A DNA stretch of 64,000 nt from assembly GCF_030063355.1 (NCBI RefSeq), contig NZ_JASISZ010000028.1, positions 1 through 64,000 of the forward strand. Direction: 5' to 3'. Under the pieces are notes generated by a model, which ran no database searches, was not told the origin of the DNA, and worked only from the letters and a program-made list of their open reading frames with translations. Source of the stretch: Streptomyces sp. PH10-H1. Its GTDB lineage: Bacteria; Actinomycetota; Actinomycetes; Streptomycetales; Streptomycetaceae. This document shows positions 1-64,000 of the stretch, in pieces (position 1 is the stretch's first letter; every line of letters starts with the position of its first letter). Both the position numbers and the translations under genes were made by a program.

Positions 1-128
1 CGCCCCACCACCTGGACAACGACCATCATCTGCACTGGTCACGCTTCCGACGCCGCAGCCAAGCCCGCGCCCGCAGATGCCACTACCAACGCCGAGGCCA
101 CCACCCCCACATGCGGTTGCAGTACTAG
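1..128 (+). mobile_element. C-terminal tail of a transposase, cut by the window edge
   Basis: Reading from base 3 there is an open frame with no start in the window, ending at TAG 126-128. Its last 41 residues are very basic and aromatic, with WSRFRRRSQARARRCHYQRR near the end. That Trp-Ser, Arg-run, Gln-Ala-Arg-Ala-Arg, His-Tyr pattern is what I recognise from C-termini of Streptomyces IS transposases. I see no terminal inverted repeat in the following 95 bases, so the element's right end is not defined. The family is not assigned. Confidence 0.45.
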
Positions 129-223
129 GGGGTGGGCTCTGGCTTTCGACGCTGTGACAGGCTGCGAGGAGAGCTCCCGGCCGGCCGGACTACCGTGGCC
201 GGCAATACACAGGAAGGCAAGTA

Positions 224-1111
224 GTGGTGGATATCTCGGATCATTCGGGCCGTGCATTGACGTCGGCCGATCATCGTGACGCCGTCGCCGCCCAGACCGC
301 CAGGTTTGTGACCGTGGTCAAGGGCGCCGACCTGGCGACTCCGGTGCCCAGCTGTCCGGGTTGGTCGCTCGCCGACCTTGTCAGGCATACCGGCAGTGTG
401 CAGCGCTGGTTCGCGGTCCTGCTGCGCCAGCGCGTCCAGGAACGACCGCAGAGCCGCGATGTGGAACTGAGGCTGCCGGAGAACGAGGACGGCTACGCCG
501 ACTGGTTGACGGCGAGTGCGGCCGAGGCCGCGAGCGCGTTCGCGGCCACCGACCCGGATGCCCTGATGTGGGTGTGGGGCGCCGATCACCATGCCAGGTT
601 CTGGGTCCGGCGGATGCTGTTCGAGACGTTGATGCATCGCGTCGACGCGGAACTCGCCGTCGGAATCCGGCCCGAGATCGACCGCGACCTCGCGGCCGAC
701 GGCGTCGACGAGTTCCTGGTCAATCTGCCCTTCGCAACGTTCTTCGCGCCCAAGGTGGCCAATCTGCGCGGCAACGGAGAGACCATTCGCTTCCGATGCA
801 CTGACGGGAACGGAAACGGCAACCGCAACGGGAACGGAAACGGCAACCGCAACGCGAACGGCAACGGGAACGTGAACGTGAACGGCAGCAGCAACGGCGA
901 CTGGCTGGTCCGGCTGCGGCCCGATGGTTTCGGGATCGAGCAGCACCCCGCCGGCGCGGCGACAGCCACCGCCGCCGACGCCACCGTGGAGGGAGCCGCC
1001 GCCGATCTGCTGCTGCTCCTGTACGGCCGTCTGGACCGCGGCTCGGACGCCTTTGAGACCCTGGGAGACGAGGATCTGCTCACGAACTGGTTCGCCAACT
1101 CCGAGTTCTGA
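224..1111 (+). CDS. Maleylpyruvate isomerase family (mycothiol-dependent, DinB-like) protein with Asn-rich insert
   Basis: This 295-aa protein has the usual layout of the actinobacterial maleylpyruvate-isomerase/DinB-like family. The N-terminal four-helix part has the PVPSCPGWSLADLVRHTG motif near residue 45, followed by a helix with FWVRRMLFETLMHRVDAE whose His residues are expected metal ligands. The C-terminal part ends in the usual LLLLLYGRLD segment. In the family these proteins bind a divalent metal and many use mycothiol; the substrate here is unknown. The odd feature is a run of about 31 residues (roughly 195-225) made almost only of Asn-Gly and Asn-Arg pairs, between the two domains. 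GTG starts exist at 224 and 227, with AGGAAGG at 211-217. Confidence 0.82.
   Translation: MVDISDHSGRALTSADHRDAVAAQTARFVTVVKGADLATPVPSCPGWSLADLVRHTGSVQRWFAVLLRQRVQERPQSRDVELRLPENEDGYADWLTASAAEAASAFAATDPDALMWVWGADHHARFWVRRMLFETLMHRVDAELAVGIRPEIDRDLAADGVDEFLVNLPFATFFAPKVANLRGNGETIRFRCTDGNGNGNRNGNGNGNRNANGNGNVNVNGSSNGDWLVRLRPDGFGIEQHPAGAATATAADATVEGAAADLLLLLYGRLDRGSDAFETLGDEDLLTNWFANSEF
806..853 (+). repeat. 24-bp tandem repeat (2 copies) in an Asn/Gly tract
   Basis: Bases 806-829 and 830-853 are identical 24-mers inside the isomerase-family gene. Degenerate AACGGN hexamers continue to about 900. The unit length is a multiple of three, so gain or loss of copies changes linker length without shifting the frame. 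Confidence 0.85.
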
Positions 1112-1141
1112 GGCGCCGCGGCGGGGCGGCAGCCGGACCGT

Positions 1142-2362
1142 TCACAACGGCGGTTGGGGACATGGGGTCCACCAGGCTGCCTCCCCGGTGCCGTCGCAGC
1201 GGTAGCCGAAGCGCGTCAGATGCGCGGCCGCCGCTCTCCCTCGGGCGGCGTCGGTGTTCCCGGGCTCCCGGTGCAGACTTGCCAAGGTGACCAGCAGGTC
1301 CGTTCGCCCGTTGTCGATCGCGGTCCGGCAGCAGGCCATGGCTTCGCCCCGGCGACCCCTACTGCGCAGCCATCCGACGATTCCGACGAGCCCTTGAGCC
1401 GCGCCGGCCACGAGCATGGCACTGGTCCCCCAGACGAGGGCGTGCTCCAGCCGCCCGTCGCGGCAGGCGCGCCAGGCCATGAAAACGAGCGGGCCGGGGT
1501 TGCCCAACTCGGCCGCGCGTACGGCGAATCCAGCGGCTCGTCGTACGCCTGCTCGCTTTCGCGGCGGTACGCGAAGGAGGCCAGGATGCGCGGGTATCCG
1601 GCGGCGACCGCCTCGTCGATGACGGCATCTGTCCGTTCGCGGTCCCCGAGCTCGTCCCACATGGTCGCCAGGTTCGTGAAGGCGGCGCGATAGCCCTCGC
1701 GGGCGCTGCGTCGGAGGAACCCCTCGGCCGCGTCGTAGTCGCCCTGGTTCGCCCGTATCCGGGCGCAGACTTCCCAGGCGGACGGATCACCCTCGGCCAC
1801 CGTCCGGCGGGCCACCTCCTCGGCCCCGGCCACGTCGCCGTCCTCGGCCTTGGCATCGGCGATGGCCTGGAGGCTGATGAGGTCACCGAGGCCGAAGGCG
1901 AGGTTCCAGGCGCGCACGGCGCCTTCGTGGTCGCCCCGGTCCCGTCGGTCGGCGGCCAGTCGGTGAAGTGCTGTGAACATCGTGGGACTGCATGCCATCC
2001 GGCCGTAGTGGTCCGCCCGGTCGCTGTCGCCCGCGCCCTCGTACTCTCACATCACGTTGGTGGCGACGGAATCCACACCGGCGTTGACCGCGAGCCGTTT
2101 GATGTCCTCGCTGAATTCCGGCGACCGGTCTCCGGCCGCAGGTACTCGATGAGGAACCGGAACGCGGTTCCCGAGTTGGGCACGCTGACCCCGCCGAGCC
2201 AGTCGCTGAGTGAGCTGGTGGTCAGGCTGACGGGCTGCGCCTTGCCCTGGCGGATCAGAACCCGGTGGGGCGGTGAGCCGGCCTTTTCGTACAGCTCCCG
2301 CAGGCGCGCCGCGAAGACCTACCGCCCGGTCGGCGTCCTGATCGCCTAGGGTGTACCCCCAT
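1142..2362 (-). pseudogene. Decayed HTH plus tetratricopeptide-repeat protein gene
   Basis: Pieces of one apparent gene lie in different minus-strand frames. The N-terminal part (about 2330-2130) reads ARLRELYEKAGSPPHRVLIR and then SSLSDWLGGVSVPNSGTAFR, the start of a Streptomyces HTH domain. It is preceded by LGDQDADRAV in another frame, so an extra G near 2319 separates them. A further frame change lies near 2125 and a TGA near 2049. The TPR part (2040-1142) has alternating short helices (HEGAVRAWNLAFGLGD, GDVAGAEEVARRTVAEGD) and changes frame once more near 1527, where FAVRAAELGNPGPLVFMAW takes over. At least three frame breaks and one stop make a functional full-length product unlikely. 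The exact start is unclear. Confidence 0.65.
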
Positions 2363-2552
2363 CCTCCTGCCACATCCGGATCCGGACCGGACGCCCGCCG
2401 GAACTTCCTGACCAGGTGTGGACCAGGTGTGGACCAGCGTAGAGAACCGCGCCCCGGCGCAGAGCGGAAAGCCGGAAGCCCGCCGGAACCCATGGATCGG
2501 CATCTCCACCCCGTCCGGCACAGACGGACGGGGGCCGTCCAGGAGGTGCCCC

Positions 2553-2699
2553 ATGAACGCCCTCGCGCAACTGCTCCACGACGAATCGCTCGTGGCGACC
2601 GCGGCGGCCGCGCTCTACGCGGTCACGGTCACGGTCGTGTGCCTGACCGCGGTCCTGGCACCCGGCGCCGAGCCCGCCGGGACGCCCGGGAGACTCTGA
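2553..2699 (+). CDS. Small single-pass membrane peptide, function unknown
   Basis: ATG 2553 follows AGGAGG at 2541-2546 with ideal spacing, and the frame stops at TGA 2697-2699, giving 48 residues. A hydrophobic stretch (about residues 13-38, SLVATAAAALYAVTVTVVCL then TAVLA) would span the membrane once. It faces the phosphatase gene convergently. I do not recognise a family. The ribosome binding site is the main evidence that it is translated. Confidence 0.5.
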   Translation: MNALAQLLHDESLVATAAAALYAVTVTVVCLTAVLAPGAEPAGTPGRL

Positions 2700-2766
2700 A
2701 GGTCCTCCTCCGACGCCGGTCGCAACAAGACTGACACGGCAAGGGCAAGCGGGAGACGGTTCGGGT

Positions 2767-5700
2767 TCAGGGCCCGGGCGGGGCGAAGGTGCCGAGCGGG
2801 AGTTCCAACTCGAGCCAGACCACCTTGCCTTGGTGGGTGGTGCGGCTGCCCCAGCGGTGGGCCAGTTTGTTGACCAGGTACATGCCGCGGCCACCCTCGT
2901 CGTTCTCGGAGACGCGGCGCAGCCTGGGCGCGTGGCTGTCCGTGTCGGCCACCTCGAGGGTGAGCACCCGGTCGCGGAAGAGCCGCAGCTCGGTGGGCAT
3001 TCCCGTGTGCAGCAGGGCATTGCTGACGAGTTCGCTGACCAGCAGCTCGGAGACCTCGCAGAGCGACGGCAGACCCCAGGAGGTCAGCGTGGCCCGGGTG
3101 AACCGGCGGGCCTGGCCCACCATGGCCATGTCACCGGACAGCGCCAGCGTGGCGATCCAGTCGTCGCGAACCGGCAGGGCCCGCGCCATGATGATGGCGA
3201 TGTCGTCCTCGCTGTCCTTGGCCGACAGCGCGTCGAGTACGGCGTCGCAGCTCTCCTCCAGGGACGGGCCGCGCTTGGCCACGACGCGCGACAGCAGCCT
3301 CATCCCCTCGTCCAGATCACGGTCGCGCCGCTCGATCAGACCGTCGGTGTAGAGCACCAGGACGCCGTCCTCGGGGAGGGTGAATTCCACGCTCTCGAAG
3401 GCCACGCCGCCGACGCCGAGCGGGGCACCGGAAGGCAGGTCGAGCAGCCGCGTCGACCCGTTCGGGTCCTGCACCACGGGGGGCGGATGTCCGGCGCAGG
3501 CGATGGTGCAGCTGCGGTCCACGGGGTCGAACACCGCGCACACACAGGTGGTGAACTGCCCGTCCCCGATTGCCGACGCCGTCTCGTCCAGACGCCGGAG
3601 CACCCGGTCGGGCGACAGGTCCAGCGTGATCAGCGTGCGGGCCGCGGTGCGCAGCTGGCCCATGGTGGCGGCGGCGCGGATGCCGTGGCCCATCACGTCG
3701 CCGACGACGAGGGCGACCCGCCCGCAGGACAGCGGCACGACGTCGAACCAGTCGCCGCCGACCTCGCTGACCACGCTGCTCGGCAGATAGCGGTAGGCGA
3801 TCTCAAGACCCGGTGTGCGGTGGACCTCCTGCGGCAGCAGGCTGCGCTGGAGTGTGAGCGCGGTGTCGCGCTCACGCCGGTAGAGCCGCGCGTTGTCGAT
3901 GCACACCGCCGCGCGGGCCGCCAGTTCCTCGGCGAGCGCCACATCAGCCACCGTGAAGGGCTCCGGGTTGCGCATCCGGATGAACTCGGCCCCGCCGAGC
4001 ACCACCCCGCGGGCGAGCAGCGGCACCATCAGATATGAGTGGACGCCCGCGTCGAGGCTCGGCCGGATCCGGTCGGGGTCCGCCACGATCCGGTGCAGGG
4101 CGGCTTCGTCCACTTGCGCCACCAGGATCGACCGACCGGTGCGCAGGCTCTCGGCGTAGAGCTTGGCCGATCGGGAGGTCCCGCCGACCTCGTCGGCCGC
4201 CCCGACCATGCCCGCCTCGGTGACTTCGCCGACAGCGACGGCGCGCAACACCACTGTCCCGTCGGTGGGTGTCGGGGCCTGCTCCCCTTCCTCCTCGCCG
4301 CCCTGAACGACCGAGTCCAGCAGGTCGACGGTGACGAAGTCGGCGAAGCGCGGGATCACCAGTTCCACCAGTTCCTCGGCGGTTCGCTGCAGGTCGAGCG
4401 TGGTCCCGATCCGGGAGCTGGCGTCGTTGAGCAGCGCCAGCCGCTCCTGCGCCGCGTGGGCTTCCTCCAGCGCCTGCTGGCGGGCCTTGGACGCGTCCCG
4501 CTCACGGGTGTAGAGCAGGGCGTTGTCTATCGAGACCGCCGCGCGGGCCGCCAGCTCTCCGGCGAGCGCGAGATCCTCCTTGCCGTAGGGCCGATCGGTC
4601 ACCGTCCGGTAGAACGAGACCACGCCCACCGCGGCGCCGCGTGCGATCAGCGGCACCACCATGAAGGAGCGGACCCCCTGCTCGCGCACTGCGGCTTTCC
4701 TGGCCGGGTCATCGGCGAACCAGCTCAGCCCCTGCTCGTCCATCCGCGGCACCAGCACGGGCCGGCGGTGTGCCAGGCACCAGGCGTAGGGGGTGCCCGG
4801 ATGGAACCGGTGGACGTCGCCGACCGGGGCCGCCGGCCACATCTTCGCACCGTCGACCGTGTGGAAGGCCAGGCGGCGCAGCAGCGCGGACCGGTCGGGC
4901 GGACCCGGATCTTCCTCACCGCGCACCAGGGCGTCCACGACCTCGACCACGACCGCGTCGGCGAGCCCCGGAGTGGCGACCTCGGCCAGTTCGAGCGCGG
5001 TCTGCGCCAGGTCCAGCGTGGTACCGATCCGGGCGGACGCCTCGTTCACCAGCGCCAGCCGCTCCCGGGCCGCGTTGGTTTCCTGCAGGGCCTGCTGCCG
5101 GGCCAGCCCGGTCTCGTGCTCACGCCGGTACAGGAGGGCGTTGTCGATGGCCACCGCCGCCCGCGAGGTCAGCTCGTCAGCCAGCGTGATGTCCTCTTGC
5201 CCGAACGCCTCCGGGCCGTCGCGCCGAGAATACACGACCATCCCCAGCACCGTCTCGCGGACGACCAGCGGAGTCACCCGCACTGTCCGGGACACGCGGC
5301 CCTGGTAGGCCTGTACCCGATCGGCGGACAGCCCCGTGGCGAGCGGGAGCAGGTCCCGCGACGGCACGACGACGGTTCTGCCCGACGCCATCGCCTTGGC
5401 GTACGGAGAGCTCGGCGGCACACTGTGGACCGCACCGACCGGCAGGTCCTGCACCGGATAGTCGGGGTCGGAAGAGGCGATCGCGAGTCGGCAGACCCGC
5501 TCGGCACCCTGGGGGTCGGCGGGCTCCACGCCCTGCCCCGTGAGCAGCCGCTCGAGGATGAACACCCCGCTCACGTCGGCGAGCCGGGGGACCATGGTGT
5601 CCGCCAGCTCGCGGGCCGTCTGGCCCAGTTCGAGAGTGGTGCCGATCCGCGAGGTGGCGTCGACGAGCAGTTCCAGCCGTTCCCGTGCCTTGGCGGCCCG

Positions 5701-6501
5701 CGACTCGGCCTGGAAGCGCGCGGTCACCTCGATGATCGTGGAGCTCACCCCGAGGATCCGGCCGGCGGGCTCCTCCAGCCGGAAGTAGGAGGCCGACCAC
5801 GCGCGTTCCATCGTGGGGTCCGCGGGGGTGATGCCGTGGGATCTGGCGTCGACGACCGGTTCGCCGGTCTCCAGCACGTGGCGCATCACCGCTTCGATCT
5901 CCGCGCCGTTGAGCCCCGGCAGCACCTCGATCATGCGCCGGCCCAGGTGCTGCTCCGCGGACACTCCGTTGATCCGGGCGAGGGCCTCGTTGAGCCGCAC
6001 GAAGCGCAGGTCCGAGTCGTAGACGGCCATACCGACGGGTGACTGGGTGAAGAAGCTGTCCAGGACGGCCAGATCGGACTCGATCCGGCGGATCGCCCTG
6101 ACATCCGAGGCCACGGCGAGGACGAGCGGCCGGCCGGACCCGCCCAGGATGGGATGGGTGCGGAACTCCAGGTTGACCGAATGTCCATCCCGGTGCTTTA
6201 CGGGGAAGACCCCGGACCACGACTGACCGGCCAGGATGTCGGCGAACAGGGACAGGACGCGGGGCCGCTGGTCCGCGTCCACGAGCAGCTGCGAGGCGTA
6301 CGCTCCGACGGCCTCCCCGGCGGTGTAACCGAGCAGCACCTCGGCGTCGGCGCTCCAGTGGATGATGCGTCCGTCGTCCTGGATCAGCGCCGTGGCGATG
6401 GGGATGAACAGCAGGCCGCGCGGCAGCGCCTCACCGCCCGCCGCGACGCGTCCGGCGTCCGCACCAGTCGTTGGCCCGTCGATGTGCCTGTCGATGTGCA
6501 T
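2767..6501 (-). CDS. PAS-PAS-GAF(x3)-SpoIIE phosphatase-HATPase regulator
   Basis: This 1244-aa multidomain signalling protein is built as follows. A PAS domain spans about 30-140 and a second PAS/PAC about 145-265. Three GAF domains lie at about 275-460, 485-680 and 700-880, each preceded by a near-identical linker (A-R-ERL-L---ASRIGTTL). A PP2C/SpoIIE serine phosphatase spans about 900-1100, with metal-binding EVGGDWFDVVPL and VVGDVMGHGIRAA. An anti-sigma-type HATPase spans about 1110-1244 (LLVSELVSNALLHTG, GGRGMYLVNKLAHRWG). The family usually acts on anti-sigma-factor antagonists and may itself bind a sigma factor through the kinase-like end, coupling redox, light or metabolite cues to sigma activity. 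No transmembrane segment is seen, so it is cytosolic. The start has a weak ribosome binding site. The three linker/GAF units look like internal duplications. Confidence 0.93.
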   Translation of the reverse strand: MHIDRHIDGPTTGADAGRVAAGGEALPRGLLFIPIATALIQDDGRIIHWSADAEVLLGYTAGEAVGAYASQLLVDADQRPRVLSLFADILAGQSWSGVFPVKHRDGHSVNLEFRTHPILGGSGRPLVLAVASDVRAIRRIESDLAVLDSFFTQSPVGMAVYDSDLRFVRLNEALARINGVSAEQHLGRRMIEVLPGLNGAEIEAVMRHVLETGEPVVDARSHGITPADPTMERAWSASYFRLEEPAGRILGVSSTIIEVTARFQAESRAAKARERLELLVDATSRIGTTLELGQTARELADTMVPRLADVSGVFILERLLTGQGVEPADPQGAERVCRLAIASSDPDYPVQDLPVGAVHSVPPSSPYAKAMASGRTVVVPSRDLLPLATGLSADRVQAYQGRVSRTVRVTPLVVRETVLGMVVYSRRDGPEAFGQEDITLADELTSRAAVAIDNALLYRREHETGLARQQALQETNAARERLALVNEASARIGTTLDLAQTALELAEVATPGLADAVVVEVVDALVRGEEDPGPPDRSALLRRLAFHTVDGAKMWPAAPVGDVHRFHPGTPYAWCLAHRRPVLVPRMDEQGLSWFADDPARKAAVREQGVRSFMVVPLIARGAAVGVVSFYRTVTDRPYGKEDLALAGELAARAAVSIDNALLYTRERDASKARQQALEEAHAAQERLALLNDASSRIGTTLDLQRTAEELVELVIPRFADFVTVDLLDSVVQGGEEEGEQAPTPTDGTVVLRAVAVGEVTEAGMVGAADEVGGTSRSAKLYAESLRTGRSILVAQVDEAALHRIVADPDRIRPSLDAGVHSYLMVPLLARGVVLGGAEFIRMRNPEPFTVADVALAEELAARAAVCIDNARLYRRERDTALTLQRSLLPQEVHRTPGLEIAYRYLPSSVVSEVGGDWFDVVPLSCGRVALVVGDVMGHGIRAAATMGQLRTAARTLITLDLSPDRVLRRLDETASAIGDGQFTTCVCAVFDPVDRSCTIACAGHPPPVVQDPNGSTRLLDLPSGAPLGVGGVAFESVEFTLPEDGVLVLYTDGLIERRDRDLDEGMRLLSRVVAKRGPSLEESCDAVLDALSAKDSEDDIAIIMARALPVRDDWIATLALSGDMAMVGQARRFTRATLTSWGLPSLCEVSELLVSELVSNALLHTGMPTELRLFRDRVLTLEVADTDSHAPRLRRVSENDEGGRGMYLVNKLAHRWGSRTTHQGKVVWLELELPLGTFAPPGP

Positions 6502-6906
6502 GTTCAGGAAACCGCCCGGAGGTCATCTTTCCGCTCTGCCATCTTCCCACGTCCACCGCTGGTCGCTCGTGGAGGAGTGAAGTCTCCACCATGTGCCCGG
6601 GGAAGTGCCAGGGGTCGGAGCGCCGCTGCTCAGCGGGCTGATGCCGCGGTCCGTGCCGGGGCTGCGCCGCTCGGCCGACGGGGTGGCGGGCGTGCCCTGG
6701 TTGCCCGTTCGTTCCAGAATCGTACGCATGTTCTATGGACTACTTCGGCGTGACCCTGGGCCGGGCTGTCCGGTTCCGGCTCCCGTGCTCCCTTTAGGCG
6801 GGAGTGGGAGGCAACCACGCGGTCTTGGGGTGTGTCCTCACTTACGGCCGCGCCGAACCCCGGCGCGGCCGCGACCCGCACAGGGCACGCGAGCGAAAGA
6901 GGCTGC
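6502..6906. other. Divergent intergenic region, no gene seen
   Basis: These 405 bases separate the divergently transcribed phosphatase and regulator genes and must hold both promoters. I see no convincing -10/-35 pair. An imperfect hairpin (CTCCCG about 6780, CGGGAG about 6799) lies in the leader of the plus-strand gene. Confidence 0.5.
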
Positions 6907-7989
6907 ATGCTCCGTATTCACTTCACCCCCCACGACCTGCAGAACATTCGCATTGCCCGACAGCCCGATCCGCTGTGGGAACTGATCTGCAGTGTCTGCC
7001 GGCTGCAAACCCGACAAGGACCGCTGGACTTCGGCCAATGGCGCGGTTCGGCCTACGAGAGGCTCCGCAGGGATCCGGTCGTGAACCGTTCTCTGCAGCT
7101 GCTGCAATTACTGATCCCCGCCACCGGTTACATCCCGGACTTTCTCACCCCTCCGGACACCGGCACCGATCTGTACGCCGGCCTCGACCAGGTACGCGGC
7201 ACTCCACGCGGACGAGTGGTCCGCGAGCTGACGCTGCTGGCGGAGTCCCGCTCGGTCCCGAAGGGGACAGCCGCGCTGGGCAGACCTGGAGCCGACGGGC
7301 TCGCCTCGCTGACGGGAGCCCTCACGACCTACCACCGGGCCCTGGTGCAACCGTTCTGGACCGGCATCCGCACGGCTGTGGACAACGATGTCGGCCGACG
7401 GGCACGCACCCTGCTGGAAGGCGGCACCCAGGCGCTGCTGGACGGGCTGCGCCCGCTCGCACGGTGGAACTCCCCTGTGCTGGAGGTGGATTACCCCGTC
7501 GACCGCGACCTGCATCTGGAGGGACGGGGTCTGCAGCTCGTCCCCTCGTACTTCTGCTGGGGCCGGCCCACCGCTCTCGCGGATCCGCACCTGGATCCGG
7601 TGCTCGTCTATCCCGTCGCGAAGGTGCCGTTCGACGGCGCGGGTGTGACGGAATCCGGGCTGGTACGCCTCCTGGGCCGCACGCGAGCGGCGGTGCTGGC
7701 CGAAGTGGCCAACCGGAACACCCGGACCACCTCCGAGGTGGCCCAGGCGGTGGGGGTGACGCTGCCCAGCGTCAGCTATCAGATCGGCGTCCTGCGTGAC
7801 GGCGGTCTCGTGGCCAGCCGTCGCGACGGCAAGTACGTCCTGCATTCGGCAACCCCGCTGGGCCTGCGGCTGCTTGGCGTCGGCAGGCCGTCCCCGGCGG
7901 ACTCTCCTGGCGTCCGGCTCGCCGCCGGGCGGCAGGACGCGTCCGGCGCGGCGGCCGTCCCCGGCTCGCTTCTACCGTGCTCGAAATGA
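6907..7989 (+). CDS. ArsR/winged-helix-type transcriptional regulator
   Basis: This is a 360-aa regulator of the actinobacterial type in which a long N-terminal domain (about 1-250) precedes a C-terminal winged helix (about 250-330). The DNA-binding part reads RTRAAVLAEVANRNTRTTSE, then VAQAVGVTLPSVSYQIGVLR, DGGLVASRRDGKYVLHS, a typical ArsR helix-turn-helix plus wing. The N-terminus (MLRIHFTPHDLQNIRIARQPD) matches the family's usual opening, which fixes ATG 6907. GAAAGAGG at 6894-6901 is the ribosome binding site. The ligand and target are unknown. It is divergent from the SpoIIE-type gene. Confidence 0.8.
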   Translation: MLRIHFTPHDLQNIRIARQPDPLWELICSVCRLQTRQGPLDFGQWRGSAYERLRRDPVVNRSLQLLQLLIPATGYIPDFLTPPDTGTDLYAGLDQVRGTPRGRVVRELTLLAESRSVPKGTAALGRPGADGLASLTGALTTYHRALVQPFWTGIRTAVDNDVGRRARTLLEGGTQALLDGLRPLARWNSPVLEVDYPVDRDLHLEGRGLQLVPSYFCWGRPTALADPHLDPVLVYPVAKVPFDGAGVTESGLVRLLGRTRAAVLAEVANRNTRTTSEVAQAVGVTLPSVSYQIGVLRDGGLVASRRDGKYVLHSATPLGLRLLGVGRPSPADSPGVRLAAGRQDASGAAAVPGSLLPCSK

Positions 7990-8321
7990 CGCGCGGCGGC
8001 GAAGACCCAGGGCGCAGGCTTGGAGCAGGCGTCGATGGGGGGCAGACCATGAAGCACCGCACGATGGCCGCGCCACCACGTTCGCAGCGTCAACGATGGC
8101 CGTCGTAGAGGTGGGGGCCGCTGCGATGACGACGGTGCGATGGGGGCGGGACCGCTGCCGCGGCGCCTGCGGGGAGCGCGGTGGCGCTCCCCGCGTCCCT
8201 TCGGCACGACGCCACGACGGTGCATGAAAGGGCTCTCGCCACCGTTCCGGGGCGGCCGGCATGTTGATTCTGCGGCGCGGCGGTAGTCCTCCTTCGACCG
8301 CACACTCGAGAAGGTGGATGG
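7990..8321. other. Intergenic, no feature recognised
   Basis: These 332 bases contain only short frames without family resemblance. A promoter for the truncated hydrolase gene is expected here but not identified. Confidence 0.4.
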
Positions 8322-8640
8322 ATGACCAACCTGCGCGACATTCTGGAGACGCACGTCAGCAACGGATCGGTGCCGGGAGTGGTGGGTCTGGTGGCTCGCG
8401 GGGAGCGGGTCGAGGTGCAGGCCGTCGGATCTGTCGTCGTCGACGGCACTGCCCCGATGGCCAGGGATTCGATCTTCCGCATCGCGTCGATCACCAAGCC
8501 CATCATCGCCGCGGCGGTGATGATGCTGGTCGAGGACGGCCGGATCGCATTGGACGACCCGGTCGGGAAGTGGCTGCCGGAGCTGGCGTCACCGACGGTC
8601 GTCCGCACACCGGCCGGTCCGGTCGACGATGTGGTGGATG
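8322..8640 (+). pseudogene. Truncated serine hydrolase (class C beta-lactamase family)
   Basis: The frame begins with ATG 8322 and encodes the first 105 or so residues of a class C-type serine hydrolase. The nucleophile motif SITK sits in RIASITKPIIAAAVMMLVED and is followed by the usual DDPVGKWLPELASP. After VRTPAGPVDDVV (about 8637) family resemblance stops and the frame runs on only as antisense of the GNAT gene. The YxN and HxG motifs, about 75% of the expected length, are absent. This is a 3'-truncated remnant, and the breakpoint is only about 15 bases from the GNAT stop codon. Confidence 0.75.
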
Positions 8641-8653
8641 GTTTCGTGCGAGG

Positions 8654-9262
8654 TCACCAGAGTCTGTCGGTCCCGCCCGGATACAGCCCGAGGCGGGCGT
8701 GGTGGAAGGACGACGCGTGGCGCCGACCTTCCGTGGTGAAGAAGTCCGCCATGGTCACCTTGTCGAAGCCGGGCTGGTCGCTGGGGAAGGCGGCCGCCCG
8801 CGTTCCGCCGACGATCACCGCACCGGGCAGCGCGTGCCATCCGGCACTCTCGTAGAACGCGCGCAGCGGGCGGTCGCAGGTGAACAGGCCGAGGTCCAGG
8901 CCCTGGCGGGCCATCGTTTCGTGGGCCGCCGTCACCAGGAGGCGGCCGTGGCCCCGGCCGCGTGCCGCCCGGCGGGTCACGACGGTGCTCAGACCTCCCA
9001 CGGCGAAGAGCCGGCCTGCATGACGGATCTCCTTGGACAGAATGTCCAGCGCGGCGAGAACCGTTCCGCCGTCGGCGCCGCCGCCGTCTTCGCCGTCGAT
9101 GTCGCCGTCCACGAGCACCATGGTCACCGGGTTCAGCTCCGGGTCATGGGTGAGCGAGGTGCGGGGGAGGGCCGGGGCGTCCCGGTCGGGCCAGGCCTCG
9201 TCCTGGAGGGCCACCACCTGCGCACGGAGTTCCGGCGGGGTGGCTGCTTCGGGGAACGACAT
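8654..9262 (-). CDS. GNAT family N-acetyltransferase
   Basis: A 202-aa product is read from ATG 9262 (MSFPEAATPPELRAQVVALQ). The acetyl-CoA-binding core is clear: VGGLSTVVTRRAARGRGHGRLL contains the R-x-x-G-x-G/A pyrophosphate loop, followed by AHETMARQGLDLGLFTCDRP and YESAGWHALPG. The family transfers acetyl groups from acetyl-CoA to amines; the substrate is unknown. A longer in-frame start at 9382 adds about 40 low-complexity residues and was not chosen. The C-terminus abuts the truncated beta-lactamase-like gene. Confidence 0.82.
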   Translation of the reverse strand: MSFPEAATPPELRAQVVALQDEAWPDRDAPALPRTSLTHDPELNPVTMVLVDGDIDGEDGGGADGGTVLAALDILSKEIRHAGRLFAVGGLSTVVTRRAARGRGHGRLLVTAAHETMARQGLDLGLFTCDRPLRAFYESAGWHALPGAVIVGGTRAAAFPSDQPGFDKVTMADFFTTEGRRHASSFHHARLGLYPGGTDRLW

Positions 9263-9493
9263 GATCTGCACCCGCCGATTGTGCCCGGCTCGGGAGCGAC
9301 GGGAGTCACCGGCCGGGCCGCCGGTCGTGCCGCTGTCCGGTGGCTGAGCCGACGGCCCGCGCACTGCACAGCCGCCGCTCATGACGTTCGACCGGTATCA
9401 CCGTGACCCGTCGGCCGACCCGGTCGTTGGGCGGGTTGTGCGGGAACCGACGGGGCGCCGGGCCATGGCAGGTGTCTCAAGAGGAGGGACACC

Positions 9494-10246
9494 ATGAGCC
9501 GGCAACGATCCGCGATCCTGGAATGGCTGACGCAGAAGCTCGGGCCCAGGCATTCCGTGCCGGCGCCCGCGGACCCGCCGCCGCTGGAACAGACCCCCCG
9601 GTTCACGGCCGATTTCTGCTCGCAGGAGCAGTGGGTCGCGGGCCGTTCCTGGGCGTATCCGGACGGCGGGCCGACCAACCCGGGGGACGACAAGCTCGAC
9701 CACCTCGTGCCCGATGCCGAGTACTGCCGCAGCGGCGCCTTCCGGGCGTCCCGTCGTCACGACGGCAGGTGGAACGCCGGCCTGCTCACCACCGAGGAGA
9801 GTGCCGGGGGATTCACCGTCAGGACCGGCGACACCCTCGAGACCCGCGTCCGGCTGCCCGTCGAGGCCGGGGCCTGGCCGGCGATCTGGACCTGGCGGGA
9901 CGGCGGAAACGAGATCGACGTATTCGAGTACCACCCTGACAACCCGGACCTGCTGGAACTGTCGAACCATGTCAGGGGCGGCCACCACTACTACACCCAC
10001 CCGTCGATCCACCCCGGTGCCTGGGTGGATCTGAAGGTCGAATTCCGGGCGAGATCCGTCATCTGGTGGGTCAACGGCATCCGCGCGTACGCCGACGGGA
10101 ACGGGGTCGGCCGAGACTGGTACGCCTACCTCATCGTGAACCTCTCGGTCAGCGCCGGGCAGTACCATCCGGCCCCGGAGCCGGGCGTGAACACCATGGC
10201 GTACGAGGTCGACCACCTGCGCGTCTACTCGCCGGCAAGCCGCTGA
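9494..10246 (+). CDS. Glycoside hydrolase family 16-like protein
   Basis: The 250-aa product carries the GH16 catalytic signature E-I-D-V-F-E at about residues 140-145, whose two Glu residues act as nucleophile and acid/base in retaining beta-1,3(4)-glucanases and agarases. Around it are the family's conserved Trp-rich strands (AGAWPAIWTWRDGGNEIDVF, SVIWWVNGIRAYADG). No signal peptide is visible (MSRQRSAILEWLTQKLGPRH), unlike most GH16 enzymes, so export or a cytosolic role is open. GAGGAGGGAC before the ATG is a good ribosome binding site. Confidence 0.8.
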   Translation: MSRQRSAILEWLTQKLGPRHSVPAPADPPPLEQTPRFTADFCSQEQWVAGRSWAYPDGGPTNPGDDKLDHLVPDAEYCRSGAFRASRRHDGRWNAGLLTTEESAGGFTVRTGDTLETRVRLPVEAGAWPAIWTWRDGGNEIDVFEYHPDNPDLLELSNHVRGGHHYYTHPSIHPGAWVDLKVEFRARSVIWWVNGIRAYADGNGVGRDWYAYLIVNLSVSAGQYHPAPEPGVNTMAYEVDHLRVYSPASR

Positions 10247-10384
10247 GCCGAAGCGCCCGGCCACCACCTATGGCCCGGCGTCAGCGCGGAGATTCACCTC
10301 CCGACGACCGAATCCACGCCCACGCCATGTGGGCGAGAGCGGTCGCGGTCCCTCGCCGGCCTTCCGGGATGGAAGGATCGGGCC

Positions 10385-11089
10385 ATGGCTGAACACATCA
10401 TCGCCGCGTGCGACGGCGCATCGAAGGGGAATCCCGGGCCCGCGGCCTGGGCATGGGTCATGGCAGGCGCCGACGGCACCGTGGAACGCTGGGAGGCCGG
10501 ACCGCTGGGCACCGCCACCAATAACGTCGCCGAACTCACAGCGCTGCAGAAGCTGTTGGAGGCTGTCGATCCGGCCATGCCCTTGCAGGTGCGCATGGAC
10601 TCCCAGTACGCGATGAAGGCGGTCACCACCTGGCTTCCGGGATGGCGCAAGAAGGGCTGGAAGACCTCCGCGGGCACCCCGGTGGCCAACCGGGACCTGG
10701 TGGTGCGCATCGACGAACTGCTGACCGGCCGTACGGTCGAGTTCGTCTACGTACCCGCGCACCAGGTCGGCGGCGACCCCTTCAACGCGGTCGCGGACCA
10801 GGCTGCCAGCCACTCGGCCCGCACGCAGCAGGCCGTCGGCACCTCCCAGGGATCCACCCTGCCGCCGCCGGACACCAAGGAACAGCCGGGCGCCGGACGG
10901 CGCGGAGGCAAACCGGGCGCTCCAGCGCCCCGGGACGGCCAGGCCACGCGCGGAGGAGGTTCCCTCAAGGCGAAGTTCCCCGGACGCTGCCGCTGCGGTC
11001 AGCCGTACGGGAAAGGGGAGACGATCGCGAAGAACCCGGAAGGCTGGGGCCACCTGTCCTGCGCCACCACGGCTGCGGCGGCCGGGTAG
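10385..11089 (+). CDS. RNase HI family protein with short C-terminal Cys motif
   Basis: The N-terminal 145 residues are an RNase HI fold with all four catalytic carboxylates in place: ACDGASKGNPGP (Asp10), NNVAELTAL (Glu), RMDSQYAMK (Asp) and VADQAA (Asp). It would cleave RNA in RNA-DNA hybrids. A Pro/Gly-rich linker (about 150-195) leads to a C-terminal segment, KFPGRCRCGQPYGKGETIAK then WGHLSCA, whose Cys/His spacing resembles a small metal-binding ribbon seen on other actinobacterial proteins. The length of 234 aa exceeds the usual 150. It lies 130 bases upstream of the orphan cas3 on the same strand. Confidence 0.88.
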   Translation: MAEHIIAACDGASKGNPGPAAWAWVMAGADGTVERWEAGPLGTATNNVAELTALQKLLEAVDPAMPLQVRMDSQYAMKAVTTWLPGWRKKGWKTSAGTPVANRDLVVRIDELLTGRTVEFVYVPAHQVGGDPFNAVADQAASHSARTQQAVGTSQGSTLPPPDTKEQPGAGRRGGKPGAPAPRDGQATRGGGSLKAKFPGRCRCGQPYGKGETIAKNPEGWGHLSCATTAAAAG

Positions 11090-11219
11090 CGCTTGCGTCC
11101 CTGTGCGCCGGGCGGCGCCCACCTGCGGTGGCGCGTGTCCTGGCCGATCAGGCGCTTGGACGACCAGTTGTCACCCCGGTTGAGTAGTGTTTGGGGCTGG
11201 GTCGAGGAGGGAGTCGCGG

Positions 11220-13505
11220 ATGACGGACGGGTTCGAGGATTTCGTTCACACCGCGACGGGCCACGCCCCTTACCCGTATCAGGCCAGGATCGCCGCCGAA
11301 GGGCTGCCCGGACTTCTCAAGGCCCCGACGGGAGCGGGCAAGACCGCCGCCGCCGTACTGCCCTGGCTCTATCGTCGTCTGGTCTCCGCGCCGGAGCGGA
11401 CGCCGCGCCGCCTGGTGTACGTGCTGCCGCAACACGCTCTCGCCGACCGGACGTTCGCGCGGATCGGCGAGTGGCTGGACCGGCTCGCGCGCGCCGACGA
11501 GGTCGGGCTGCACCTGCTCGCGGGCGCGTCGGCTCACAACGGCGTCTGGCGGCGCCATCCGGAGCGGACCGCGATTCTGGTCGGCACCCACGACATGCTG
11601 CTGAGCCGGGCGTTGATGCGCGGGTTCGCCGACGCGCGGGCGATGGCGCCGGTGTCGTACGGCCTGCTGCACACCGACACCCAGTGGGTCTTCGACGAGA
11701 TGCACCTGCTCCGCCCCGCGCTCCCGACGAGCGTCCAACTCCAGAGGCTGCGCGACCTGCTCGGCACACCCGCGCCGACCAGATCCATGTGGATGTCCTC
11801 GACCTGGGATCCGGCCGGCCCGCAGGACCCGCCGTCCACGGTGGAACTGAGCGGCGCGGACAGACAGGGTGAACTGGCCGTACGGCTGAACGCGGTCCGG
11901 CGGATCAGACAGCTGGAAGCCGAACCCGGGCACTACATCCAGGAACTCGCCCAGGCCCTCAACACGGCGCATGTCCCGGGGACTCAGACCGTCGCCGTGC
12001 TCAACACCGTTGAGCGAGCGCGGGCACTGTACCGCGCGCTGCGGGAGGCTGCGCCCGACCGGGACGTCACGCTGATCCACTCGCGTTTCCGCGCCGCCGA
12101 ACACCGAAGCCGGATGGCGGATCTCGGTGAGGCGCAACGCGACCGGGTCATCGTCGCCACGCAGGGGCTGGAAGCCGGGACCGACCTCTCCAGCCGTACC
12201 CTCCTGACCGAGCTCGCGCCATGGAGCTCGATCGTGCAGCGCGCGGGCCGCTGCAACCGCGACGGCGAACACCCCCAGGGGGCGGACCTGCTGTGGTGCA
12301 GGCCCCCGACCGGTGATCCCGACGCGGAGGCATCCGCGCGGTGGCTCACCGCGCACGAGGGCCAGGCGGTCACGTCCGCGCAACTGCAGGACGCGCGGAT
12401 CAGCCAGTACACCGCGCCACGCCAGGCGCTGGGCCAAAGCGATCTGCTGGAGCTCTTCGACACTGCCGCCGACCCGCAGGGTACGGACGTCAGCCGCTGG
12501 ATCTGCGACGCCGCCGACCTCACGATGCTGGTCGCCTGGCGCAGTTGGGAGTCGGGGGAGCCCTCCGACGAAGAACCCCATCCGGGCCGTGACGAGCTCT
12601 GCCAGGTTCCGCTCGCCGACGTGCGGCAGCTGCTCGACGGCCGCGCCTGGCTGAGGGACCGGCTGGACGGCCACTGGCGGCGGGCGGTGGCCGGGGATCT
12701 CCATCCTGGCGAGACGCTGCTGCTGGACGCCCAGTACGGCGGCTACCTCCCCGACGAGGGCTGGGCCCCCGAGAGCCGTACGCCCGTAACGCCTGGCCCC
12801 GGATCACCCGATTCGCAGACCTTCGCCTGCACCCATTGGGTCAGCCTCGACCAGCACCTCATGGAGACCGAGGACGAGGCGCGCAAGCTCATCGACGCTC
12901 TGCCCGGCCTCTCCCCGGAGCAGCAGGAGGCCGTCGCCCGGGCGGCTCGCTACCACGACCTCGGCAAATGTCATGAGGTGTTCCAGGAGATGCTGCGAGC
13001 GGGCGGCGGCGACCCGCCGGGCGGTCTGCTGGCCAAGTCCAAGGCCCCTTACAGCACCGGCCGTTCCAGCCGGCCGTACTTCCGGCACGAGCTGGTCAGC
13101 GCGCTGCTGCTGATGCACGGCGACCACTGGCACCGCGATCCCGGGCACCGTGACGGGGCTGATCACCCGCTGGTGACCTATCTGGCCGCCGCGCATCACG
13201 GCAGAGTGAGGATCTCGGTGCGCCCACAGGGTGAGGAAGCACCGCTGCTCCTGGGCGTAGGGGATGGCGACCGCACGCCGCCGGTCGAGCTGTCCACCGG
13301 CGAGCGTTTCCCCGCCCAGTCCCTGCAGACCGAGATCTTCGCGCCCGGCCCCGGGGCCGCCGGGTCATGGACGGAGCGGGCGCTGACGCTCCGCAATCGC
13401 CCCGACCTCGGGCCCTTCCGGCTCGCCTACCTCGAAACCCTCGTACGCGTCGCCGACTGGCGCTCCAGCGCCCGCCACGACGGCCCGGTCGACGGGCTCA
13501 CCTAG
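11220..13505 (+). CDS. cas3: Orphan Cas3 helicase-nuclease, type I-G (I-U)-like
   Basis: This 761-aa protein has a superfamily 2 helicase followed by a C-terminal HD nuclease, the order described for type I-G (formerly I-U) Cas3. Visible motifs are Walker A APTGAGKT (about 35-42), DEMH (about 160), the motif VI region QRAGRCNRDG (about 340), and HD elements RYHDLGK (His579-Asp580), FRHELVSALLL, AAHHGRV and a final VADWRSS. In a working system Cas3 is recruited by Cascade and degrades target DNA. No cas5, cas6, cas7, cas8, cas1, cas2 or repeat array is near: upstream is RNase H and downstream DoxX. ATG 11220 has GGAGG at 11206-11210 and is preferred to GTG 11187. All motifs look intact, so it may have a stand-alone job or act with a distant locus. 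Confidence 0.8.
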   Translation: MTDGFEDFVHTATGHAPYPYQARIAAEGLPGLLKAPTGAGKTAAAVLPWLYRRLVSAPERTPRRLVYVLPQHALADRTFARIGEWLDRLARADEVGLHLLAGASAHNGVWRRHPERTAILVGTHDMLLSRALMRGFADARAMAPVSYGLLHTDTQWVFDEMHLLRPALPTSVQLQRLRDLLGTPAPTRSMWMSSTWDPAGPQDPPSTVELSGADRQGELAVRLNAVRRIRQLEAEPGHYIQELAQALNTAHVPGTQTVAVLNTVERARALYRALREAAPDRDVTLIHSRFRAAEHRSRMADLGEAQRDRVIVATQGLEAGTDLSSRTLLTELAPWSSIVQRAGRCNRDGEHPQGADLLWCRPPTGDPDAEASARWLTAHEGQAVTSAQLQDARISQYTAPRQALGQSDLLELFDTAADPQGTDVSRWICDAADLTMLVAWRSWESGEPSDEEPHPGRDELCQVPLADVRQLLDGRAWLRDRLDGHWRRAVAGDLHPGETLLLDAQYGGYLPDEGWAPESRTPVTPGPGSPDSQTFACTHWVSLDQHLMETEDEARKLIDALPGLSPEQQEAVARAARYHDLGKCHEVFQEMLRAGGGDPPGGLLAKSKAPYSTGRSSRPYFRHELVSALLLMHGDHWHRDPGHRDGADHPLVTYLAAAHHGRVRISVRPQGEEAPLLLGVGDGDRTPPVELSTGERFPAQSLQTEIFAPGPGAAGSWTERALTLRNRPDLGPFRLAYLETLVRVADWRSSARHDGPVDGLT

Positions 13506-13730
13506 GGCCTGTCCGGTTGACGATGGAGCCCGGACACTCCGCCCAGGTCTTCCACGCGCAGGTGAGTTCGGATCAAGGGAACTCGTGGACCACCCGAATC
13601 GTGCCGACGATGGTCATGCCCCTTCCGGCGAGGCCGGCCTACCGGCATCCGGGCACGGATCGGCAGGGCGGGCGCCTCGGGCGATGGCTCGCGTTGGCGC
13701 CAGGCCGCCGCGAGCCGCCGCTCGACGCTT

Positions 13731-14327
13731 CTACTTGCGCAGCAACAGGACGATTCCCGCCCCGACCAGGCCCAGCAGCACGGCCGCGCCTCCATAGACC
13801 AGGCGGTGCCGGCGGAGTCCGGGCAGGAAGCGGTCGGCGGCGAGTCGGCCCGAGCCGGTCAGCGCGAGCGTGGCGCCGGCTGCGGCCAGCAGCAGCTCGT
13901 ATTCGATGCCCTGCGGGGCGAAGAAGCCGCCACCCCACTTCACTGCCAGGGCGTTGACCATGGTGCCGACGATCGCGGCTCCGGCCAGGGGGGTGAGCAG
14001 GCCGACGGCCAGGCCCAGGCCGCCCAGGGCTTCGCTGACGCCCGCCAACGCGGCCATCGTCCTGCCGGACGGATAGCCGCTCATGGTGAAGAACTGGCCG
14101 GTGCCGTCGAGCCCGCCGCCGCCGAACCACCCGAAGAGTTTCTGGCTTCCGTGGGCGGCCATGGTGAGGCCGACGGTGAGTCGGAACAGGAGCAGGCCGG
14201 CGTCATAGGCGTGCGGGGAAGCCGCGTGTGGGGAAGCCATCACGCTCGGGGTGGGCGTGCGGGTGTCGGGCGAGGAGAGTTGGGCGGTGCGCGAGGGCAT
14301 GGAGAAGTCTGTCCTGTTCATTTTCAT
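13731..14327 (-). CDS. DoxX family membrane protein
   Basis: Four hydrophobic segments and family motifs mark a DoxX protein: YDAGLLLFRLTVGLTMAAHG, then SQKLFGWFGG, FTMSGYPSG, and LAGVSEALGGLGLAVGLLTP. These are small inner-membrane proteins of uncertain biochemistry, in actinobacteria linked to redox and thiol stress complexes. ATG 14327 or 14321 is the likely start; both have weak ribosome binding sites. It is the last gene of a probable ribA-dioxygenase-doxX unit facing away from a MarR regulator. Confidence 0.82.
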   Translation of the reverse strand: MKMNRTDFSMPSRTAQLSSPDTRTPTPSVMASPHAASPHAYDAGLLLFRLTVGLTMAAHGSQKLFGWFGGGGLDGTGQFFTMSGYPSGRTMAALAGVSEALGGLGLAVGLLTPLAGAAIVGTMVNALAVKWGGGFFAPQGIEYELLLAAAGATLALTGSGRLAADRFLPGLRRHRLVYGGAAVLLGLVGAGIVLLLRK

Positions 14328-14361
14328 TGGGGGTGGGGGGTGGACTGCGATGGAGCGCCGA

Positions 14362-15147
14362 TCAGCCGATCTGGAGGGAACGCTTGGCGAGTCCGGCCCA
14401 GAAGCCGTCGATGACGGTGCGTTGGGTGTCCATGTCCGCCGCTCCGGCGCCGAGGGCGACGAACAGTGGGGCGAAGTGCTCGGTCCGGGGATGGGCGAGC
14501 CTTCCGGCCGGGGCCGTGCGTTCGAAGTCGAGCAGAGCATCGATGTCCTGGGCCTCGAGGGCACGCCGTCCCCAGTCGTCGAACTCGGCCATGACGGATG
14601 ACACCCGGCCGTCCCTGTTGAGGGCGCTCAGATTGTGGGTGAAGAAACCGCTGCCCACCACCAGCACGCCCTCGTCGCGCAGCGGCGCCAGCATGCGGCC
14701 GATCTCCATCAGCCGCTGGGGGTCGAGCGTAGGCATCGAGATCTGCAGCACCGGGATGTCGGCGGCCGGGAACATCTCCACCAGCGGGACGTAGGCGCCG
14801 TGATCCAGGCCCCGGTCGGGGATGTCCTGCGCGGAAATCCCGCGCACGCCCAGCAGCTTGCGCACCTTCGAGGCGAGTTCGGGCGCGCCCGGCGCCGCGT
14901 ACCGGACCCGGTAGTAGCGCTCGGGGAATCCCCGGAAGTCGTGGACCAGCGGCACCGTGGTGGTGGCGCCCAGGGCCAGTGGCGCCTCTTCCCAGTGTGC
15001 GGAGAGCATCAGGATCGCCCTGGGCTTCGGCAGGCCGGCCGACCAGGCGGCGAGTTGGCCGGGCCAGACCGGGTCGTCGGCGAGCGGTGGGGCGCCGTGC
15101 GAGAGGTAGAGGACGGGCATCCGCTCGGCGCCGGGGGAGAGGGACAT
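14362..15147 (-). CDS. Class III extradiol ring-cleavage dioxygenase (DODA/YgiD type)
   Basis: The 261-aa product matches the 4,5-DOPA-dioxygenase/YgiD branch of LigB-like enzymes. Putative metal and active-site His residues are seen in YLSHGAPPL, LSAHWEE, DHGAYVPL and RTEHFAPL. Such enzymes open catechol rings with non-haem iron or zinc. The GTG/ATG options resolve to ATG 15147, which follows AGGAG at proper distance. It sits 21 bases downstream of ribA and just before doxX, and is likely co-transcribed and controlled by the divergent MarR. The substrate is not determined by sequence. Confidence 0.87.
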   Translation of the reverse strand: MSLSPGAERMPVLYLSHGAPPLADDPVWPGQLAAWSAGLPKPRAILMLSAHWEEAPLALGATTTVPLVHDFRGFPERYYRVRYAAPGAPELASKVRKLLGVRGISAQDIPDRGLDHGAYVPLVEMFPAADIPVLQISMPTLDPQRLMEIGRMLAPLRDEGVLVVGSGFFTHNLSALNRDGRVSSVMAEFDDWGRRALEAQDIDALLDFERTAPAGRLAHPRTEHFAPLFVALGAGAADMDTQRTVIDGFWAGLAKRSLQIG

Positions 15148-15168
15148 GAAGTGGCTCCTGAGGTGGTG

Positions 15169-15843
15169 TCAGCCAGTGCGTCGCGTCTGTGCGACGAGGC
15201 CCGCGTGGTCGTCGAGCGCGATGCTGTGGCCGGTGCGCTCCACCTTGGTGCGCAGGTAGTGGAGGTTGCTGGCGGTGGCGAAGACGCCGGTGGGGATGCG
15301 GTCGCGGATCCGGACCCCGAGCGCGCGCAGTTGCTCCGCCTTATCCGGGTTGTTGGTCAGCAGGTCGAGGCCATCGACGCCGAGTGCGGTGAGCATCTGG
15401 GCGGCGGCGGTGTAGTCCCGGCCGTCCTCGGGCAGGCCGAGTGCGGTGTTGGCCTCGTAGGTGTCCAGGCCGTCGTCCTGGAGGGCGTAGGCGTCGAGCT
15501 TGTTGTAGAGGCCGATGCCGCGGCCTTCCTGCCGCATGTACAGCAGATAGCCGCCGGTGGCCGCGATCCGCTCGACGGCCTCGCGCAACTGCGGGCCGCA
15601 GTCGCAGCGGGCGGATCCGAACACGTCGCCGGTCAGGCACTCCGAATGCAGACGCACCAGGGGGGTGCCGGTCGCGTCCGGGGTGCCGAGTGCCAGCGCC
15701 ACATGTTCGGCCGAGTCGGCCAGGCCGTGGAAGGTGACCGACTCCGCCTGGACGGTGAAGCCGTCGGCGAACCGCAACGGGATGCGGACGCGGGTACGGA
15801 CGGCTGCGGCCTGGAGGGCGTGGGTCTCGGTCGTGAGCAGCAT
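15169..15843 (-). CDS. ribA: GTP cyclohydrolase II
   Basis: This 224-aa single-domain RibA catalyses GTP to 2,5-diamino-6-ribosylamino-pyrimidinone phosphate, the first step of riboflavin synthesis. The zinc site is complete (SECLTGDVFGSARCDCG) and the substrate loop reads MRQEGRGIGLYNKLDAYALQ. The usual fusion partner RibB (DHBP synthase) is absent, as in stand-alone RibA paralogues used in secondary or flavin-linked pathways. It is first in a unit with the dioxygenase and DoxX, and divergent from a MarR gene across a short AT-rich operator region, which suggests an inducible catabolic or stress role. Confidence 0.93.
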   Translation of the reverse strand: MLLTTETHALQAAAVRTRVRIPLRFADGFTVQAESVTFHGLADSAEHVALALGTPDATGTPLVRLHSECLTGDVFGSARCDCGPQLREAVERIAATGGYLLYMRQEGRGIGLYNKLDAYALQDDGLDTYEANTALGLPEDGRDYTAAAQMLTALGVDGLDLLTNNPDKAEQLRALGVRIRDRIPTGVFATASNLHYLRTKVERTGHSIALDDHAGLVAQTRRTG

Positions 15844-15876
15844 GGGGTCTCCGACGGTCCAAGGGTTGGTTCAGTG

Positions 15877-15930
15877 GTTCAAATTCGAACTAGTAGGTCT
15901 GGACAGTACTCTTTAATTCAAATTCAAACA
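15877..15930. promoter_or_regulatory. AT-rich divergent operator region for MarR/ribA
   Basis: In an otherwise GC-rich window, 15877-15890 (GTTCAAATTCGAAC) is a 14-bp palindrome with one mismatched pair. A related direct element, AATTCAAATTCAAA, lies at 15915-15928. This is a typical arrangement for autoregulatory MarR binding between divergent genes. The promoter boxes overlap this AT-rich stretch. Confidence 0.6.
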
Positions 15931-15949
15931 ACAGCGGTACGCTGGTCCC

Positions 15950-16417
15950 ATGGACGAGACGCGGTGGCTGGACGAGCACGAGATGGCGGCGTGGAACGCC
16001 TTCCTGGCGGCCGGCAGCCTCCTGGAGCGCAGGCTTGAGCAGCAGCTCAAGGATGACGCGGGCCTGTCCCATCCCCAGTACGAGGTCCTGGTGCGGCTGT
16101 CCGCCGCCCCCGATGGCGAGCTGCGGATGACCGAGCTCGCCGACGCCCTGCTCACCTCCAAGAGCGGCCTGACCTACCAGGTGACTCAGCTCGAGAAGAG
16201 CGGCCTGGTGCGCCGGCGCTCCTGCCCCAGCGACGTCCGCGGCGTCTTCGCCATCCTCACCGACGAGGGGCGGGCCAAGCTCCGCACGGCTGCGCCCGGC
16301 CATGTGGCGCTCGTCCGCGAACTCCTCATCGACGTCCTCACCCCCGAGCAGGTCACCGCCCTCGCCGAAGGGCTCGGCGCGGTGACCAAGCGGTTGCGCG
16401 CCGCCAGTACGTCATAG
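15950..16417 (+). CDS. MarR family transcriptional regulator
   Basis: The 155-aa winged-helix protein has the MarR layout: N-terminal dimer helix (WNAFLAAGSLLERRLEQQLK), then recognition helix and wing (LTYQVTQLEKSGLVRRRSCP and SDVRGVFAILTDEGRAKL with the conserved Asp-Arg). It is divergent from ribA, and its promoter region carries the palindrome described above. It therefore probably represses itself and the ribA-dioxygenase-doxX unit until a phenolic or oxidant ligand binds. Confidence 0.9.
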   Translation: MDETRWLDEHEMAAWNAFLAAGSLLERRLEQQLKDDAGLSHPQYEVLVRLSAAPDGELRMTELADALLTSKSGLTYQVTQLEKSGLVRRRSCPSDVRGVFAILTDEGRAKLRTAAPGHVALVRELLIDVLTPEQVTALAEGLGAVTKRLRAASTS

Positions 16418-16599
16418 TCCGGACGGCAGCGCGGTGCCCGGACGGCGCAGCGAGGGATCGGACGGTGCCCGGGCACGGGAATTCGACGGAGCTCGCGTTC
16501 GCGCAGCGCACTTCGAGGTGCTGGACCACCGCGAGCAGCCTCACTGACCAACTCGGCGAGTGGCCGGTCAGGGGCTGGTGGGCATCGGCGCGGCCGGCG

Positions 16600-16800
16600 G
16601 TGGGTGAGGGAGTGGCGTGGCCGGGCGCCTTCGGGGCGCAGGCCGTCGAAGATCACTGCGACGTAGCGCCGCCAGAGGTCGGGCGAGGAGTGCCGCAGCG
16701 GTTCGGCGACGTGACCGGGCGCGCACATCAGCGTCGACTTCGCTCCTCTGCACACCACGGGGAAGGTCGTCGTCGCCATGGACTGAACCAACGCGCCGGC
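16600..16800 (-). pseudogene. TetR-family regulator remnant (C-terminal part)
   Basis: A minus-strand stretch reads SMATTTFPVVCRGAKSTLMC followed by APGHVAEPLRHSSPDLWRRY and VAVIFDGLRPEGARP, which I recognise as the C-terminal region of a TetR-family subgroup. No helix-turn-helix part is found upstream and the reading dissolves into low-complexity sequence on both sides. The remaining bases of 16418-16863 hold nothing else I can name. Confidence 0.5.
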
Positions 16801-16863
16801 CGGGGGTCGGCGAGGGCGGCTCGCGCAGGGGCCACTGTCGGTGGTGGCTGGAAAGCTGTGGGT

Positions 16864-17130
16864 ATGGACGAACTGATGCGGCGCCGGGTCTACGGCGCGG
16901 ACCACGATGATCCGGACCCCGGACCTCAGCCGGGGCACGTCTACCGCGAACTGGTGGCCGGGCCCCTGGACGGGCTGCTCTTGGACGTCACGGGCTGGAC
17001 AGATCAGCAACTGCGCGAAGGCGCAGCGCTGGTCACTGAGATCGGCGCGTACGGATCGGGCGGCCACGCCCTGTACGGACCGCGGAAAACAGACCCGCGC
17101 CGGTGGGACTGGGAGGGCGACACTCCCTGA
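16864..17130 (+). CDS. Small hypothetical protein, 88 aa
   Basis: ATG 16864 opens an acidic, Gly-rich 88-residue protein (MDELMRRRVYGADHDDPDPG then HVYRELVAGPLDGLLLDVTG, ending WDWEGDTP). It has no signal peptide, membrane segment or Cys. The style is that of short conserved streptomycete proteins of unknown function. It converges on the MarR gene with 6 bases between stop codons. Confidence 0.55.
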   Translation: MDELMRRRVYGADHDDPDPGPQPGHVYRELVAGPLDGLLLDVTGWTDQQLREGAALVTEIGAYGSGGHALYGPRKTDPRRWDWEGDTP

Positions 17131-17136
17131 CCGGCG

Positions 17137-17598
17137 TCACGGCGTGGCGTGCTTGAGGGCCTGCAGGGCATGGGTGAAGGCGTCGGTCCGGTCGCCCAGT
17201 GGAGCGAAGAACGTCGCGTCGCACGTCTCGACCGCGACGACCGCCCGGTTCGCCAGGTCGCGGCCCTCGTCGGTCGCCACCAGCGCACGGGCTCGTCCGT
17301 CGTGCGGATGGGTCAGGCGCTGGATCAGGCCGCGGGCTTCAAGGGCGCGGAGCACCTGCGAGGTCATCATCGGGTCGGCGGCGGCGTGGTCGGCCAGGTG
17401 GCGTTGCGTTACCGGGCCTTCTGCCTGCAGCCAGACCAGCGACGCCAGCAGGACGAACTGGACGTGGGTGAGTTCGAAGGGCTTGAGGGCGGCGCGTTGC
17501 GCGGCCTGCCAGCGATTGGTGACCTGCCACAGCAGCAGCCCAGGACTCTGCTCGGCATCGGTGAATCCGGTGGCCAGTTTCGGCTTCTGTTCGGTCAT
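17137..17598 (-). CDS. MarR family transcriptional regulator
   Basis: The 153-aa winged-helix regulator shows the MarR core: LTHVQFVLLASLVWLQAEGP, then TQRHLADHAAADPMMTSQVL, RALEARGLIQRLTHPHDGRA. It is the last gene of a three-gene operon; its ATG overlaps the EVE-domain gene stop by one base (17598). It very probably controls the operon through the palindrome at 18453-18472. Confidence 0.88.
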   Translation of the reverse strand: MTEQKPKLATGFTDAEQSPGLLLWQVTNRWQAAQRAALKPFELTHVQFVLLASLVWLQAEGPVTQRHLADHAAADPMMTSQVLRALEARGLIQRLTHPHDGRARALVATDEGRDLANRAVVAVETCDATFFAPLGDRTDAFTHALQALKHATP

Positions 17599-18008
17599 CA
17601 GGTCACCATGGCCGCGTGGATGAGCGTGAAGTCGTGCTCGGTCAGTTCGATCAGGCCGCGCCGTAGTCGGTAGCCCCAGTTCGGGCCTGCGGTCAGCTGC
17701 AGGGCGCCGTCGAACTGCGTAACGCGGACTTCGACGGCGCCGGCCACGTAGTCGATGCGACGGCGCCAGGGCCGGAACTCACCCTCGTCGGCCTGCCAGA
17801 TCTCCTCATCGGTCACTTGACCGATCGCGGTGAAGGCTTGAAGGGGGAGGCCGTTGTGCAGGCTGGTGCGCGGTGAGTAATAGAGCAGCCAGTCCCCGGC
17901 GCTCAACTTCGCGAGGCCGTCCCTCTTGCCGTGGCCGAGCTGGGCGATGCCCAGGCTGGTGCCGCGGTTGACGTGATCGCGGCATACGACGCCGAGCCAG
18001 GTCTTCAT
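17598..18008 (-). CDS. EVE domain protein
   Basis: The 136-aa product opens MKTWLGVVCRDHVNRGTSLG and contains LSAGDWLLYYSPRTSL and YRLRRGLIELTEHDF, the layout of EVE/ASCH-PUA-like domains. Related domains bind modified cytosine or other modified bases in nucleic acid, often in defence or RNA contexts. The start overlaps the SRPBCC gene stop (ATGA at 18005-18008). The function in this operon is unknown. Confidence 0.78.
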   Translation of the reverse strand: MKTWLGVVCRDHVNRGTSLGIAQLGHGKRDGLAKLSAGDWLLYYSPRTSLHNGLPLQAFTAIGQVTDEEIWQADEGEFRPWRRRIDYVAGAVEVRVTQFDGALQLTAGPNWGYRLRRGLIELTEHDFTLIHAAMVT

Positions 18009-18448
18009 GCGAGGGCCTGCGCGTTCGACGCTGCCTCGGCGGCTGCCGCCAGCCGGTCGAGGTCTTGCTGCACGCTTGCCTTGATTCCCTTGCCCAGTAC
18101 CAGGTTCCAGATGCGGGCCAGGGGGCCGGACAGGGTGACGGTGACGCGAACCCGGGTGGTGTCCTCCGGGGTGCGGTCGACCAGATGCCGGAAGGTCAGC
18201 CGTGCTCCGAGCAGCTTGGAGACATCGGTGAACTCGGTGTCGGAAACCAGCGCGGCGATGACGAATGGGACCTTGGGGCCGCCCTTGGGTTTGAGGGCTC
18301 CGGTCGAGCCGGTGACGAAGGGGCCGTCCAGTCGTACCCACTCGGTGTCGGTGTTCCACTCGGGCCACGTGGCCATGTCCGCCCAGCGGGTGAAGAACGC
18401 CGACGGAGCGGCAGTGGAGGTGGTCTGTGCCTGCGCGAGAGTCATCAT
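18005..18448 (-). CDS. SRPBCC (START-like) family protein
   Basis: The 147-aa protein has the polyketide cyclase/START-like pattern, with a hydrophobic ligand cavity expected: SAFFTRWADMATWPEWNTDT, DTEFTDVSKLLGARLTFRHL, RVRVTVTLSGPLARIWNLVL. It is the first gene of the operon. Tandem ATG codons lie at 18448 and 18445. No ribosome binding site exists because the -10 element ends five bases before the ATG, so translation is probably leaderless. Confidence 0.82.
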   Translation of the reverse strand: MMTLAQAQTTSTAAPSAFFTRWADMATWPEWNTDTEWVRLDGPFVTGSTGALKPKGGPKVPFVIAALVSDTEFTDVSKLLGARLTFRHLVDRTPEDTTRVRVTVTLSGPLARIWNLVLGKGIKASVQQDLDRLAAAAEAASNAQALA

Positions 18449-18452
18449 GGAG

Positions 18453-18483
18453 ATAGTATGCGCGCATTCTATTTATTGGTCAA
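18453..18483 (-). promoter_or_regulatory. Promoter with embedded 20-bp operator for the SRPBCC-EVE-MarR operon
   Basis: On the minus strand TTGACC (18483-18478) and TACTAT (18458-18453) are spaced by 19 bases, just upstream of ATG 18448. Between and over them, 18453-18472 (ATAGTATGCGCGCATTCTAT) is a palindrome with a single mismatched pair. A MarR dimer bound here would cover the -10 and most of the spacer. The spacing is slightly long, as in repressed or activator-assisted promoters. Confidence 0.7.
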
Positions 18484-18719
18484 CCCCTTCCGCTCGGGCA
18501 GCGAGCAGTAGCCCAGGGCCTTCAGTCGGGGATCAGGGACGGCAGCGTCCTGACGGTTGCCGCACATCGTGATCGCCAGCGCCAGCAGGGCCGGCCGCGT
18601 CGCGGTGAAGAACGCGTCGAAGTCGAGAGGCTGTGCCTCGTCCCCGGCAACGGTCCCGGCGCCGTCCCCGGCTCGTCCTCGCCCGCCGGTTGCGACGGTT
18701 CTGCCTGAGCGCTGGTCAT
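18469..18719 (-). pseudogene. Sigma-70 (ECF/SigE-like) N-terminal remnant
   Basis: One minus-strand frame contains LDFDAFFTATRPALLALAIT then MCGNRQDAA, the region 2.1 opening of an ECF or SigE-type sigma factor. It then switches to unrelated VPDPRLKALGYC and stops at 18469-18471. Region 2.2 onward (the LVQETL helix) is missing. A plausible start (ATG 18719) is in a different frame. It overlaps the operon promoter, which may therefore have arisen in decayed coding sequence. Bases 18720-19077 contain nothing recognised. Confidence 0.45.
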
Positions 18720-19077
18720 CGTGCTCCCCCTACCCGGCCGTCGCGCACCGTCCGGCCCTCTGCGCGTACGGTCAGCACGCCGCCGTCAGGGCGTCGGTCC
18801 ATGACCACCCCGCCGCGACCGGCCAGCCGCGGCGCGGCGAGATTGGCGCAGCCTGGTCACCGCGACGCGCCGATTCACCGCCCCTCGTAGGCGCGGCAGC
18901 CGGAATTGCGAGGTGCCACAACCGGCGGGATGCTGGATATGTACGTTCTGCGGCGTCCGATTTCGCTTGCGGCCCTTACGGGTGCCGGGGCGTCGGCGCG
19001 CGTGCTCGCCGGCGGTCCAGAGGGGAGGGGCCAGGCGGTTTGCGGTCCGCGCCTCGCGCCTCGGTAAGGAGATGGCC

Positions 19078-20457
19078 ATGGACGCTATCGATCTGGAAGC
19101 GATGCGGGCCGCAGTGCGCGGTCCGGTCATCGGCCCACAGGATCCGGAGTACCCCCAGGCCCGCAAGATCTACAACGCGATGATCGACAGGAAACCCTCC
19201 GCCATCGTGCGGTGCACCGATACGGCGGATGTCATGGCCGCGGTCGATTTCATCCGTGACAACGGTCTTGAACTCGCCGTCCGCGGCGGCGGGCACAGCG
19301 GGGCCGGCCTGTCTCTGGTCGACGACGGCGTCACTGTCGACTTGTCGCCCATGCGCGGGGTGCGGGTCGATCCCACCGCGAAGACCGCCCAGGTCGCAGG
19401 CGGCTGCCAGCTCGGCGATCTCGACCACGCGGCCCACGCCTTCGGTCTGGCCACGCCCGCCGGCATCATGTCGACGACGGGCGTCGGGGGCCTCACCCTC
19501 GGCGGCGGCCACGGCTATCTCACCCGCAAGTACGGTCTGACGGTGGACAACCTGTTGTCCGCGGACGTGGTGCTCGCCGACGGCAGTTTCGTCACCGCGA
19601 GCGAGACCGAGAACGCGGACCTGTTCTGGGCGCTGCGTGGCGGCGGCGGCAATTTCGGCATCGTCACCTCGTTCGACTTCCGGTTGCACCCGGTGGACAC
19701 GGTGGGTATCGGGGTCAGCGTGTGGCCGGTCGACCAAGCCCGTGAGGTGCTGGAGTGGTACCGCGACTTCCTGCCGCAGGCGCCCGATGACCTTTACGGC
19801 TTCTTCGCGGTGCTCGTCGTGCCGCCCGGTCCGCCGTTCCCGGAAGAGATCCACGGGCACAAGATGTGCGGCGTCGTGTGGTGCTTCACGGGTGACATCG
19901 ACAGCCTGGAGAAGACCCTCGCACCCGTGAACGAGCCCGGCCCGCCGGCCTTCCATTTCACGGCACCGATGCCCTACCCCGCGCTTCAGGGCATGTTCGA
20001 CGGGCTGATCCCCACCGGCCTGCAGTGGTACTGGCGGGGCGACTTCTTCGACCGGATCACGGACCAGGCCATCGACGCCCACCTCAAGTTCGGGGAGAAC
20101 ATCCCCACCGATCTCTCGACCATGCACCTCTACCCGGTCGACGGAGCCGCCGGCCGTGTCGGTCAGGAGGACACCGCGTGGGGCTACCGGGACGCCGTAT
20201 GGTCCGGTGTCATCGGTGGCATCGACCCCGACCCGGCCAACGCCGCGACCGTCAAGCAGTGGTGCGTCGACTACTGGGAGGCACTGCATCCGCATTCCAT
20301 GGGCGGCGCCTACGTGAACTTCATCGGTGCGGGCGAGAGCCAGGACCGGGTCAAGGCCACCTACCGTGGCCAGTACGACAGGCTCGCGGGAATCAAACGA
20401 ACCTATGACCCGCACAATCTCTTCCACGCCAACCAGAACATCGCGCCGGCCCCATGA
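19078..20457 (+). CDS. FAD-binding (berberine bridge/6-hydroxynicotine-type) oxidoreductase
   Basis: This 459-aa flavoprotein has the FAD PCMH domain (RKPSAIVRCTDTADVMAAVD, RGGGHSGAGLSLVDDG with the His that commonly bonds FAD, then STTGVGGLTLGGGHGYLTRK) and the C-terminal BBE segment YDPHNLFHANQNI. Such enzymes oxidise alcohols, sugars or amines with O2. The Cys used for bicovalent flavin attachment is not in its usual loop (GGGGNFGIVTSFDF), so attachment is probably by His alone. ATG 19078 is chosen over 19072 because AAGGAG (19066-19071) touches the latter. No signal peptide is present. Confidence 0.9.
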   Translation: MDAIDLEAMRAAVRGPVIGPQDPEYPQARKIYNAMIDRKPSAIVRCTDTADVMAAVDFIRDNGLELAVRGGGHSGAGLSLVDDGVTVDLSPMRGVRVDPTAKTAQVAGGCQLGDLDHAAHAFGLATPAGIMSTTGVGGLTLGGGHGYLTRKYGLTVDNLLSADVVLADGSFVTASETENADLFWALRGGGGNFGIVTSFDFRLHPVDTVGIGVSVWPVDQAREVLEWYRDFLPQAPDDLYGFFAVLVVPPGPPFPEEIHGHKMCGVVWCFTGDIDSLEKTLAPVNEPGPPAFHFTAPMPYPALQGMFDGLIPTGLQWYWRGDFFDRITDQAIDAHLKFGENIPTDLSTMHLYPVDGAAGRVGQEDTAWGYRDAVWSGVIGGIDPDPANAATVKQWCVDYWEALHPHSMGGAYVNFIGAGESQDRVKATYRGQYDRLAGIKRTYDPHNLFHANQNIAPAP

Positions 20458-20480
20458 CGCCGAAGTGACGATGACTATCG

Positions 20481-20511
20481 CGCGCGGCCGCCCGCCTGGG
20501 GCGGCCGCGCG
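20481..20511. terminator. Strong bidirectional terminator hairpin
   Basis: A perfect 13-bp all-GC stem (20481-20493 with 20499-20511) and a 5-base loop lie between the convergent stop codons of the FAD enzyme and the LuxR-type gene. No U-tract is present, as is usual for streptomycete terminators. Confidence 0.85.
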
Positions 20512-20523
20512 ACGATGCGGCGT

Positions 20524-21174
20524 TCACAGCTGCTGACGTTCGAGGGCGTCCTTGACTTCCCCGCGTCGGGTGGCGCCGAGTTTCTTGAGGACCTTGGCCA
20601 CGTGGTGTTCCACTGTGCGGGACGCCAGGAAGAGGGACTGGGCGATGTCCCGGTTGGTGGCGCCCGCGGCGAGGAGACGGGCCATCTCGGCTGTTGTGTG
20701 GGGGGCGTCCCGTCCCTCGAGATTCACTTCCAGATCGTGGACGAGGTCCTCGGCTTCCGCGCGGCGTCCGCGTCCCAGGGCGGCTTGGACCGCGATGGGG
20801 ACGAAGGAGCCCGACATCGCCCATCTCCCGCTCCGGCGCAGGAGCCGCGCGGCGGGTTCGGCGACGGTCCAGGCAGCCGCGGGATCGTCGTCGTTGAGCC
20901 GGATCAGGGTGCCGATGGTGGCATCGCGGAGACCCAGATGGACCTCGATCACACCACGGGGAGCGATGTTGCTGAGGTGTTCCAGAGCGCGGGTGCGTTC
21001 CCCGCGCGCGAGCGCGAGGTGGGCCTCGATACGGCACCCGGTGTCCTGCACTTGGCTCATCTCGGGCAATTCCGTCCGCAGGGCGGCCACGCGTTCGTGC
21101 AGGGCGTCCCAGTCCCCTCCCAGGTAGGCCAGATCCAGCAGACACGAGCGCGTCAGGCCTTCAATAAGGCGCAT
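20524..21174 (-). pseudogene. Truncated LuxR-family (LAL-like) regulator
   Basis: The frame encodes a C-terminal fragment of a large LuxR regulator: TPR-like helices (LARGERTRALEHLSNIAPRG, AAAWTVAEPAARLLRRSGRW) and the HTH (LLAAGATNRDIAQSLFLASR TVEHHV). The N-terminal ATPase is absent. The start of the LuxR HTH (LTPRE) is replaced by DAPHTTAEM, suggesting a small internal loss. ATG 21174 has no ribosome binding site. In the same frame the open reading continues upstream only as antisense of the 21229 gene. It may be a non-functional relic, or a short DNA-binding protein if translated. Confidence 0.6.
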
Positions 21175-21228
21175 CAGCCCAGGCCACCCAGCTGACAGCC
21201 GCACTCCGTCGCTCCGGAGGAGGTGGAC

Positions 21229-21612
21229 GTGAACCGCCCCGCACGCCATGGCACCACGCCGCGCAGGACCGCCGTCTACCTGCGCTGCTACCCCGCCGAC
21301 CGGTGGCAGGTCGATACCCACCTCACAGCACTGCGACGGTTCGCACACCGCCTTCGCCTGGGCCAACCGGACGAGTACATCGACAACGGGTACCCGTCGG
21401 GCGGCCCGCTGCCCGAACTCGGGCGCATGCTGAACTACATCGCAACGGGTGTCTACGCGACGGTCCTGGTCACCGGCCCGTTCGTCTTCTCCCTGTCGGA
21501 CACTCAGGCCGAACGGACGGTCCGCCGCATCCACATCCACTGTTGCCGCGTCGTCGAACTTCCCTCCCCGCGTGCCGACGCCACGAGCATCCGCACGGTC
21601 GAGCCTGTGTGA
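21229..21612 (+). CDS. Hypothetical protein with weak resolvase-like pattern
   Basis: The 127-aa product begins at GTG 21229, seven bases after GGAGGAGG (21217-21222); the alternative GTG 21223 touches that site. It reads TAVYLRCYPADRWQVDTHLT and later TGVYATVLVTGPFVFSLSDT, with spacing like the N-terminal half of a serine recombinase domain. The catalytic Ser position is not present, so it would not be an active recombinase. This family of short proteins occurs in streptomycetes; its function is unknown. Confidence 0.5.
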   Translation: MNRPARHGTTPRRTAVYLRCYPADRWQVDTHLTALRRFAHRLRLGQPDEYIDNGYPSGGPLPELGRMLNYIATGVYATVLVTGPFVFSLSDTQAERTVRRIHIHCCRVVELPSPRADATSIRTVEPV

Positions 21613-21885
21613 TCGAGTTGAGTGACCCGCTCTCAGCCAGGATCGCGAGAGCGCGGGCAGCGTCCGGCGGATGATGAAGAAACCTGCTTGAGCGCTGCCG
21701 AGAACGCCTCCGGGACGGCCTTCGGCGGGGGCATGGGAGACCGTGGGTGCGGGGTCGGGGGGGCGGGCCCATCCGTTCTCGCGCGGACCTTTTGAACGGC
21801 CGCCAATGGCCTTGCGCAACACGGTCTGAGCTGGGGTTTTACGTCGTTCGGCTCTAGGATTTCCCCATCGTGAGAGGGGGTCCGG

Positions 21886-22629
21886 ATGGACCGGAACATA
21901 CGCACGGTCGACGACGTACTGAAGCTCCTGGACGGCCTGTTCGCTCCGGAAGCCGACCGCTGGACGGCTGACGGGGCCAGTTGGTGGGACGGCTTCTACA
22001 CCGACCGTTCCAAGTCAGTGCCCTTCTTCGTGGCGAAGCCGGATGAGAGCCTGGCCGCGTACCTCGACCGCGGCATGATCGCTCCGGGCCGGGCTCTCGA
22101 TCTCGGGTGCGGTCCGGGCCGTAACGCCATTCACCTGGCGTCCCTGGGGTTCGAGGTGGACGCGGTCGACCTCTCGCCGACGGCGATCGCCTGGGCCGAG
22201 GAGCGCTCCCGCGAGGCGGGGGCCGACATCCGGTTCCACTGTGGCGATGCCTTCAGCCTCAGCGCGACCGAGCTGGGCGGCCCGTACGACCTGATCTACG
22301 ATTCGGGCTGCTTCCACCATCTGCCGCCCCACCGCCGCATCAGCTACCTCGCCCTGGTCGATCGCGCTCTCGCCCCTGGCGGCCATCTCGCCCTCACATG
22401 TTTCGCGGCCGGACAGATGGGCTCCGAGCTCCCCGACACGGCCTTCTATCGCCACTCCGGGCTCCAAGGCGGACTCGCCTACACGCCGGAGTCCCTGCGT
22501 TGGATCTTCTCCGACCTGATGGAGGTTGAACTGCGCCGCATGCACGACGAACCGCCCGGATCCTCGTACTTCGGTGAATCCTTCTTGTGGACGGCGCTGT
22601 TCCGACGTGATGTCCAGGTCTTGCCTTGA
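21886..22629 (+). CDS. Class I SAM-dependent methyltransferase
   Basis: The 247-aa protein has the Rossmann methyltransferase signature: GRALDLGCGPGRNAIHLASL (motif I), FEVDAVDLSPTAIAWAEERS, IRFHCGDAFS, and YDLIYDSGCFHHLPPHRRIS as post-I motif. The substrate is unknown. It stands alone with about 270 bases upstream; GAGAGGGGG precedes the ATG. Confidence 0.88.
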   Translation: MDRNIRTVDDVLKLLDGLFAPEADRWTADGASWWDGFYTDRSKSVPFFVAKPDESLAAYLDRGMIAPGRALDLGCGPGRNAIHLASLGFEVDAVDLSPTAIAWAEERSREAGADIRFHCGDAFSLSATELGGPYDLIYDSGCFHHLPPHRRISYLALVDRALAPGGHLALTCFAAGQMGSELPDTAFYRHSGLQGGLAYTPESLRWIFSDLMEVELRRMHDEPPGSSYFGESFLWTALFRRDVQVLP

Positions 22630-22725
22630 AGGGCTGACCGGCCCCCGCCCCTACCCGTAGTACTTCAGAGCTATGGGGAAGATGCCCTCCCTGGAGGGAC
22701 GCCGACCACGCGGTGTGATCCGTAA

Positions 22726-22764
22726 CTTCCGTACCGGAAACAGGAAAGACATCCGGTACGGAAG
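22726..22764. promoter_or_regulatory. Paired palindrome/hairpin over the ribosome binding site of the hydrolase operon
   Basis: CTTCCGTACCGGA (22726-22738) and its exact reverse complement (22752-22764) flank a 13-base spacer. Each arm is itself nearly palindromic (TTCCG-TAC-CGGAA and TCCG-GTA-CGGA), so the region can be read as two operator boxes 24 bp apart or as an RNA hairpin. The right arm includes GGAAG of the ribosome binding site for ATG 22776. A response regulator is encoded at the end of the operon and is a candidate ligand. Confidence 0.7.
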
Positions 22765-22775
22765 GACCATCCTCC

Positions 22776-23741
22776 ATGGCGTCCCGCCCGCGCAGCAGCC
22801 GCCTCCGCCGCACCCTGCTCGCCGCACTCGTCACCGCCTCGGTGGCCGTGCCGGTGTCGGGTGCGGCGCGCCCCGCTGCCGTCCCGGCACCCGCCCCGGC
22901 CGCCCTCGCCGCCGTCTCGGTCACGACCCTCGACGAGCGGTACGAGGCCAATCGCGGCAACATCCGCGCGGCCGAGCGGATGGCCGCCGAGCACGGAGAC
23001 CGGCGGCGGGCGGCAGCACTGCGCGCCATGGCGGACCCGGCCCGCCACTTCCTCTCCTTCGACGGCCGCGACGGAGGCCGCACCACCGAGATCTTCGGCG
23101 ACCTGTCCCGCGCCGCGCGGATCGCGGTACTCGTCCCTGGTTCGGACACCAGCCTCGACACGTACGGGCGGTTCCGAGCCGGTGCGCTGGCGCTGCGGCA
23201 GGAGTTGGGCGGGCGGGCAGCGGTCGTCGCCTGGCTCGGGTACCGGACGCCGGGCACGGTGAGCCCCGAGGTGCTCACGCCCGGCCGAGCCGATGACGCG
23301 GTGCCCGAACTACAGACATTCGTACGGGAGTTGAGTGCGGCCAAGCCCGCCGTCCGGACCTCCCTCCTCTGCCACTCCTACGGCTCCGTGATCTGCGCCC
23401 GGGCCGCGAGTGGGCTCGAGGTCGCGGACATCGTGCTGTACGGCAGTCCCGGCATCGGCACCGATGCCGACGACGTCGCCGGGCTGCACACCGGCGCCAC
23501 GGTCTGGGCGGGCCGGGGCGCCGACGACTGGATCGCCGACGTGCCGCATGTCCGGCTCCCCCTGCTCTTCACCACCGTCGGGTTCGGCGCCGACCCGGTC
23601 TCACCGGAGTTCGGTGCCCGCACCTTCGAGGCGGGCGACGGCGGCCACAGCGACTACCTGAAGCCCGGTTCCGTATCCCTGAAGAACATCGCACGGATCG
23701 TATCCGGACAGACCCCTTCCGAGGAGACCCGTCATGCATGA
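22776..23741 (+). CDS. Secreted alpha/beta hydrolase (DUF1023-like)
   Basis: The 321-aa protein opens with a twin-Arg/hydrophobic export signal (RLRRTLLAALVTASVAVPVS ending near residue 32). The hydrolase fold follows, with AVLVPGSDTSLDTYGRFR, AWLGYRTPG, nucleophile elbow CHSYGSV (Ser about 192), and a late His in GDGGHSDYL. The DUF1023 group is common in actinobacteria and the substrate is unknown. It is the first gene of a four-gene unit; its stop overlaps the acyltransferase start by 8 bases. Confidence 0.85.
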   Translation: MASRPRSSRLRRTLLAALVTASVAVPVSGAARPAAVPAPAPAALAAVSVTTLDERYEANRGNIRAAERMAAEHGDRRRAAALRAMADPARHFLSFDGRDGGRTTEIFGDLSRAARIAVLVPGSDTSLDTYGRFRAGALALRQELGGRAAVVAWLGYRTPGTVSPEVLTPGRADDAVPELQTFVRELSAAKPAVRTSLLCHSYGSVICARAASGLEVADIVLYGSPGIGTDADDVAGLHTGATVWAGRGADDWIADVPHVRLPLLFTTVGFGADPVSPEFGARTFEAGDGGHSDYLKPGSVSLKNIARIVSGQTPSEETRHA

Positions 23742-24903
23742 CCTCATCCGGCGGATCGATGACGCGACTCCGCCCGACCGTGACCGCGCCGTCGATGCAC
23801 TGCGAGCCCTCGCCATCCTCGGCGTGGTGCTCGGCCACTGGCTAGTGACCGCCCTGGTCGCCGACAGCGGCACGGTGCACGGCGCCAGCCCGCTGCAGTT
23901 CATGCACCAACTGGCTCCCGTTTCCTGGCTGTTCCAGACCCTGGCGGTCTTCTTCCTGGTCGGCGGGCAGGTGGCGGCGACGAGCTATTCATCCGCCCGC
24001 GCCCGGGGCACGACGTACGGGCAGTGGCTCGGCGCCCGGATGGCCCGGCTGAGCCGGCCGGTCGCGGCCGTGCTGGTGGTGTGGACGGCGGCGGCGGGCG
24101 CGATGCTGGCGTCAGGGGTGGGCCTGGAGACCGTCCACACCTTGTTCAAACTGGTCCTCTCCCCGCTCTGGTTCCTGCTGGTGTTCACGGCGCTGACGGC
24201 GGCGACCCCGCTGGTCGCGAGGCTGCACCCGCTGTGGCCGCTGACCGTCGTGATGTACGTGGACCTGTTCCGGTTCGGACTCGACGGGCCCGCCTGGCTC
24301 GGCTGGATCAATGTGGCCGCGGGCTGGCTGGTCCCGTACTGCCTGGGTGCGGCCTGGGCGCGGGGCGGCCCGACGGGCCGTACGACCGGGTGGGCACTGC
24401 TGCTCGGCGGCACCGCCGCCACCGCCGCACTCGTCCTGTGGGCCGGCTACCCGGCGTCCATGGTCGGGGTACCCGGCGCCAAGATCTCCAACCTGAACCC
24501 GCCGACCCTGGCTGCCGTCACGTTCGGCCTGGCCCAGTGCGGGGCGGCCCTGCTGCTGCTCGGCCCGCTGCGGCGGGTGCTGAAGCGGCCGGCCGCGTGG
24601 GCGGCGGTCGCCCTGGCGAACCTCTCCGCGATGACGATCTTCCTCTGGCACCAGACCGCGATGATCGCGGTGACGGCCGTGGGTCTGCTGGCAGGCGGGG
24701 CGCTGCCCGGCCTGCACACCGTCCCCGACGGGCCCGGCTGGGTGGTCGCCCGGCTGGCCTGGCTGCCGGTGTTCGCGGCGGCGCTCCTTGTGTGCTGGGC
24801 CGCCTTCCGTACGTACGAACAGCGCCGGCCCGCACAGCGCGGCGGTACCAGGGTCGTTCGCGAGGGACGTCCCGCCCCGGCGACCGCTGAGCGCCATGTC
24901 TAA
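23734..24903 (+). CDS. Acyltransferase 3 family membrane protein
   Basis: The 389-aa polytopic protein has the family opening DRAVDALRALAILGVVLGHW with the catalytic-type His, about ten hydrophobic segments, and MTIFLWHQTAMIAVTAVGLL near the end. Acyltransferase 3 proteins move acyl groups from the cytosol onto surface glycans, lipids or antibiotics. The position directly after a secreted hydrolase and before a two-component pair suggests an envelope-modifying, signal-responsive module. Confidence 0.88.
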   Translation: MHDLIRRIDDATPPDRDRAVDALRALAILGVVLGHWLVTALVADSGTVHGASPLQFMHQLAPVSWLFQTLAVFFLVGGQVAATSYSSARARGTTYGQWLGARMARLSRPVAAVLVVWTAAAGAMLASGVGLETVHTLFKLVLSPLWFLLVFTALTAATPLVARLHPLWPLTVVMYVDLFRFGLDGPAWLGWINVAAGWLVPYCLGAAWARGGPTGRTTGWALLLGGTAATAALVLWAGYPASMVGVPGAKISNLNPPTLAAVTFGLAQCGAALLLLGPLRRVLKRPAAWAAVALANLSAMTIFLWHQTAMIAVTAVGLLAGGALPGLHTVPDGPGWVVARLAWLPVFAAALLVCWAAFRTYEQRRPAQRGGTRVVREGRPAPATAERHV

Positions 24904-24913
24904 GGTGGCACAC

Positions 24914-26254
24914 ATGATCAACGAGGGCGGGGGACGGCAGGTGGTGTCGGCGTTGTCGGCGGCGTCGCGTGCCCTGCGCGACGATCTGTGGTCGGCGGCT
25001 GCCGACCCGCTGCCGCGCATGGGCGGGCCGCGCTGGCTGGCCCGGCTGCCGCACGTCCTGATCGTTGTATTCGCGCTGTTCGTGGTCAAGTTCGCCGACA
25101 ACTACCCCTTGGACAAAACCTCCTCAGCGTTCGCCGTCATCCTGTCGCTGGCGCTCGTCGTCGCGATGTTCCGCCCGATGCTGGCCTGGTGGGTGTCGGT
25201 GATCAGTATGGTCGTCGCCGTACAGGGAACGGAGCTCGCTCGAACTCCCTTCCCCGGGATCGGTCCTGGGATCGACGCCGGGACGACGCTCCCCTGGAGC
25301 ACTCCTGGGGCCGCACTGCAGGCCGGGGTGCTGTTCCTGCTGGCCCTGCGGGTCCGTCCCCGGGTCACGGCCGAGACGCTGGCGATCAGCCTCCTGACGG
25401 GACTGGCCTGCATATCGTTCAGTTTCCGGGGCCACAACGACAACGCCGCGCGGGTTCTCGTGGTGTTCGTGATCGCGGCGGTGCTCGGCGCGGCGCTGCG
25501 CGGCCGCCGTGTGGCTCGTACGCAACTGGTCGTGCAGGAGGAGCTCAACGCCGAGGAGCGCGCCCGGCGCACGCTCCTGGAGGAGCGCAACCGGATCGCC
25601 CGCGAGTTGCACGACGTGGTCGCCCACCACATGTCGGTCATCTCCATCCAGGCGCAGGTCGCCCCGCATCTGGTCGAGAACCCGTCGGACGAGTTGAAGG
25701 CGAACCTCGTCGGCATTCGCCAGAACGCGGTCGAGGCGCTCACCGAACTGCGCCGGGTACTCGGCGTCCTGCGCTCCGAGGACGCTCTGCCGGACGGCGT
25801 ACGGCACGCCCCGCAGCCCGGCCTGGACCGGCTGGACGAGCTGGTCGGCAATGTGCGCGGCGCCGGGCTCACGGTCACCACCGGGACCACGGGACCGCCG
25901 TACCGGCTGTCGCCGGGTGTCGAGCTGTCGGCGTTCCGTATCGTCCAGGAGGCCCTCAGCAACGCGATGCGGCACGCGCCAGGAGCGGAGGTGCGGGTGG
26001 AGATCGGGTACCAGCCGTTCTGGGTCATGGTCCGGGTCACCAACTCCCAGCCGGCCCGGCCTGCCCCGCCCTCGCAGGGCAGCGGCCACGGCCTGCTCGG
26101 CATGCGCGAGCGCACCGCGATGCTCGGCGGCGAACTGTCCACCGGAGCGACCCCCGAGGGCGGCTATGAAGTGACCGCGTTGCTGCCCACGCACCCTTTT
26201 GCCGATCCTGCCGATCCTGCCGATCCTGCCGAATATGTCGAGGACACCCCGTGA
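24914..26254 (+). CDS. Sensor histidine kinase, NarL/DesK type
   Basis: The 446-aa membrane kinase has N-terminal hydrophobic segments (about residues 38-180), then the HisKA_3 box LLEERNRIARELHDVVAHHM with phospho-acceptor His and the HATPase lobe (FRIVQEALSNAMRHAPGAEV, GHGLLGMRERTAMLGGEL). ATG 24914 follows AAGGTGG (24902-24908); ATG 24896 inside the upstream gene is an alternative. The C-terminus has three Asp-Pro-Ala repeats from a 9-bp tandem repeat near 26204-26232. Its stop overlaps the response-regulator start (GTGA). Confidence 0.92.
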   Translation: MINEGGGRQVVSALSAASRALRDDLWSAAADPLPRMGGPRWLARLPHVLIVVFALFVVKFADNYPLDKTSSAFAVILSLALVVAMFRPMLAWWVSVISMVVAVQGTELARTPFPGIGPGIDAGTTLPWSTPGAALQAGVLFLLALRVRPRVTAETLAISLLTGLACISFSFRGHNDNAARVLVVFVIAAVLGAALRGRRVARTQLVVQEELNAEERARRTLLEERNRIARELHDVVAHHMSVISIQAQVAPHLVENPSDELKANLVGIRQNAVEALTELRRVLGVLRSEDALPDGVRHAPQPGLDRLDELVGNVRGAGLTVTTGTTGPPYRLSPGVELSAFRIVQEALSNAMRHAPGAEVRVEIGYQPFWVMVRVTNSQPARPAPPSQGSGHGLLGMRERTAMLGGELSTGATPEGGYEVTALLPTHPFADPADPADPAEYVEDTP

Positions 26255-26922
26255 CGACCATCCGCGTCCTGATCGCCGACGACCAGATGATGGTCCGTCA
26301 GGGCTTCACGGTGCTGCTCAACGCCGAACCCGGCATCGAGGTCGTCGGCCAGGCGGTCGACGGCCTCGATGCCGTCGCCAAGGTCGCAGAACTTGATCCG
26401 GACGTCGTCCTGATGGACATACGGATGCCCGGACTCGGCGGTATCGAGGCGACCCGCCGCATCACCGAACCGGTCGGCGCCACTGTCAAGGTCCTCGTCC
26501 TGACCACCTTCGATCTCGATGAGTACGTGTACGAGGCGCTGCGCGCGGGCGCGTCCGGATTTCTGCTGAAGGACGCGTCCGCTGCCGAACTCGCCCAGGC
26601 GGTACGGGTGGTGGCGGACGGTGACGCCCTGCTCGCCCCGAACATCACCAAGCGCCTCATCGCCGAGTTCTCCCGGCTGGCCGGTGCCCCCCGCGCCCCG
26701 CTCAAGGACCGCATCGGCGACCTGACGGAACGCGAGACCGAGGTCCTGTCCCTGATCGCGCAGGGCCTGTCGAACGCGGAGATCGCCGGAAGTCTGGTGG
26801 TGGCGGAACAGACCGTGAAGACTCATGTGAGCCGGATCCTGGTCAAACTGGGCCTGCGCGACCGCACCCAGGCCGCGGTCTTCGCCTACGAGACGGGCCT
26901 GGTGCGCCCGGCCGGATACTGA
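26251..26922 (+). CDS. LuxR/NarL-type response regulator
   Basis: The 223-aa regulator has a complete receiver domain (acidic pair in IADDQMMVRQG, phospho-acceptor Asp in VLMDIRMPGLGG, Lys in LLKDAS) and a LuxR HTH (LTERETEVLSLIAQGLSNAE, EQTVKTHVSRILVKL). It is the cognate partner of the kinase and co-translated with it. It probably binds as dimers to palindromic boxes, and the pair at 22726-22764 before the operon is an obvious candidate. Confidence 0.93.
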   Translation: MTTIRVLIADDQMMVRQGFTVLLNAEPGIEVVGQAVDGLDAVAKVAELDPDVVLMDIRMPGLGGIEATRRITEPVGATVKVLVLTTFDLDEYVYEALRAGASGFLLKDASAAELAQAVRVVADGDALLAPNITKRLIAEFSRLAGAPRAPLKDRIGDLTERETEVLSLIAQGLSNAEIAGSLVVAEQTVKTHVSRILVKLGLRDRTQAAVFAYETGLVRPAGY

Positions 26923-26984
26923 GCCGTTCGAATCCGCACCGACCGGACGCCGTCAAGCGGGATCCGGTGTCGGGGAGGGCGGGT

Positions 26985-27653
26985 TCAGGCGTGGGCGGGA
27001 GCTGCCCAGCGCGGGGTGCGGCGGTAGCGAGGCCGCCACAGGGCACGGTAGAGGAGGCGCGCGGGCGCGGGCAGGTATGCGAGGACCGTGCGTTGCGTTT
27101 CCTCTGCGGCTCCACCCAGGAGCCAGGGGAAGAATGAGGCAGCGCCACTGAGGCCGAGTTGCCGGCGTTGCTCGGTGCCGAAGGCCGTCCACTCCTCGCT
27201 GGTGAGCAGGCTGGTTACCAGGGGCAGCGCCTGGTCCTCCTCATGCCGGCAGTGTTCGGTGACGGCGTCGGCGAGCCGTTGAGCGTGCGCCAGCAGCTGA
27301 TGCGGAGGAGTGGATGCGGAGGAGTGGATGCGGTGAGCGCCGCATCGAGGGCGTCGAGCAGCGCGTCGAGGCCGGCGTGCTCCCGCTCCATCTCCTCCAG
27401 CAACTCCAGATCGGTGGGCCGGTCGGCCAGCTTGGCTCGCAGGACGGGCCACAGATGGGTGTCTTCGGCGGTGTGGTGGATGTGCAGGTACGTCGTGCAC
27501 TGCTCCCAGTCGGCGCGGACGGCCGGGCCGGGAACGACACCGCGGTCAGCCAGGGATATGAGGCGGTCGAGGTCCCGCTCGAACGCGTTGTGGACCGCGT
27601 ACATCATCGTCGTCGATGCGGTGGCGTTCGCCGGATTCGGTGGTGTTGCTCAT
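26985..27653 (-). pseudogene. Frameshifted hemerythrin-domain protein gene
   Basis: The gene starts at ATG 27653 (MSNTTESGERHRIDD, with GAGGGGAA upstream), shifts by one extra base near 27608 into MMYAVHNAFERDLDRL, and shifts again at a 14-bp tandem duplication (27301-27328). After the duplication the correct frame continues as HQLLAHAQRLADAVTEHCRH and EEDQALPLVTSLL to the stop at 26985. Hemerythrin ligands are visible in TTYLHIHHTAEDTHLWP, MEREHAGLD and EHCRHEEDQALP. Removing one 14-mer and one base gives a continuous frame of 217 residues. As sequenced, only a 130-aa N-terminal product from ATG 27607, or a short leader, is possible. Confidence 0.8.
27301..27328. repeat. Exact 14-bp tandem duplication inside the hemerythrin gene
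   Basis: TGCGGAGGAGTGGA occurs twice in a row (27301-27314, 27315-27328), followed by a third partial copy TGCGG. Fourteen is not a multiple of three. Loss of one copy restores the downstream reading frame exactly. Confidence 0.95.
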
Positions 27654-27885
27654 AAGGTTCCCCTCAAGGGCGGGCTTTGCTCGAAGCGCGGCTGGAGTCG
27701 GCGGGGGAGTGAACCCCTTCGCGACCTGAGAGCGGCCCTGGCACGTCGAATGTGACATCACAGGTCGCCGGGGAGACCCGGATCACATGCGATGCGCGGA
27801 TGTCGCCCTTCGTGCGCGCTGGTGGGGGACCGGGTGCGGGCGCGAAGCTTTCTGCGGCTTCGGGGTACTCGGGGTGGCCCGTACG

Positions 27886-27914
27886 TTGAGCTATTGGGAT
27901 GGTTCTGGTAGCAA
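27886..27914 (+). promoter_or_regulatory. Possible promoter for the LAETG surface protein
   Basis: TTGAGC (27886-27891) and TAGCAA (27909-27914) are spaced by 17 bases, 125 bases before ATG 28039. The rest of the 385-base interval 27654-28038 holds no gene I can recognise. Confidence 0.35.
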
Positions 27915-28038
27915 ATGGGTGCGCCTAACCCCTGCGGCGATCCAAGTACGATTATGGGGGGAATGTCTTGCGGTCGACGGCTCTCGTCGATGCGACCGCC
28001 GACGTGCGGCTCGTACAGCTTCACAGCAAAGGTTCGGC

Positions 28039-29115
28039 ATGAAGACATTCCGCAGTGCCCTTGTTCTGGGCTTTACTGCCGTTGCCACGATCACCCCTGC
28101 CGTGGTGATCGCCGCGCCGGCAGCGGCCAATGCCATCGTTACCGGCCACAGCGGCCCACACCCTGGACCAGGCCGGCATGACCCCGGCCCGCGAGACATC
28201 GGCCCGCGAGACATCGGCCTGGACCTCTGCACCTTCGGTCTGTGCGACGAATGGTTCACCGGTCGACACGACGGTCACAACGAAGCCGGATACTCCGGTG
28301 GTTCGAGTAGCCACACCTGGGACAGCAGCGGTGGCTACGGCAGTGGTTCAAGCGGCGGATCCGGCGGTGGCTACGGCAGTGGTTCAAGCGGCGGATCCGG
28401 CGGTGGCTACGGCAGTGGTTCAAGCGGCGGATCCGGCGGTGGCTACGGCAGTGGCTCAAGCGGCGGATCCGGCGGTGGCTACGGCAGTGGCTCAAGCGGC
28501 GGATCCAGTGGCGGTTACGGCTCGACGAGCGGCGGGTCCAGCGGTGGGTCCAGTGGCGGTTACGGCTCGACGAGCGGCGGGTCCAGCGGCGGGTCGACTG
28601 GTGGCAGCACCGGTGGGTCCAGTGGCGGGAGCACCGGCGGGTCCAGCGGTGGCTACGGCTCGACGACCGGTGGGTCCAGTGGCGGGAGCACCGGCGGGTC
28701 CAGCGGTGGCTACGGCTCGACGACCGGTGGGTCCAGTGGCGGGAGCACCGGCGGGTCCAGCGGTGGCTACGGCTCGACGACCGGTGGGTCCAGTGGCGGG
28801 AGCACCGGTGGGAGCTCGGGTGGTTCGACCGGGGGCAGTACCGGCGGGTCGACCGGTGGCAGCAATGGCGGCAGTACCGGTGGGAGCACAGGTGGTTCGA
28901 CCGGCGGAAGCACCGGCGGGACCACGGGTGGTACGACTGGTGGGACCTCCGGCGGGACGACCGGTGGCAGCCATGGCGGCAGCACCGGTGGCGGTTCGCA
29001 CCTTGCTGAAACCGGCGCGGACGACAACTCGCTCGCTCTGGCGGCCGCCGCCGGCGGCAGTCTCCTCGCTGGTGGTGCCTTCATCGTGGGAACCAGGCGT
29101 CTGCGGCGCCGGTAG
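28039..29115 (+). CDS. LAETG-anchored, Gly/Ser/Thr-repeat surface protein
   Basis: The 358-aa sortase substrate has a signal peptide (MKTFRSALVLGFTAVATITP, cleavage near AAANA), a short His/Asp-rich part with two Cys (LDLCTFGLCDEWF), then about 230 residues of Gly/Ser/Tyr and Gly/Ser/Thr repeats. It ends with the class E sortase motif LAETG (about 322-326), a hydrophobic helix and an RRLRRR tail. It would be linked to peptidoglycan on the cell surface, with the repeats acting as a flexible stalk. ATG 28039 is fixed by AAAGG at 28028-28032 and the signal peptide. The small N-terminal head may be the functional or adhesive part. Confidence 0.9.
   Translation: MKTFRSALVLGFTAVATITPAVVIAAPAAANAIVTGHSGPHPGPGRHDPGPRDIGPRDIGLDLCTFGLCDEWFTGRHDGHNEAGYSGGSSSHTWDSSGGYGSGSSGGSGGGYGSGSSGGSGGGYGSGSSGGSGGGYGSGSSGGSGGGYGSGSSGGSSGGYGSTSGGSSGGSSGGYGSTSGGSSGGSTGGSTGGSSGGSTGGSSGGYGSTTGGSSGGSTGGSSGGYGSTTGGSSGGSTGGSSGGYGSTTGGSSGGSTGGSSGGSTGGSTGGSTGGSNGGSTGGSTGGSTGGSTGGTTGGTTGGTSGGTTGGSHGGSTGGGSHLAETGADDNSLALAAAAGGSLLAGGAFIVGTRRLRRR
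28345..28782 (+). repeat. Two coding tandem-repeat arrays (36-bp and 57-bp units)
   Basis: Four near-identical 36-bp units run from 28345 to 28488 (two are diverged at one base). After a transition, three near-identical 57-bp units cover about 28612-28782. Both units are multiples of three, so copy number changes keep the frame. Shorter 12-bp Gly-Gly-Ser-Thr units follow to about 28990. Confidence 0.85.
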
Positions 29116-29137
29116 CCCCAGCTGAGCAACCCATTGA

Positions 29138-29175
29138 GACCCTGTTCGCGCCCGCCGAAGGGTGCGAGCAGGGTC
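29138..29175 (+). terminator. Terminator hairpin after the surface-protein gene
   Basis: GACCCTGTTCGC (29138-29149) pairs with GCGAGCAGGGTC (29164-29175) with one mismatch and a 14-base loop, 23 bases after the stop codon. It also lies before the convergent hydrolase stop and may serve both strands. Confidence 0.75.
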
Positions 29176-29293
29176 GGGTTGGTTCAACACGGCGTGCCGG
29201 TTGTCTGTCAACGGAGGATCCGCGTCGAGGTCGGCGAACAGCCTTCCGCAACAGCGCCGTCCATCATGTCCTTCCGGCGGGGCAGTGTGGTCC

Positions 29294-30175
<882 letters not shown>

Positions 30176-30363
30176 CTACTGTGCTCAGACCTGTCGAGAA
30201 CAGGGTTGGCCAACACTCTGACGCCCACGACGCTTCGCATCGTGGTGGCTCGCCGCAGGCGGCAAGACCGCCGGCGGAACATGTCTCGGTCGGTGCTTCA
30301 TCGCGGAGCAGTCAACGGACCATTTTTGCAAGCCGTGCCAGCAAGGAACGGGAGAGCCACGAA

Positions 30364-30759
30364 ATGTCGCGCTATCACGAGATCAAGTTTCGGACGGTCA
30401 CGTCGTTCCAGAGGCGGATCGGCAACCCGGTCACCACTCGGCTGCCGAATCAAACTCTTCTGGAGACCACGGGGCGAAAGTCCGGACTGCCCCGGCGGAC
30501 ACCGATCGGCGGATCCCGCATCGGGCGTGAGTTCTGGCTCGTCTCGGAGTATGGCGAGAAGTCACAGTACGTGCGCAACATCCAGGCACATCCTCAGGTT
30601 CGGGTCCGGATCAAGGGCCAATGGCACACCGGAACGGCCCACTTGCTCCCGGAGGACGACGCTCGTGCCCGGCTCAAGACCTTGCCTCGCCTCAACAGCG
30701 CCGGGGTCCGCGCGGTCGGTACCAACCTGCTGACAGTGCGGGTCGATCTCACCCACTGA
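30364..30759 (+). CDS. Nitroreductase/quinone reductase family (DDN-like) protein
   Basis: The 131-aa split-barrel protein has the DDN-family pattern: LLETTGRKSGLPRRTPIGGS, EFWLVSEYGEKSQYVRNIQA, HPQVRVRIKGQWHTGTAHLL. Mycobacterial DDN uses F420H2 to reduce quinones or nitroimidazoles; F420 or FMN use here is inferred from the family. ATG 30364 has GGAG at 30351-30354. Confidence 0.85.
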   Translation: MSRYHEIKFRTVTSFQRRIGNPVTTRLPNQTLLETTGRKSGLPRRTPIGGSRIGREFWLVSEYGEKSQYVRNIQAHPQVRVRIKGQWHTGTAHLLPEDDARARLKTLPRLNSAGVRAVGTNLLTVRVDLTH

Positions 30760-31020
30760 TCAAGGCGGTGAAGCGGTCGCCGGCACCGTCAGCAGACCGG
30801 CGTGTGCCACGAGGCGGCCATCGCGCCTGGAACCGGAATGCTCGTCGTACCACGGTCGGCGATGCAAGGCAGGTTCCCAGTCATTCCCGAGTGATGCTGT
30901 GCTTACCGGCCGCCGGCCAACTGAGGAACTCACAGCCCCAACGATTTCGTCCCGGTCATTGGATAGTTGGACACCAGCGCTCACGAATCCGCGGCGGCAC
31001 CACGACGCATTGGCCCTCCG

Positions 31021-31252
31021 CTACGGGACGAGAGTCACCGTGACGCTCCCGGGTACGAAGCGGGGGGTGGCTCCGGGTCAGGTGGAACTCGGCGGTCTGG
31101 TGGGTCATGCCGTCGAAGTCCCAGCACTTGACGATGGTCAGGCCCGTGTCGTCCGTGGTGCCGGAGGGCGCTGCGGCGGCCGGGACCGTCAGGGGAAGGC
31201 TCAGCAGGGCGATCAGGCCGAGGCCCAGAACGGCGGAAACGCTCTTGCGCAC
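31021..31252 (-). pseudogene. Small secreted protein gene, frameshifted at a G6 tract
   Basis: GTG 31252 opens a clear signal peptide (RKSVSAVLGLGLIALLSLPL, cleavage after AAA near residue 28) and a short mature part with TIVKCWDFDGMTHQTAEFHL. After the six-G run at 31062-31067 the frame becomes Arg-rich and runs to 30956, while the -1 frame reads RFVPGSVTVTLVP and stops at 31021, a more natural beta-strand ending. Removing one base gives a 76-aa secreted protein. Function unknown. It may be a real mutation, phase variation or a sequencing error. The flanks 30760-31020 and 31253-31512 contain nothing else recognised. Confidence 0.5.
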
Positions 31253-31512
31253 GGTGGCTCCACTCAGTAGGAGCGCGGCTAGGTCTCCCACTATCGAACG
31301 CTCGGGCATGAGATACAGGTCCATATTCGGCCTTCGGGCGGGGAACCTGCCCGGGCCGGAGTAGGCGGTCCCTGCGGCGCGGGCGGTGGCGTCCGGCGCG
31401 GGCAGTGGGACCCATGGTGCCGCCTCGGGGGCGGCTGTCGGCCGACTGTCGATGGATTGTCGACGGGTCCTGCGACGGTGGTCTGGTCCGGAGCACCGAG
31501 GGGGGATCAGAT

Positions 31513-32337
31513 ATGACTGGGTTCAGAGATCGGGCATTGCTCGAGTTGAGCGATCCCGCCACTCTCGGTGCGCTGTTGCTGCCTGCCGGCGACACCCGCG
31601 GCGAACGCGTTCGCACGATGCTGGCCGTGACCTACGACTTGTCCGCGGCCCGGGTCGACCGGGTTCGCAGCGCGCAGGTGCAGGAGATCGCGCTGCAGCG
31701 AGCGCTGTTCCCGTCCGGTCGGTTGAACGGGATGTGGTCCCAGACCGTCCCTTCCTACACCCGTGGCGATCTGACTCTGAACGTGCCCGCGCCGGCCGAC
31801 CCGATCTGGGTCGACCTGCTCGCGCAGCTTGATGTCACGGTGGTCATCGAGGCGGACCCGGGCGGCGCGGAAGCGGTGCTGTCCCGGGGTTTTGACGACT
31901 TCGCCACTCTTGACGACTTCCGCGCGCGGTTCTCGTTCTTCGACCTCGACGCCTTTCTGGCCAGACACCGCATCAGCACGGTGGAGGAACTGCGCGAGGC
32001 CTTCGACTATGTGGTGGCCGACGTACAGCTGCGCACGCTCCCGGAGTTCGACCCGAACGATCCGGCCAACAGCCACACCCTGCCGGTCACGCTGGCCGCG
32101 GTGATCGTCGATCCGTTCGATCTGGCCGAAGGACTGCGCGCCACGCGGTTGGTGCGGGAGGCGGCTAGGGAGCTGACCGGCGGGACTCCGACCAGCATCC
32201 CGACCGAACTCACGGAGGCGTACGCGACGGCCGTTGTCGTCGCCGAGGGGAGTGTCGGGGGCGGGCCGGCCGCAGCGGATATCGAGCGGCTCTTCGCCCG
32301 CGAGGGCGTGGTCAGCCTCTTCCTGGCAGCGAATTGA
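31513..32337 (+). CDS. Unknown first gene of the contractile tail-like cluster
   Basis: The 274-aa acidic protein has no signal peptide or membrane helix. It contains ARVDRVRSAQVQEIALQRAL, then a paired segment with IWVDLLAQLDVTVVIEADPG and FDDFATLDDFRARFSFFDLD. I do not recognise the family. Its place, 10 bases before the next gene and 300 before the sheath gene, suggests a tail-completion, cap or chaperone protein. That is inference from position only. Confidence 0.6.
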   Translation: MTGFRDRALLELSDPATLGALLLPAGDTRGERVRTMLAVTYDLSAARVDRVRSAQVQEIALQRALFPSGRLNGMWSQTVPSYTRGDLTLNVPAPADPIWVDLLAQLDVTVVIEADPGGAEAVLSRGFDDFATLDDFRARFSFFDLDAFLARHRISTVEELREAFDYVVADVQLRTLPEFDPNDPANSHTLPVTLAAVIVDPFDLAEGLRATRLVREAARELTGGTPTSIPTELTEAYATAVVVAEGSVGGGPAAADIERLFAREGVVSLFLAAN

Positions 32338-32347
32338 GGAGTCTGCG

Positions 32348-32599
32348 ATGACGGCTGAAGAGTCTGGGCGCCACCGCCCCAGCAGTACCACTGAGGGTGT
32401 TCCGGCTCCCTCGGTCGAGGAGTCCGGCGAGCCTGCGGCCGGGACCTCCGCCATGGACCCCGCCGAACGTGCCGGCGCGACGACCGCGCCTGCGGACGCT
32501 CCGGACGCTCCGGACGCTCCGGACGCTCCGGACGCTCCGGACCTTCCCTACCAGGAGTTGCAGCGCCTGCGCGCCCGGCTCACTCGCAAATATCACTGA
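32348..32599 (+). CDS. Small acidic protein with Asp-Ala-Pro repeats
   Basis: The 83-aa disordered protein is rich in Glu, Pro and Ala; five copies of a 9-bp unit (32494-32538) encode Asp-Ala-Pro repeats. It ends with a possible helix LPYQELQRLRARLTRKYH that could dock to a partner. It lies between the unknown first gene and the sheath gene, with GAGGA before ATG 32348. A linker or targeting role is only a guess. Confidence 0.6.
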   Translation: MTAEESGRHRPSSTTEGVPAPSVEESGEPAAGTSAMDPAERAGATTAPADAPDAPDAPDAPDAPDLPYQELQRLRARLTRKYH

Positions 32600-32636
32600 T
32601 CCGGCTCGACCAAGCCCGACACAAAGGAGGGGCTCG

Positions 32637-33767
32637 ATGACTGTCCGGTATATCCGGGTGAACACGATCGTCGATCTGTTCGCACCGGCCGTTCGTGCAT
32701 TCGGCAACATCGCAGTGGTGGGCAGGGTTACGCCGCCGGCCCCCCCACCGTCCGACCTCGCCGTGGTGAACGTGCCGCTGGCCTTCTCGGATCCGGCCGA
32801 GGCGCGTCGTCGAGCCCCTGGCGAGCTGGGTGAAGCCATCGCGCTCGCGTTCGCGCAGTCGCCCGGACCGACGCTCATCCACGGCATCCGGGTGGACAGC
32901 GCCACGCCGGACTGGGGCGCAGGACTGGACACCGTCGCGGGCCTGAACGTCCAGCTCGTCATGTTGGCCAACACCCCGCTGACCACGACGACCGGCGCCA
33001 CCAACGGCCCGGTGGCCAAGCTCGTCAACCATGTCGCCTCGGTGTCGACGACCGGCGGGGACGGCATGGAGCGCATGGGCGTCGCCATGCTGGCCAAAGG
33101 CTCGGCCGATCCCGCACTGGTCACCGGGGGGCTGGCGAACGAGCGCATGGTCTACATCGCGCACCAGAGCGATCAGGATGCGGCCGCCGCGGTGGCCGGG
33201 ACCATAGCGGGCTACCAGCCGCATGTCTCGCTGCTGCTCAAGCCGGTGAACATCACCAGCCCGTCGTTCACGCCGACGCAGATCGATGCGCTGAACGGAT
33301 CGGAGACATTCGGCTCCGGACCGGCAGGACTGGGCGTCAACTGGCTGACCACGCCTTCGCTGATCCCTGGCCAGGGCGTGTACATGGGTGAGGGTTACAC
33401 AGCGGGCAGCGGCCCGGGGCAGAAGAAGTTCATCGACAGCGTCCGCGCCATCGACAACGCGTCCTTCCTGCTCAAAGCACAGCTCATCAAAACGATCGGG
33501 AACGTGCGGATCAGCCGGTCGGGGCTGCGTGCGCTGATCGCGCAGATGGAGGCGGTTCTCGGTCCGCTGGTCCAGGCCGAGGTACTCGAAGGCTTCGAAC
33601 TCGTCGTTCCGCTCCTGACGCTGCTGGACAAGGACCCGGCAACGCTCAGCGCCGCTGAGGCGGCCCAGATCCACAACGCGCACGCGCAACGGCGCGTGCA
33701 GGTTCTGGCGGCCCTGGAGTACACCGGCGGCATCAGCCGCATCGACATCACCTTGAAGATCCAATAG
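32637..33767 (+). CDS. Contractile tail sheath protein
   Basis: The 376-aa protein has features of a phage-type sheath: an N-terminal strand region (YIRVNTIVDLFAPAVRAFGN IAVVG), a middle domain with gly-rich turns (AGLGVNWLTTPSLIPGQGVY), and a C-terminal sheath fold in which RISRSGLRALIAQMEAVLGP is followed by strand pair SRIDITLKIQ. Sheaths polymerise around the tube and drive it through a membrane on contraction. It is shorter than typical 450-500-aa sheaths, consistent with a minimal form. AAAGGAGGGG before ATG 32637 predicts very strong translation, expected for the major structural subunit. Confidence 0.72.
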   Translation: MTVRYIRVNTIVDLFAPAVRAFGNIAVVGRVTPPAPPPSDLAVVNVPLAFSDPAEARRRAPGELGEAIALAFAQSPGPTLIHGIRVDSATPDWGAGLDTVAGLNVQLVMLANTPLTTTTGATNGPVAKLVNHVASVSTTGGDGMERMGVAMLAKGSADPALVTGGLANERMVYIAHQSDQDAAAAVAGTIAGYQPHVSLLLKPVNITSPSFTPTQIDALNGSETFGSGPAGLGVNWLTTPSLIPGQGVYMGEGYTAGSGPGQKKFIDSVRAIDNASFLLKAQLIKTIGNVRISRSGLRALIAQMEAVLGPLVQAEVLEGFELVVPLLTLLDKDPATLSAAEAAQIHNAHAQRRVQVLAALEYTGGISRIDITLKIQ

Positions 33768-33780
33768 GAAGGGGTACCCG

Positions 33781-34173
33781 ATGGCCGACTGGAACACGCG
33801 GCTCGAGGTCAAGCTCGGTGACGCCACGATCACACCCATCTCCACGTTCACGCCGACCTTCAATGTGCCGCACACCGTGCTGCACAGCATCGAGGTGGAC
33901 AACGTCGGATACGTCCGCCAGCCGTTCACGTTCAGCTTCACGATGGGCGTTCCCGCGGTCGCGTCGGCGGTCGCGGATCTGACGGAACTGGCCGCCAACG
34001 GTACGGAGTTCCAGGTAGTGGTGGCCGAAAGGAAGGGCACCGACTGGGCCTTCAACTCGATCAAGTTCGCCCGCTGCATGGTCACGTCGGCGAACCCGAG
34101 CAACGTAATGATCGACGGGGTACCGCAGGCGAGTTTCACCTGCCTCGCGCTCTCCGTCGGCCTGGAGGCGTAG
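33781..34173 (+). CDS. Tail tube protein
   Basis: The 130-aa beta-rich protein begins MADWNTRLEVKLGDATITPI and continues with alternating strands (RQPFTFSFTMGVPAVASAVA, TEFQVVVAERKGTDWAFNSI). Size and position immediately after the sheath gene match tube subunits of contractile tails, which form hexameric rings inside the sheath. AGGAAGGGG precedes the ATG. Family assignment rests mainly on size, strand pattern and synteny. Confidence 0.65.
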   Translation: MADWNTRLEVKLGDATITPISTFTPTFNVPHTVLHSIEVDNVGYVRQPFTFSFTMGVPAVASAVADLTELAANGTEFQVVVAERKGTDWAFNSIKFARCMVTSANPSNVMIDGVPQASFTCLALSVGLEA

Positions 34174-34177
34174 GGCC

Positions 34178-34465
34178 ATGGACGACGACATCGAGAACGA
34201 CGGCCTGTTCGCGGTGCCGGCCTTCGCGACCGGTGGCCGGGTGGAGCGCACCGGGATCGCGCTGGTGCACGAGGGCGAGTTCATCGTGCCGCAGCCGGGC
34301 AGCGAGGCGCAGATCTCGCCGTGGCCTGCCGGTGACGGTGCGGTGGTCAACTACTACTTCCCCGTCCGGATCGAGGTGGTCGGGTCGTTGCCGGACGCCG
34401 AGGTCCAACGCGTGGCCGGCTATGTGTTCTCCGAGCTCGATCGGGAACTGGCGACCAGGGTCTGA
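34178..34465 (+). CDS. 95-aa protein resembling a tape-measure C-terminus
   Basis: The short protein carries FATGGRVERTGIALVHEGEF IVP, very like the Gly-Gly-x-V...A-x-V-x-E-x-G-E-x-V-x-P motif at C-termini of phage tape measures. It then has YYFPVRIEVVGSLPDAEVQR, a strand and helix. A true tape measure is hundreds of residues long and sets tail length. Here only the terminal motif is present, in the right gene position (after tube, before baseplate). It could be a minimal length-setter or a tape-measure relic. ATG 34178 lies four bases after the tube stop. Confidence 0.55.
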   Translation: MDDDIENDGLFAVPAFATGGRVERTGIALVHEGEFIVPQPGSEAQISPWPAGDGAVVNYYFPVRIEVVGSLPDAEVQRVAGYVFSELDRELATRV

Positions 34466-34486
34466 CAGGTCGAGGGGAGGAACGCC

Positions 34487-34996
34487 ATGGCCGCCACGGT
34501 GAACGTGCCCGTGCTGGTGGGCTCGGTGCCACTGCTGTACGTGCAGAGCATGACCATCAACGAGGGATACCGGATCGAGCGGATCATGGGCAGCCGGTTC
34601 TCCCAGGCCACCCAGCCCACGAACAAGACGATCGCGATCGAGGCGGTGTTGCTCGGTCCGCAGCGGCTGGAGCAGAAGAAGGCGCTGGAGGCGATGGCTC
34701 TCACCTCGCGGTCGCTGGTCGCCGCCGCGGCAACCGGGCTGGCCGCCACCGGGATCCCGGTCGTGTCCGGCTTGACGATCAGCCTGGACATGCAGGTCAT
34801 CGACCTGCGTTTCACACAGAGCGTGGCCAGGCGCGACGCCCTGGACGTGTCGATCACGCTCCAGCATGTCCCGCGCTCCACCCTGACAGCTGTGCTCAGC
34901 GAGGTCGCCGACCTCGGCCTGGGCGTCGCCACCGCGTCCGTGCCCACCGCGCCGGCGTCCAACCCCATCGCCCGCACCCCGGGTGCGCCGATATGA
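34487..34996 (+). CDS. Probable baseplate/tail adaptor protein
   Basis: The 169-aa beta-rich protein includes VPVLVGSVPLLYVQSMTINE, RIERIMGSRFSQATQPTNKT and SLDMQVIDLRFTQSVARRDA, ending in a Pro-rich tail. I do not firmly recognise it. The gene sits where contractile phages encode the tube-initiator or Dit-like ring of the baseplate, before the plug-like protein. GAGGGGAGGA precedes the ATG. Confidence 0.5.
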   Translation: MAATVNVPVLVGSVPLLYVQSMTINEGYRIERIMGSRFSQATQPTNKTIAIEAVLLGPQRLEQKKALEAMALTSRSLVAAAATGLAATGIPVVSGLTISLDMQVIDLRFTQSVARRDALDVSITLQHVPRSTLTAVLSEVADLGLGVATASVPTAPASNPIARTPGAPI

Positions 34997-35011
34997 CCGA
35001 GGAGGCAGGAC

Positions 35012-35380
35012 ATGACGTCGCTGAGCTTTCTTGAACTGCCGATCGACCCGGCCGAAGGGTTTCCGCAGGCGTTCCGGCTGGCCCTCGGCGAACACACCTA
35101 TCAGTTCCGGCTGTACGCCAACGTGGCGGAGGAGATCATCGACGGTGCGCCCGGCGGTGTCCTCGATCTGCCGACCGCGGGGGCGTTCCTGGTGCTGTCG
35201 GTCGACCGCGAAGGGCCGGCCGGTCTGGTGACGATCCTGCGGCGCAAGCTGGTCCCCGGTGTGGAGTACCCGGCGGCCGAGCTGGTGTTGACGTTCCGCA
35301 CGATGCTGCTGGACCTGCGCAATCTCAACGGGATCGGTTCGTTCGGCTCCGAGATCGTCGGCGGGGTGTCGTTGCGATGA
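35012..35380 (+). CDS. Baseplate plug-like protein
   Basis: The 122-aa product opens SLSFLELPIDPAEGFPQAFR, then LALGEHTYQFRLYANVAEE, the pattern of small beta-sandwich plug proteins described in simple myophage baseplates (Pam3 gp18/DUF6983 type). Such plugs cap the hub between tube and spike. Recognition is by pattern and by position directly before the hub gene. GGAGGCAGG precedes the ATG. Confidence 0.5.
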   Translation: MTSLSFLELPIDPAEGFPQAFRLALGEHTYQFRLYANVAEEIIDGAPGGVLDLPTAGAFLVLSVDREGPAGLVTILRRKLVPGVEYPAAELVLTFRTMLLDLRNLNGIGSFGSEIVGGVSLR

Positions 35381-35423
35381 GCGGTGCGGCATCGGGATCC
35401 GACCTGAGGTGGAGGGGGACACC

Positions 35424-37106
35424 ATGAGTCTTGTCATCTGGTACAAAGTCGAGATCGCCGAGGCGGACTCGGGCGGGCCCGGCGGGCTCGTCGCGGCGGT
35501 CGCGTCGTTGACCGGACTGGGTCTGCCGGTGACGGTGTCCAACGACATGTTCGCCGGATCGGTCGTGCTCGACGCCGAGATCACCGTCACGATGACCGAG
35601 GGCGCGGCCACCGACACGTTCGAGATCACCCTGATCAACCTGCCGACGGCGACGACCGACCTGATCCGCGCCGTCCAGGCGACCACACCCTTGAGCGCTT
35701 CGATCCACCTGGGCTACTTCGACGAGCCGCAGACCACCTCCACCGACGTCGGCCGCGTGCTGGTCGGGCGGATCACCAGGGTGTCCGGCTGTGTCGGTGA
35801 GGACGGGTTCGCCCGAACGGTCCTGTACGGGCAGGAGGAAGCCGGCTACCGGCTGCGGACCAGGCCGGCGGCGGGCGGCCGGCCGACCGCGACGACCGCG
35901 GTGGAGCTGGCCGGCGCCCTGGCGAGGGACGCGCACGTGCCGCTGGCGAACGGGTCGACGCTGCCCGGCGACCTGACCGGCTTCACCGTGCGCAGCGAAT
36001 CCACCCTGGACGCCCTGCGCGCGCTGGCCCGGCGAGCCGATGCTCCCCTGGTGGTCCGCGACGGGAAGGTCTACCTCGGCGCTGCGGTCGGTGAGGCGAG
36101 CGACAAGGCGCCGATGCCGTTCGACCCCGATACCAACATCGTGTCACTCGACCGCGCCAACGCCGAGGACTCGGCGGGGAACCTGACGCCTCCGGTGCGC
36201 AACACGCTGAACCTCACCGTGCTGGGCCACCCGCGCCTGCGGGTCGGCCAGATCGCGACGATCACGGGACTGTCCGACGCGCCGACCGGGACGCTGCGGC
36301 TGTCGCGGGTCGTGCACCGGTTCACCACCAGCGGCGGGTACACCGCGGAGCTCGGCCTGATCGCGGCCGACGCGGGCGAACGAGCCCAGGTCACCACCGG
36401 CGTACAGGGCGTGGCGGACCGGTGGCAGCAGGCGGTCGACCGGGCCCGCGACGACCACCCCGCCATCGACATGGGCGAGGTCACCGAGTACACCACCGGC
36501 GCCGACGGCCAGCACCTGGCCTCGCTGCACTACGCCCAGACCCCTGACCCGGACGTGGTCGCGCCGAGCGTCGCCAGTCCCGTCGACTCGGCCGTGGATC
36601 TGCACGACAAGCCGATCGCGTCGGTGTTCGCGTTCGACCGGACGGGTCTGGTCGTCCCGGTGTACCCGAAGATGCGCGCGCTGCTCGCGCACAACCGCGG
36701 GCTGGTCAACGACGCGGTGGTGGCCGGGTTCGTCTGGCCGGACAATCCGGTGCAGCGCCGGCCGGCCAACGAACCGGGCGACTTCTGGCTGGCGTTGCCC
36801 ACCGGGCTCGGTGACGACGGGCTGCCGAGCGGCGCGGGCGCCAACGACCTCATCGACGCCACCGGGCACCGGGTGGTCCAGGCTGCCGGTCTGCACCTTG
36901 TGGTGGGCGCCGATGCGCTGCCCGAGGTGGGCACCCGCCCCGCCCCGCCCGACGACAGCTCCCTCACCATCGAACATCAGAGTGGCACGACGATCACCAT
37001 CGATGCCGGTGGCGCGGTCACCATCACCACGAACCGCAAGCCGATCAGGCTGACCAACGGCGCGGTCAGCCTCAAACTCGACGGCTCCGCGGTGGAGGTG
37101 TCGTGA
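35424..37106 (+). CDS. Tail hub-spike fusion (gp27/gp5, VgrG-like)
   Basis: The 560-aa protein has an N-terminal hub with two barrel-like halves (about 1-330; VGRVLVGRITRVSGCVGED, SESTLDALRALARRADAPLV, LRVGQIATITGLSDAPTGTL), an OB-like region after it (about 380-490), and a C-terminal strand repeat TIEHQSGTTITIDAGGAVTI typical of the triple beta spike. It would form a trimer at the baseplate centre and pierce the target. No lysozyme domain or effector extension is seen. Its stop overlaps the PAAR-like start by one base. Confidence 0.78.
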   Translation: MSLVIWYKVEIAEADSGGPGGLVAAVASLTGLGLPVTVSNDMFAGSVVLDAEITVTMTEGAATDTFEITLINLPTATTDLIRAVQATTPLSASIHLGYFDEPQTTSTDVGRVLVGRITRVSGCVGEDGFARTVLYGQEEAGYRLRTRPAAGGRPTATTAVELAGALARDAHVPLANGSTLPGDLTGFTVRSESTLDALRALARRADAPLVVRDGKVYLGAAVGEASDKAPMPFDPDTNIVSLDRANAEDSAGNLTPPVRNTLNLTVLGHPRLRVGQIATITGLSDAPTGTLRLSRVVHRFTTSGGYTAELGLIAADAGERAQVTTGVQGVADRWQQAVDRARDDHPAIDMGEVTEYTTGADGQHLASLHYAQTPDPDVVAPSVASPVDSAVDLHDKPIASVFAFDRTGLVVPVYPKMRALLAHNRGLVNDAVVAGFVWPDNPVQRRPANEPGDFWLALPTGLGDDGLPSGAGANDLIDATGHRVVQAAGLHLVVGADALPEVGTRPAPPDDSSLTIEHQSGTTITIDAGGAVTITTNRKPIRLTNGAVSLKLDGSAVEVS

Positions 37107-37441
37107 TGCCGGCTGTCCTCACCACCGCGTCGGAGCTGCGGTGTCCGCACAAGGCGCCGCTCGTGGTCCAACCGAGCCAGAAGCTGCTCACCGTGGACGG
37201 CCACGCCGTACTCGTCCGCGCCGACCTGCTCGCCGCGACCGTACCGAGCTGCCCGAACACGGGCCCTGGCCAGCAGGCGTGCCGCAAGGTCGACTCGATC
37301 GTCTCTGGTCTGTCCACCACCCTGCGGGTCGGTGACGAGCCGGTCGCGCTGGAGACCGCGAAGGGACTGACCCTGGCGCTGCCGCAACCCGCGCAGTGGC
37401 AGGTGTCCTCGGTCAACCAGACGAAGCTGGAGGCGATATGA
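37106..37441 (+). CDS. PAAR-like spike tip protein
   Basis: The 111-aa product begins MPAVLTTASELRCPHKAPL and keeps three further Cys (SCPNTGPGQQACRKV), the pattern of PAAR-like (DUF4280-type) tips that bind a metal ion and cap the spike trimer. It is translated directly after the spike gene. It could carry or connect cargo, but no extension domain is present. Confidence 0.65.
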   Translation: MPAVLTTASELRCPHKAPLVVQPSQKLLTVDGHAVLVRADLLAATVPSCPNTGPGQQACRKVDSIVSGLSTTLRVGDEPVALETAKGLTLALPQPAQWQVSSVNQTKLEAI

Positions 37442-37896
37442 CAACGCCGGCGTTCGCGGAATCGTTCGGGCGCGGCCTGCGCCTGGACGACGGAGATCTG
37501 GTGCTCGGCGGCGGGCAGCTGCTCGAGGTCGAGGGGATCGCGAACCTCACTCAGGCGCTGACCCTGCGGATCCTGACGCCCTTCGGGTCGGACCGATTCA
37601 ACACACGTTACGGGCTGGACCTCACACAGGCGTTCACCGAGCCGAGCGGCGTCCGGATGGTCAAGGAGCTGGTGAAGTTGAACCTGGTCAGAACGCTGGC
37701 CGCGGATCCGCGCGTGAGCGAGGTCCGGCAGGTCGTCTTCGACGACGACCCCGGCCGGCCGGCCGCCGATCCGGATGCGTTGACGCGAGTGCGCGCGGCA
37801 CATCACCGTCGCCTGTGGTCGGTCGAGGTCGACCTGGACACGGTGGCGGGCACGCGGTTGACGCTGGACGTTGACGTGGAGGTGAGAACGGCGTGA
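37438..37896 (+). CDS. gp25-like baseplate wedge protein
   Basis: The 152-aa protein has the GPW/gp25 signature: ANLTQALTLRILTPFGSDRF NTRYG, then SEVRQVVFDDD and a C-terminal strand set. gp25 links the sheath to the baseplate wedge in phages, type VI systems and eCIS. ATG overlaps the PAAR-like stop (ATGA). It gives one of the strongest family matches of the cluster. Confidence 0.82.
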   Translation: MTTPAFAESFGRGLRLDDGDLVLGGGQLLEVEGIANLTQALTLRILTPFGSDRFNTRYGLDLTQAFTEPSGVRMVKELVKLNLVRTLAADPRVSEVRQVVFDDDPGRPAADPDALTRVRAAHHRRLWSVEVDLDTVAGTRLTLDVDVEVRTA

Positions 37897-39206
37897 CCGA
37901 TTTCGGAGTGACCCCGGACGGGTTCGTGCTCAAGCCGGTGGACGTGATCCTCAGCGAGTCCCTCGAGCGGGCCCGCGCTGTGTTCGACAACGTGGACCTG
38001 TCCAGCACGAGCCCGCTGCGCAAGATCCTGGAGACCACAGCGGCCGAGGACGGCGAGCTGTGGAAGCGCATGGAGGACTTGTATTACGCCAACTTCGTCT
38101 CCACCGCGTCGGGCGACAATCTCGACCTGCTCGGTGAGGACGTCGGCCTGGCCCGGCCCCAGCTGGCCGGCACCGGAACGGTGCACATCACGCTGGGCGG
38201 CAGCCCGGCACAGGGCAGGCGCTACGTCGTTCCGGAAGGCACCATCCTCGTCACCGCCGCGCCGGTCCGGACGTTCGGCACCACCGCCACGGTGACGTTG
38301 GACGCGGCCACCGCCAGGACCGCCGACGTAGGCGTGGTGGCGTTCGAGCCCGGGCCGGGTGGCGACGTTCCGGTGGGTGCGATCGCGGGGATCGATCCCG
38401 CGTACAGTGCCGTCTTCCTGGCCGACTTCGGCGCCGCGACGCTCACCGTGACCAATCCGGCGGCGACCAGCGGCGGCACCGCGACCGTGCCGGACGACGT
38501 CTACCGGGCACGGCTGGCCGGCCTGGCCCGCAACCTGTGGACCGTGGAGTCGGTGACACAGGCGGCGTTGGGCGTCAGCGGAGTGCTGGACGTGGTGCTG
38601 TCCGACCCACTCGGCGGCGTGGACGTCTCGCAGAGCTACTTCGGCACGTTCACGTTCGACCAGCGGGCCTTCAGCGCGGAAGCCAGGAGAGTCGGGGAGC
38701 CCTACTTCTTCGATGTCGTGGTGGCGCACGACGTTCGTGCGCCGTGGCGGACCATCGGATCGGTGCAGGGGGTCTTCGAGCGGGTCCGTGCGGCGGTCGA
38801 TCTGGTGCGGCCGGTCGGGATCCATCCGAATATCGTGGAGGCCGACCACATCGAGGTCGGCGCGCGGGCGATCTTGGTCGTGGAGCCCGGATCCGACGGA
38901 GCGGCCCTGCTGGCCTCGATCAGGCAGCGGCTGGCCACCGACATCGGCAGTCTCCGGCTCGGCGGTGATGTCCTGTACTCGCAGGTGGTGCGGGCGTTCG
39001 TGGAACAGCCCGGTGCGGTGGACGTCCAGCAGTTGCACCTGCGCCGCAACCCGCCGGCCTTCGGACGGATCACCTTCGGCGCGGTGACCAACCAGAGCAC
39101 CGTGGTCGAGACCCCGGTGGGGGAGAACCTCGCCATGGGGCGGAACGAGTTGGCCATCTTCCCGACACGGGAAGGTGCTCTCGACATCGCGCTGGTGACC
39201 CCATGA
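37893..39206 (+). CDS. Baseplate J-like wedge protein
   Basis: The 437-aa protein matches gpJ/gp47-type wedge proteins: N-terminal helix (TSPLRKILETTAAEDGELWK, ASGDNLDLLGEDVGL), central beta-domain (YVVPEGTILVTAAPVRTFGT), and DVYRARLAGLARNLWTVESV with LRLGGDVLYSQVVRAFVEQP. J proteins form the wedge that transmits baseplate opening to sheath contraction. GTG 37893 overlaps the gp25 stop. Confidence 0.83.
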   Translation: MTDFGVTPDGFVLKPVDVILSESLERARAVFDNVDLSSTSPLRKILETTAAEDGELWKRMEDLYYANFVSTASGDNLDLLGEDVGLARPQLAGTGTVHITLGGSPAQGRRYVVPEGTILVTAAPVRTFGTTATVTLDAATARTADVGVVAFEPGPGGDVPVGAIAGIDPAYSAVFLADFGAATLTVTNPAATSGGTATVPDDVYRARLAGLARNLWTVESVTQAALGVSGVLDVVLSDPLGGVDVSQSYFGTFTFDQRAFSAEARRVGEPYFFDVVVAHDVRAPWRTIGSVQGVFERVRAAVDLVRPVGIHPNIVEADHIEVGARAILVVEPGSDGAALLASIRQRLATDIGSLRLGGDVLYSQVVRAFVEQPGAVDVQQLHLRRNPPAFGRITFGAVTNQSTVVETPVGENLAMGRNELAIFPTREGALDIALVTP

Positions 39207-42200
39207 GCGCGCCGACGCTCGCCGCGGTCCGGATGGGCGCCCGGCTGACCACGCCGTTCGACCGCGGCGCGGACAGCCTGGTCCTGCAACTGCTGCCCGG
39301 CGCCGGGGCATCGGTCACGACGGTGCGGCCGTACGACTTCGCCGACCACCAGGCCCGGTTCGGCCTGCCGCCGGAGCCCCGCTACGTGCTGGCCACGGCC
39401 CGGGACGTGGTCACCGACACCGTGGTGACGGTGACCTTCACCGAGCCGGGCAAGCCGACAGCGACGGTGACGGCGATGATCCGGGCCGGAACGCCGGCCG
39501 GCGCCTCCGTCGTGCTCGATCTGCCCGCCTCCGCGCAGGTCCGGGTGACCAGTCTGGCGATGACGCCGGCCGCGCCGGACGGCCGCCCGGACGAGTGCTG
39601 GCGGGTGACCGCGCTCCTGGGCACCCTGGCCAAGCTGCTGTGGGTGATCGGTGGCGAGCGGGACCAGCTGCGCGGCCGACTGGTCCGCACGCTGGCCCAG
39701 CGGCATCTGCCGACCGCGACCGGCCGCAGCCTGGACCTGATCGGCACCGAACTCGGTGTGCCGCGGTTCCCGCCGCTGCCCTACGGATTCGACGCCGACA
39801 CCGTCGCGCTCTACCACCTCGACGATGTCGCCGGGGCCGGCACCGCGGTCCAGGATGTCACCGGTCAGTATCCGGGCCGCACCGGTCATCCGGGTGTGCT
39901 GCACGGGCCGGTGGACCTGGCTCTCGCCGGCCGATACGGCCGCGCGTTCGGCTTCGCCGGGCCGGGCACCTGGGTGGAGGCGGCGACCGCCCCGGCATTC
40001 GACATCGCCGCGACCGGTAGCGCCACGGTGGAGTGCTTCGTCCGCCCGGACGCCGCCGGAGGCGACGGGCAGGTGCTGTTCCGGCATCCCGCTCCCGGTG
40101 GCGTCGGCGCGGGATGGGTGCTGTCGGTGGGTGAGTTCGGCCGCGGACTGGACCGCAATGTGCGGCTGTCGGTCGGCGACGGGACCACGACGTTGACGCT
40201 CTTCGCCGATCTGAGTCTGCCGCCCGATACCTTCACCCACCTCGCCGGCGTGCTCGACCGCGCCGCCGGCCGGCTCGCTCTCTACGCCGACGGGAAGCTG
40301 CGGTCCGGCACATCGCTGGGCGCGCTCGGCCCCGTGGCGAACACGGCGCCGTTGCGGATCGGCCCGGCTGACAGCGCGTTCCGCGGGGTGATCGACGAGG
40401 TGCGGATCTCCGCGGTGGCGCGAGCGGATTTCTCTCCCGTACTGGGCGAGGCGGATGAGCACTACCGTCGCCGGCTGCGGCTGTTCCGGCGCTGGGCGCT
40501 GCCGACCCCGGCCAATCTGGCCGCGATGCTCAATGAACTGGTGGGCACCATCGGCGGGATGTCCGATCCGCTGGTGGTCGAGGACACCGACGCCACCCTC
40601 GTCCGGGGCACCCGGCTGGTGCACATCCGCCCGGTCTCGCTGCTGCCGGGGGAGTGCATCGACGCCGCAGGACGGCGACGCGTGACCGAAGCGGACACCG
40701 TCGGCACGGCAGCGGAGGAGGAGGTGTTCGACCCCGCCTACCTGCTGCGCTACGACCGCGCGGGCGTCGACTTCAGCCAGCCCCCACCCCGGGTGCCCGG
40801 CCCCGGCGAACGCCCGGCGGACCCGCACCTGATCCAGGTCGGCCTGGCCGCGCCACTCGACCAGCTGATCGCGCTGGCGGGTGCCGAACCGGGCCCGCCG
40901 GGCCGGCTGCGAGTGGGCGCCGCCTTCGATCCCCAGGCGCCCGACCTGCGAGTGACCGGGCGGGCGGCGTTGGTCGGGCACAGCACCATCGCACCGGGAC
41001 GGCTGGCCGCGCTGGCGCACCGGGCCGGCTTCGACTACGTCTGCCACCGCGCCGACCCGCAGGTCGACGGGGCTCAGGTCTACGTCGCCAACGCCCCGGG
41101 TGACTACTTCGCTGTCGACATCACCCCGGCCGCCGCCGGCCCCACCGATCTGGATACGGGGTCGCCGCCGGTGGTCCTGTCCCTGCGCCCGATACCGCCC
41201 GCCGATACGGTGCTGCACTGGCTGACCGTGCCGAACGGCATCGGAGGCGGCCTGCTGAGCACCACCGGCGCACAGGGCAGCCCGGCCGCGGTCACCACCC
41301 TGAAGGCGACCGCGCCGGGCGGGCTGCTCGTGAAAGCGGACCTGACCCGGGGCGGCCACACCATCTCGGCGACCCGTCCGTTGCGGATCGGCCTGCTCGA
41401 TCTGCCCAACAACCAGAAGATCGACGACGACGGCACCCTCGGGGCACCCGCGAACCGGACCGGTGACACCGGCGCCTTCTTCGACAGCCGGTTCCTCGTG
41501 CGGCACAACGACCAGCGGGTGGACTACGGCAGCATCGACAACAACCATTTGATGCAGCCCGCGGTGGCCGAACTGCTGGACGCCCTGCTCGCCGAACTCG
41601 CCCGGCGAGCCGTGAGCGGTCAGCTCAGGGCGATCTCCGGGTTCCAGCCAGGGGGCGACCCGTTCAGCAGCCAGGGCCGGACGCTGACCCTGCGGCACAC
41701 CACCGCGACGGCCGGCGCGCTGGGCGCGATGGCGCACGCTGTCGGATTCGGGCACGTCGAGCACACTGAACCCATCGTGAAGATCACTCAGGCGCCGGGG
41801 GAGCTGGTCGTGGTCCACGGTCCGGCCGGCGCGGACGACCGCCTGATCATCGAGGTGGACGAAGGTGCGACGGTGGCCCTGTCCGTGCAGCCGGCGCTGC
41901 CCTCCGGCGGCCCACCCGGCCAGGCAGGCGCCGATGCGAGCCGGCTCGGCTGGGCGACGGGGGCATTCGGCACCGCACACGCCACCCTCGATTCCCTCAC
42001 CCAACCCACCACCACCCTGCGCGGGGACACCGCGGGCATCGCCTGGGTCCAGGCCAGCTACCTGCTCGGCGACCTGTCCGCGCCCTACACCTTCCGGGTC
42101 GGGCTGCGGTCGGAACTGGACCGGCCGGACACGGTGATCACCAAGGATCAGTACGACTTGATCCTCAACATCCTCAATGCTCTGCACCCGGTGGGCATCG

Positions 42201-42340
42201 AGGTCAACACCCGGATCATCCGGGACCACACCATCGAAGTCCGCGGTGATCTGGCAGCGGCCAACCCCGATTTCACCTATCCCAAGTTCCGCGTGCGCAG
42301 CGTGCTGCCACCCCTGCGAAGGGACAACCGTCGTGGCTGA
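39203..42340 (+). CDS. Large wedge/tail-fibre protein with LamG-like domain
   Basis: The 1045-aa protein has an N-terminal wedge-like part (gpI-like, ATGRSLDLIGTELGVPRFPP near residue 175), then a concanavalin/LamG sandwich (about 195-400: YHLDDVAGAGTAVQDVTGQY, LSLPPDTFTHLAGVLDRAAG, RISAVARADFSPVL). A helical segment (RRLRLFRRWALPTPANLAAM) and a long C-terminal part with two related segments (SRFLVRHNDQRVDYGSIDNN; LAALAHRAGFDYVCHRADPQ versus LGAMAHAVGFGHVEHTEPIV) follow. It could combine wedge gpI with glycan binding in one chain, which is unusual. ATG overlaps the J stop; the 3' end overlaps the next gene by 8 bases. Confidence 0.7.
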   Translation: MSAPTLAAVRMGARLTTPFDRGADSLVLQLLPGAGASVTTVRPYDFADHQARFGLPPEPRYVLATARDVVTDTVVTVTFTEPGKPTATVTAMIRAGTPAGASVVLDLPASAQVRVTSLAMTPAAPDGRPDECWRVTALLGTLAKLLWVIGGERDQLRGRLVRTLAQRHLPTATGRSLDLIGTELGVPRFPPLPYGFDADTVALYHLDDVAGAGTAVQDVTGQYPGRTGHPGVLHGPVDLALAGRYGRAFGFAGPGTWVEAATAPAFDIAATGSATVECFVRPDAAGGDGQVLFRHPAPGGVGAGWVLSVGEFGRGLDRNVRLSVGDGTTTLTLFADLSLPPDTFTHLAGVLDRAAGRLALYADGKLRSGTSLGALGPVANTAPLRIGPADSAFRGVIDEVRISAVARADFSPVLGEADEHYRRRLRLFRRWALPTPANLAAMLNELVGTIGGMSDPLVVEDTDATLVRGTRLVHIRPVSLLPGECIDAAGRRRVTEADTVGTAAEEEVFDPAYLLRYDRAGVDFSQPPPRVPGPGERPADPHLIQVGLAAPLDQLIALAGAEPGPPGRLRVGAAFDPQAPDLRVTGRAALVGHSTIAPGRLAALAHRAGFDYVCHRADPQVDGAQVYVANAPGDYFAVDITPAAAGPTDLDTGSPPVVLSLRPIPPADTVLHWLTVPNGIGGGLLSTTGAQGSPAAVTTLKATAPGGLLVKADLTRGGHTISATRPLRIGLLDLPNNQKIDDDGTLGAPANRTGDTGAFFDSRFLVRHNDQRVDYGSIDNNHLMQPAVAELLDALLAELARRAVSGQLRAISGFQPGGDPFSSQGRTLTLRHTTATAGALGAMAHAVGFGHVEHTEPIVKITQAPGELVVVHGPAGADDRLIIEVDEGATVALSVQPALPSGGPPGQAGADASRLGWATGAFGTAHATLDSLTQPTTTLRGDTAGIAWVQASYLLGDLSAPYTFRVGLRSELDRPDTVITKDQYDLILNILNALHPVGIEVNTRIIRDHTIEVRGDLAAANPDFTYPKFRVRSVLPPLRRDNRRG

Positions 42341-42953
42341 CTTCAGCTACAACCCGAAATTCCACCACGCCGTCTGGGAAGATCGCATCAGCCTGGTCCA
42401 GGCCGACGGCCCGAACGGCTTCAACATCCGTTTCGGGACCATCGAGAGCGACCTGCACGGTGTGGCCACCGTGGTCGATCAGATCGGCACCGAGCTGGAT
42501 GCGCTCAGCGCCAGGGTGCCGCCGCGACCGCCCACCGTCACCCTCTCGCTCGCTCCGACCCTGCAAGCGGTCGCCGGCCAGCCCAGCTGGGTGCTGCAGA
42601 CCTCGGGAGCCGCAGTGGCGCCGTCGGGCGGCGGCCCCAACGGGGTGCTCCCGCTGGTCCTCCCCGACCATGCCCAAGTGACCGCGGTGCGTGTCGTGGG
42701 TCATGGCGTCCCGCCCAGTGGGCAGAACACCGTCTTCTCCTTCACCCGGGTCTCCCTGACCGACGGCGCCGTCCAGTCGACGCTGTTCGACACCAGCGGC
42801 GTCCCCCTGAACACGTCGACGTCGCTGCCCAATCCGGCCATCGGTCTGATCAACCTCGCGAATTTCCGCTACCTGTTCTCGGCCGGCAGCGGACAGGCGT
42901 CCGGCGATCCCGTCACCCTCGTGGCCTTTCAGTTCACCTACACCAATCCGTGA
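42333..42953 (+). CDS. Fibre or decoration protein of the tail-like cluster
   Basis: The 206-aa product from GTG 42333 begins ADFSYNPKFHHAVWEDRISL and has a short helical linker (GVATVVDQIGTELDALSARV) before a beta-rich C-terminal half (QAVAGQPSWVLQTSGAAVAP, FRYLFSAGSGQASGDPVTLV). A helix-then-beta-knob design is typical of short trimeric fibres. Function is inferred only from shape and position. Confidence 0.55.
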   Translation: MADFSYNPKFHHAVWEDRISLVQADGPNGFNIRFGTIESDLHGVATVVDQIGTELDALSARVPPRPPTVTLSLAPTLQAVAGQPSWVLQTSGAAVAPSGGGPNGVLPLVLPDHAQVTAVRVVGHGVPPSGQNTVFSFTRVSLTDGAVQSTLFDTSGVPLNTSTSLPNPAIGLINLANFRYLFSAGSGQASGDPVTLVAFQFTYTNP

Positions 42954-43077
42954 GAGAGCCGTCCCGTACCACGGACCGGCCGACACAACACCGAACGAGA
43001 GCCGCGCGCCGTTGCGCACGGATCCATCACCCCGCATTCCAAACCGTGGCCTGACGGCCATTCCGAAGGGAGAGACC

Positions 43078-43620
43078 GTGACCATCAATGATCTGCCGGC
43101 CGCTGAGGACGGTCCGGCGACATCCCCGGACGAATCCATAACGACCCCACCGGACGAATCGATCACGACCCCGCCGGACGACGTCGCGCCACGGGTGAGC
43201 ATCTCCCTGCCGAGCGGACCGGTGGCGGCGGGCGTGCCGGCCACGATCACGGTATTCGCCGACCCCGGCACCCGCTGGGTACTGCGGGGCGGCGGCTGGA
43301 AACCGGTACCGGCGGTCACCTACAGCGAGACGATTCTCGACGTCCAGAGTGTCACGTCGATCAGGGACCACCGGGGAGGCGGCGGAAGCTACTCCGTGAC
43401 CTTCCCGAGCCCGGGCAACTACGCGATCTCCGCATCCGCGGTGACGACCGGCGGAACGTCCGTGCCGGCCGGCCCGCGGACCGTCTCCGTGGTCCCCGCC
43501 GACCCGCCGGCTTTCACCTGGGTCACACCGGCCGACGGCGCTGTGGTCGACTTGGGCCCGGACTGCGCGCGGGTCCTGGCCAGTCGCATGGTGTCATTCC
43601 TCGCAGGCGGACTGTTGTGA
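43078..43620 (+). CDS. Ig-like or cargo-like protein at the end of the tail cluster
   Basis: The 180-aa protein from GTG 43078 (AAGGGAG upstream) has an acidic Thr/Pro N-terminus with a repeated ESITTPPD unit, then a single beta-sandwich domain (VSISLPSGPVAAGVPATITV, YSVTFPSPGNYAISASAV) and a short C-terminal tail with one Cys. It has no signal peptide. It may be a decoration, fibre adaptor or cargo of the injection system; none can be shown. Its TGA directly abuts the kinase stop on the other strand. Confidence 0.5.
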   Translation: MTINDLPAAEDGPATSPDESITTPPDESITTPPDDVAPRVSISLPSGPVAAGVPATITVFADPGTRWVLRGGGWKPVPAVTYSETILDVQSVTSIRDHRGGGGSYSVTFPSPGNYAISASAVTTGGTSVPAGPRTVSVVPADPPAFTWVTPADGAVVDLGPDCARVLASRMVSFLAGGLL

Positions 43621-45213
43621 TCAGCTGTTGCGCTTGGTGCAGCGGCCGGCGTTGCCGCCGCTTGCGCCATGGCGGCAGATCAACACGATGTCCGGGGCGT
43701 GGTGGGAGAGGTAGCGGCCGTCACATTGGTTGTCGCTGGTGCGGCCTGCGGAGGCGCAGAGGGCGAGTGCCGCACGGCCGTCGGCGAACGGGCCGGGGGT
43801 GTAGACGACCCAGTAGCCGGGGCGGAGCGAGGCGAAGTCGTCGCTGCGCAGCAACCTGGCATCCGGTATCTGCTGCCGGACGGCGGCGAGTTCCCGGTCC
43901 CGGGCTCCGGTGCCGTCGGAGATCACTACTGAGGAGAGCTGAGCGATCCAGCTGTCTGCGCTCGACTCGCCCACTGGTGCGGAAGGGACGGAAGTAGGGG
44001 CTGATGGACTGATCGGTGGGGCGGTGGAGGCCGTCGTGGAGTGCGATAGCGACGGCCCCGGTGTACTGGAGGACGCAGGGCCGTGGCCGGCATTCCCCGA
44101 GGTGGTAGTGGACCGGGATGTGGACGGTGCGGGCGTATGGGAGGCAGCGGGGTCGTGGTTGCCTCTCCCGGTCATGAAGCCGACGGCCAGTGCTACTGAT
44201 GCCGCCGCCAGGCCGACCGCAATGGCGGCTGCTGCCAGGCCGCGTCGCAGGCTGCGGCTGCCGCCGCGTACCGCTGTTCTGGGCAGGGGAACCGCAGCAG
44301 GTGTCTCCCCGTCCCCTGCGCGCCGTGGAGGTGGGCCGTTGAGTCTGGTCGGCGCGTAGCGGATTTCGCCCGGGCCCGCTCGGGTCGCCGTACGCACCGC
44401 CTCGGTCAGCATCCGGGACAGCTCGGCTGCCGAGGGGCGCAGGGCTGGATCCCTGACGAGCAACGTGCGCAGAACCGGCGCCAAGGGTCCGGCCGAGCTC
44501 GGGGTGGGGAGCGGATCCTCCCGTACGGCGATCAAGGTCGCCAAGGGGGTATCGCGGGACAGCGGGTTGGAGCCCTCGACCGCTACGTAGAGCAGCATGC
44601 CCAGGGACCACAGGTCGGCAGCCGGTCCGCCGGGCAGGCCCGCCGCGCGCTCGGGCGCCATGAACTCGGCGGTCCCGATGATGTACCCCGGTTCGGTCAG
44701 GCCAGGTTGGCCCACCATGGCGGCGATCCCGAAGTCGGTCAGGATCGCCGAGCCGTCGGGGCGGATGATCACGTTCGCCGGTTTCACGTCCCGATGCTGG
44801 ATCCCGGCCTCGTGAGCGGCCCGCAGGGCGGCCAGGACGTCACTGCCGATTCCGGCCGCTCGGGCCGGGGCCAGCGGCCCTTGATCCAGAAGCGCCTTGA
44901 GCGACAGGCCCGCGACCAGCTCCATGACCAGCCAGGGGAACGGCTCATCGTCGACGACCTGATGGATCGTCACCACGTGGGAATGCTGGAGCCGAGCCAG
45001 CGCCCGCGCCTCGCGGAGTACCCGTCCGTGCACCTGTGCGACCTCTTGGGTGCTTCCGCCCGGCAACCGGACTTCCTTGAGCGCGACCTCCCGCTGCAGC
45101 ACACGGTCGAGGGCCCGCCAGACAGTGCCCATCCCGCCTTCGCCCAGCCTGCCCAGGAGTGCGAACCGACCCGCCACTACCCGCTCCGGCGAGCCCGGTG
45201 GATCCGACAGCAT
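43621..45213 (-). CDS. Membrane Ser/Thr protein kinase (PknB-like)
   Basis: The 530-aa kinase has an N-terminal Hanks-type domain (Gly loop LLGRLGEGGMGTVWRALD, catalytic QHRDVKPANVII near residue 136, DFGIAAMV, then GTAEFMAPERAAG). A juxtamembrane linker, one helix (about 321-345), a Ser/Thr/Pro-rich stalk and a small extracellular domain with four Cys (ALCASAGRTSDNQCDG, VLICRHG, GRCTKRNS) follow. It is a receptor kinase with no PASTA repeats. ATG 45213 is preferred. Its 3' end meets the tail-like cluster stop codon to stop codon. Confidence 0.92.
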   Translation of the reverse strand: MLSDPPGSPERVVAGRFALLGRLGEGGMGTVWRALDRVLQREVALKEVRLPGGSTQEVAQVHGRVLREARALARLQHSHVVTIHQVVDDEPFPWLVMELVAGLSLKALLDQGPLAPARAAGIGSDVLAALRAAHEAGIQHRDVKPANVIIRPDGSAILTDFGIAAMVGQPGLTEPGYIIGTAEFMAPERAAGLPGGPAADLWSLGMLLYVAVEGSNPLSRDTPLATLIAVREDPLPTPSSAGPLAPVLRTLLVRDPALRPSAAELSRMLTEAVRTATRAGPGEIRYAPTRLNGPPPRRAGDGETPAAVPLPRTAVRGGSRSLRRGLAAAAIAVGLAAASVALAVGFMTGRGNHDPAASHTPAPSTSRSTTTSGNAGHGPASSSTPGPSLSHSTTASTAPPISPSAPTSVPSAPVGESSADSWIAQLSSVVISDGTGARDRELAAVRQQIPDARLLRSDDFASLRPGYWVVYTPGPFADGRAALALCASAGRTSDNQCDGRYLSHHAPDIVLICRHGASGGNAGRCTKRNS

Positions 45214-45218
45214 CTGCG

Positions 45219-45241
45219 CCCCCGCCCCGCCCCGCCCCGCC
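45219..45241 (-). other. G-rich leader tract, potential G-quadruplex before the kinase
   Basis: On the transcribed strand four runs of at least four G, separated by single C, lie 6-28 bases before ATG 45213 and include the ribosome binding site. The interval 45214-45563 also has a short inverted repeat (CGGTCCG 45479-45485, CGGACCG 45490-45496) but no gene that I recognise. Confidence 0.55.
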
Positions 45242-45563
45242 ACCGCACGGCCGGCGCTCCCGCCGACGCCTGCGGACAGGGTATCGGCGGCGACCTCGTG
45301 AGTGGGCGGAATGTCGAGGATTTCTGTGATGTGATCCGGATGCGGGTCGTTCTCGTACAGGCAGCCACCACCGACGCATCATCACACCGTGCGCGTTCTG
45401 GTCGACCGGCCACAAGGAGCCGACGATCCGGGTGCACAACGACATACCGGCGCTCAGCACACGTGGGCCGGTTGTTAGCGGTCCGTTAGCGGACCGTTGG
45501 AACCGCGTCCGATGATCGCCTCACAGGCTGAAAACGCAGCGGGGCGAGGCGAAGGAGCGGGAA

Positions 45564-45974
45564 ATGAACGCAGGTAGTGTCGTGCGCCGGACGGCCGTCA
45601 CGGTCGGTGCGCTGGTCGGTGCCAGCACGCTGGTGCTGGGCGGCAGCGGTGTGGCGTCCGCCGAGACGGCGGGAAACTCGGTGACCAGCAAGAACTGCAC
45701 CGGCACCATGATGACCCAGTACGTGGCCGGCGGTGGCGGCTGGCAGGTCCGTAACTACGTCAACAATTCCAACGGCAGCGTGAACTGTTCGGGCTGGATG
45801 GACTGGGCTCCGGACGGAAACACCGGGCACTTCTATGGCCTGCAGAACCGGATCTATGTCGATAGGTACAACTCGCAGGAGAGCACCTACCTTCCGGACA
45901 ACAGCCCCGCGCTGACCCGGGTCTGCGTTCAGGCGAGCGACGACGGATCGGCGCGCTGCTCCGCGTGGTGGTAG
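45564..45974 (+). CDS. Small secreted protein with four cysteines
   Basis: The 136-aa protein has a classical signal peptide (MNAGSVVRRTAVTVGALVGA through ASA about residue 33) and a 100-aa mature part rich in Trp, Tyr, Asn with four Cys (KNCTG, VNCSG, RVCVQ, ARCSAWW), likely two disulphides. The family is not recognised; similar small exported proteins are common in streptomycetes. GGAGCGGG precedes ATG 45564. Confidence 0.75.
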   Translation: MNAGSVVRRTAVTVGALVGASTLVLGGSGVASAETAGNSVTSKNCTGTMMTQYVAGGGGWQVRNYVNNSNGSVNCSGWMDWAPDGNTGHFYGLQNRIYVDRYNSQESTYLPDNSPALTRVCVQASDDGSARCSAWW

Positions 45975-46137
45975 TCCGCTGAGGTGCGGGACAGTGGCGC
46001 GGCGGGTTGCCGGGACGGTACCCCGCCGCGGCTCGCCATCCGCTGCGACAGGCAAGCGCCGCCTTGGGGTTGGACGGCGAGACAGCCGGCGCGCGACGGC
46101 AATCGCATGACTGATCGAGCACCGCGGAGGACGTACG

Positions 46138-46812
46138 TCAGCGCACGACGGAACGCGCGATGCGGAATCCTACGTCGTCGATCTGGAAGGTCGGGTGGCT
46201 GCGCCGCCGCACCGAGGCCCGGCAGCTCCAGTGCTCGTCAAACCACCCACCGCCACGCAGCACCCGGTAGGTGCCGTAGACCTCGGCGTCGTAGATGTCC
46301 CAGCACCACTCCCAAACGTTGCCCAGCATGTCGTACAGGCCCAACGCGTTGGGCTGCTTGCCCCCCGCGTCGTGGATCCGCTCACCGGAGTTGCCGCGAT
46401 GCCAAGCGATCTCGTCGAGCTGCCCGTACCTCGCGTCGGCCGAACCGGCACGACAGGCGTGTTCCCACTCGGCCTCGGTCGGTAGCCGGTACCCGTCAGC
46501 GGATGCGTTCCACTCGATACCCTCGCCGTCAGCGTTGAGGCGATAGGCGGGCGCCAACCCCTCTCGTTGGGAAAGGGCGTTGCAGAACCGCACTGCCTCC
46601 CACCAGGAAACGCCCTCGACGGGCAACCGGTCGCCTTGCGCGCTGCTCGGCCGCCGACCGGTGACCTGTGCGTACCGCGCCTGGGTGATCGGGAACGCGG
46701 CCAGCCGGTATGGCGCAAGCTCGGCCGACCAGCTGCGCTGTGTTCGCCGGTCCGACAGTGTCACCTGCCCCGGCGGGATGGCGATCATCACGTTTCCTGC
46801 GCTCACGTCCAT
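46138..46812 (-). CDS. Formylglycine-generating-enzyme-like (SUMF1) protein
   Basis: The 224-aa product has the SUMF1/FGE fold: PYRLAAFPITQARYAQVTGR, PVEGVSWWEAVRFCNALSQR, YRLPTEAEWEHACRAG, LYDMLGNVWEWCWDIYDAEV, VLRGGGWFDEHWSCRASVRR. True FGEs use a Cys pair at the last motif; here only one of the two positions (SCRAS) is Cys. It therefore more likely belongs to the wider PvdO/EgtB-like group than to sulfatase-activating enzymes. No sulfatase gene is near. No signal peptide is present. Confidence 0.85.
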   Translation of the reverse strand: MDVSAGNVMIAIPPGQVTLSDRRTQRSWSAELAPYRLAAFPITQARYAQVTGRRPSSAQGDRLPVEGVSWWEAVRFCNALSQREGLAPAYRLNADGEGIEWNASADGYRLPTEAEWEHACRAGSADARYGQLDEIAWHRGNSGERIHDAGGKQPNALGLYDMLGNVWEWCWDIYDAEVYGTYRVLRGGGWFDEHWSCRASVRRRSHPTFQIDDVGFRIARSVVR

Positions 46813-46930
46813 AGGCAGGTGATCCTACTGACGCATGTCCTCGACGAGCGAGCGGTACCCGGCCGGCGCTCACGGTCCGACCCCGGGCGCCGGACGGTCG
46901 TGTTTGTCATGACCGTCCGGCGGGCGGTGA

Positions 46931-48010
46931 TCAGCAGCTCAGGTTGTTGCCTGCCGGGACGCCGAGGATCTGGACGAAGCGCTGGTAGGCGTCGATACGG
47001 CTCTGGACCTGGGCGGGGTTGCCGCCGTTGCATTCGATGCTGCCGTTGATGCTGCGGATGGTCTCACCGAAACCGGCACTGTTGACCATGGCGTTGTGCG
47101 GGGTCATGGTGCCGGGGCCGTTCTGGGTGTTCCAGTACCACAGGCCGGTCTTCCAGGCGACGGAGGCGTCGGTCTCGACGAGGGACGGGTTGTGGAGCAG
47201 GTCGATGCCCAGGGCGTCGCCGGCAGCCTTGTAGTTGAAGTTCCAGCTGAGCTGGATGGGGCCGCGCCCGTAATACGCGGACTGGCCGGCGGGGCAGCCG
47301 TAGGACTGGCTCGCGTCGCAATAGTGCGGGTAGTTGGCGGTGTTCTGCTCGACGATGTAGACGAGTCCGCCGGTCTCGTGGCTGACGTTGGCGAGGAACG
47401 CGGCGGCTTCCTGCCGCTTGACGGTGTCGCTGCCGGTGTTGGCGAAGCCGGGGTACGCGCTGAGGGCGGCGGTCAGACCGCTGTAGGTGTAGAACGAGTT
47501 GCGGCTCGGGAACATCTGGTTGAACTGGGCCTCGCTGACGGCGAATCCGCCCTGGCTGGGGGGAGGCGTGGTCGGTGCCCCGCTACAGGTGTACGGCTCC
47601 CAGTACCAGGTGCTGATGACCGGGTCGTAGCCCGGGTTGTCGTGCTCGGCCCGGTACAGGTTGCCGTCGGAGTACTTGACGACGTCACCGGTGACGTAGG
47701 CCCGGCCCGCGACCCAGGCAGGGTAGTCGCACGACCCCGAACCGCCGCCGGTTCCCGGGCCCGAGGTGCCGCAGGCACCTGAGTCGGCCCAGACGGCGGC
47801 GCTGCCGGGTGTCTCATTCTGGGTCCACCATTTCGCAGACCAGTTATGACCGCTGTACGACGCGGACAGTCCGCCGGTGTACACCGTCGACGCGTTCCAG
47901 GGGGAGGCGCATTCGGCGGCGGACGCGGTGGACGCCAAGGGCACGAGGACCGCCAGTCCGACGGCGACGATCAGTGCGGTGAGGAATGCCATGATCCGTT
48001 GTCTCGACAT
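46931..48010 (-). CDS. Secreted GH19 chitinase with two chitin-binding modules
   Basis: The 359-aa enzyme has a signal peptide (RIMAFLTALIVAVGLAVLVP, cut after ASA), two ChiA-type CBM5/12 modules (ASPWNASTVYTGGLSASYSG and YPAWVAGRAYVTGDVVKYSD) and a GH19 catalytic domain with catalytic Glu in ANVSHETGGL and the substrate cleft motif GRGPIQLSWNFNYKAAGDAL. It cleaves chitin by an inverting mechanism and is active on fungal walls. Transcription is expected to be induced by chitooligosaccharides through the operator at 48065-48096. Confidence 0.95.
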   Translation of the reverse strand: MSRQRIMAFLTALIVAVGLAVLVPLASTASAAECASPWNASTVYTGGLSASYSGHNWSAKWWTQNETPGSAAVWADSGACGTSGPGTGGGSGSCDYPAWVAGRAYVTGDVVKYSDGNLYRAEHDNPGYDPVISTWYWEPYTCSGAPTTPPPSQGGFAVSEAQFNQMFPSRNSFYTYSGLTAALSAYPGFANTGSDTVKRQEAAAFLANVSHETGGLVYIVEQNTANYPHYCDASQSYGCPAGQSAYYGRGPIQLSWNFNYKAAGDALGIDLLHNPSLVETDASVAWKTGLWYWNTQNGPGTMTPHNAMVNSAGFGETIRSINGSIECNGGNPAQVQSRIDAYQRFVQILGVPAGNNLSC

Positions 48011-48064
48011 GTGACCACTCCTAGTGGGGGGTTGAGTGGGTGGGATCGCCCCGCACTCAACTGG

Positions 48065-48096
48065 ATTGGTCTGGACCTGTCAAGGTCCAGACCAAT
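48065..48096 (-). promoter_or_regulatory. Chitinase operator: 14-bp inverted repeat over the -35 box
   Basis: ATTGGTCTGGACCT (48065-48078) and its exact reverse complement (48083-48096) flank four bases. On the gene's strand TTGACA (48083-48078) lies in the centre as the -35 box. Each half holds a TGGTCTGGACCT-type element like the known 12-bp direct repeats and DasR sites of streptomycete chitinase promoters. This suggests carbon- and N-acetylglucosamine-dependent control. Confidence 0.85.
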
Positions 48097-48159
48097 ATCG
48101 GCCGATGTGCCGCCGGCATTGGCGGAGTCCGCGAGGCCGCCGACAGATGTAAAGAAAAC

Positions 48160-48188
48160 TAGACACCGAGTCTGCTTTGCCTTACATT
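48160..48188 (+). promoter_or_regulatory. Promoter giving a leaderless transcript
   Basis: TAGACA (48160-48165), 17-base spacer, TACATT (48183-48188). The expected start site, six or seven bases later, coincides with ATG 48195, and no ribosome binding site precedes that codon. Confidence 0.6.
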
Positions 48189-48194
48189 CGTGGC

Positions 48195-48623
48195 ATGCCA
48201 TTCGAAGAGAAGCGTGCGTGGATCATGGGTGGGGTCGCGGTCGGCGCGTATGCCGTCTATCTGGTCATCGTTCTCGGGCGAGCCGGAAACACCCCGCTCG
48301 CCGAAGTGCCGTACGTATCAGCGCTGCTGTGGACCATCGGCGCCGCGATCGTGACGTCGATCGTGCTCAATATCGTGGTCGCGATCGCCTCGTCCAAGGA
48401 CGCCGACAAGAAGGACCAGCGGGACCGGGAGATCCATCGGATCGGCGAATACATCGGCCAATCCTTCGTCGTCGCAGGGGGAATGACGGCACTGGGCATG
48501 TCGCTGGCCGAACTGGACTACTTCTGGATCTCGAACGTGATCTACCTGGCGTTCATCCTGTCGGCGATCCTCGGCTCCGTGGCGAAGATCGTCGCCTACC
48601 GACGGGGATTCCAGCAATGGTGA
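48195..48623 (+). CDS. Four-helix membrane protein of unknown function
   Basis: The 142-aa protein has four hydrophobic segments (IMGGVAVGAYAVYLVIVLG, LLWTIGAAIVTSIVLNIVVA, YIGQSFVVAGGMTALGMSLA, IYLAFILSAILGSVAKIVAY) and a cytosolic charged loop SKDADKKDQRDREIHRIGEY. It precedes and overlaps an XRE regulator by 7 bases. This pair is widespread in bacteria, with the membrane protein possibly sensing or restraining the regulator. ATG 48195 appears leaderless. Confidence 0.75.
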   Translation: MPFEEKRAWIMGGVAVGAYAVYLVIVLGRAGNTPLAEVPYVSALLWTIGAAIVTSIVLNIVVAIASSKDADKKDQRDREIHRIGEYIGQSFVVAGGMTALGMSLAELDYFWISNVIYLAFILSAILGSVAKIVAYRRGFQQW

Positions 48624-48850
48624 AGCCGACCAGGGTCTCGAACACGATCCGGTCCCTCCGATTCGCCCATGGAGAGATGACCCAGGCGGATCTGGCCGAG
48701 CGCGTCGGCGCTACCCGGCAGACCGTCATCGCCATCGAACAGGGCCGTTACTCGCCGTCCCTCGAAATGGCCTTCAAAATCGCCCGGGCGTTCAACGTTC
48801 CGCTCGGCGACGTCTTCCAGTACCCGGAAAGCGCAGAGGAGCCAAAATGA
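48617..48850 (+). CDS. Small XRE-type DNA-binding regulator
   Basis: The 77-aa protein is almost only a helix-turn-helix: EMTQADLAERVGATRQTVIA IEQGRYSPSLEMAFKIARAF. It resembles YgzD/YozG-type regulators paired with membrane proteins. The start overlaps the membrane gene and the stop overlaps the oxidoreductase start, so all three are coupled. Confidence 0.87.
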   Translation: MVKPTRVSNTIRSLRFAHGEMTQADLAERVGATRQTVIAIEQGRYSPSLEMAFKIARAFNVPLGDVFQYPESAEEPK

Positions 48851-49818
48851 AGGCCATCGTGCAGGACAACTACGGATCGACGGATGTGCTGGAGCTCAGG
48901 GACATCGACAAGCCCGTGGCCGGCGCTGACGACCTGCTCGTGCGGGTGCACGCGACGGGAGTCGACCGGGGCGTCTGGCACCTCATGACCGGCCTGCCGT
49001 ACCTGTTGCGGATCGGGGGCTTCGGCCTCCGCGCGCCCAAGACCCGCGTTCGGGGGACGGATGTCGCGGGCCGCGTCGAGGCGGTCGGGGTGAACGTGAC
49101 CCGGTTCCAGCCGGGTGATCCGGTGTTCGGCACCTGCGACGGTTCCTTCGCGGAGTACGTGTGCGGTCACGAGGACACGTTCGCCCGGGTGCCCGCGAAC
49201 CTCACCTTCGAGCAGGCGGCGGCCGTACCGACCTCCGCGTTCACCGCCCTCCAGGGTCTGCGGGACCAGGGGCGGGTGCAGGCCGGGCAGCAGGTCCTGA
49301 TCATTGGTGCGGCGGGGGGCGTGGGGACCTTCGCGGTGCAGTTGGCCAAGGCGTTCGGGGCGGAAGTCACCGGTGTGTGCAGCACGACGAAGACGGATCT
49401 GGTCCGCTCGATCGGCGCGGACCACGTCATCGACTACACACGGGCCGACTTCGCCAGCACGCCGTCGCGCTACGACCTCATCCTGGACATCGCGGGCAAC
49501 CGTTCGCTGTCCCACCTCCGACGGGCTCTCACTGCGAAGGGAACTCTCGTCATCATGGGCGGCGAGGAGGGCGGACGGTGGTTCGGAGGCGTGGACCGTC
49601 AGCTCCGGGCGCTCCTGCTGTCGCCCTTCGTACGCCAGAACCTGCGCGTGCTGCTCGCGAGACCCCGCCAGGAAGACCTTCAGTCCTTGGCGGAACTCAT
49701 CGAGGCCGGCAAGGTCACACCGGTCCTCGACAGGACGTACTCCCTGGGCGAGGTCCCGGACGCCCTTCAGTATCTGGAAAAGGGTCACGCGCGTGGCAAA
49801 ATCGTCATCACCGTGTGA
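48847..49818 (+). CDS. NAD(P)-dependent quinone oxidoreductase (MDR family)
   Basis: The 323-aa medium-chain reductase has GroES-like and Rossmann parts: RGTDVAGRVEAVGVNVTRFQ, AVPTSAFTALQGLRDQGRVQ, IIGAAGGVGTFAVQLAKAFG, ending LGEVPDALQYLEKGHARGKI. Zinc ligands of alcohol dehydrogenases are absent, which fits NADPH quinone reductases. It is the third gene of the leaderless operon and likely the regulated function. Confidence 0.9.
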   Translation: MKAIVQDNYGSTDVLELRDIDKPVAGADDLLVRVHATGVDRGVWHLMTGLPYLLRIGGFGLRAPKTRVRGTDVAGRVEAVGVNVTRFQPGDPVFGTCDGSFAEYVCGHEDTFARVPANLTFEQAAAVPTSAFTALQGLRDQGRVQAGQQVLIIGAAGGVGTFAVQLAKAFGAEVTGVCSTTKTDLVRSIGADHVIDYTRADFASTPSRYDLILDIAGNRSLSHLRRALTAKGTLVIMGGEEGGRWFGGVDRQLRALLLSPFVRQNLRVLLARPRQEDLQSLAELIEAGKVTPVLDRTYSLGEVPDALQYLEKGHARGKIVITV

Positions 49819-49864
49819 CAGCGCCGAGGTTGTTCCGAGGACGGGAACATACCGCGGACGACCA

Positions 49865-50551
49865 TTAGAGGCGGCGCAGGACCGCAACGACCTTGCCGAG
49901 GATGGTCGCATCGTCGCCGGCGATGGGCTGGTAGGCGTCGTTGTGGGGATGCAGCCACACATGGCCGTCCTCGCGGCGGAAGCGCTTGACGGTGGCCTCG
50001 CCGTCCAGCAGGGCGGCGACGATGTCGCCGTTGTCCGCCACGTCCTGCCGTCGCACGGTGACCCAGTCGCCCGGCAGGAGATGGGCCCCGATCATGGAGT
50101 CGCCGACCACTTCCAGGGCGAACAGCTCGCCGCCGCCCACCAGTTGGCGGGAGAGCGTGAGGATGTCCTCCACGGACTCCTCGGCGAGGATCGGTGTGCC
50201 CGCCGCGATGCGTCCGAGGAGGGGGACGCGCACGGTGGGTGAGGGGGAAGCGGCGACGCTGAGGGCGTTCTCACTCGGCGCAGCGGAGCGGACCTGGTAG
50301 GCGCGGGGCCGGTGCGGGTCGCGTACCAGGAAGCCCTTGCTCTCCAGGACCATGAGCTGATGGGCGACCGATGAGGTGCTTCGCAGGCCTACGGCGGCGC
50401 CGATCTCCCGCATCGACGGCGGGTAGCCGCGGGTGCGGACGCTGTCCTCGATCGCGGCGACGATCTGCTCCTGGCGCACGGTCAGTCCGGTCCCGTTGGA
50501 TCGGGTCCCGGGGGGCCGTCCCAGGCGGCTCGGTCGCGTGGTGCCGTCCAT
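49865..50551 (-). CDS. lexA: LexA-type repressor
   Basis: The 228-aa protein has the LexA N-terminal wHTH ([23 protein letters not shown]), cleavage region [12 protein letters not shown] with the Ala-Gly scissile bond, catalytic Ser in [17 protein letters not shown], and Lys in [11 protein letters not shown]. LexA represses SOS genes and self-cleaves with RecA filaments. ATG 50551 follows AAGGAGG. No LexA-type box was found in the 200 bases upstream, which would be expected for autoregulation, so this may be a second, differently controlled copy. Confidence 0.9.
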
Positions 50552-50755
50552 GTCGGCCTCCTTCGGCTTCTTGATCGGACACACACCGTAACCCTGCGCC
50601 CGCGCGGTAACCAAACAAACTTGCGAAAAATATTCCTCGATCCGATCCGATCCGTCGCGGCGCGGGGGAATCCCGGCGGAGGGGAGCCGGTGTCCGGGGG
50701 CAGCGAGATTCATCCGTGTGCCGTCGATGCCTTCACCGCCCGACGCTCACTGCTT

Positions 50756-51141
50756 GTGACGACGATCTACGTACTCGATGGCAGCCTGATCCATACCCTG
50801 GAGGACTTCTGGCAGGTGATGGGCGAAGCGGTCAACGGCCCCGGGGGTTACTTCGGGAAGAATCTCGACGCCTTCAACGACTGCCTCCGTGGCGGCTTCG
50901 GAACACCCGACGATGGCGACTTCAGGTCGAATGGCGCGACCATGAGGCGTCTCAGCGGGCACTCGGCTACCCGGATACCGTCCGTCAATTGGAGATACGA
51001 CTGGGGCGCTGTCACCCGACGAGTCGTGGGCGGGTCGCGGAGGAGCTGGCCGCCGCGAAGAGCGGGCGAGGCCCGACGGTCTTCGACTGGCTGACCAAAA
51101 TTTTCGAAGGCCCGGTCCCCGGCGCGTTGCGGCTTCGATGA
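50756..51141 (+). pseudogene. Frameshifted barstar-family inhibitor gene
   Basis: From GTG 50756 the frame reads TTIYVLDGSLIHTLEDFWQV then GGYFGKNLDAFNDCLRGGFG TPDDGDF, a clear barstar pattern. Near 50930 it must gain one base to continue as VEWRDHEASQRALGYPDTVR and SGRGPTVFDWLTKIFEG, ending at 51141. Barstars inhibit barnase-type ribonucleases; no barnase gene is adjacent. One missing base is the only lesion, so this may be recent or a sequencing error. The 50552-50755 spacer has nothing else recognised. Confidence 0.8.
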
Positions 51142-51150
51142 GCGCGCGGC

Positions 51151-51182
51151 GGGCTCGGTGCCATCGTCGTGGCACCGAGCCC
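51151..51182. terminator. Bidirectional terminator hairpin
   Basis: GGGCTCGGTGCCA (51151-51163) pairs perfectly with 51170-51182 around a 6-base loop, 9 bases after the barstar stop. Confidence 0.85.
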
Positions 51183-51202
51183 GTGGTGAGGCGCTGCTGG
51201 GG

Positions 51203-51236
51203 CGATGCGCCCGGACCGGGTTGGGCGGGCGCATCG
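51203..51236 (-). terminator. Terminator hairpin at the 3' end of the NRPS operon
   Basis: An 11-bp perfect stem (51203-51213 with 51226-51236) and a 12-base loop lie five bases after the stop of the last NRPS gene. Together with the hairpin at 51151 it forms a double terminator between convergent units. Confidence 0.8.
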
Positions 51237-51241
51237 TCGTG

Positions 51242-54181
51242 TCAGCCGCGCGGGGGAGCGGTCATCGCGGCGAGGACGGTGCGCCAGTCCTGGTCGTCCT
51301 GTCGCTTGAGCACGGTCGCGAGCCGGTCCGCCCGGTAGTGCCAGTGATGGTCCAGATCGCGCTCCGCATCGGGCGCGAACCGTATCGTGCTCGTGCTGCC
51401 CAGCAGCCGGGTCAGTTCGGCGGCGAGATCGGACCAGGAGACGTGGCCGCTGATGGCGTTGGCCACTCCGTGGACCGGCTCGTCGAGGCAACCGGCCAGT
51501 GCGCGGGCCAGAGCGTCGCCGTGCACCCAGGCGGGCCCGTACCAGGGGTGTGCTCCGGCTGCCGGGTCGGGCAGTACGAGCGGCTCCCCGGCCAGGGCAG
51601 CCTGGAACAACGTTCCGGTCGCTCCCCACCGCAGCTGCTCGCGCAGCCGGTCGTGCGCACCCCAGACGAGGGGGGAGCGCACGGCGCTGGCGCCGCCACG
51701 GCCCTCGGTCCCGGCGGCCCGCATCAGCAGCCGCTCGCAGCCCACTTTGGCCAGGCCGTACGGGGTCAGCCGGCCGTGCGGGGCCGCGCCCTCGGGGACC
51801 TCGGCGGAGGACGGTTCCCCGTAGGCGTCCACGCTGCTGACGAAGACGAACGGTCCGCGCCGCCACGCGTCCACCAGCACCCGCATCGCGGCGATGTCCA
51901 CCTCCGGCCGGGTGAAGGTGCAGGCCGCATGGATCACGGCGTCCACCCCTGAGCAGGCGGCGCGCAGGCTGTCGAGGTCGGACAGGTCGCCCTCGTACAC
52001 CTCGACGCCGTCTGCGGCGACCCGGTGTGCCGACTCCGGCCGTGCCAGCGCGCGCACCGGCCGGCCGAGCCTGGCGAGCTCACGCAGCACGAACGAGCCC
52101 ACACCGCCCGTGCCGCCGGTCACCAGCACGGTGCCCTCGCGGGTGGACGCGGACCGGCGGGCGGGCCGAGGTGTGGCGACGCCGGCGGCGTCGCGTTCGG
52201 ACTGCCGGGTATCCAGCAGCGCGTTCAGGGCGCGGGGCGTGCGCCGCTCCATGATGTCCAGGCCGGTGAGCGGCAGCAGTAGCCGTCCGCGCAGCCGTTC
52301 GGCGAGCTGGACCGCCATGAGGGAGTGGCCGCCCAGGGCGAAGAAGTCGTCGTCCGGTGCCGGTTCCTGGCCCAGCAGTTCGGCGAAAGCGCCGAGAACC
52401 GTGCGGGCACGTCCGGTATCGAACGGTTGCACCGAGGGGGGTGGCGAGAGGGCGGGCGCGGGGAGGCCGGGCAGCCGGCCGGTGTCGACGGTTCCTCCGG
52501 GCGTCAACGGCAGGGCGTCGAGCAGGGTGACCGCCGCGGGGACGGCGGACGGTGCCAGTGCGGAGCGCAGATGGGCGCGGAGCTGATGCGCTCCGGCCCC
52601 GGCGACGCCCCGGGGGACGGCCCACGCCAGCGGCGGCCGGTCCGTGAACTCCAGCACCACCGCGTCCGCGACATCGGGGTGTGCCCGCAGGAGTTCCTCG
52701 GCCGTTCGGGGTGCCGCGCCTGGGGCTGCTGCGGCCGGCTGTACGGGGAGGCGGGCGAGGGTCAGTTGCGGGTCGGCCGCGACCGCGCTCAGCAGGTGTG
52801 CGAATCCGTCGGCCAGCCGCGCGCCCGCTCCGGCGTCCAGCGCGGTGGCGCTGTGCTGGACGAGGCAGGCCGGGGTCGTCGTCTCCTCGACGCCGAAGGA
52901 CAGGTCGAACTTGGTCGTGCCCAGATCGATGTCGACCGCCGCTGCGGTCGTTCCCGGCAGCCGCAGGACGGTCGGTTCCCGCAGTACATCGGCGGTGACG
53001 CGCACCAGCGGCATGCCGTCGGCGTTCCGGGCGGCCGCGCCGAGCCGCTCGACGATCAGGTCGAACGGGACGTCCCGGTGCTCCTGGGCCATGAGCAGCG
53101 CCTCTTTCACCCGGTCCACGAGGGTCAGGAAGCCGGGGTCGCCCGACAGGTCGACGCGTACGGGCAGGGTGTTGACGCACAGCCCGACGAGGCCGCGCAT
53201 CGCCGTACCGGTGCGGTGGCTGCTCGCACAGCCGATGAGCAGGTCGTTCTCACCGGTCGCGCGGTGCAGCGCCGCGAAGGACGCGGCGAGGACGACGGTG
53301 AACAGGGTCGTACTGCGCTCGCGCGCCAAGGTGCGCAGGCCCGGCAGTACGCCGTCCGGCAGAGGAACGGTGTGGGTGCGCCCGGTCCCGCCTGCCGGGC
53401 CGGGTCCTGTCCTGGCGGCATCAGGGCCTGTCCGGGCGGAACCGTCGTCGGCGCGGGCCGGTCCGGGCAGCGATACGGGGGTCGCTCCGGCGAGCCGTCG
53501 CGCCCAGTGCTCCAGGCCCTCGGCGAGCCGTCCCGCCGACTCCTGCTCCCGGCGGGCGAACTCGGCGTACTGGGGGGCCGGTTCGAGCCGGTCCTGGCGG
53601 CCTTCGCGGGCGGCGGCGTACAGCTCCGCCAGTTCCGCGGCCACCGTCTCCAGCGATCCGCCGTCCACCGCGATGTGATGGAGGGTCAGCAGCACCGTGT
53701 GGTCATGCTCCGCGTGCCGCAGGACGAGCACGCGCAGGGCAGGGCCGGCCGCGAGGTCGAACGGGCGCGCCGCCTCCCGGGCCAGCTGATCCGTGCCGTC
53801 GCCTACGGCGTCCGTGGTGGCGACGGGTACCGGGGCCGGGGCTTCGACCTGCTGGAACGGCTCGCCCTCGTGGTGGCCGTACCGGGTCCGCAGGATTTCG
53901 TGCCGGCTCACCAGCGCGGTCAGGGCGGCGGCGAGGGTGTCCACGTCGAGCGGGCCGCCGACCCGGGTGGCGAACGGCACGCTGTAGAGCGCCCCGCCCA
54001 GTCGGAGGCGGTCCATCAGCCACATGCGGCGCTGGGCGTGCGAGAGCGGCACCGGTCCGGTGCCGGCGGCGGGAGTCCCGGCCGGCGGCTCCGCGGCCGG
54101 GCGGTTGCGGGCGCGCGAGCGGGCCGCGCGCAGGAGTGCTTCCTGCCGGGCGGTTGCTGTGGGGCGGGAGTCGGTGGTCAT
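51242..54181 (-). CDS. Terminal NRPS: C - (A C-terminal subdomain only) - T - SDR reductase
   Basis: In this 979-aa protein the condensation domain (about 45-470) has LTLHHIAVDGGS. Next, where an A domain should be, only a part like the A C-terminal subdomain remains (about 480-590: HPDVADAVVLEFTDRPPLAW and LLDALPLTPGGTVDTGRLPG), without any A3-A7 core. A carrier domain follows (FFALGGHSLMAVQ, Ser about 619) and then an extended SDR (about 680-979: VLVTGGTGGVGSFVLRELAR, FVFVSSVDAYGEP, YGLAKVGCERLL). The SDR probably releases the product reductively, replacing a thioesterase. The A gap means the carrier is loaded in trans. The ATG overlaps the upstream stop. Confidence 0.85.
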   Translation of the reverse strand: MTTDSRPTATARQEALLRAARSRARNRPAAEPPAGTPAAGTGPVPLSHAQRRMWLMDRLRLGGALYSVPFATRVGGPLDVDTLAAALTALVSRHEILRTRYGHHEGEPFQQVEAPAPVPVATTDAVGDGTDQLAREAARPFDLAAGPALRVLVLRHAEHDHTVLLTLHHIAVDGGSLETVAAELAELYAAAREGRQDRLEPAPQYAEFARREQESAGRLAEGLEHWARRLAGATPVSLPGPARADDGSARTGPDAARTGPGPAGGTGRTHTVPLPDGVLPGLRTLARERSTTLFTVVLAASFAALHRATGENDLLIGCASSHRTGTAMRGLVGLCVNTLPVRVDLSGDPGFLTLVDRVKEALLMAQEHRDVPFDLIVERLGAAARNADGMPLVRVTADVLREPTVLRLPGTTAAAVDIDLGTTKFDLSFGVEETTTPACLVQHSATALDAGAGARLADGFAHLLSAVAADPQLTLARLPVQPAAAAPGAAPRTAEELLRAHPDVADAVVLEFTDRPPLAWAVPRGVAGAGAHQLRAHLRSALAPSAVPAAVTLLDALPLTPGGTVDTGRLPGLPAPALSPPPSVQPFDTGRARTVLGAFAELLGQEPAPDDDFFALGGHSLMAVQLAERLRGRLLLPLTGLDIMERRTPRALNALLDTRQSERDAAGVATPRPARRSASTREGTVLVTGGTGGVGSFVLRELARLGRPVRALARPESAHRVAADGVEVYEGDLSDLDSLRAACSGVDAVIHAACTFTRPEVDIAAMRVLVDAWRRGPFVFVSSVDAYGEPSSAEVPEGAAPHGRLTPYGLAKVGCERLLMRAAGTEGRGGASAVRSPLVWGAHDRLREQLRWGATGTLFQAALAGEPLVLPDPAAGAHPWYGPAWVHGDALARALAGCLDEPVHGVANAISGHVSWSDLAAELTRLLGSTSTIRFAPDAERDLDHHWHYRADRLATVLKRQDDQDWRTVLAAMTAPPRG

Positions 54182-56070
54182 CGGGCGTTCCCTGTCGGCA
54201 GGTCGAGAGCGGGGTCGAGGTCGTCGCCGAGGTCGTCGCCGAGGTCGTCCGCGAGGTTGGCGAGCAGGACGCGTTCCAGGACCGCGGCATGCGCGGCCAC
54301 GGTCGGGGTGAGGAAGAATTCAGCGAGCGGCAGATCCACTCCGAGGTCCTTGCGCAGGTCGTCGACGACGGACAGGGCGAGCAGGGACTGCCCGCCCAGG
54401 GCGATGAAGTCGGCGTCCGGGTCGGTGACCTCCATGCCGAGCGACAGGCTCCACGCCCGGGCCACGGCTTGTTCGATCGGGCTGAGTTCGGCGCTGCCCG
54501 CGCCGCTGGTGGCCTCGGTGACGGCAGCGTCGCCGAGGTCGGCCAGGGCCCGCCGGTCCACCTTGCCCGAGGCGGTCAGCGGCAGGCGGTCCACCACCGT
54601 CCACTCGTCGGGAACGAGATGGGCGGGCAGCCGCCCGGCGAGCCTGGCGCGCAGGGTCTCCGTGCGCGGCACCGGCCCCGGTGCGGGGACGAGGAAGGCC
54701 GCGAGCCGGACGTCGTCGCCGGTCCGGTGGCGTACCACCACCGCGGCGTCGTCCACATCGGGCTCCTCGCGCAGGGCGTACTCGATCTCCCCCGGCTCGA
54801 TTCGGAATCCGCGGACCTTCACTTGGTCGTCCGCGCGCCCGTGGAAGTCCAGGATGCCGTCGGGGCGGGCGGAGACGAGGTCGCCGCTGCGGTAGAGGCG
54901 TCCGTGGGCCGGATGGTCGACGAAGCGCTCTGCGGTCAGTTCTGGCAGGCCGACGTATCCGTTCGCGAGCCGGGTGCCGCCGATCCACAACTCGCCCTGG
55001 GTGCCTGCGGGTACGGGTTCTCCGTCCGCGTCCAGGAGATGGGCCGTGGCTCCGGCTACCGGACGTCCGATCGGGATCTGGCCGTCGCAGTCGGCGTCCG
55101 TGACCCTGTGGGCGGTGGCGAAGGTCGTCGTCTCGGTCGGGCCGTAGCCGTTGACCAGTTCCAGCCAGGGAAAGGCCCGCAGGACGACGCGGGCCTGCTG
55201 GGCCGCCATCGCCTCCCCGCCGACGACCACGGTGCGCAGAGCGCCGAACAGCCGCGACCGGCGCGCGGCGAGCTGGTGGAAGAGCGCCGTGGTGAAGAAG
55301 GCGACAGTGACACCGTGCCGCTCCACCTGGTGCGCCAGATCCTCCAGCGAGGGCCGCTCCGCACTGCAGACCGCGACGGCCGCACCATTGGCGAGCGCCG
55401 ACCACACCTCGAAAGTGGACGCGTCGAAGGTGGCCGGGGAGTGGAACAGCACCCGGTCGCGCGGGGTGATCGTCGCGTAGTCGGGAGCGGTCACCAGGGC
55501 GGCGATACCGCCGTGGGTGACGGCCACGCCCTTGGGGCGCCCGGTCGAGCCGGAGGTGAACATCACGAACGCGACACCGTCCGGGGCGTACGCGGCGGGG
55601 CCGGGGGTGCCGGTGAGCGCGGACCGCGTATGCGGCACGGCCCACTGGGACGGCAGCACCATCGCCCGGTCGGCGGGGATGCCTGTGGCTTCCAGGAGTT
55701 TGCTGTCGCCCAGGGTCAGTGTCGCCGCCGTGTCGGCGAGCATCGCGGCGGTACGCGGCCACGGGTGCGCCGGGTCCAGCGGAACGCAGGTCGCTCCGGC
55801 CCACCACAGGGCGAGTTGGGCTATGACCGTGCGAGCGGAGCGCGGGACGAGCAACGCAACCCGGTCGCCGGGACGCACCCCACGGTTGTGCAGCTCGGCG
55901 GCCAACCGCTGTGCGGATAAGAGGAGTTGCTCATACGTCAGGGTGGTTTCGCCGTCCGTCACGGCCAGCGCGTGCGGGGTCCGTTCGGCATGGCGGGCGA
56001 CCTGGGCGATCACGCCGCCGTCCGGGCGGTGGTCCGCCTCGGTTGCCGGCTGAGTGCGGTCGGTGGGCAC
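54178..56070 (-). CDS. NRPS A-T didomain
   Basis: The 630-aa protein has an adenylation domain (about 25-500) with motifs FVMFTSGSTGRPKGVAVTHG (A3), NGYGPTETTTFATAHRV (A5), YRSGDLV (A7) and KVRGFRIEPGEIE (A8), then a carrier domain (FIALGGQSLLALS, Ser about 560). The specificity-pocket read-out I derive by eye is D-A-F-F-V-G-G-T-F-K, near the valine-type code, so a small branched hydrophobic residue is likely. GTG 56070 has GGAAGGAA at 56077-56084 and is preferred to ATG 56181, which adds a low-complexity N-terminus. The C-terminus ends in a Asp-Asp-Leu-Gly repeat (12-bp tandem units near 54220-54250). Confidence 0.88.
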   Translation of the reverse strand: MPTDRTQPATEADHRPDGGVIAQVARHAERTPHALAVTDGETTLTYEQLLLSAQRLAAELHNRGVRPGDRVALLVPRSARTVIAQLALWWAGATCVPLDPAHPWPRTAAMLADTAATLTLGDSKLLEATGIPADRAMVLPSQWAVPHTRSALTGTPGPAAYAPDGVAFVMFTSGSTGRPKGVAVTHGGIAALVTAPDYATITPRDRVLFHSPATFDASTFEVWSALANGAAVAVCSAERPSLEDLAHQVERHGVTVAFFTTALFHQLAARRSRLFGALRTVVVGGEAMAAQQARVVLRAFPWLELVNGYGPTETTTFATAHRVTDADCDGQIPIGRPVAGATAHLLDADGEPVPAGTQGELWIGGTRLANGYVGLPELTAERFVDHPAHGRLYRSGDLVSARPDGILDFHGRADDQVKVRGFRIEPGEIEYALREEPDVDDAAVVVRHRTGDDVRLAAFLVPAPGPVPRTETLRARLAGRLPAHLVPDEWTVVDRLPLTASGKVDRRALADLGDAAVTEATSGAGSAELSPIEQAVARAWSLSLGMEVTDPDADFIALGGQSLLALSVVDDLRKDLGVDLPLAEFFLTPTVAAHAAVLERVLLANLADDLGDDLGDDLDPALDLPTGNAR

Positions 56071-56182
56071 GGGCTGTTCCTTCCGAAGGACGGGGGCCGC
56101 CTGCGGGGCGGTGGACGCGGTGCGGTGGTTCGCGGTGGACGCGGTGGACGCGGTGGGGTGGTTCCCGGTCGGGTCCGGCATG

Positions 56183-58147
56183 TCAGGCCGCCGTTCCGGA
56201 GGTGGCGGAACGGCGTGCCGTGATGAGCGCCGCCACGGCCCTGAGGTCCGGTTGGCGCAGGACCTCGGGAGCCCGCAGGCGCACCCCGCTGCCGGCTTCG
56301 ATGGCGGTCAGCAGCCGCGCGGCGGCGAGCGAGTTGCCGCCGGCCTCGGTGAAGTTGTCCGTCAGCCGCAGCCGCGGATGGCCGAGCAGGTCGCGGCAGA
56401 GCCGCAGAACGAGCCGTTCACCGTCATCGCCAGGTTCATCGCCGGGTTCATCGCCGGGTTCACCGCTGGGACCATCGCCGGTCGCGCCGCCGGTCTCCTG
56501 CCTTGTGTCGGCGGGCGGTTCCTGGGGCGCCGCGAGAAGCGCGCCGCGGTCCACCTTTCCGTTCGCGTCGAGCGGGAAGTCGGCGACGATGCGTACGGTC
56601 GAGGGGACGGCCTGCTCCGGCAGCCACGAACGTACGGCGTCCAGCAGTTGGGCCGTGCTGGCGTCCGCGCCGGGGGCGGTGCGGACGAAGGCGGCGAGCC
56701 GGGCGTCACCGTCCGGGGTACGCCGCACGGCGACCACCGCGTTGGCGACGCGGGGATCGTGTTCGAACGCGGCCTCGACCTCGGCGGGCTCGATCCGCAC
56801 CCCGCTGATCTTGACCTGGTCGTCCAGCCGGCCGAGGAACTCCAGATGTCCGTCGGGTCGCATGCGCACGCGGTCACCGGTCCGGTAGACGCGGTCCACG
56901 CCTGCCGCGCCCGCGACGTCCACTCCCTGCGGCGCCGTGGTGAACCGCTGGGCCGTCAGCGCCTCGTCGAGGTAGCCGAGCGCCAGCAGCCTTCCGCCGA
57001 TGCGCAGTTCACCGGCCTCGCCGTACGGCAGGAGGCGGCCCTGCTCGTCGGTGACGCAGACACTCACGCCGGGGACCGGGCGGCCGATGGGCGGTGCGCC
57101 GTCGGCCCGGTCGGTGTCCGTGGGGCGCATGGTGAACGTGGTGGTGACCACCGTCGCCTCGGCCGGACCGTAGGCGTTGTGGACGGTCGCCGTGACACCG
57201 GGCGCCGGGCGGCGGCGCATCCGGTCGCCGCCGACGATCAGGTGGCGCAGCACCAGGTCCTGCGGCCAGGGCCGGTCCAGGACCGGCTCGGCCATCGGGG
57301 TCGCGGCGACCGAGACCGTGACACCCGCGTCACGCCACCAGTCGGTGAGCGCACAAGGGTCCCAGCGGACCGCGTCGGGGGCCGGGCACAGGGCCGCCCC
57401 GCTGGTCAGGCCCGCCCACAGCTCCATGACATGCGGGTCGAACGCCACCCCGATCAGGAGGCTCTGCCGCTCGCCGGGACCGACGCCGGTCTCCGGCCGG
57501 TACCAGTCGAGGAGCGCGCTGAGCGCGGGTTCGGCGACCGCGACGGCTTTGGGGGTTCCGGTGGAGCCCGAGGTGAGGACGGCGTAGAAGGCGTTCCCAG
57601 GTGCGCCGAGCGCGTCGGCGCGGGACGGGGTGAACGCGCCGACGGCGGTCGCGGGCGCGTTGGCGCCCCCGACGGGGACGGGCAGGGGCAGGTGTTCACC
57701 CGCCCGGTGCGCCTCGGGCAGCAGACCGGGATCACCGATCAGGCAGACCACCCGCAGATTCTCGGTGACCGCGGCGATCCGCCGTTCCCCCGGGCGCGGC
57801 CCGAGCGGCAGATAGACGGCTCCGAGCCGGGCCAGCGCGACGGCCACCGCGACCAGCGCGGCCGACCGGTCCAGGCAGACTCCGACGAGGTCGCCGGGCC
57901 GGACCCGGTCGCGCAGCGTCACGGCCACCACGTCGGCGGCCGCGTCCAGTTCGGCGTAGGTCCATCGATGGGCACCGTCCAGGACGGCGGGGGCGTCGGG
58001 AGCGCTGCGCACCCAGCTCTCGTAGCGGGAGAGCACGGTCGCGCCGGAGGGATCCATGGGCAGCGGTTCCGTGGCGGCGACACTCAGGGCGAGCGGGCGC
58101 GCGGGGACGGTGTCGTCGGCTGCGGAGCGGTTCATGAGGCCGGTCAT
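56183..58147 (-). CDS. NRPS A-T didomain, unusual specificity pocket
   Basis: The 654-aa A-T protein has an A domain (about 45-540: YAVLTSGSTGTPKAVAVAEP, NAYGPAEATVVTTTF, YRTGDRVRMRPDGHLEFLGR, KISGVRIEPAEVE), a linker of Gly-Asp-Glu-Pro repeats, and a carrier (FTEAGGNSLAAAR, Ser about 604). My by-eye pocket read-out is D-P-M-V-I-G-A-V-V-K, which matches no common code I know. The Gly-Asn-Ser carrier motif varies from the usual Gly-His-Ser. It is co-translated with the upstream C-A-T gene (ATGA) and followed after 112 bases by the next gene's GTG. Confidence 0.88.
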   Translation of the reverse strand: MTGLMNRSAADDTVPARPLALSVAATEPLPMDPSGATVLSRYESWVRSAPDAPAVLDGAHRWTYAELDAAADVVAVTLRDRVRPGDLVGVCLDRSAALVAVAVALARLGAVYLPLGPRPGERRIAAVTENLRVVCLIGDPGLLPEAHRAGEHLPLPVPVGGANAPATAVGAFTPSRADALGAPGNAFYAVLTSGSTGTPKAVAVAEPALSALLDWYRPETGVGPGERQSLLIGVAFDPHVMELWAGLTSGAALCPAPDAVRWDPCALTDWWRDAGVTVSVAATPMAEPVLDRPWPQDLVLRHLIVGGDRMRRRPAPGVTATVHNAYGPAEATVVTTTFTMRPTDTDRADGAPPIGRPVPGVSVCVTDEQGRLLPYGEAGELRIGGRLLALGYLDEALTAQRFTTAPQGVDVAGAAGVDRVYRTGDRVRMRPDGHLEFLGRLDDQVKISGVRIEPAEVEAAFEHDPRVANAVVAVRRTPDGDARLAAFVRTAPGADASTAQLLDAVRSWLPEQAVPSTVRIVADFPLDANGKVDRGALLAAPQEPPADTRQETGGATGDGPSGEPGDEPGDEPGDDGERLVLRLCRDLLGHPRLRLTDNFTEAGGNSLAAARLLTAIEAGSGVRLRAPEVLRQPDLRAVAALITARRSATSGTAA

Positions 58148-61100
58148 CGTGACTCCGAGATTTCCGAAAGGGCGGGCGTCGTGCCGGCGGCGGTGAGGGC
58201 ACGGGCCTGATCGGCCAGTACCGGGTTCTCGAAGAGCACCCGCAACGGCGGCCGGCTGCCGAGCCGCGGCTCCAGCCAGGCGGCGAGATGGGCGGCGAGC
58301 AGGGAGTGCCCGCCGATCCGGAAGAAGTGGGAGGTCTCGGTGAAGCTCATGTGCCCGAGCACCGCGCGCCAGCCTTCGGCCAGCAGGGCCACCTCCGGTG
58401 CGGAGAAGTCCGCAGGGGCTTGCGCGTCCGGCCGCGGCCGGAGGGGGGCCAGGGCGGCGGCCGTACGGCCCAGCGATCCCCGGTCCGGCTTGCCGCCGGC
58501 CAGCGTCGGCATCGTGTCCAGCGCCACCCACCGGCCGGGAACCATCGCGGCCGGCAGACGCCGGCTCAGTCCGGCGTGCAGCGCCTCCTGATCCGGCTCG
58601 GCGGTGCCTTCGAGGAAGCCGATCAGCAGTGGCCCGCCAGGAGCCTCGCGGTCCAGCACCACGGCGCACGACCTGCCGCCGAGGAACGCGGAGGCCGCCG
58701 CCTCGATCTCTTCCAGTTCGATGCGGTAGCCGCGCAGCTTGACCTGGTTGTCGCGGCGGCCGAGGAAGCACAGCCGCCCGTCCAGGTCCCGGTAGCCGAG
58801 GTCCCCGGTCAGGTAGACCCGTTCGCCGCCGAGGGCTTCGACCCGTACGAAGCGGGCGGCCGTCGTCTCCGCATTGCCGACGTATCCCTGGGCCAGTCCA
58901 GCGCCGCCGATGGCGAGTTCGCCGACCGCGCCGGCCGGCAACGGCCGCAAGCCCTCGTCCAGTACGTGCGCCCGCTCGCCGGGCAGCTCCGTGCCCAGCG
59001 GGATCTCGGCACCGTCGGCCAGGTCGTCACCGGTGATCTCATGGACCGTGGAGCTGATCGACGCCTCGGTCACGCCGTACACGTTCAGGACCGTGGCACT
59101 GGTGTCGTCCAGGAACGCGCGCAGCGCGTCCGCGGGGATGCGTTCGCCGCCGAGCACCACCAGGCGCGGCGCCCAGCGGCCGTCGCGCAGCGCTGGTCGC
59201 AGGTCCTCGCGGGTGGCGAGGAAGTAACTGGTGGGCAGATTGGCGACGGTGACACGGGCGGCGGCGAGCAGGTCGGCCAGTTCGGCGCCGGTGGGAACCT
59301 CGCGGTCCGGTACGACCAGGCAGGCACCGGCGTGCAGCGACGGCAGCACTTCCTCCAGCGCCACGTCGAAGGACGGCTGGGCGAAGAGCAGCACCCGGTC
59401 GTCGGTCCGCAGGGCGAATCGGGCGGCGGCGCCGGTCAGATGGTTCTCCAGCGCGGGGCGGCCGACCGCGACGGGCTTGGGTATGCCCGTGGAACCGGAG
59501 GTGTGGATGATGTACGCGGCGCCCTCCACGGTGCGCGCCGCGTGGGCTCGGGGGAAGTCGGGGCTGTCGACGAGGGCCACCGGGCGGCGGTCGGTGTCGA
59601 GGCGCGCGGCTCCGTCGGTGGTGGTCAGTACGAGTGCCGGGTCGAGCCGGTCCAGCAGCGTCGCGAGGCGGTCGGCCGGGTCCCGGGGTGAGAGCGGGCA
59701 GTACACGGCGCCGGTGCGCAGGCAGGCCAGCAGCGCGACGACGCAGTCCGCGCCACGGGGCAGGACGGTCGCCAACGGCTGTCCGGCGGTGATGCCACAG
59801 GCGCGCAGCCGCTCCGCGAGGCTGGTGACCCGCTCGTCCAGGTCACCGTAGGTCAGCTGCCGGGCGCCGATGAGCAGCGCGGGCAGTGACGGGTCGTGCC
59901 GGGCGGCCGGGTCCAGCAGGGTGGCGCTGCCGGCGGCCTCCGGCAGCGGCGGTTCCGGGGCCGGTGCGGCGGGTGCCGGGCCGAGCGCGGAGAGCGGCGC
60001 GGAGGGGTCAGCCAGGTAGGACCGGAGCAGGTCCAGCAGGCGGGTGGCGAGCAGCTCGGCCGTGTCCTCGCCGAACAGGTCGGCGTCGTAGTCCCACACC
60101 AGCGTCATGCCGGGGGCGCCCTGGCGGGGGCTCACGCCCCGGCGGTCGTCGGGCAGCAGGACGAGGTCGAGGTCGAACCGGGTGGTTCCGGTGTTGAACC
60201 CTTCGAACAGCGTCACATCCAGACCGGGGACGTCGATCTCCGGGAGTACCGCGTCGTGGGCGCTGAACATGACGCTGAACAGGGGGTTGTCGGATCCCGA
60301 GGTGTGCAGTCCGAGCGCCCGCGTCAGCTCCTGCACCGGCACGTCCTGGTGGGGGAGCGCCCGGATGAGGGTGTCGGTGACCTCGTCCATCACATCGTCG
60401 GCCGAGGCGTTCGGGTCCAGCCTCAGGCGCAGCGGGATGGTGTTGACGAACATTCCGACGGTTTCCTCGAAACCGCGCGGGCGGTTGCCGACGGCGGTGC
60501 CGATGACCACTTCCGGCCGGCCGCTGTGCCGTCGCAGCAGTTCGGCGAAGAGGCCGAGCAGTGCGGAGAACGGGGTGAGGCCGCGGTCGCGGGCGTGGGC
60601 GCGCAGCCGTAGCGCCAGGTCCGCTCCGATGGACTGCCTCAACTGGCCGCCGTGGTGCCGCCTGCGCGCACCCGGCCGGGTGAGGCCGGGCAGCGGCAGG
60701 TCGAATGCGGCGGTGCGCAGTTCGTCCTGCCAGTACGCGAGGCTGCGGGTCCGTGCGGCCGCCGCGTCCGGTGCCGCTGCCGCGTGCACATGCTCCTCGT
60801 AGGAGGGCGTGACGGGGCGCGGTCCGATGGCCTCGCCGAGCACGTGGGCGCGGTAGGCGGAGAAGATGTCGCTCAGGACGATCGCGAACGAGTGGCCGTC
60901 GTGCACCAGGTGGTGCTCGACGTGGATCAGCCGGTGCTGATCCGGCGCGAGGCGGGCCAGTGTCCAGCGCAGCAGTGGGGCCCGGCTGGTGTCCAGGGGT
61001 GTCTCGGCCTCGGTGCGCAGCAGCTCGGCGAAGGCCGCCTCGGGGTCGTCGCGGCCGGAAAGGTCCACGGTCCGTAAGCGCGGGGCGCAGGAATCGACCA

Positions 61101-61311
61101 CGCGTTGGGCGGGTACGCCGTCGGCGGTGGGCGCCAGTTCCAGGCGCAGGCCGGGGTGGCGTTCGAGCGTCGCGGTCAGACCGCGGCGCAGTGCGTCCTC
61201 ATCGAGGGTGCCCCACATGTCGAGCGCGGCGGTGAAGTTGTAGGCGCGGCTGCCGGGTTGCAGTTGTTCGTGCAGCCAGACGATCTGTTGTGAGGTGGAG
61301 AGCGGAAACAT
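58144..61311 (-). CDS. NRPS C-A-T module
   Basis: This 1055-aa complete module has a C domain (about 1-430, active site VEHHLVHDGHS), an A domain (about 455-940: YIIHTSGSTGIPKPVAVGRP, NVYGVTEASISSTVHE, YLTGDLGYRDLDGRLCFLGR, KLRGYRIELEEIE) and a carrier (FFRIGGHSLLAAH, Ser about 1002). The pocket read-out by eye is D-V-E-N-V-G-V-I-S-K, somewhat like codes for ornithine derivatives, at low confidence. A5 has Val for Pro (YGVTE). There is no epimerase or methyltransferase domain. Confidence 0.9.
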   Translation of the reverse strand: MFPLSTSQQIVWLHEQLQPGSRAYNFTAALDMWGTLDEDALRRGLTATLERHPGLRLELAPTADGVPAQRVVDSCAPRLRTVDLSGRDDPEAAFAELLRTEAETPLDTSRAPLLRWTLARLAPDQHRLIHVEHHLVHDGHSFAIVLSDIFSAYRAHVLGEAIGPRPVTPSYEEHVHAAAAPDAAAARTRSLAYWQDELRTAAFDLPLPGLTRPGARRRHHGGQLRQSIGADLALRLRAHARDRGLTPFSALLGLFAELLRRHSGRPEVVIGTAVGNRPRGFEETVGMFVNTIPLRLRLDPNASADDVMDEVTDTLIRALPHQDVPVQELTRALGLHTSGSDNPLFSVMFSAHDAVLPEIDVPGLDVTLFEGFNTGTTRFDLDLVLLPDDRRGVSPRQGAPGMTLVWDYDADLFGEDTAELLATRLLDLLRSYLADPSAPLSALGPAPAAPAPEPPLPEAAGSATLLDPAARHDPSLPALLIGARQLTYGDLDERVTSLAERLRACGITAGQPLATVLPRGADCVVALLACLRTGAVYCPLSPRDPADRLATLLDRLDPALVLTTTDGAARLDTDRRPVALVDSPDFPRAHAARTVEGAAYIIHTSGSTGIPKPVAVGRPALENHLTGAAARFALRTDDRVLLFAQPSFDVALEEVLPSLHAGACLVVPDREVPTGAELADLLAAARVTVANLPTSYFLATREDLRPALRDGRWAPRLVVLGGERIPADALRAFLDDTSATVLNVYGVTEASISSTVHEITGDDLADGAEIPLGTELPGERAHVLDEGLRPLPAGAVGELAIGGAGLAQGYVGNAETTAARFVRVEALGGERVYLTGDLGYRDLDGRLCFLGRRDNQVKLRGYRIELEEIEAAASAFLGGRSCAVVLDREAPGGPLLIGFLEGTAEPDQEALHAGLSRRLPAAMVPGRWVALDTMPTLAGGKPDRGSLGRTAAALAPLRPRPDAQAPADFSAPEVALLAEGWRAVLGHMSFTETSHFFRIGGHSLLAAHLAAWLEPRLGSRPPLRVLFENPVLADQARALTAAGTTPALSEISESR

Positions 61312-61474
61312 CGGCCATCCCTGGGGTAGTCGGGTCGGTTGCGGTGCCGGTGGTGACGGGGCGCGGCCGGTCCGGCGGATGCGCCGGTGACAGGCCGTGG
61401 GGCGGCCGGCCGCGGATCGCGCGGCGGGCCGTCAGGAGTTGGCAGTTGGGGTCGGGACAGGGTGCGGTGGAGCG

Positions 61475-62884
61475 TCAGTTCTCGGTGCCTGAGACGGCGG
61501 CCGGGGCCGCCCGGGCCGCCAGGCGGGCGCGGACGAAACCGGTCAGCGCGTCGAAGGCTCCCTGTGCGGCGTCGTCGCCGTGGAGCGCGCGGTCCCAGAC
61601 CATCCGCAGGTGCAGGTCGTCGCCGTGACTGGCGGAGACCGCGAACGGGGCGCGTACCGCACGGCCGTCCACGTTCACCTCACGCCCCTCCACCCCTCCC
61701 AGCCTCAGCGGGGGGCGACGGCTCAGGTCCTCGACGGTGAGCAGCCCGTCCAGGCGCCCCGACCAGGAGGCCGCACCGGCCGTCCGGGCGGCATGCACCA
61801 CCTCGTCGAACGGGGTGTCCGCCCGGTCGAGGTCGTCCCACCAGTGGGCCGTGGTGGTGTCATCGCCCGCCGGGCCGCCCGGCGAGTCGCCCACCACGCC
61901 GCCGGACGGTGTGCCGGTCGCGGCCGGGAAGACGACCGTGTTGAGGAAGCAGCCGAGGACGGGTTGCGCCGCGGCTGGTCTGCCGCCCCACGGATACCCC
62001 ATCGCGACGACGTGGCCGGGCCCGTGCCACGCACGGACGGCGGCCCGGCAGGCATCGAGCAGCTCAGGGAACGGGACCGCCGCGGCGATTCCGGCCGGTA
62101 CGGGGAGGTGGGCTTCGACGGCTCCGGTGGGCAGCTCCGCAGTGGCGCCCGCCGCCTGGCCTGTCATGCCTGCCACGGCTGACGGGCCGCTCGCGGCTTG
62201 CGCGCCGGCCTTGGGCGCGTCACGCACATGGCGCAGCCGTTCGCTCCAGTAGGCCAGCGCCGACGCACCACTCGCCCGCTCCTCCGCGGTGAGTTGCATC
62301 GATACGGCCTCCCGGTAGGCGCGCAGCTCCTGCGCCACGCTGCCCGGGGCCACGTCCTGGGGGCCGAGCCGGTCGCGGTAGGCAGCGCTCAGTTCCCCGG
62401 TGATCCGGGACAGCGACTGGCCGTCGCACGCGGCGTGGTCCAGGGCGACAGCCAGTACCTCCTCGGTCGCGTCCGCGCCGTCGTCGGCCAGGTAGAGCCG
62501 CAGCGGAGCGCCGTCCGCGGTCCAGGACCGCAGCGTTCTGCGCAGTGCGGCGGCGCCGTTCTCGCCGGGCGCGCACCCGATCCGTTCCACGGGCACGTCG
62601 GCTTCGCCGAGCCGCTGTACGGGCGTTCCGCGCACCACCAGTGAACGTGCGCGCAGGGCGGGGTGGAGTGCGGCCAGTGACCGTGCCGCGTCCCGCAGTC
62701 GTGGCAGATCGACGGTGCCGCGCGGGAAGGCGAAGAACAGTGGCACGACATCCGGCCGTCCGGCCGGGTCGAGTAAGCGTACGAGGACGAACCGGCGCTG
62801 GGCGCCGGTGACAGGCAGCAGGTCGCCGCCGGTGTCCAGCCGCTGGTACCGGGCGAGGTACTGGCTGGTGACGCTGGGTTGCAC
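61475..62884 (-). CDS. Free-standing NRPS condensation domain protein
   Basis: The 469-aa protein is a lone C domain. The active site reads ALDHAACDGQS, with Asp in place of the first His of HHxxxDG but the catalytic second His and Asp-Gly kept. Later C-domain parts are seen (MGYPWGGRPAAAQPVLGCFL NTV, DRADTPFDEVVHAA). It may do the first or last acyl transfer, or act with the A-T proteins in trans. GTG 62884 follows AAGGAA. It lies 163 bases upstream of the C-A-T gene. Confidence 0.85.
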   Translation of the reverse strand: MQPSVTSQYLARYQRLDTGGDLLPVTGAQRRFVLVRLLDPAGRPDVVPLFFAFPRGTVDLPRLRDAARSLAALHPALRARSLVVRGTPVQRLGEADVPVERIGCAPGENGAAALRRTLRSWTADGAPLRLYLADDGADATEEVLAVALDHAACDGQSLSRITGELSAAYRDRLGPQDVAPGSVAQELRAYREAVSMQLTAEERASGASALAYWSERLRHVRDAPKAGAQAASGPSAVAGMTGQAAGATAELPTGAVEAHLPVPAGIAAAVPFPELLDACRAAVRAWHGPGHVVAMGYPWGGRPAAAQPVLGCFLNTVVFPAATGTPSGGVVGDSPGGPAGDDTTTAHWWDDLDRADTPFDEVVHAARTAGAASWSGRLDGLLTVEDLSRRPPLRLGGVEGREVNVDGRAVRAPFAVSASHGDDLHLRMVWDRALHGDDAAQGAFDALTGFVRARLAARAAPAAVSGTEN

Positions 62885-62959
62885 GGGGTTCCTTCTGGTG
62901 GGATGAGCCCTGCTTGCGGAGGTCCGGGCCGGATTGGCGTTGTGCGGGGGCGGACGCGG

Positions 62960-64000
62960 TCAGCCGACAGAGGTCGCCTCGGTCGCCGGGTCACCGGCGG
63001 TCCGCTCGGCATCGGGCCCGCTCGTGGGCGGTGCGGCGGGCAGGTCGCGCATGCGGCGCAGCGGCGACATCAGCAGGGTCAGCGGCGCGAGGAGGACTCC
63101 CACGGCGCAGACCCAGACGGCGGCGCGTGGTGAGGCGGCGTCCGCGACGGCGCCGCCGATCAGGGCGCCGAGCGGCATGGTGCCCCAGACGAGGAAGCGC
63201 ATGGTGGCGTTCATCCGGCCGAGCAGGCCCGGCGGGCACAAGGTCTGGCGGAAGCTCACCTGGGCGACGTTGTAGACCACGCCGCCGAAGGAGACCACGC
63301 CCAGACCGATGGCGAACAGGGCGGCCGCGGCCCCCGCACCTGAAAGCGGCCAGAGCAGCGCGAACGGGCCCGTGACCACCACGGACAGCCAGATGATGCG
63401 GGCCTGTCCCAGAGCGCGGGCCAGGCGTCCCGCCATGAGCGCGCCGGCCAGACCACCGATCGCCGACGCCGACAGCATCAGGCCGATCGCGCCCGGGTTC
63501 AGGCCGAGTACCCGCACCAGGTAGACGGTCTGCACGGCCATCAGCATCACGGCGAAGAAGTTGCTCAATCCCGTCGTGGCGGCGATGACGCGCAGCAGCG
63601 GCTGGCGCAGGACGAACCGCAGCCCCTCGCCGATCTCGCCGCGCAGCGACGAGCCCTGCACCGCTTGGGGTGCGGGCTCGGAGCGGCGGATGAAGAGCAG
63701 GAACAGTCCCGAGAGCGCGTAACCAACCGCGTCGGCGACGATCGCCAGATGGGCCCCGACGAGCTGGACGAGAGCACCACCGAGGCCGGGTCCGGCGACG
63801 TGCGCGGAGGACCGGACGGTTTCCAGTGCGCCATTTCCGGCCACCAGTTGTGGGGCGGGCAGTAGTTGGGGCAGATAGCTCTGGTGGGCGACGTCGAAGA
63901 ACACCGTGGCGACACCGGTGATCAGAGCCACGGCATAGAGCTGCGCCATCGTCAGTACGTCCGCGACGGCCGCGGCCGGCACGCTGATCATCGCGATGGC
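62960..64000 (-). CDS. MFS exporter, 5' end cut by the window
   Basis: The frame is open to the window edge and encodes at least 346 residues of a major-facilitator protein with about nine hydrophobic segments. The pattern (VATVFFDVAHQSYLPQLLPA, GLGGALVQLVGAHLAIVADA, FRQTLCPPGLLGRMNATMRF) is that of the EntS-like siderophore and peptide exporter group. Its place before the NRPS genes suggests export of the peptide product. It shares the strand with the cluster and precedes the free-standing C gene by 75 bases. Confidence 0.9.
   Translation of the reverse strand, partial: AIAMISVPAAAVADVLTMAQLYAVALITGVATVFFDVAHQSYLPQLLPAPQLVAGNGALETVRSSAHVAGPGLGGALVQLVGAHLAIVADAVGYALSGLFLLFIRRSEPAPQAVQGSSLRGEIGEGLRFVLRQPLLRVIAATTGLSNFFAVMLMAVQTVYLVRVLGLNPGAIGLMLSASAIGGLAGALMAGRLARALGQARIIWLSVVVTGPFALLWPLSGAGAAAALFAIGLGVVSFGGVVYNVAQVSFRQTLCPPGLLGRMNATMRFLVWGTMPLGALIGGAVADAASPRAAVWVCAVGVLLAPLTLLMSPLRRMRDLPAAPPTSGPDAERTAGDPATEATSVG

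Follow-up and report, generated by a model that had tools for sequence, protein, structure and literature searches.

How does an NRPS module that lacks an adenylation (A) core obtain its amino acid, and what is the role of the piece of A domain that it keeps? The question is raised by the last gene of a five-gene NRPS operon in a 64,000-nucleotide stretch of Streptomyces sp. PH10-H1 (contig NZ_JASISZ010000028.1, positions 1 to 64,000; here called the window). We put the probability at about 85% that this operon encodes a ureido tetrapeptide-aldehyde synthetase of the antipain/chymostatin/omicsynin type, in which the carrier of the terminal protein (T4) is charged in trans and the SDR domain releases the aldehyde. 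The coordinates of the terminal gene were exact, and its features are as follows.

51242..54181, minus strand: terminal NRPS protein with the layout C-A*-T-SDR (A* being the A remnant), OmnF-like, 979 aa (open reading frame, Pfam and alignment)
52748..54052, minus strand: C domain, residues 44-478, HHIAVDG intact (Pfam and motif)
52463..52714, minus strand: remnant of the A C-terminal subdomain, residues 490-573, A10 Lys replaced by Thr (Pfam, alignment and model)
52202..52408, minus strand: T (carrier) domain, approximately residues 592-660, GGHSL (Pfam and motif)
51257..52135, minus strand: extended-SDR reductase domain, residues 683-975 (Pfam and alignment)

The Pfam matches of the terminal protein were, in order, Condensation (44-478, 2.3e-67), AMP-binding_C (495-562, 1.3e-07), PP-binding (594-652) and Epimerase (685-870), and the adenylation core, AMP-binding (PF00501), was not listed in a search run to E 1. 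The initial annotation had described C and T domains flanking a core-less remnant of the A C-terminal subdomain, and the Pfam matches, the model of the remnant and the spacing of the domains bear this out. A hidden divergent core was rejected, because a complete core would lengthen the protein by roughly 350-400 aa (the core of the neighbouring A-T protein has 348 aa by Pfam) and the C-to-T distance of 109-174 or 28-49 aa in the window protein and its relatives is too short to hold one. The SDR domain has intact TGGTGGVG, SS and YGLAK motifs and scored 66.9 bits with Epimerase versus 11.8 bits with NAD_binding_4, which is below the cut-off of 20.1 and led us to reject a classical NRPS R domain. 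The terminal T domain is followed by an R domain of the extended-SDR type, some 300 residues long and different from classical R domains. The corresponding protein of one relative (locus L076) reached 20.5 bits with NAD_binding_4, barely above the cut-off, suggesting that short-SDR and classical R domains are not far apart.

Searched alone, the remnant matched AMP-binding_C at 2.5e-09, as did all 29 aligned remnants (the window included) in Pfam. Structure prediction, which had been proposed as a check, gave a confident fold for residues 490-573 (84 aa) modelled on their own, with a mean pLDDT of 93.7 and a pTM of 0.84. Foldseek found 103 PDB matches to this model at E up to 0.001; the best 50 of them were, by title, adenylate-forming enzymes or NRPS chains, and 8www, 6p1j, 2vsq and 1amu, among others, were matched over about 80 residues. 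Sequence searches aligned the remnant to the C-terminal part of A-domain chains, for example residues 857-933 of BmdB, where the A10 motif PLTPGGTVDT of the remnant faces LPLTPNGKLDR and a Thr stands opposite the Lys. The mean identity to the three intact subdomains encoded in the operon was 26-35%, and recent duplication from one of these sister domains was rejected as the origin of the remnant. The remnant region was also ordered in a full-length model of the terminal protein (25 sequences, pLDDT 79.2), whose pTM of 0.49 makes the relative orientation of the domains unreliable; with this model the C domain dominated among the best 50 Foldseek matches listed. We interpret the remnant as a spacer that folds and is conserved yet can be dispensed with, and that would be catalytically dead and left from an ancestral C-A-T module.

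We then analyzed relatives, which were retrieved by patterns or by the sequence of the window terminal protein. The locus search yielded 33 loci; 31 of them contain this operon, and each of its five NRPS genes was matched there (the terminal gene of L037 and the C-like gene of L033 in part, the terminal gene of L029 split). The other two were excluded from the counts, L040 being another NRPS and L041 matching weakly, in the SDR part. The C-A*-T-SDR layout was kept at 57-65% identity in all 24 aligned relatives (24 of the 31 operon loci were aligned), indicating that the A-less architecture is more than chance. Of the 67 rows in which the C-to-T spacing was measured, 62 had 109-174 aa; the rows include the window and repeats of the same genome and leave L041 (no C or T) and L037 uncounted. 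The five rows with 28-49 aa come from three genomes, L033, G356 (L048, L080) and G151 (L049, L076), all without the remnant. An intact A domain fused to the terminal protein, the other finding that could have overturned the initial annotation, occurred in none of the 67 rows, although a search seeded with the window protein could miss more distant forms, which might have an A core.

After removal of sequences that share an exact 300-residue stretch with a member of the set, 52 distinct terminal proteins remained, the window included, 49 with and three without the remnant. None of the 49 has a Lys in the A10 column (one has a gap there), and the remnant-less three have no meaningful letter at this position. 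The T-domain serine, TGxxGGVG and HHxxxD were present in all 52, one protein having A for the final G of the C-domain motif, and Tyr808 and Lys812 of the SDR domain were invariant across 25 aligned sequences. The remnant-less relatives from the three genomes keep C, T and SDR, as confirmed by Pfam for one of them. In-frame stops flagged in L049, L069 and L070 are natural gene ends, and in L071 and L075, also flagged, the alignment finished before any stop. In L029 (Streptomyces sp. SPB162, approximately 10494-13420) the terminal gene lies in two frames with the break between the remnant and the T domain, a frameshift or a sequencing error. L029, because of its broken frame, and L037, which is truncated at the contig end, were left out of the terminal-protein tree, in which node supports of 0.656 and 0.298 allow one to three losses of the remnant.

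Of 394 genomes sampled from the family, 59 have the T-SDR half, as do 6 of 394 sampled from the class. The own genome is counted in both of these overlapping samples, and one of the six belongs to another family. This genome, G151, is the sole match outside the family of the window in the class sample; it lacks the remnant and has the operon together with an acyl-CoA dehydrogenase gene, and the operon was possibly acquired by horizontal transfer.

Upstream of the terminal gene, the minus strand encodes, in this order, an MFS exporter, a stand-alone C-like protein, a C-A-T protein and two A-T proteins.

62960..64000, minus strand: MFS exporter gene, running past the window to contig position 64282
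61475..62884, minus strand: stand-alone C-like protein, motif DHAACDG with the second His kept (Pfam and motif)
58144..61311, minus strand: C-A-T protein, signature DVENVGVIS-K (Pfam and signature)
56183..58147, minus strand: A-T protein, signature DPMVIGAVV-K, start set at the ATGA overlap with the C-A-T gene
54178..56181, minus strand: A-T protein, signature DAFFVGGTF-K, with a 4-base ATGA overlap with the terminal gene

Signature residues were taken by motif position in the GrsA numbering. Clusters of the antipain/chymostatin/omicsynin type would have A domains for Phe, Arg and Val/Leu/Ile. DAFFVGGTF is plausibly Val-like, and DVENVGVIS plausibly specifies a basic residue, likely Arg. DPMVIGAVV is not known to match any signature code clearly, and we tentatively assign Phe to it by elimination. 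Across 32 sequences of each protein, the signature of the C-A-T protein always starts with DVEN, that of the first A-T protein with DP and that of the second with DAF or DGF. The A10 Lys was present in 32/32, 31/32 and 32/32 sequences of the three intact A sets; the single exception is L009, whose second A-T protein was matched in part.

An acyl-CoA dehydrogenase gene, which we take to encode a candidate arginine cyclase, was present in 10 operon loci out of the 36 that extend far enough to reveal it. These 10 group together in a single clade (support 0.991) of the tree of terminal proteins, and the window lies outside; L069 and L071, also of this clade, are too short to judge. The gene is absent from the window operon, where the 4-base overlap of the C-A-T and A-T genes leaves no room for it, and a search of the own genome found no close homologue (best match 39%). 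The dehydrogenase would be the FAD-dependent cyclase that, as a 2021 study by Cui is reported to show, forms capreomycidine on the NRPS. Since the cyclase candidate is missing, the window product probably contains no capreomycidine.

Other genes lie beyond the end of the operon. Just downstream, a Barstar-family gene (50621-51141, plus strand) matched positions 4-44 of the 96 profile positions, and Pfam at E 0.1 gave nothing for the ORF overlapping it in another frame; the Barstar gene therefore looks disrupted. A LexA repressor gene (LexA DNA-binding and Peptidase_S24; 49865-50713, minus strand) lies near the cluster end, and the window also encodes a family 19 chitinase with a CBM5/12 module (46931-48010, minus strand).

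Four T, three C or C-like and three A domains in the operon (Pfam) fit a four-residue product, and a putative ureido tetrapeptide aldehyde, antipain- or MAPI-like, is the most likely one. The omicsynin, antipain and chymostatin clusters share with the window five discrete NRPS genes, three A domains and a terminal short extended-SDR R protein (PMC12783407); they differ from it by the acyl-CoA dehydrogenase that the window operon lacks. Deletion of the R domain of omnF abolished omicsynin aldehydes and gave C-terminal acids instead, and the omicsynin strain also produces antipain and chymostatin, besides many variants that differ at positions 2 to 4 (PMC12783407). Consistent with the same identity, the operon is present in S. 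rimosus (L025), and chymostatins are reported, in the source as excerpted, from two other S. rimosus strains. Antipain and MAPI occurred together in Streptomyces extracts according to excerpts of two further reports (PMC11212599, PMC11865988); the first gives them as putative identifications, assigns both to one antipain cluster and also lists leupeptin, said to have been shown to be a non-NRPS product (PMC11212599). Livipeptin of S. lividans is likewise a peptide aldehyde whose release is thought to occur via an R domain; in contrast to the window protein, its synthetase has A, PCP and R without a C domain and a tRNA-utilizing enzyme as partner, so that the opposite domain is missing (excerpt of PMC10548850).

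The terminal gene is thus the ordinary last enzyme of a known Streptomyces family of peptide-aldehyde protease inhibitors. The initial annotation had regarded such proteins as rarely described, a view that the match to the antipain/chymostatin/omicsynin enzymes and the spread of the T-SDR half in the family do not support. The phrase 'three A domains' already implied an A-less terminal gene in print; the remnant is undiscussed in the literature examined and goes unmentioned in the main text on these clusters (PMC12783407).

How would such an assembly line work? The three A domains would activate Phe (A-T protein at 56183), Arg (C-A-T protein at 58144) and Val (A-T protein at 54178), and the three condensing domains would share the formation of one urea and two peptide bonds. 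T4, the fourth carrier, lacks an A domain within its own protein and would be charged in trans by one of the three; the terminal C domain would add the chain from the third carrier, and the SDR domain would release the tetrapeptide as an aldehyde warhead. With four carriers, three A domains and four residues, one A domain would act twice. Charging by another A domain, as the initial annotation suggested, remains the best explanation by analogy, most likely by the Arg or the Phe domain. The closest analogues are CmnI and VioI of capreomycin and viomycin synthesis, NRPS proteins that also have C and T without A; CmnI is reported, with mass data, to be charged in trans by CmnA-A1, the A domain of another module, and its N-terminal extension is reported to matter for CmnA-A1 binding (excerpt of PMC12400406). 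CmnI differs in that its T precedes C and it has no reductase, and the same excerpt reports no A remnant (PMC12400406). An attempt to find the partner from T-domain similarity was uninformative: T4 is not close to the other T domains of the cluster (28-36% mean identity), and its best match, T2, is the carrier for Val, which points to neither the Arg nor the Phe domain. Our literature search, which extended to papers other than the founding cluster papers, found no paper on the charging of an A-less terminal module, and a search on truncated A domains found none on the combined topic.

Antipain ends in argininal and MAPI in phenylalaninal. If both come from one cluster, T4 would accept either residue. 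We tentatively propose, at somewhat less than even odds, that loss of the A core turned T4 into a combinatorial slot, which yields argininal when charged by the Arg domain and phenylalaninal when charged by the Phe domain, the remnant being a C-T spacer that drifts or is lost only in the capreomycidine clade.

Selection on the remnant bears on this role. The pooled pN/pS values of the remnant, C, T and SDR were 0.433, 0.429, 0.316 and 0.276, respectively, outside the dehydrogenase clade (77 pairs with pS <0.35) and 0.601, 0.408, 0.380 and 0.311 inside it (13 pairs). Hence, the remnant evolves under constraint. Its ratio to the rest of the protein was 1.64 (bootstrap 1.24-2.15) in the clade versus 1.21 (0.97-1.53) elsewhere, and 1.37 (1.08-1.68) versus 1.24 (0.99-1.50) with pairs up to pS 0.5; as the pairs are not independent and the intervals overlap, faster evolution in the clade is at most a trend. 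The remnant could be more than a spacer and serve as a working docking platform that recruits the trans-acting A domain. Its retention in 49 of 52 distinct proteins, its predicted fold and a pN/pS close to that of the C domain outside the clade agree with this idea, which we consider unlikely, since three genomes without the remnant retain C, T and SDR and since the remnant tends, within those overlapping intervals, to outpace the rest of the protein in their clade. The docking role put forward in the initial annotation is therefore weakened. The remnant is more than just dead sequence, yet the protein can do without it, and a folded spacer is the simplest reading.

Less probable still is that the T4 residue is first loaded onto the T domain of an A-T protein and then shuttled to T4, perhaps by the stand-alone C-like protein. 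SyrB1/SyrC-type systems are a precedent, and the donor in such systems is usually a free A-T protein. Here, two of the three A domains reside on free A-T proteins, and 31 of 32 C-like sequences show the unusual motif [DE]HxxCD[GE] (the remaining one, L033, is truncated at this point). However, the second His is retained in the C-like protein, without which the third bond of a tetrapeptide would be unaccounted for, and ORF clustering (ORFs of at least 80 aa that passed a base-composition filter) found no further recurrent gene inside the operon besides the dehydrogenase and antisense ORFs. CmnI also shows that a shuttle is not always required (excerpt of PMC12400406). A decayed or misassembled A-containing module, to which the loss of both the A core and the A10 Lys might point, is refuted by conservation: 52 distinct proteins share the layout, whether they have the remnant or not, their C, T and SDR motifs are conserved, and the pooled pN/pS lies well below 1.

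Overall, our analysis favours charging of T4 in trans and suggests that, in a widespread family of pathways to protease inhibitors, the terminal module normally lacks its A core. The A domain or domains that charge T4 would decide the warhead residue and hence the protease that is hit. The lysine-less, conserved remnant and its three natural deletions provide a ready series for studying the role of an A subdomain in a non-activating module. If T4 is indeed a combinatorial slot, one small operon would give rise to inhibitors for different proteases.
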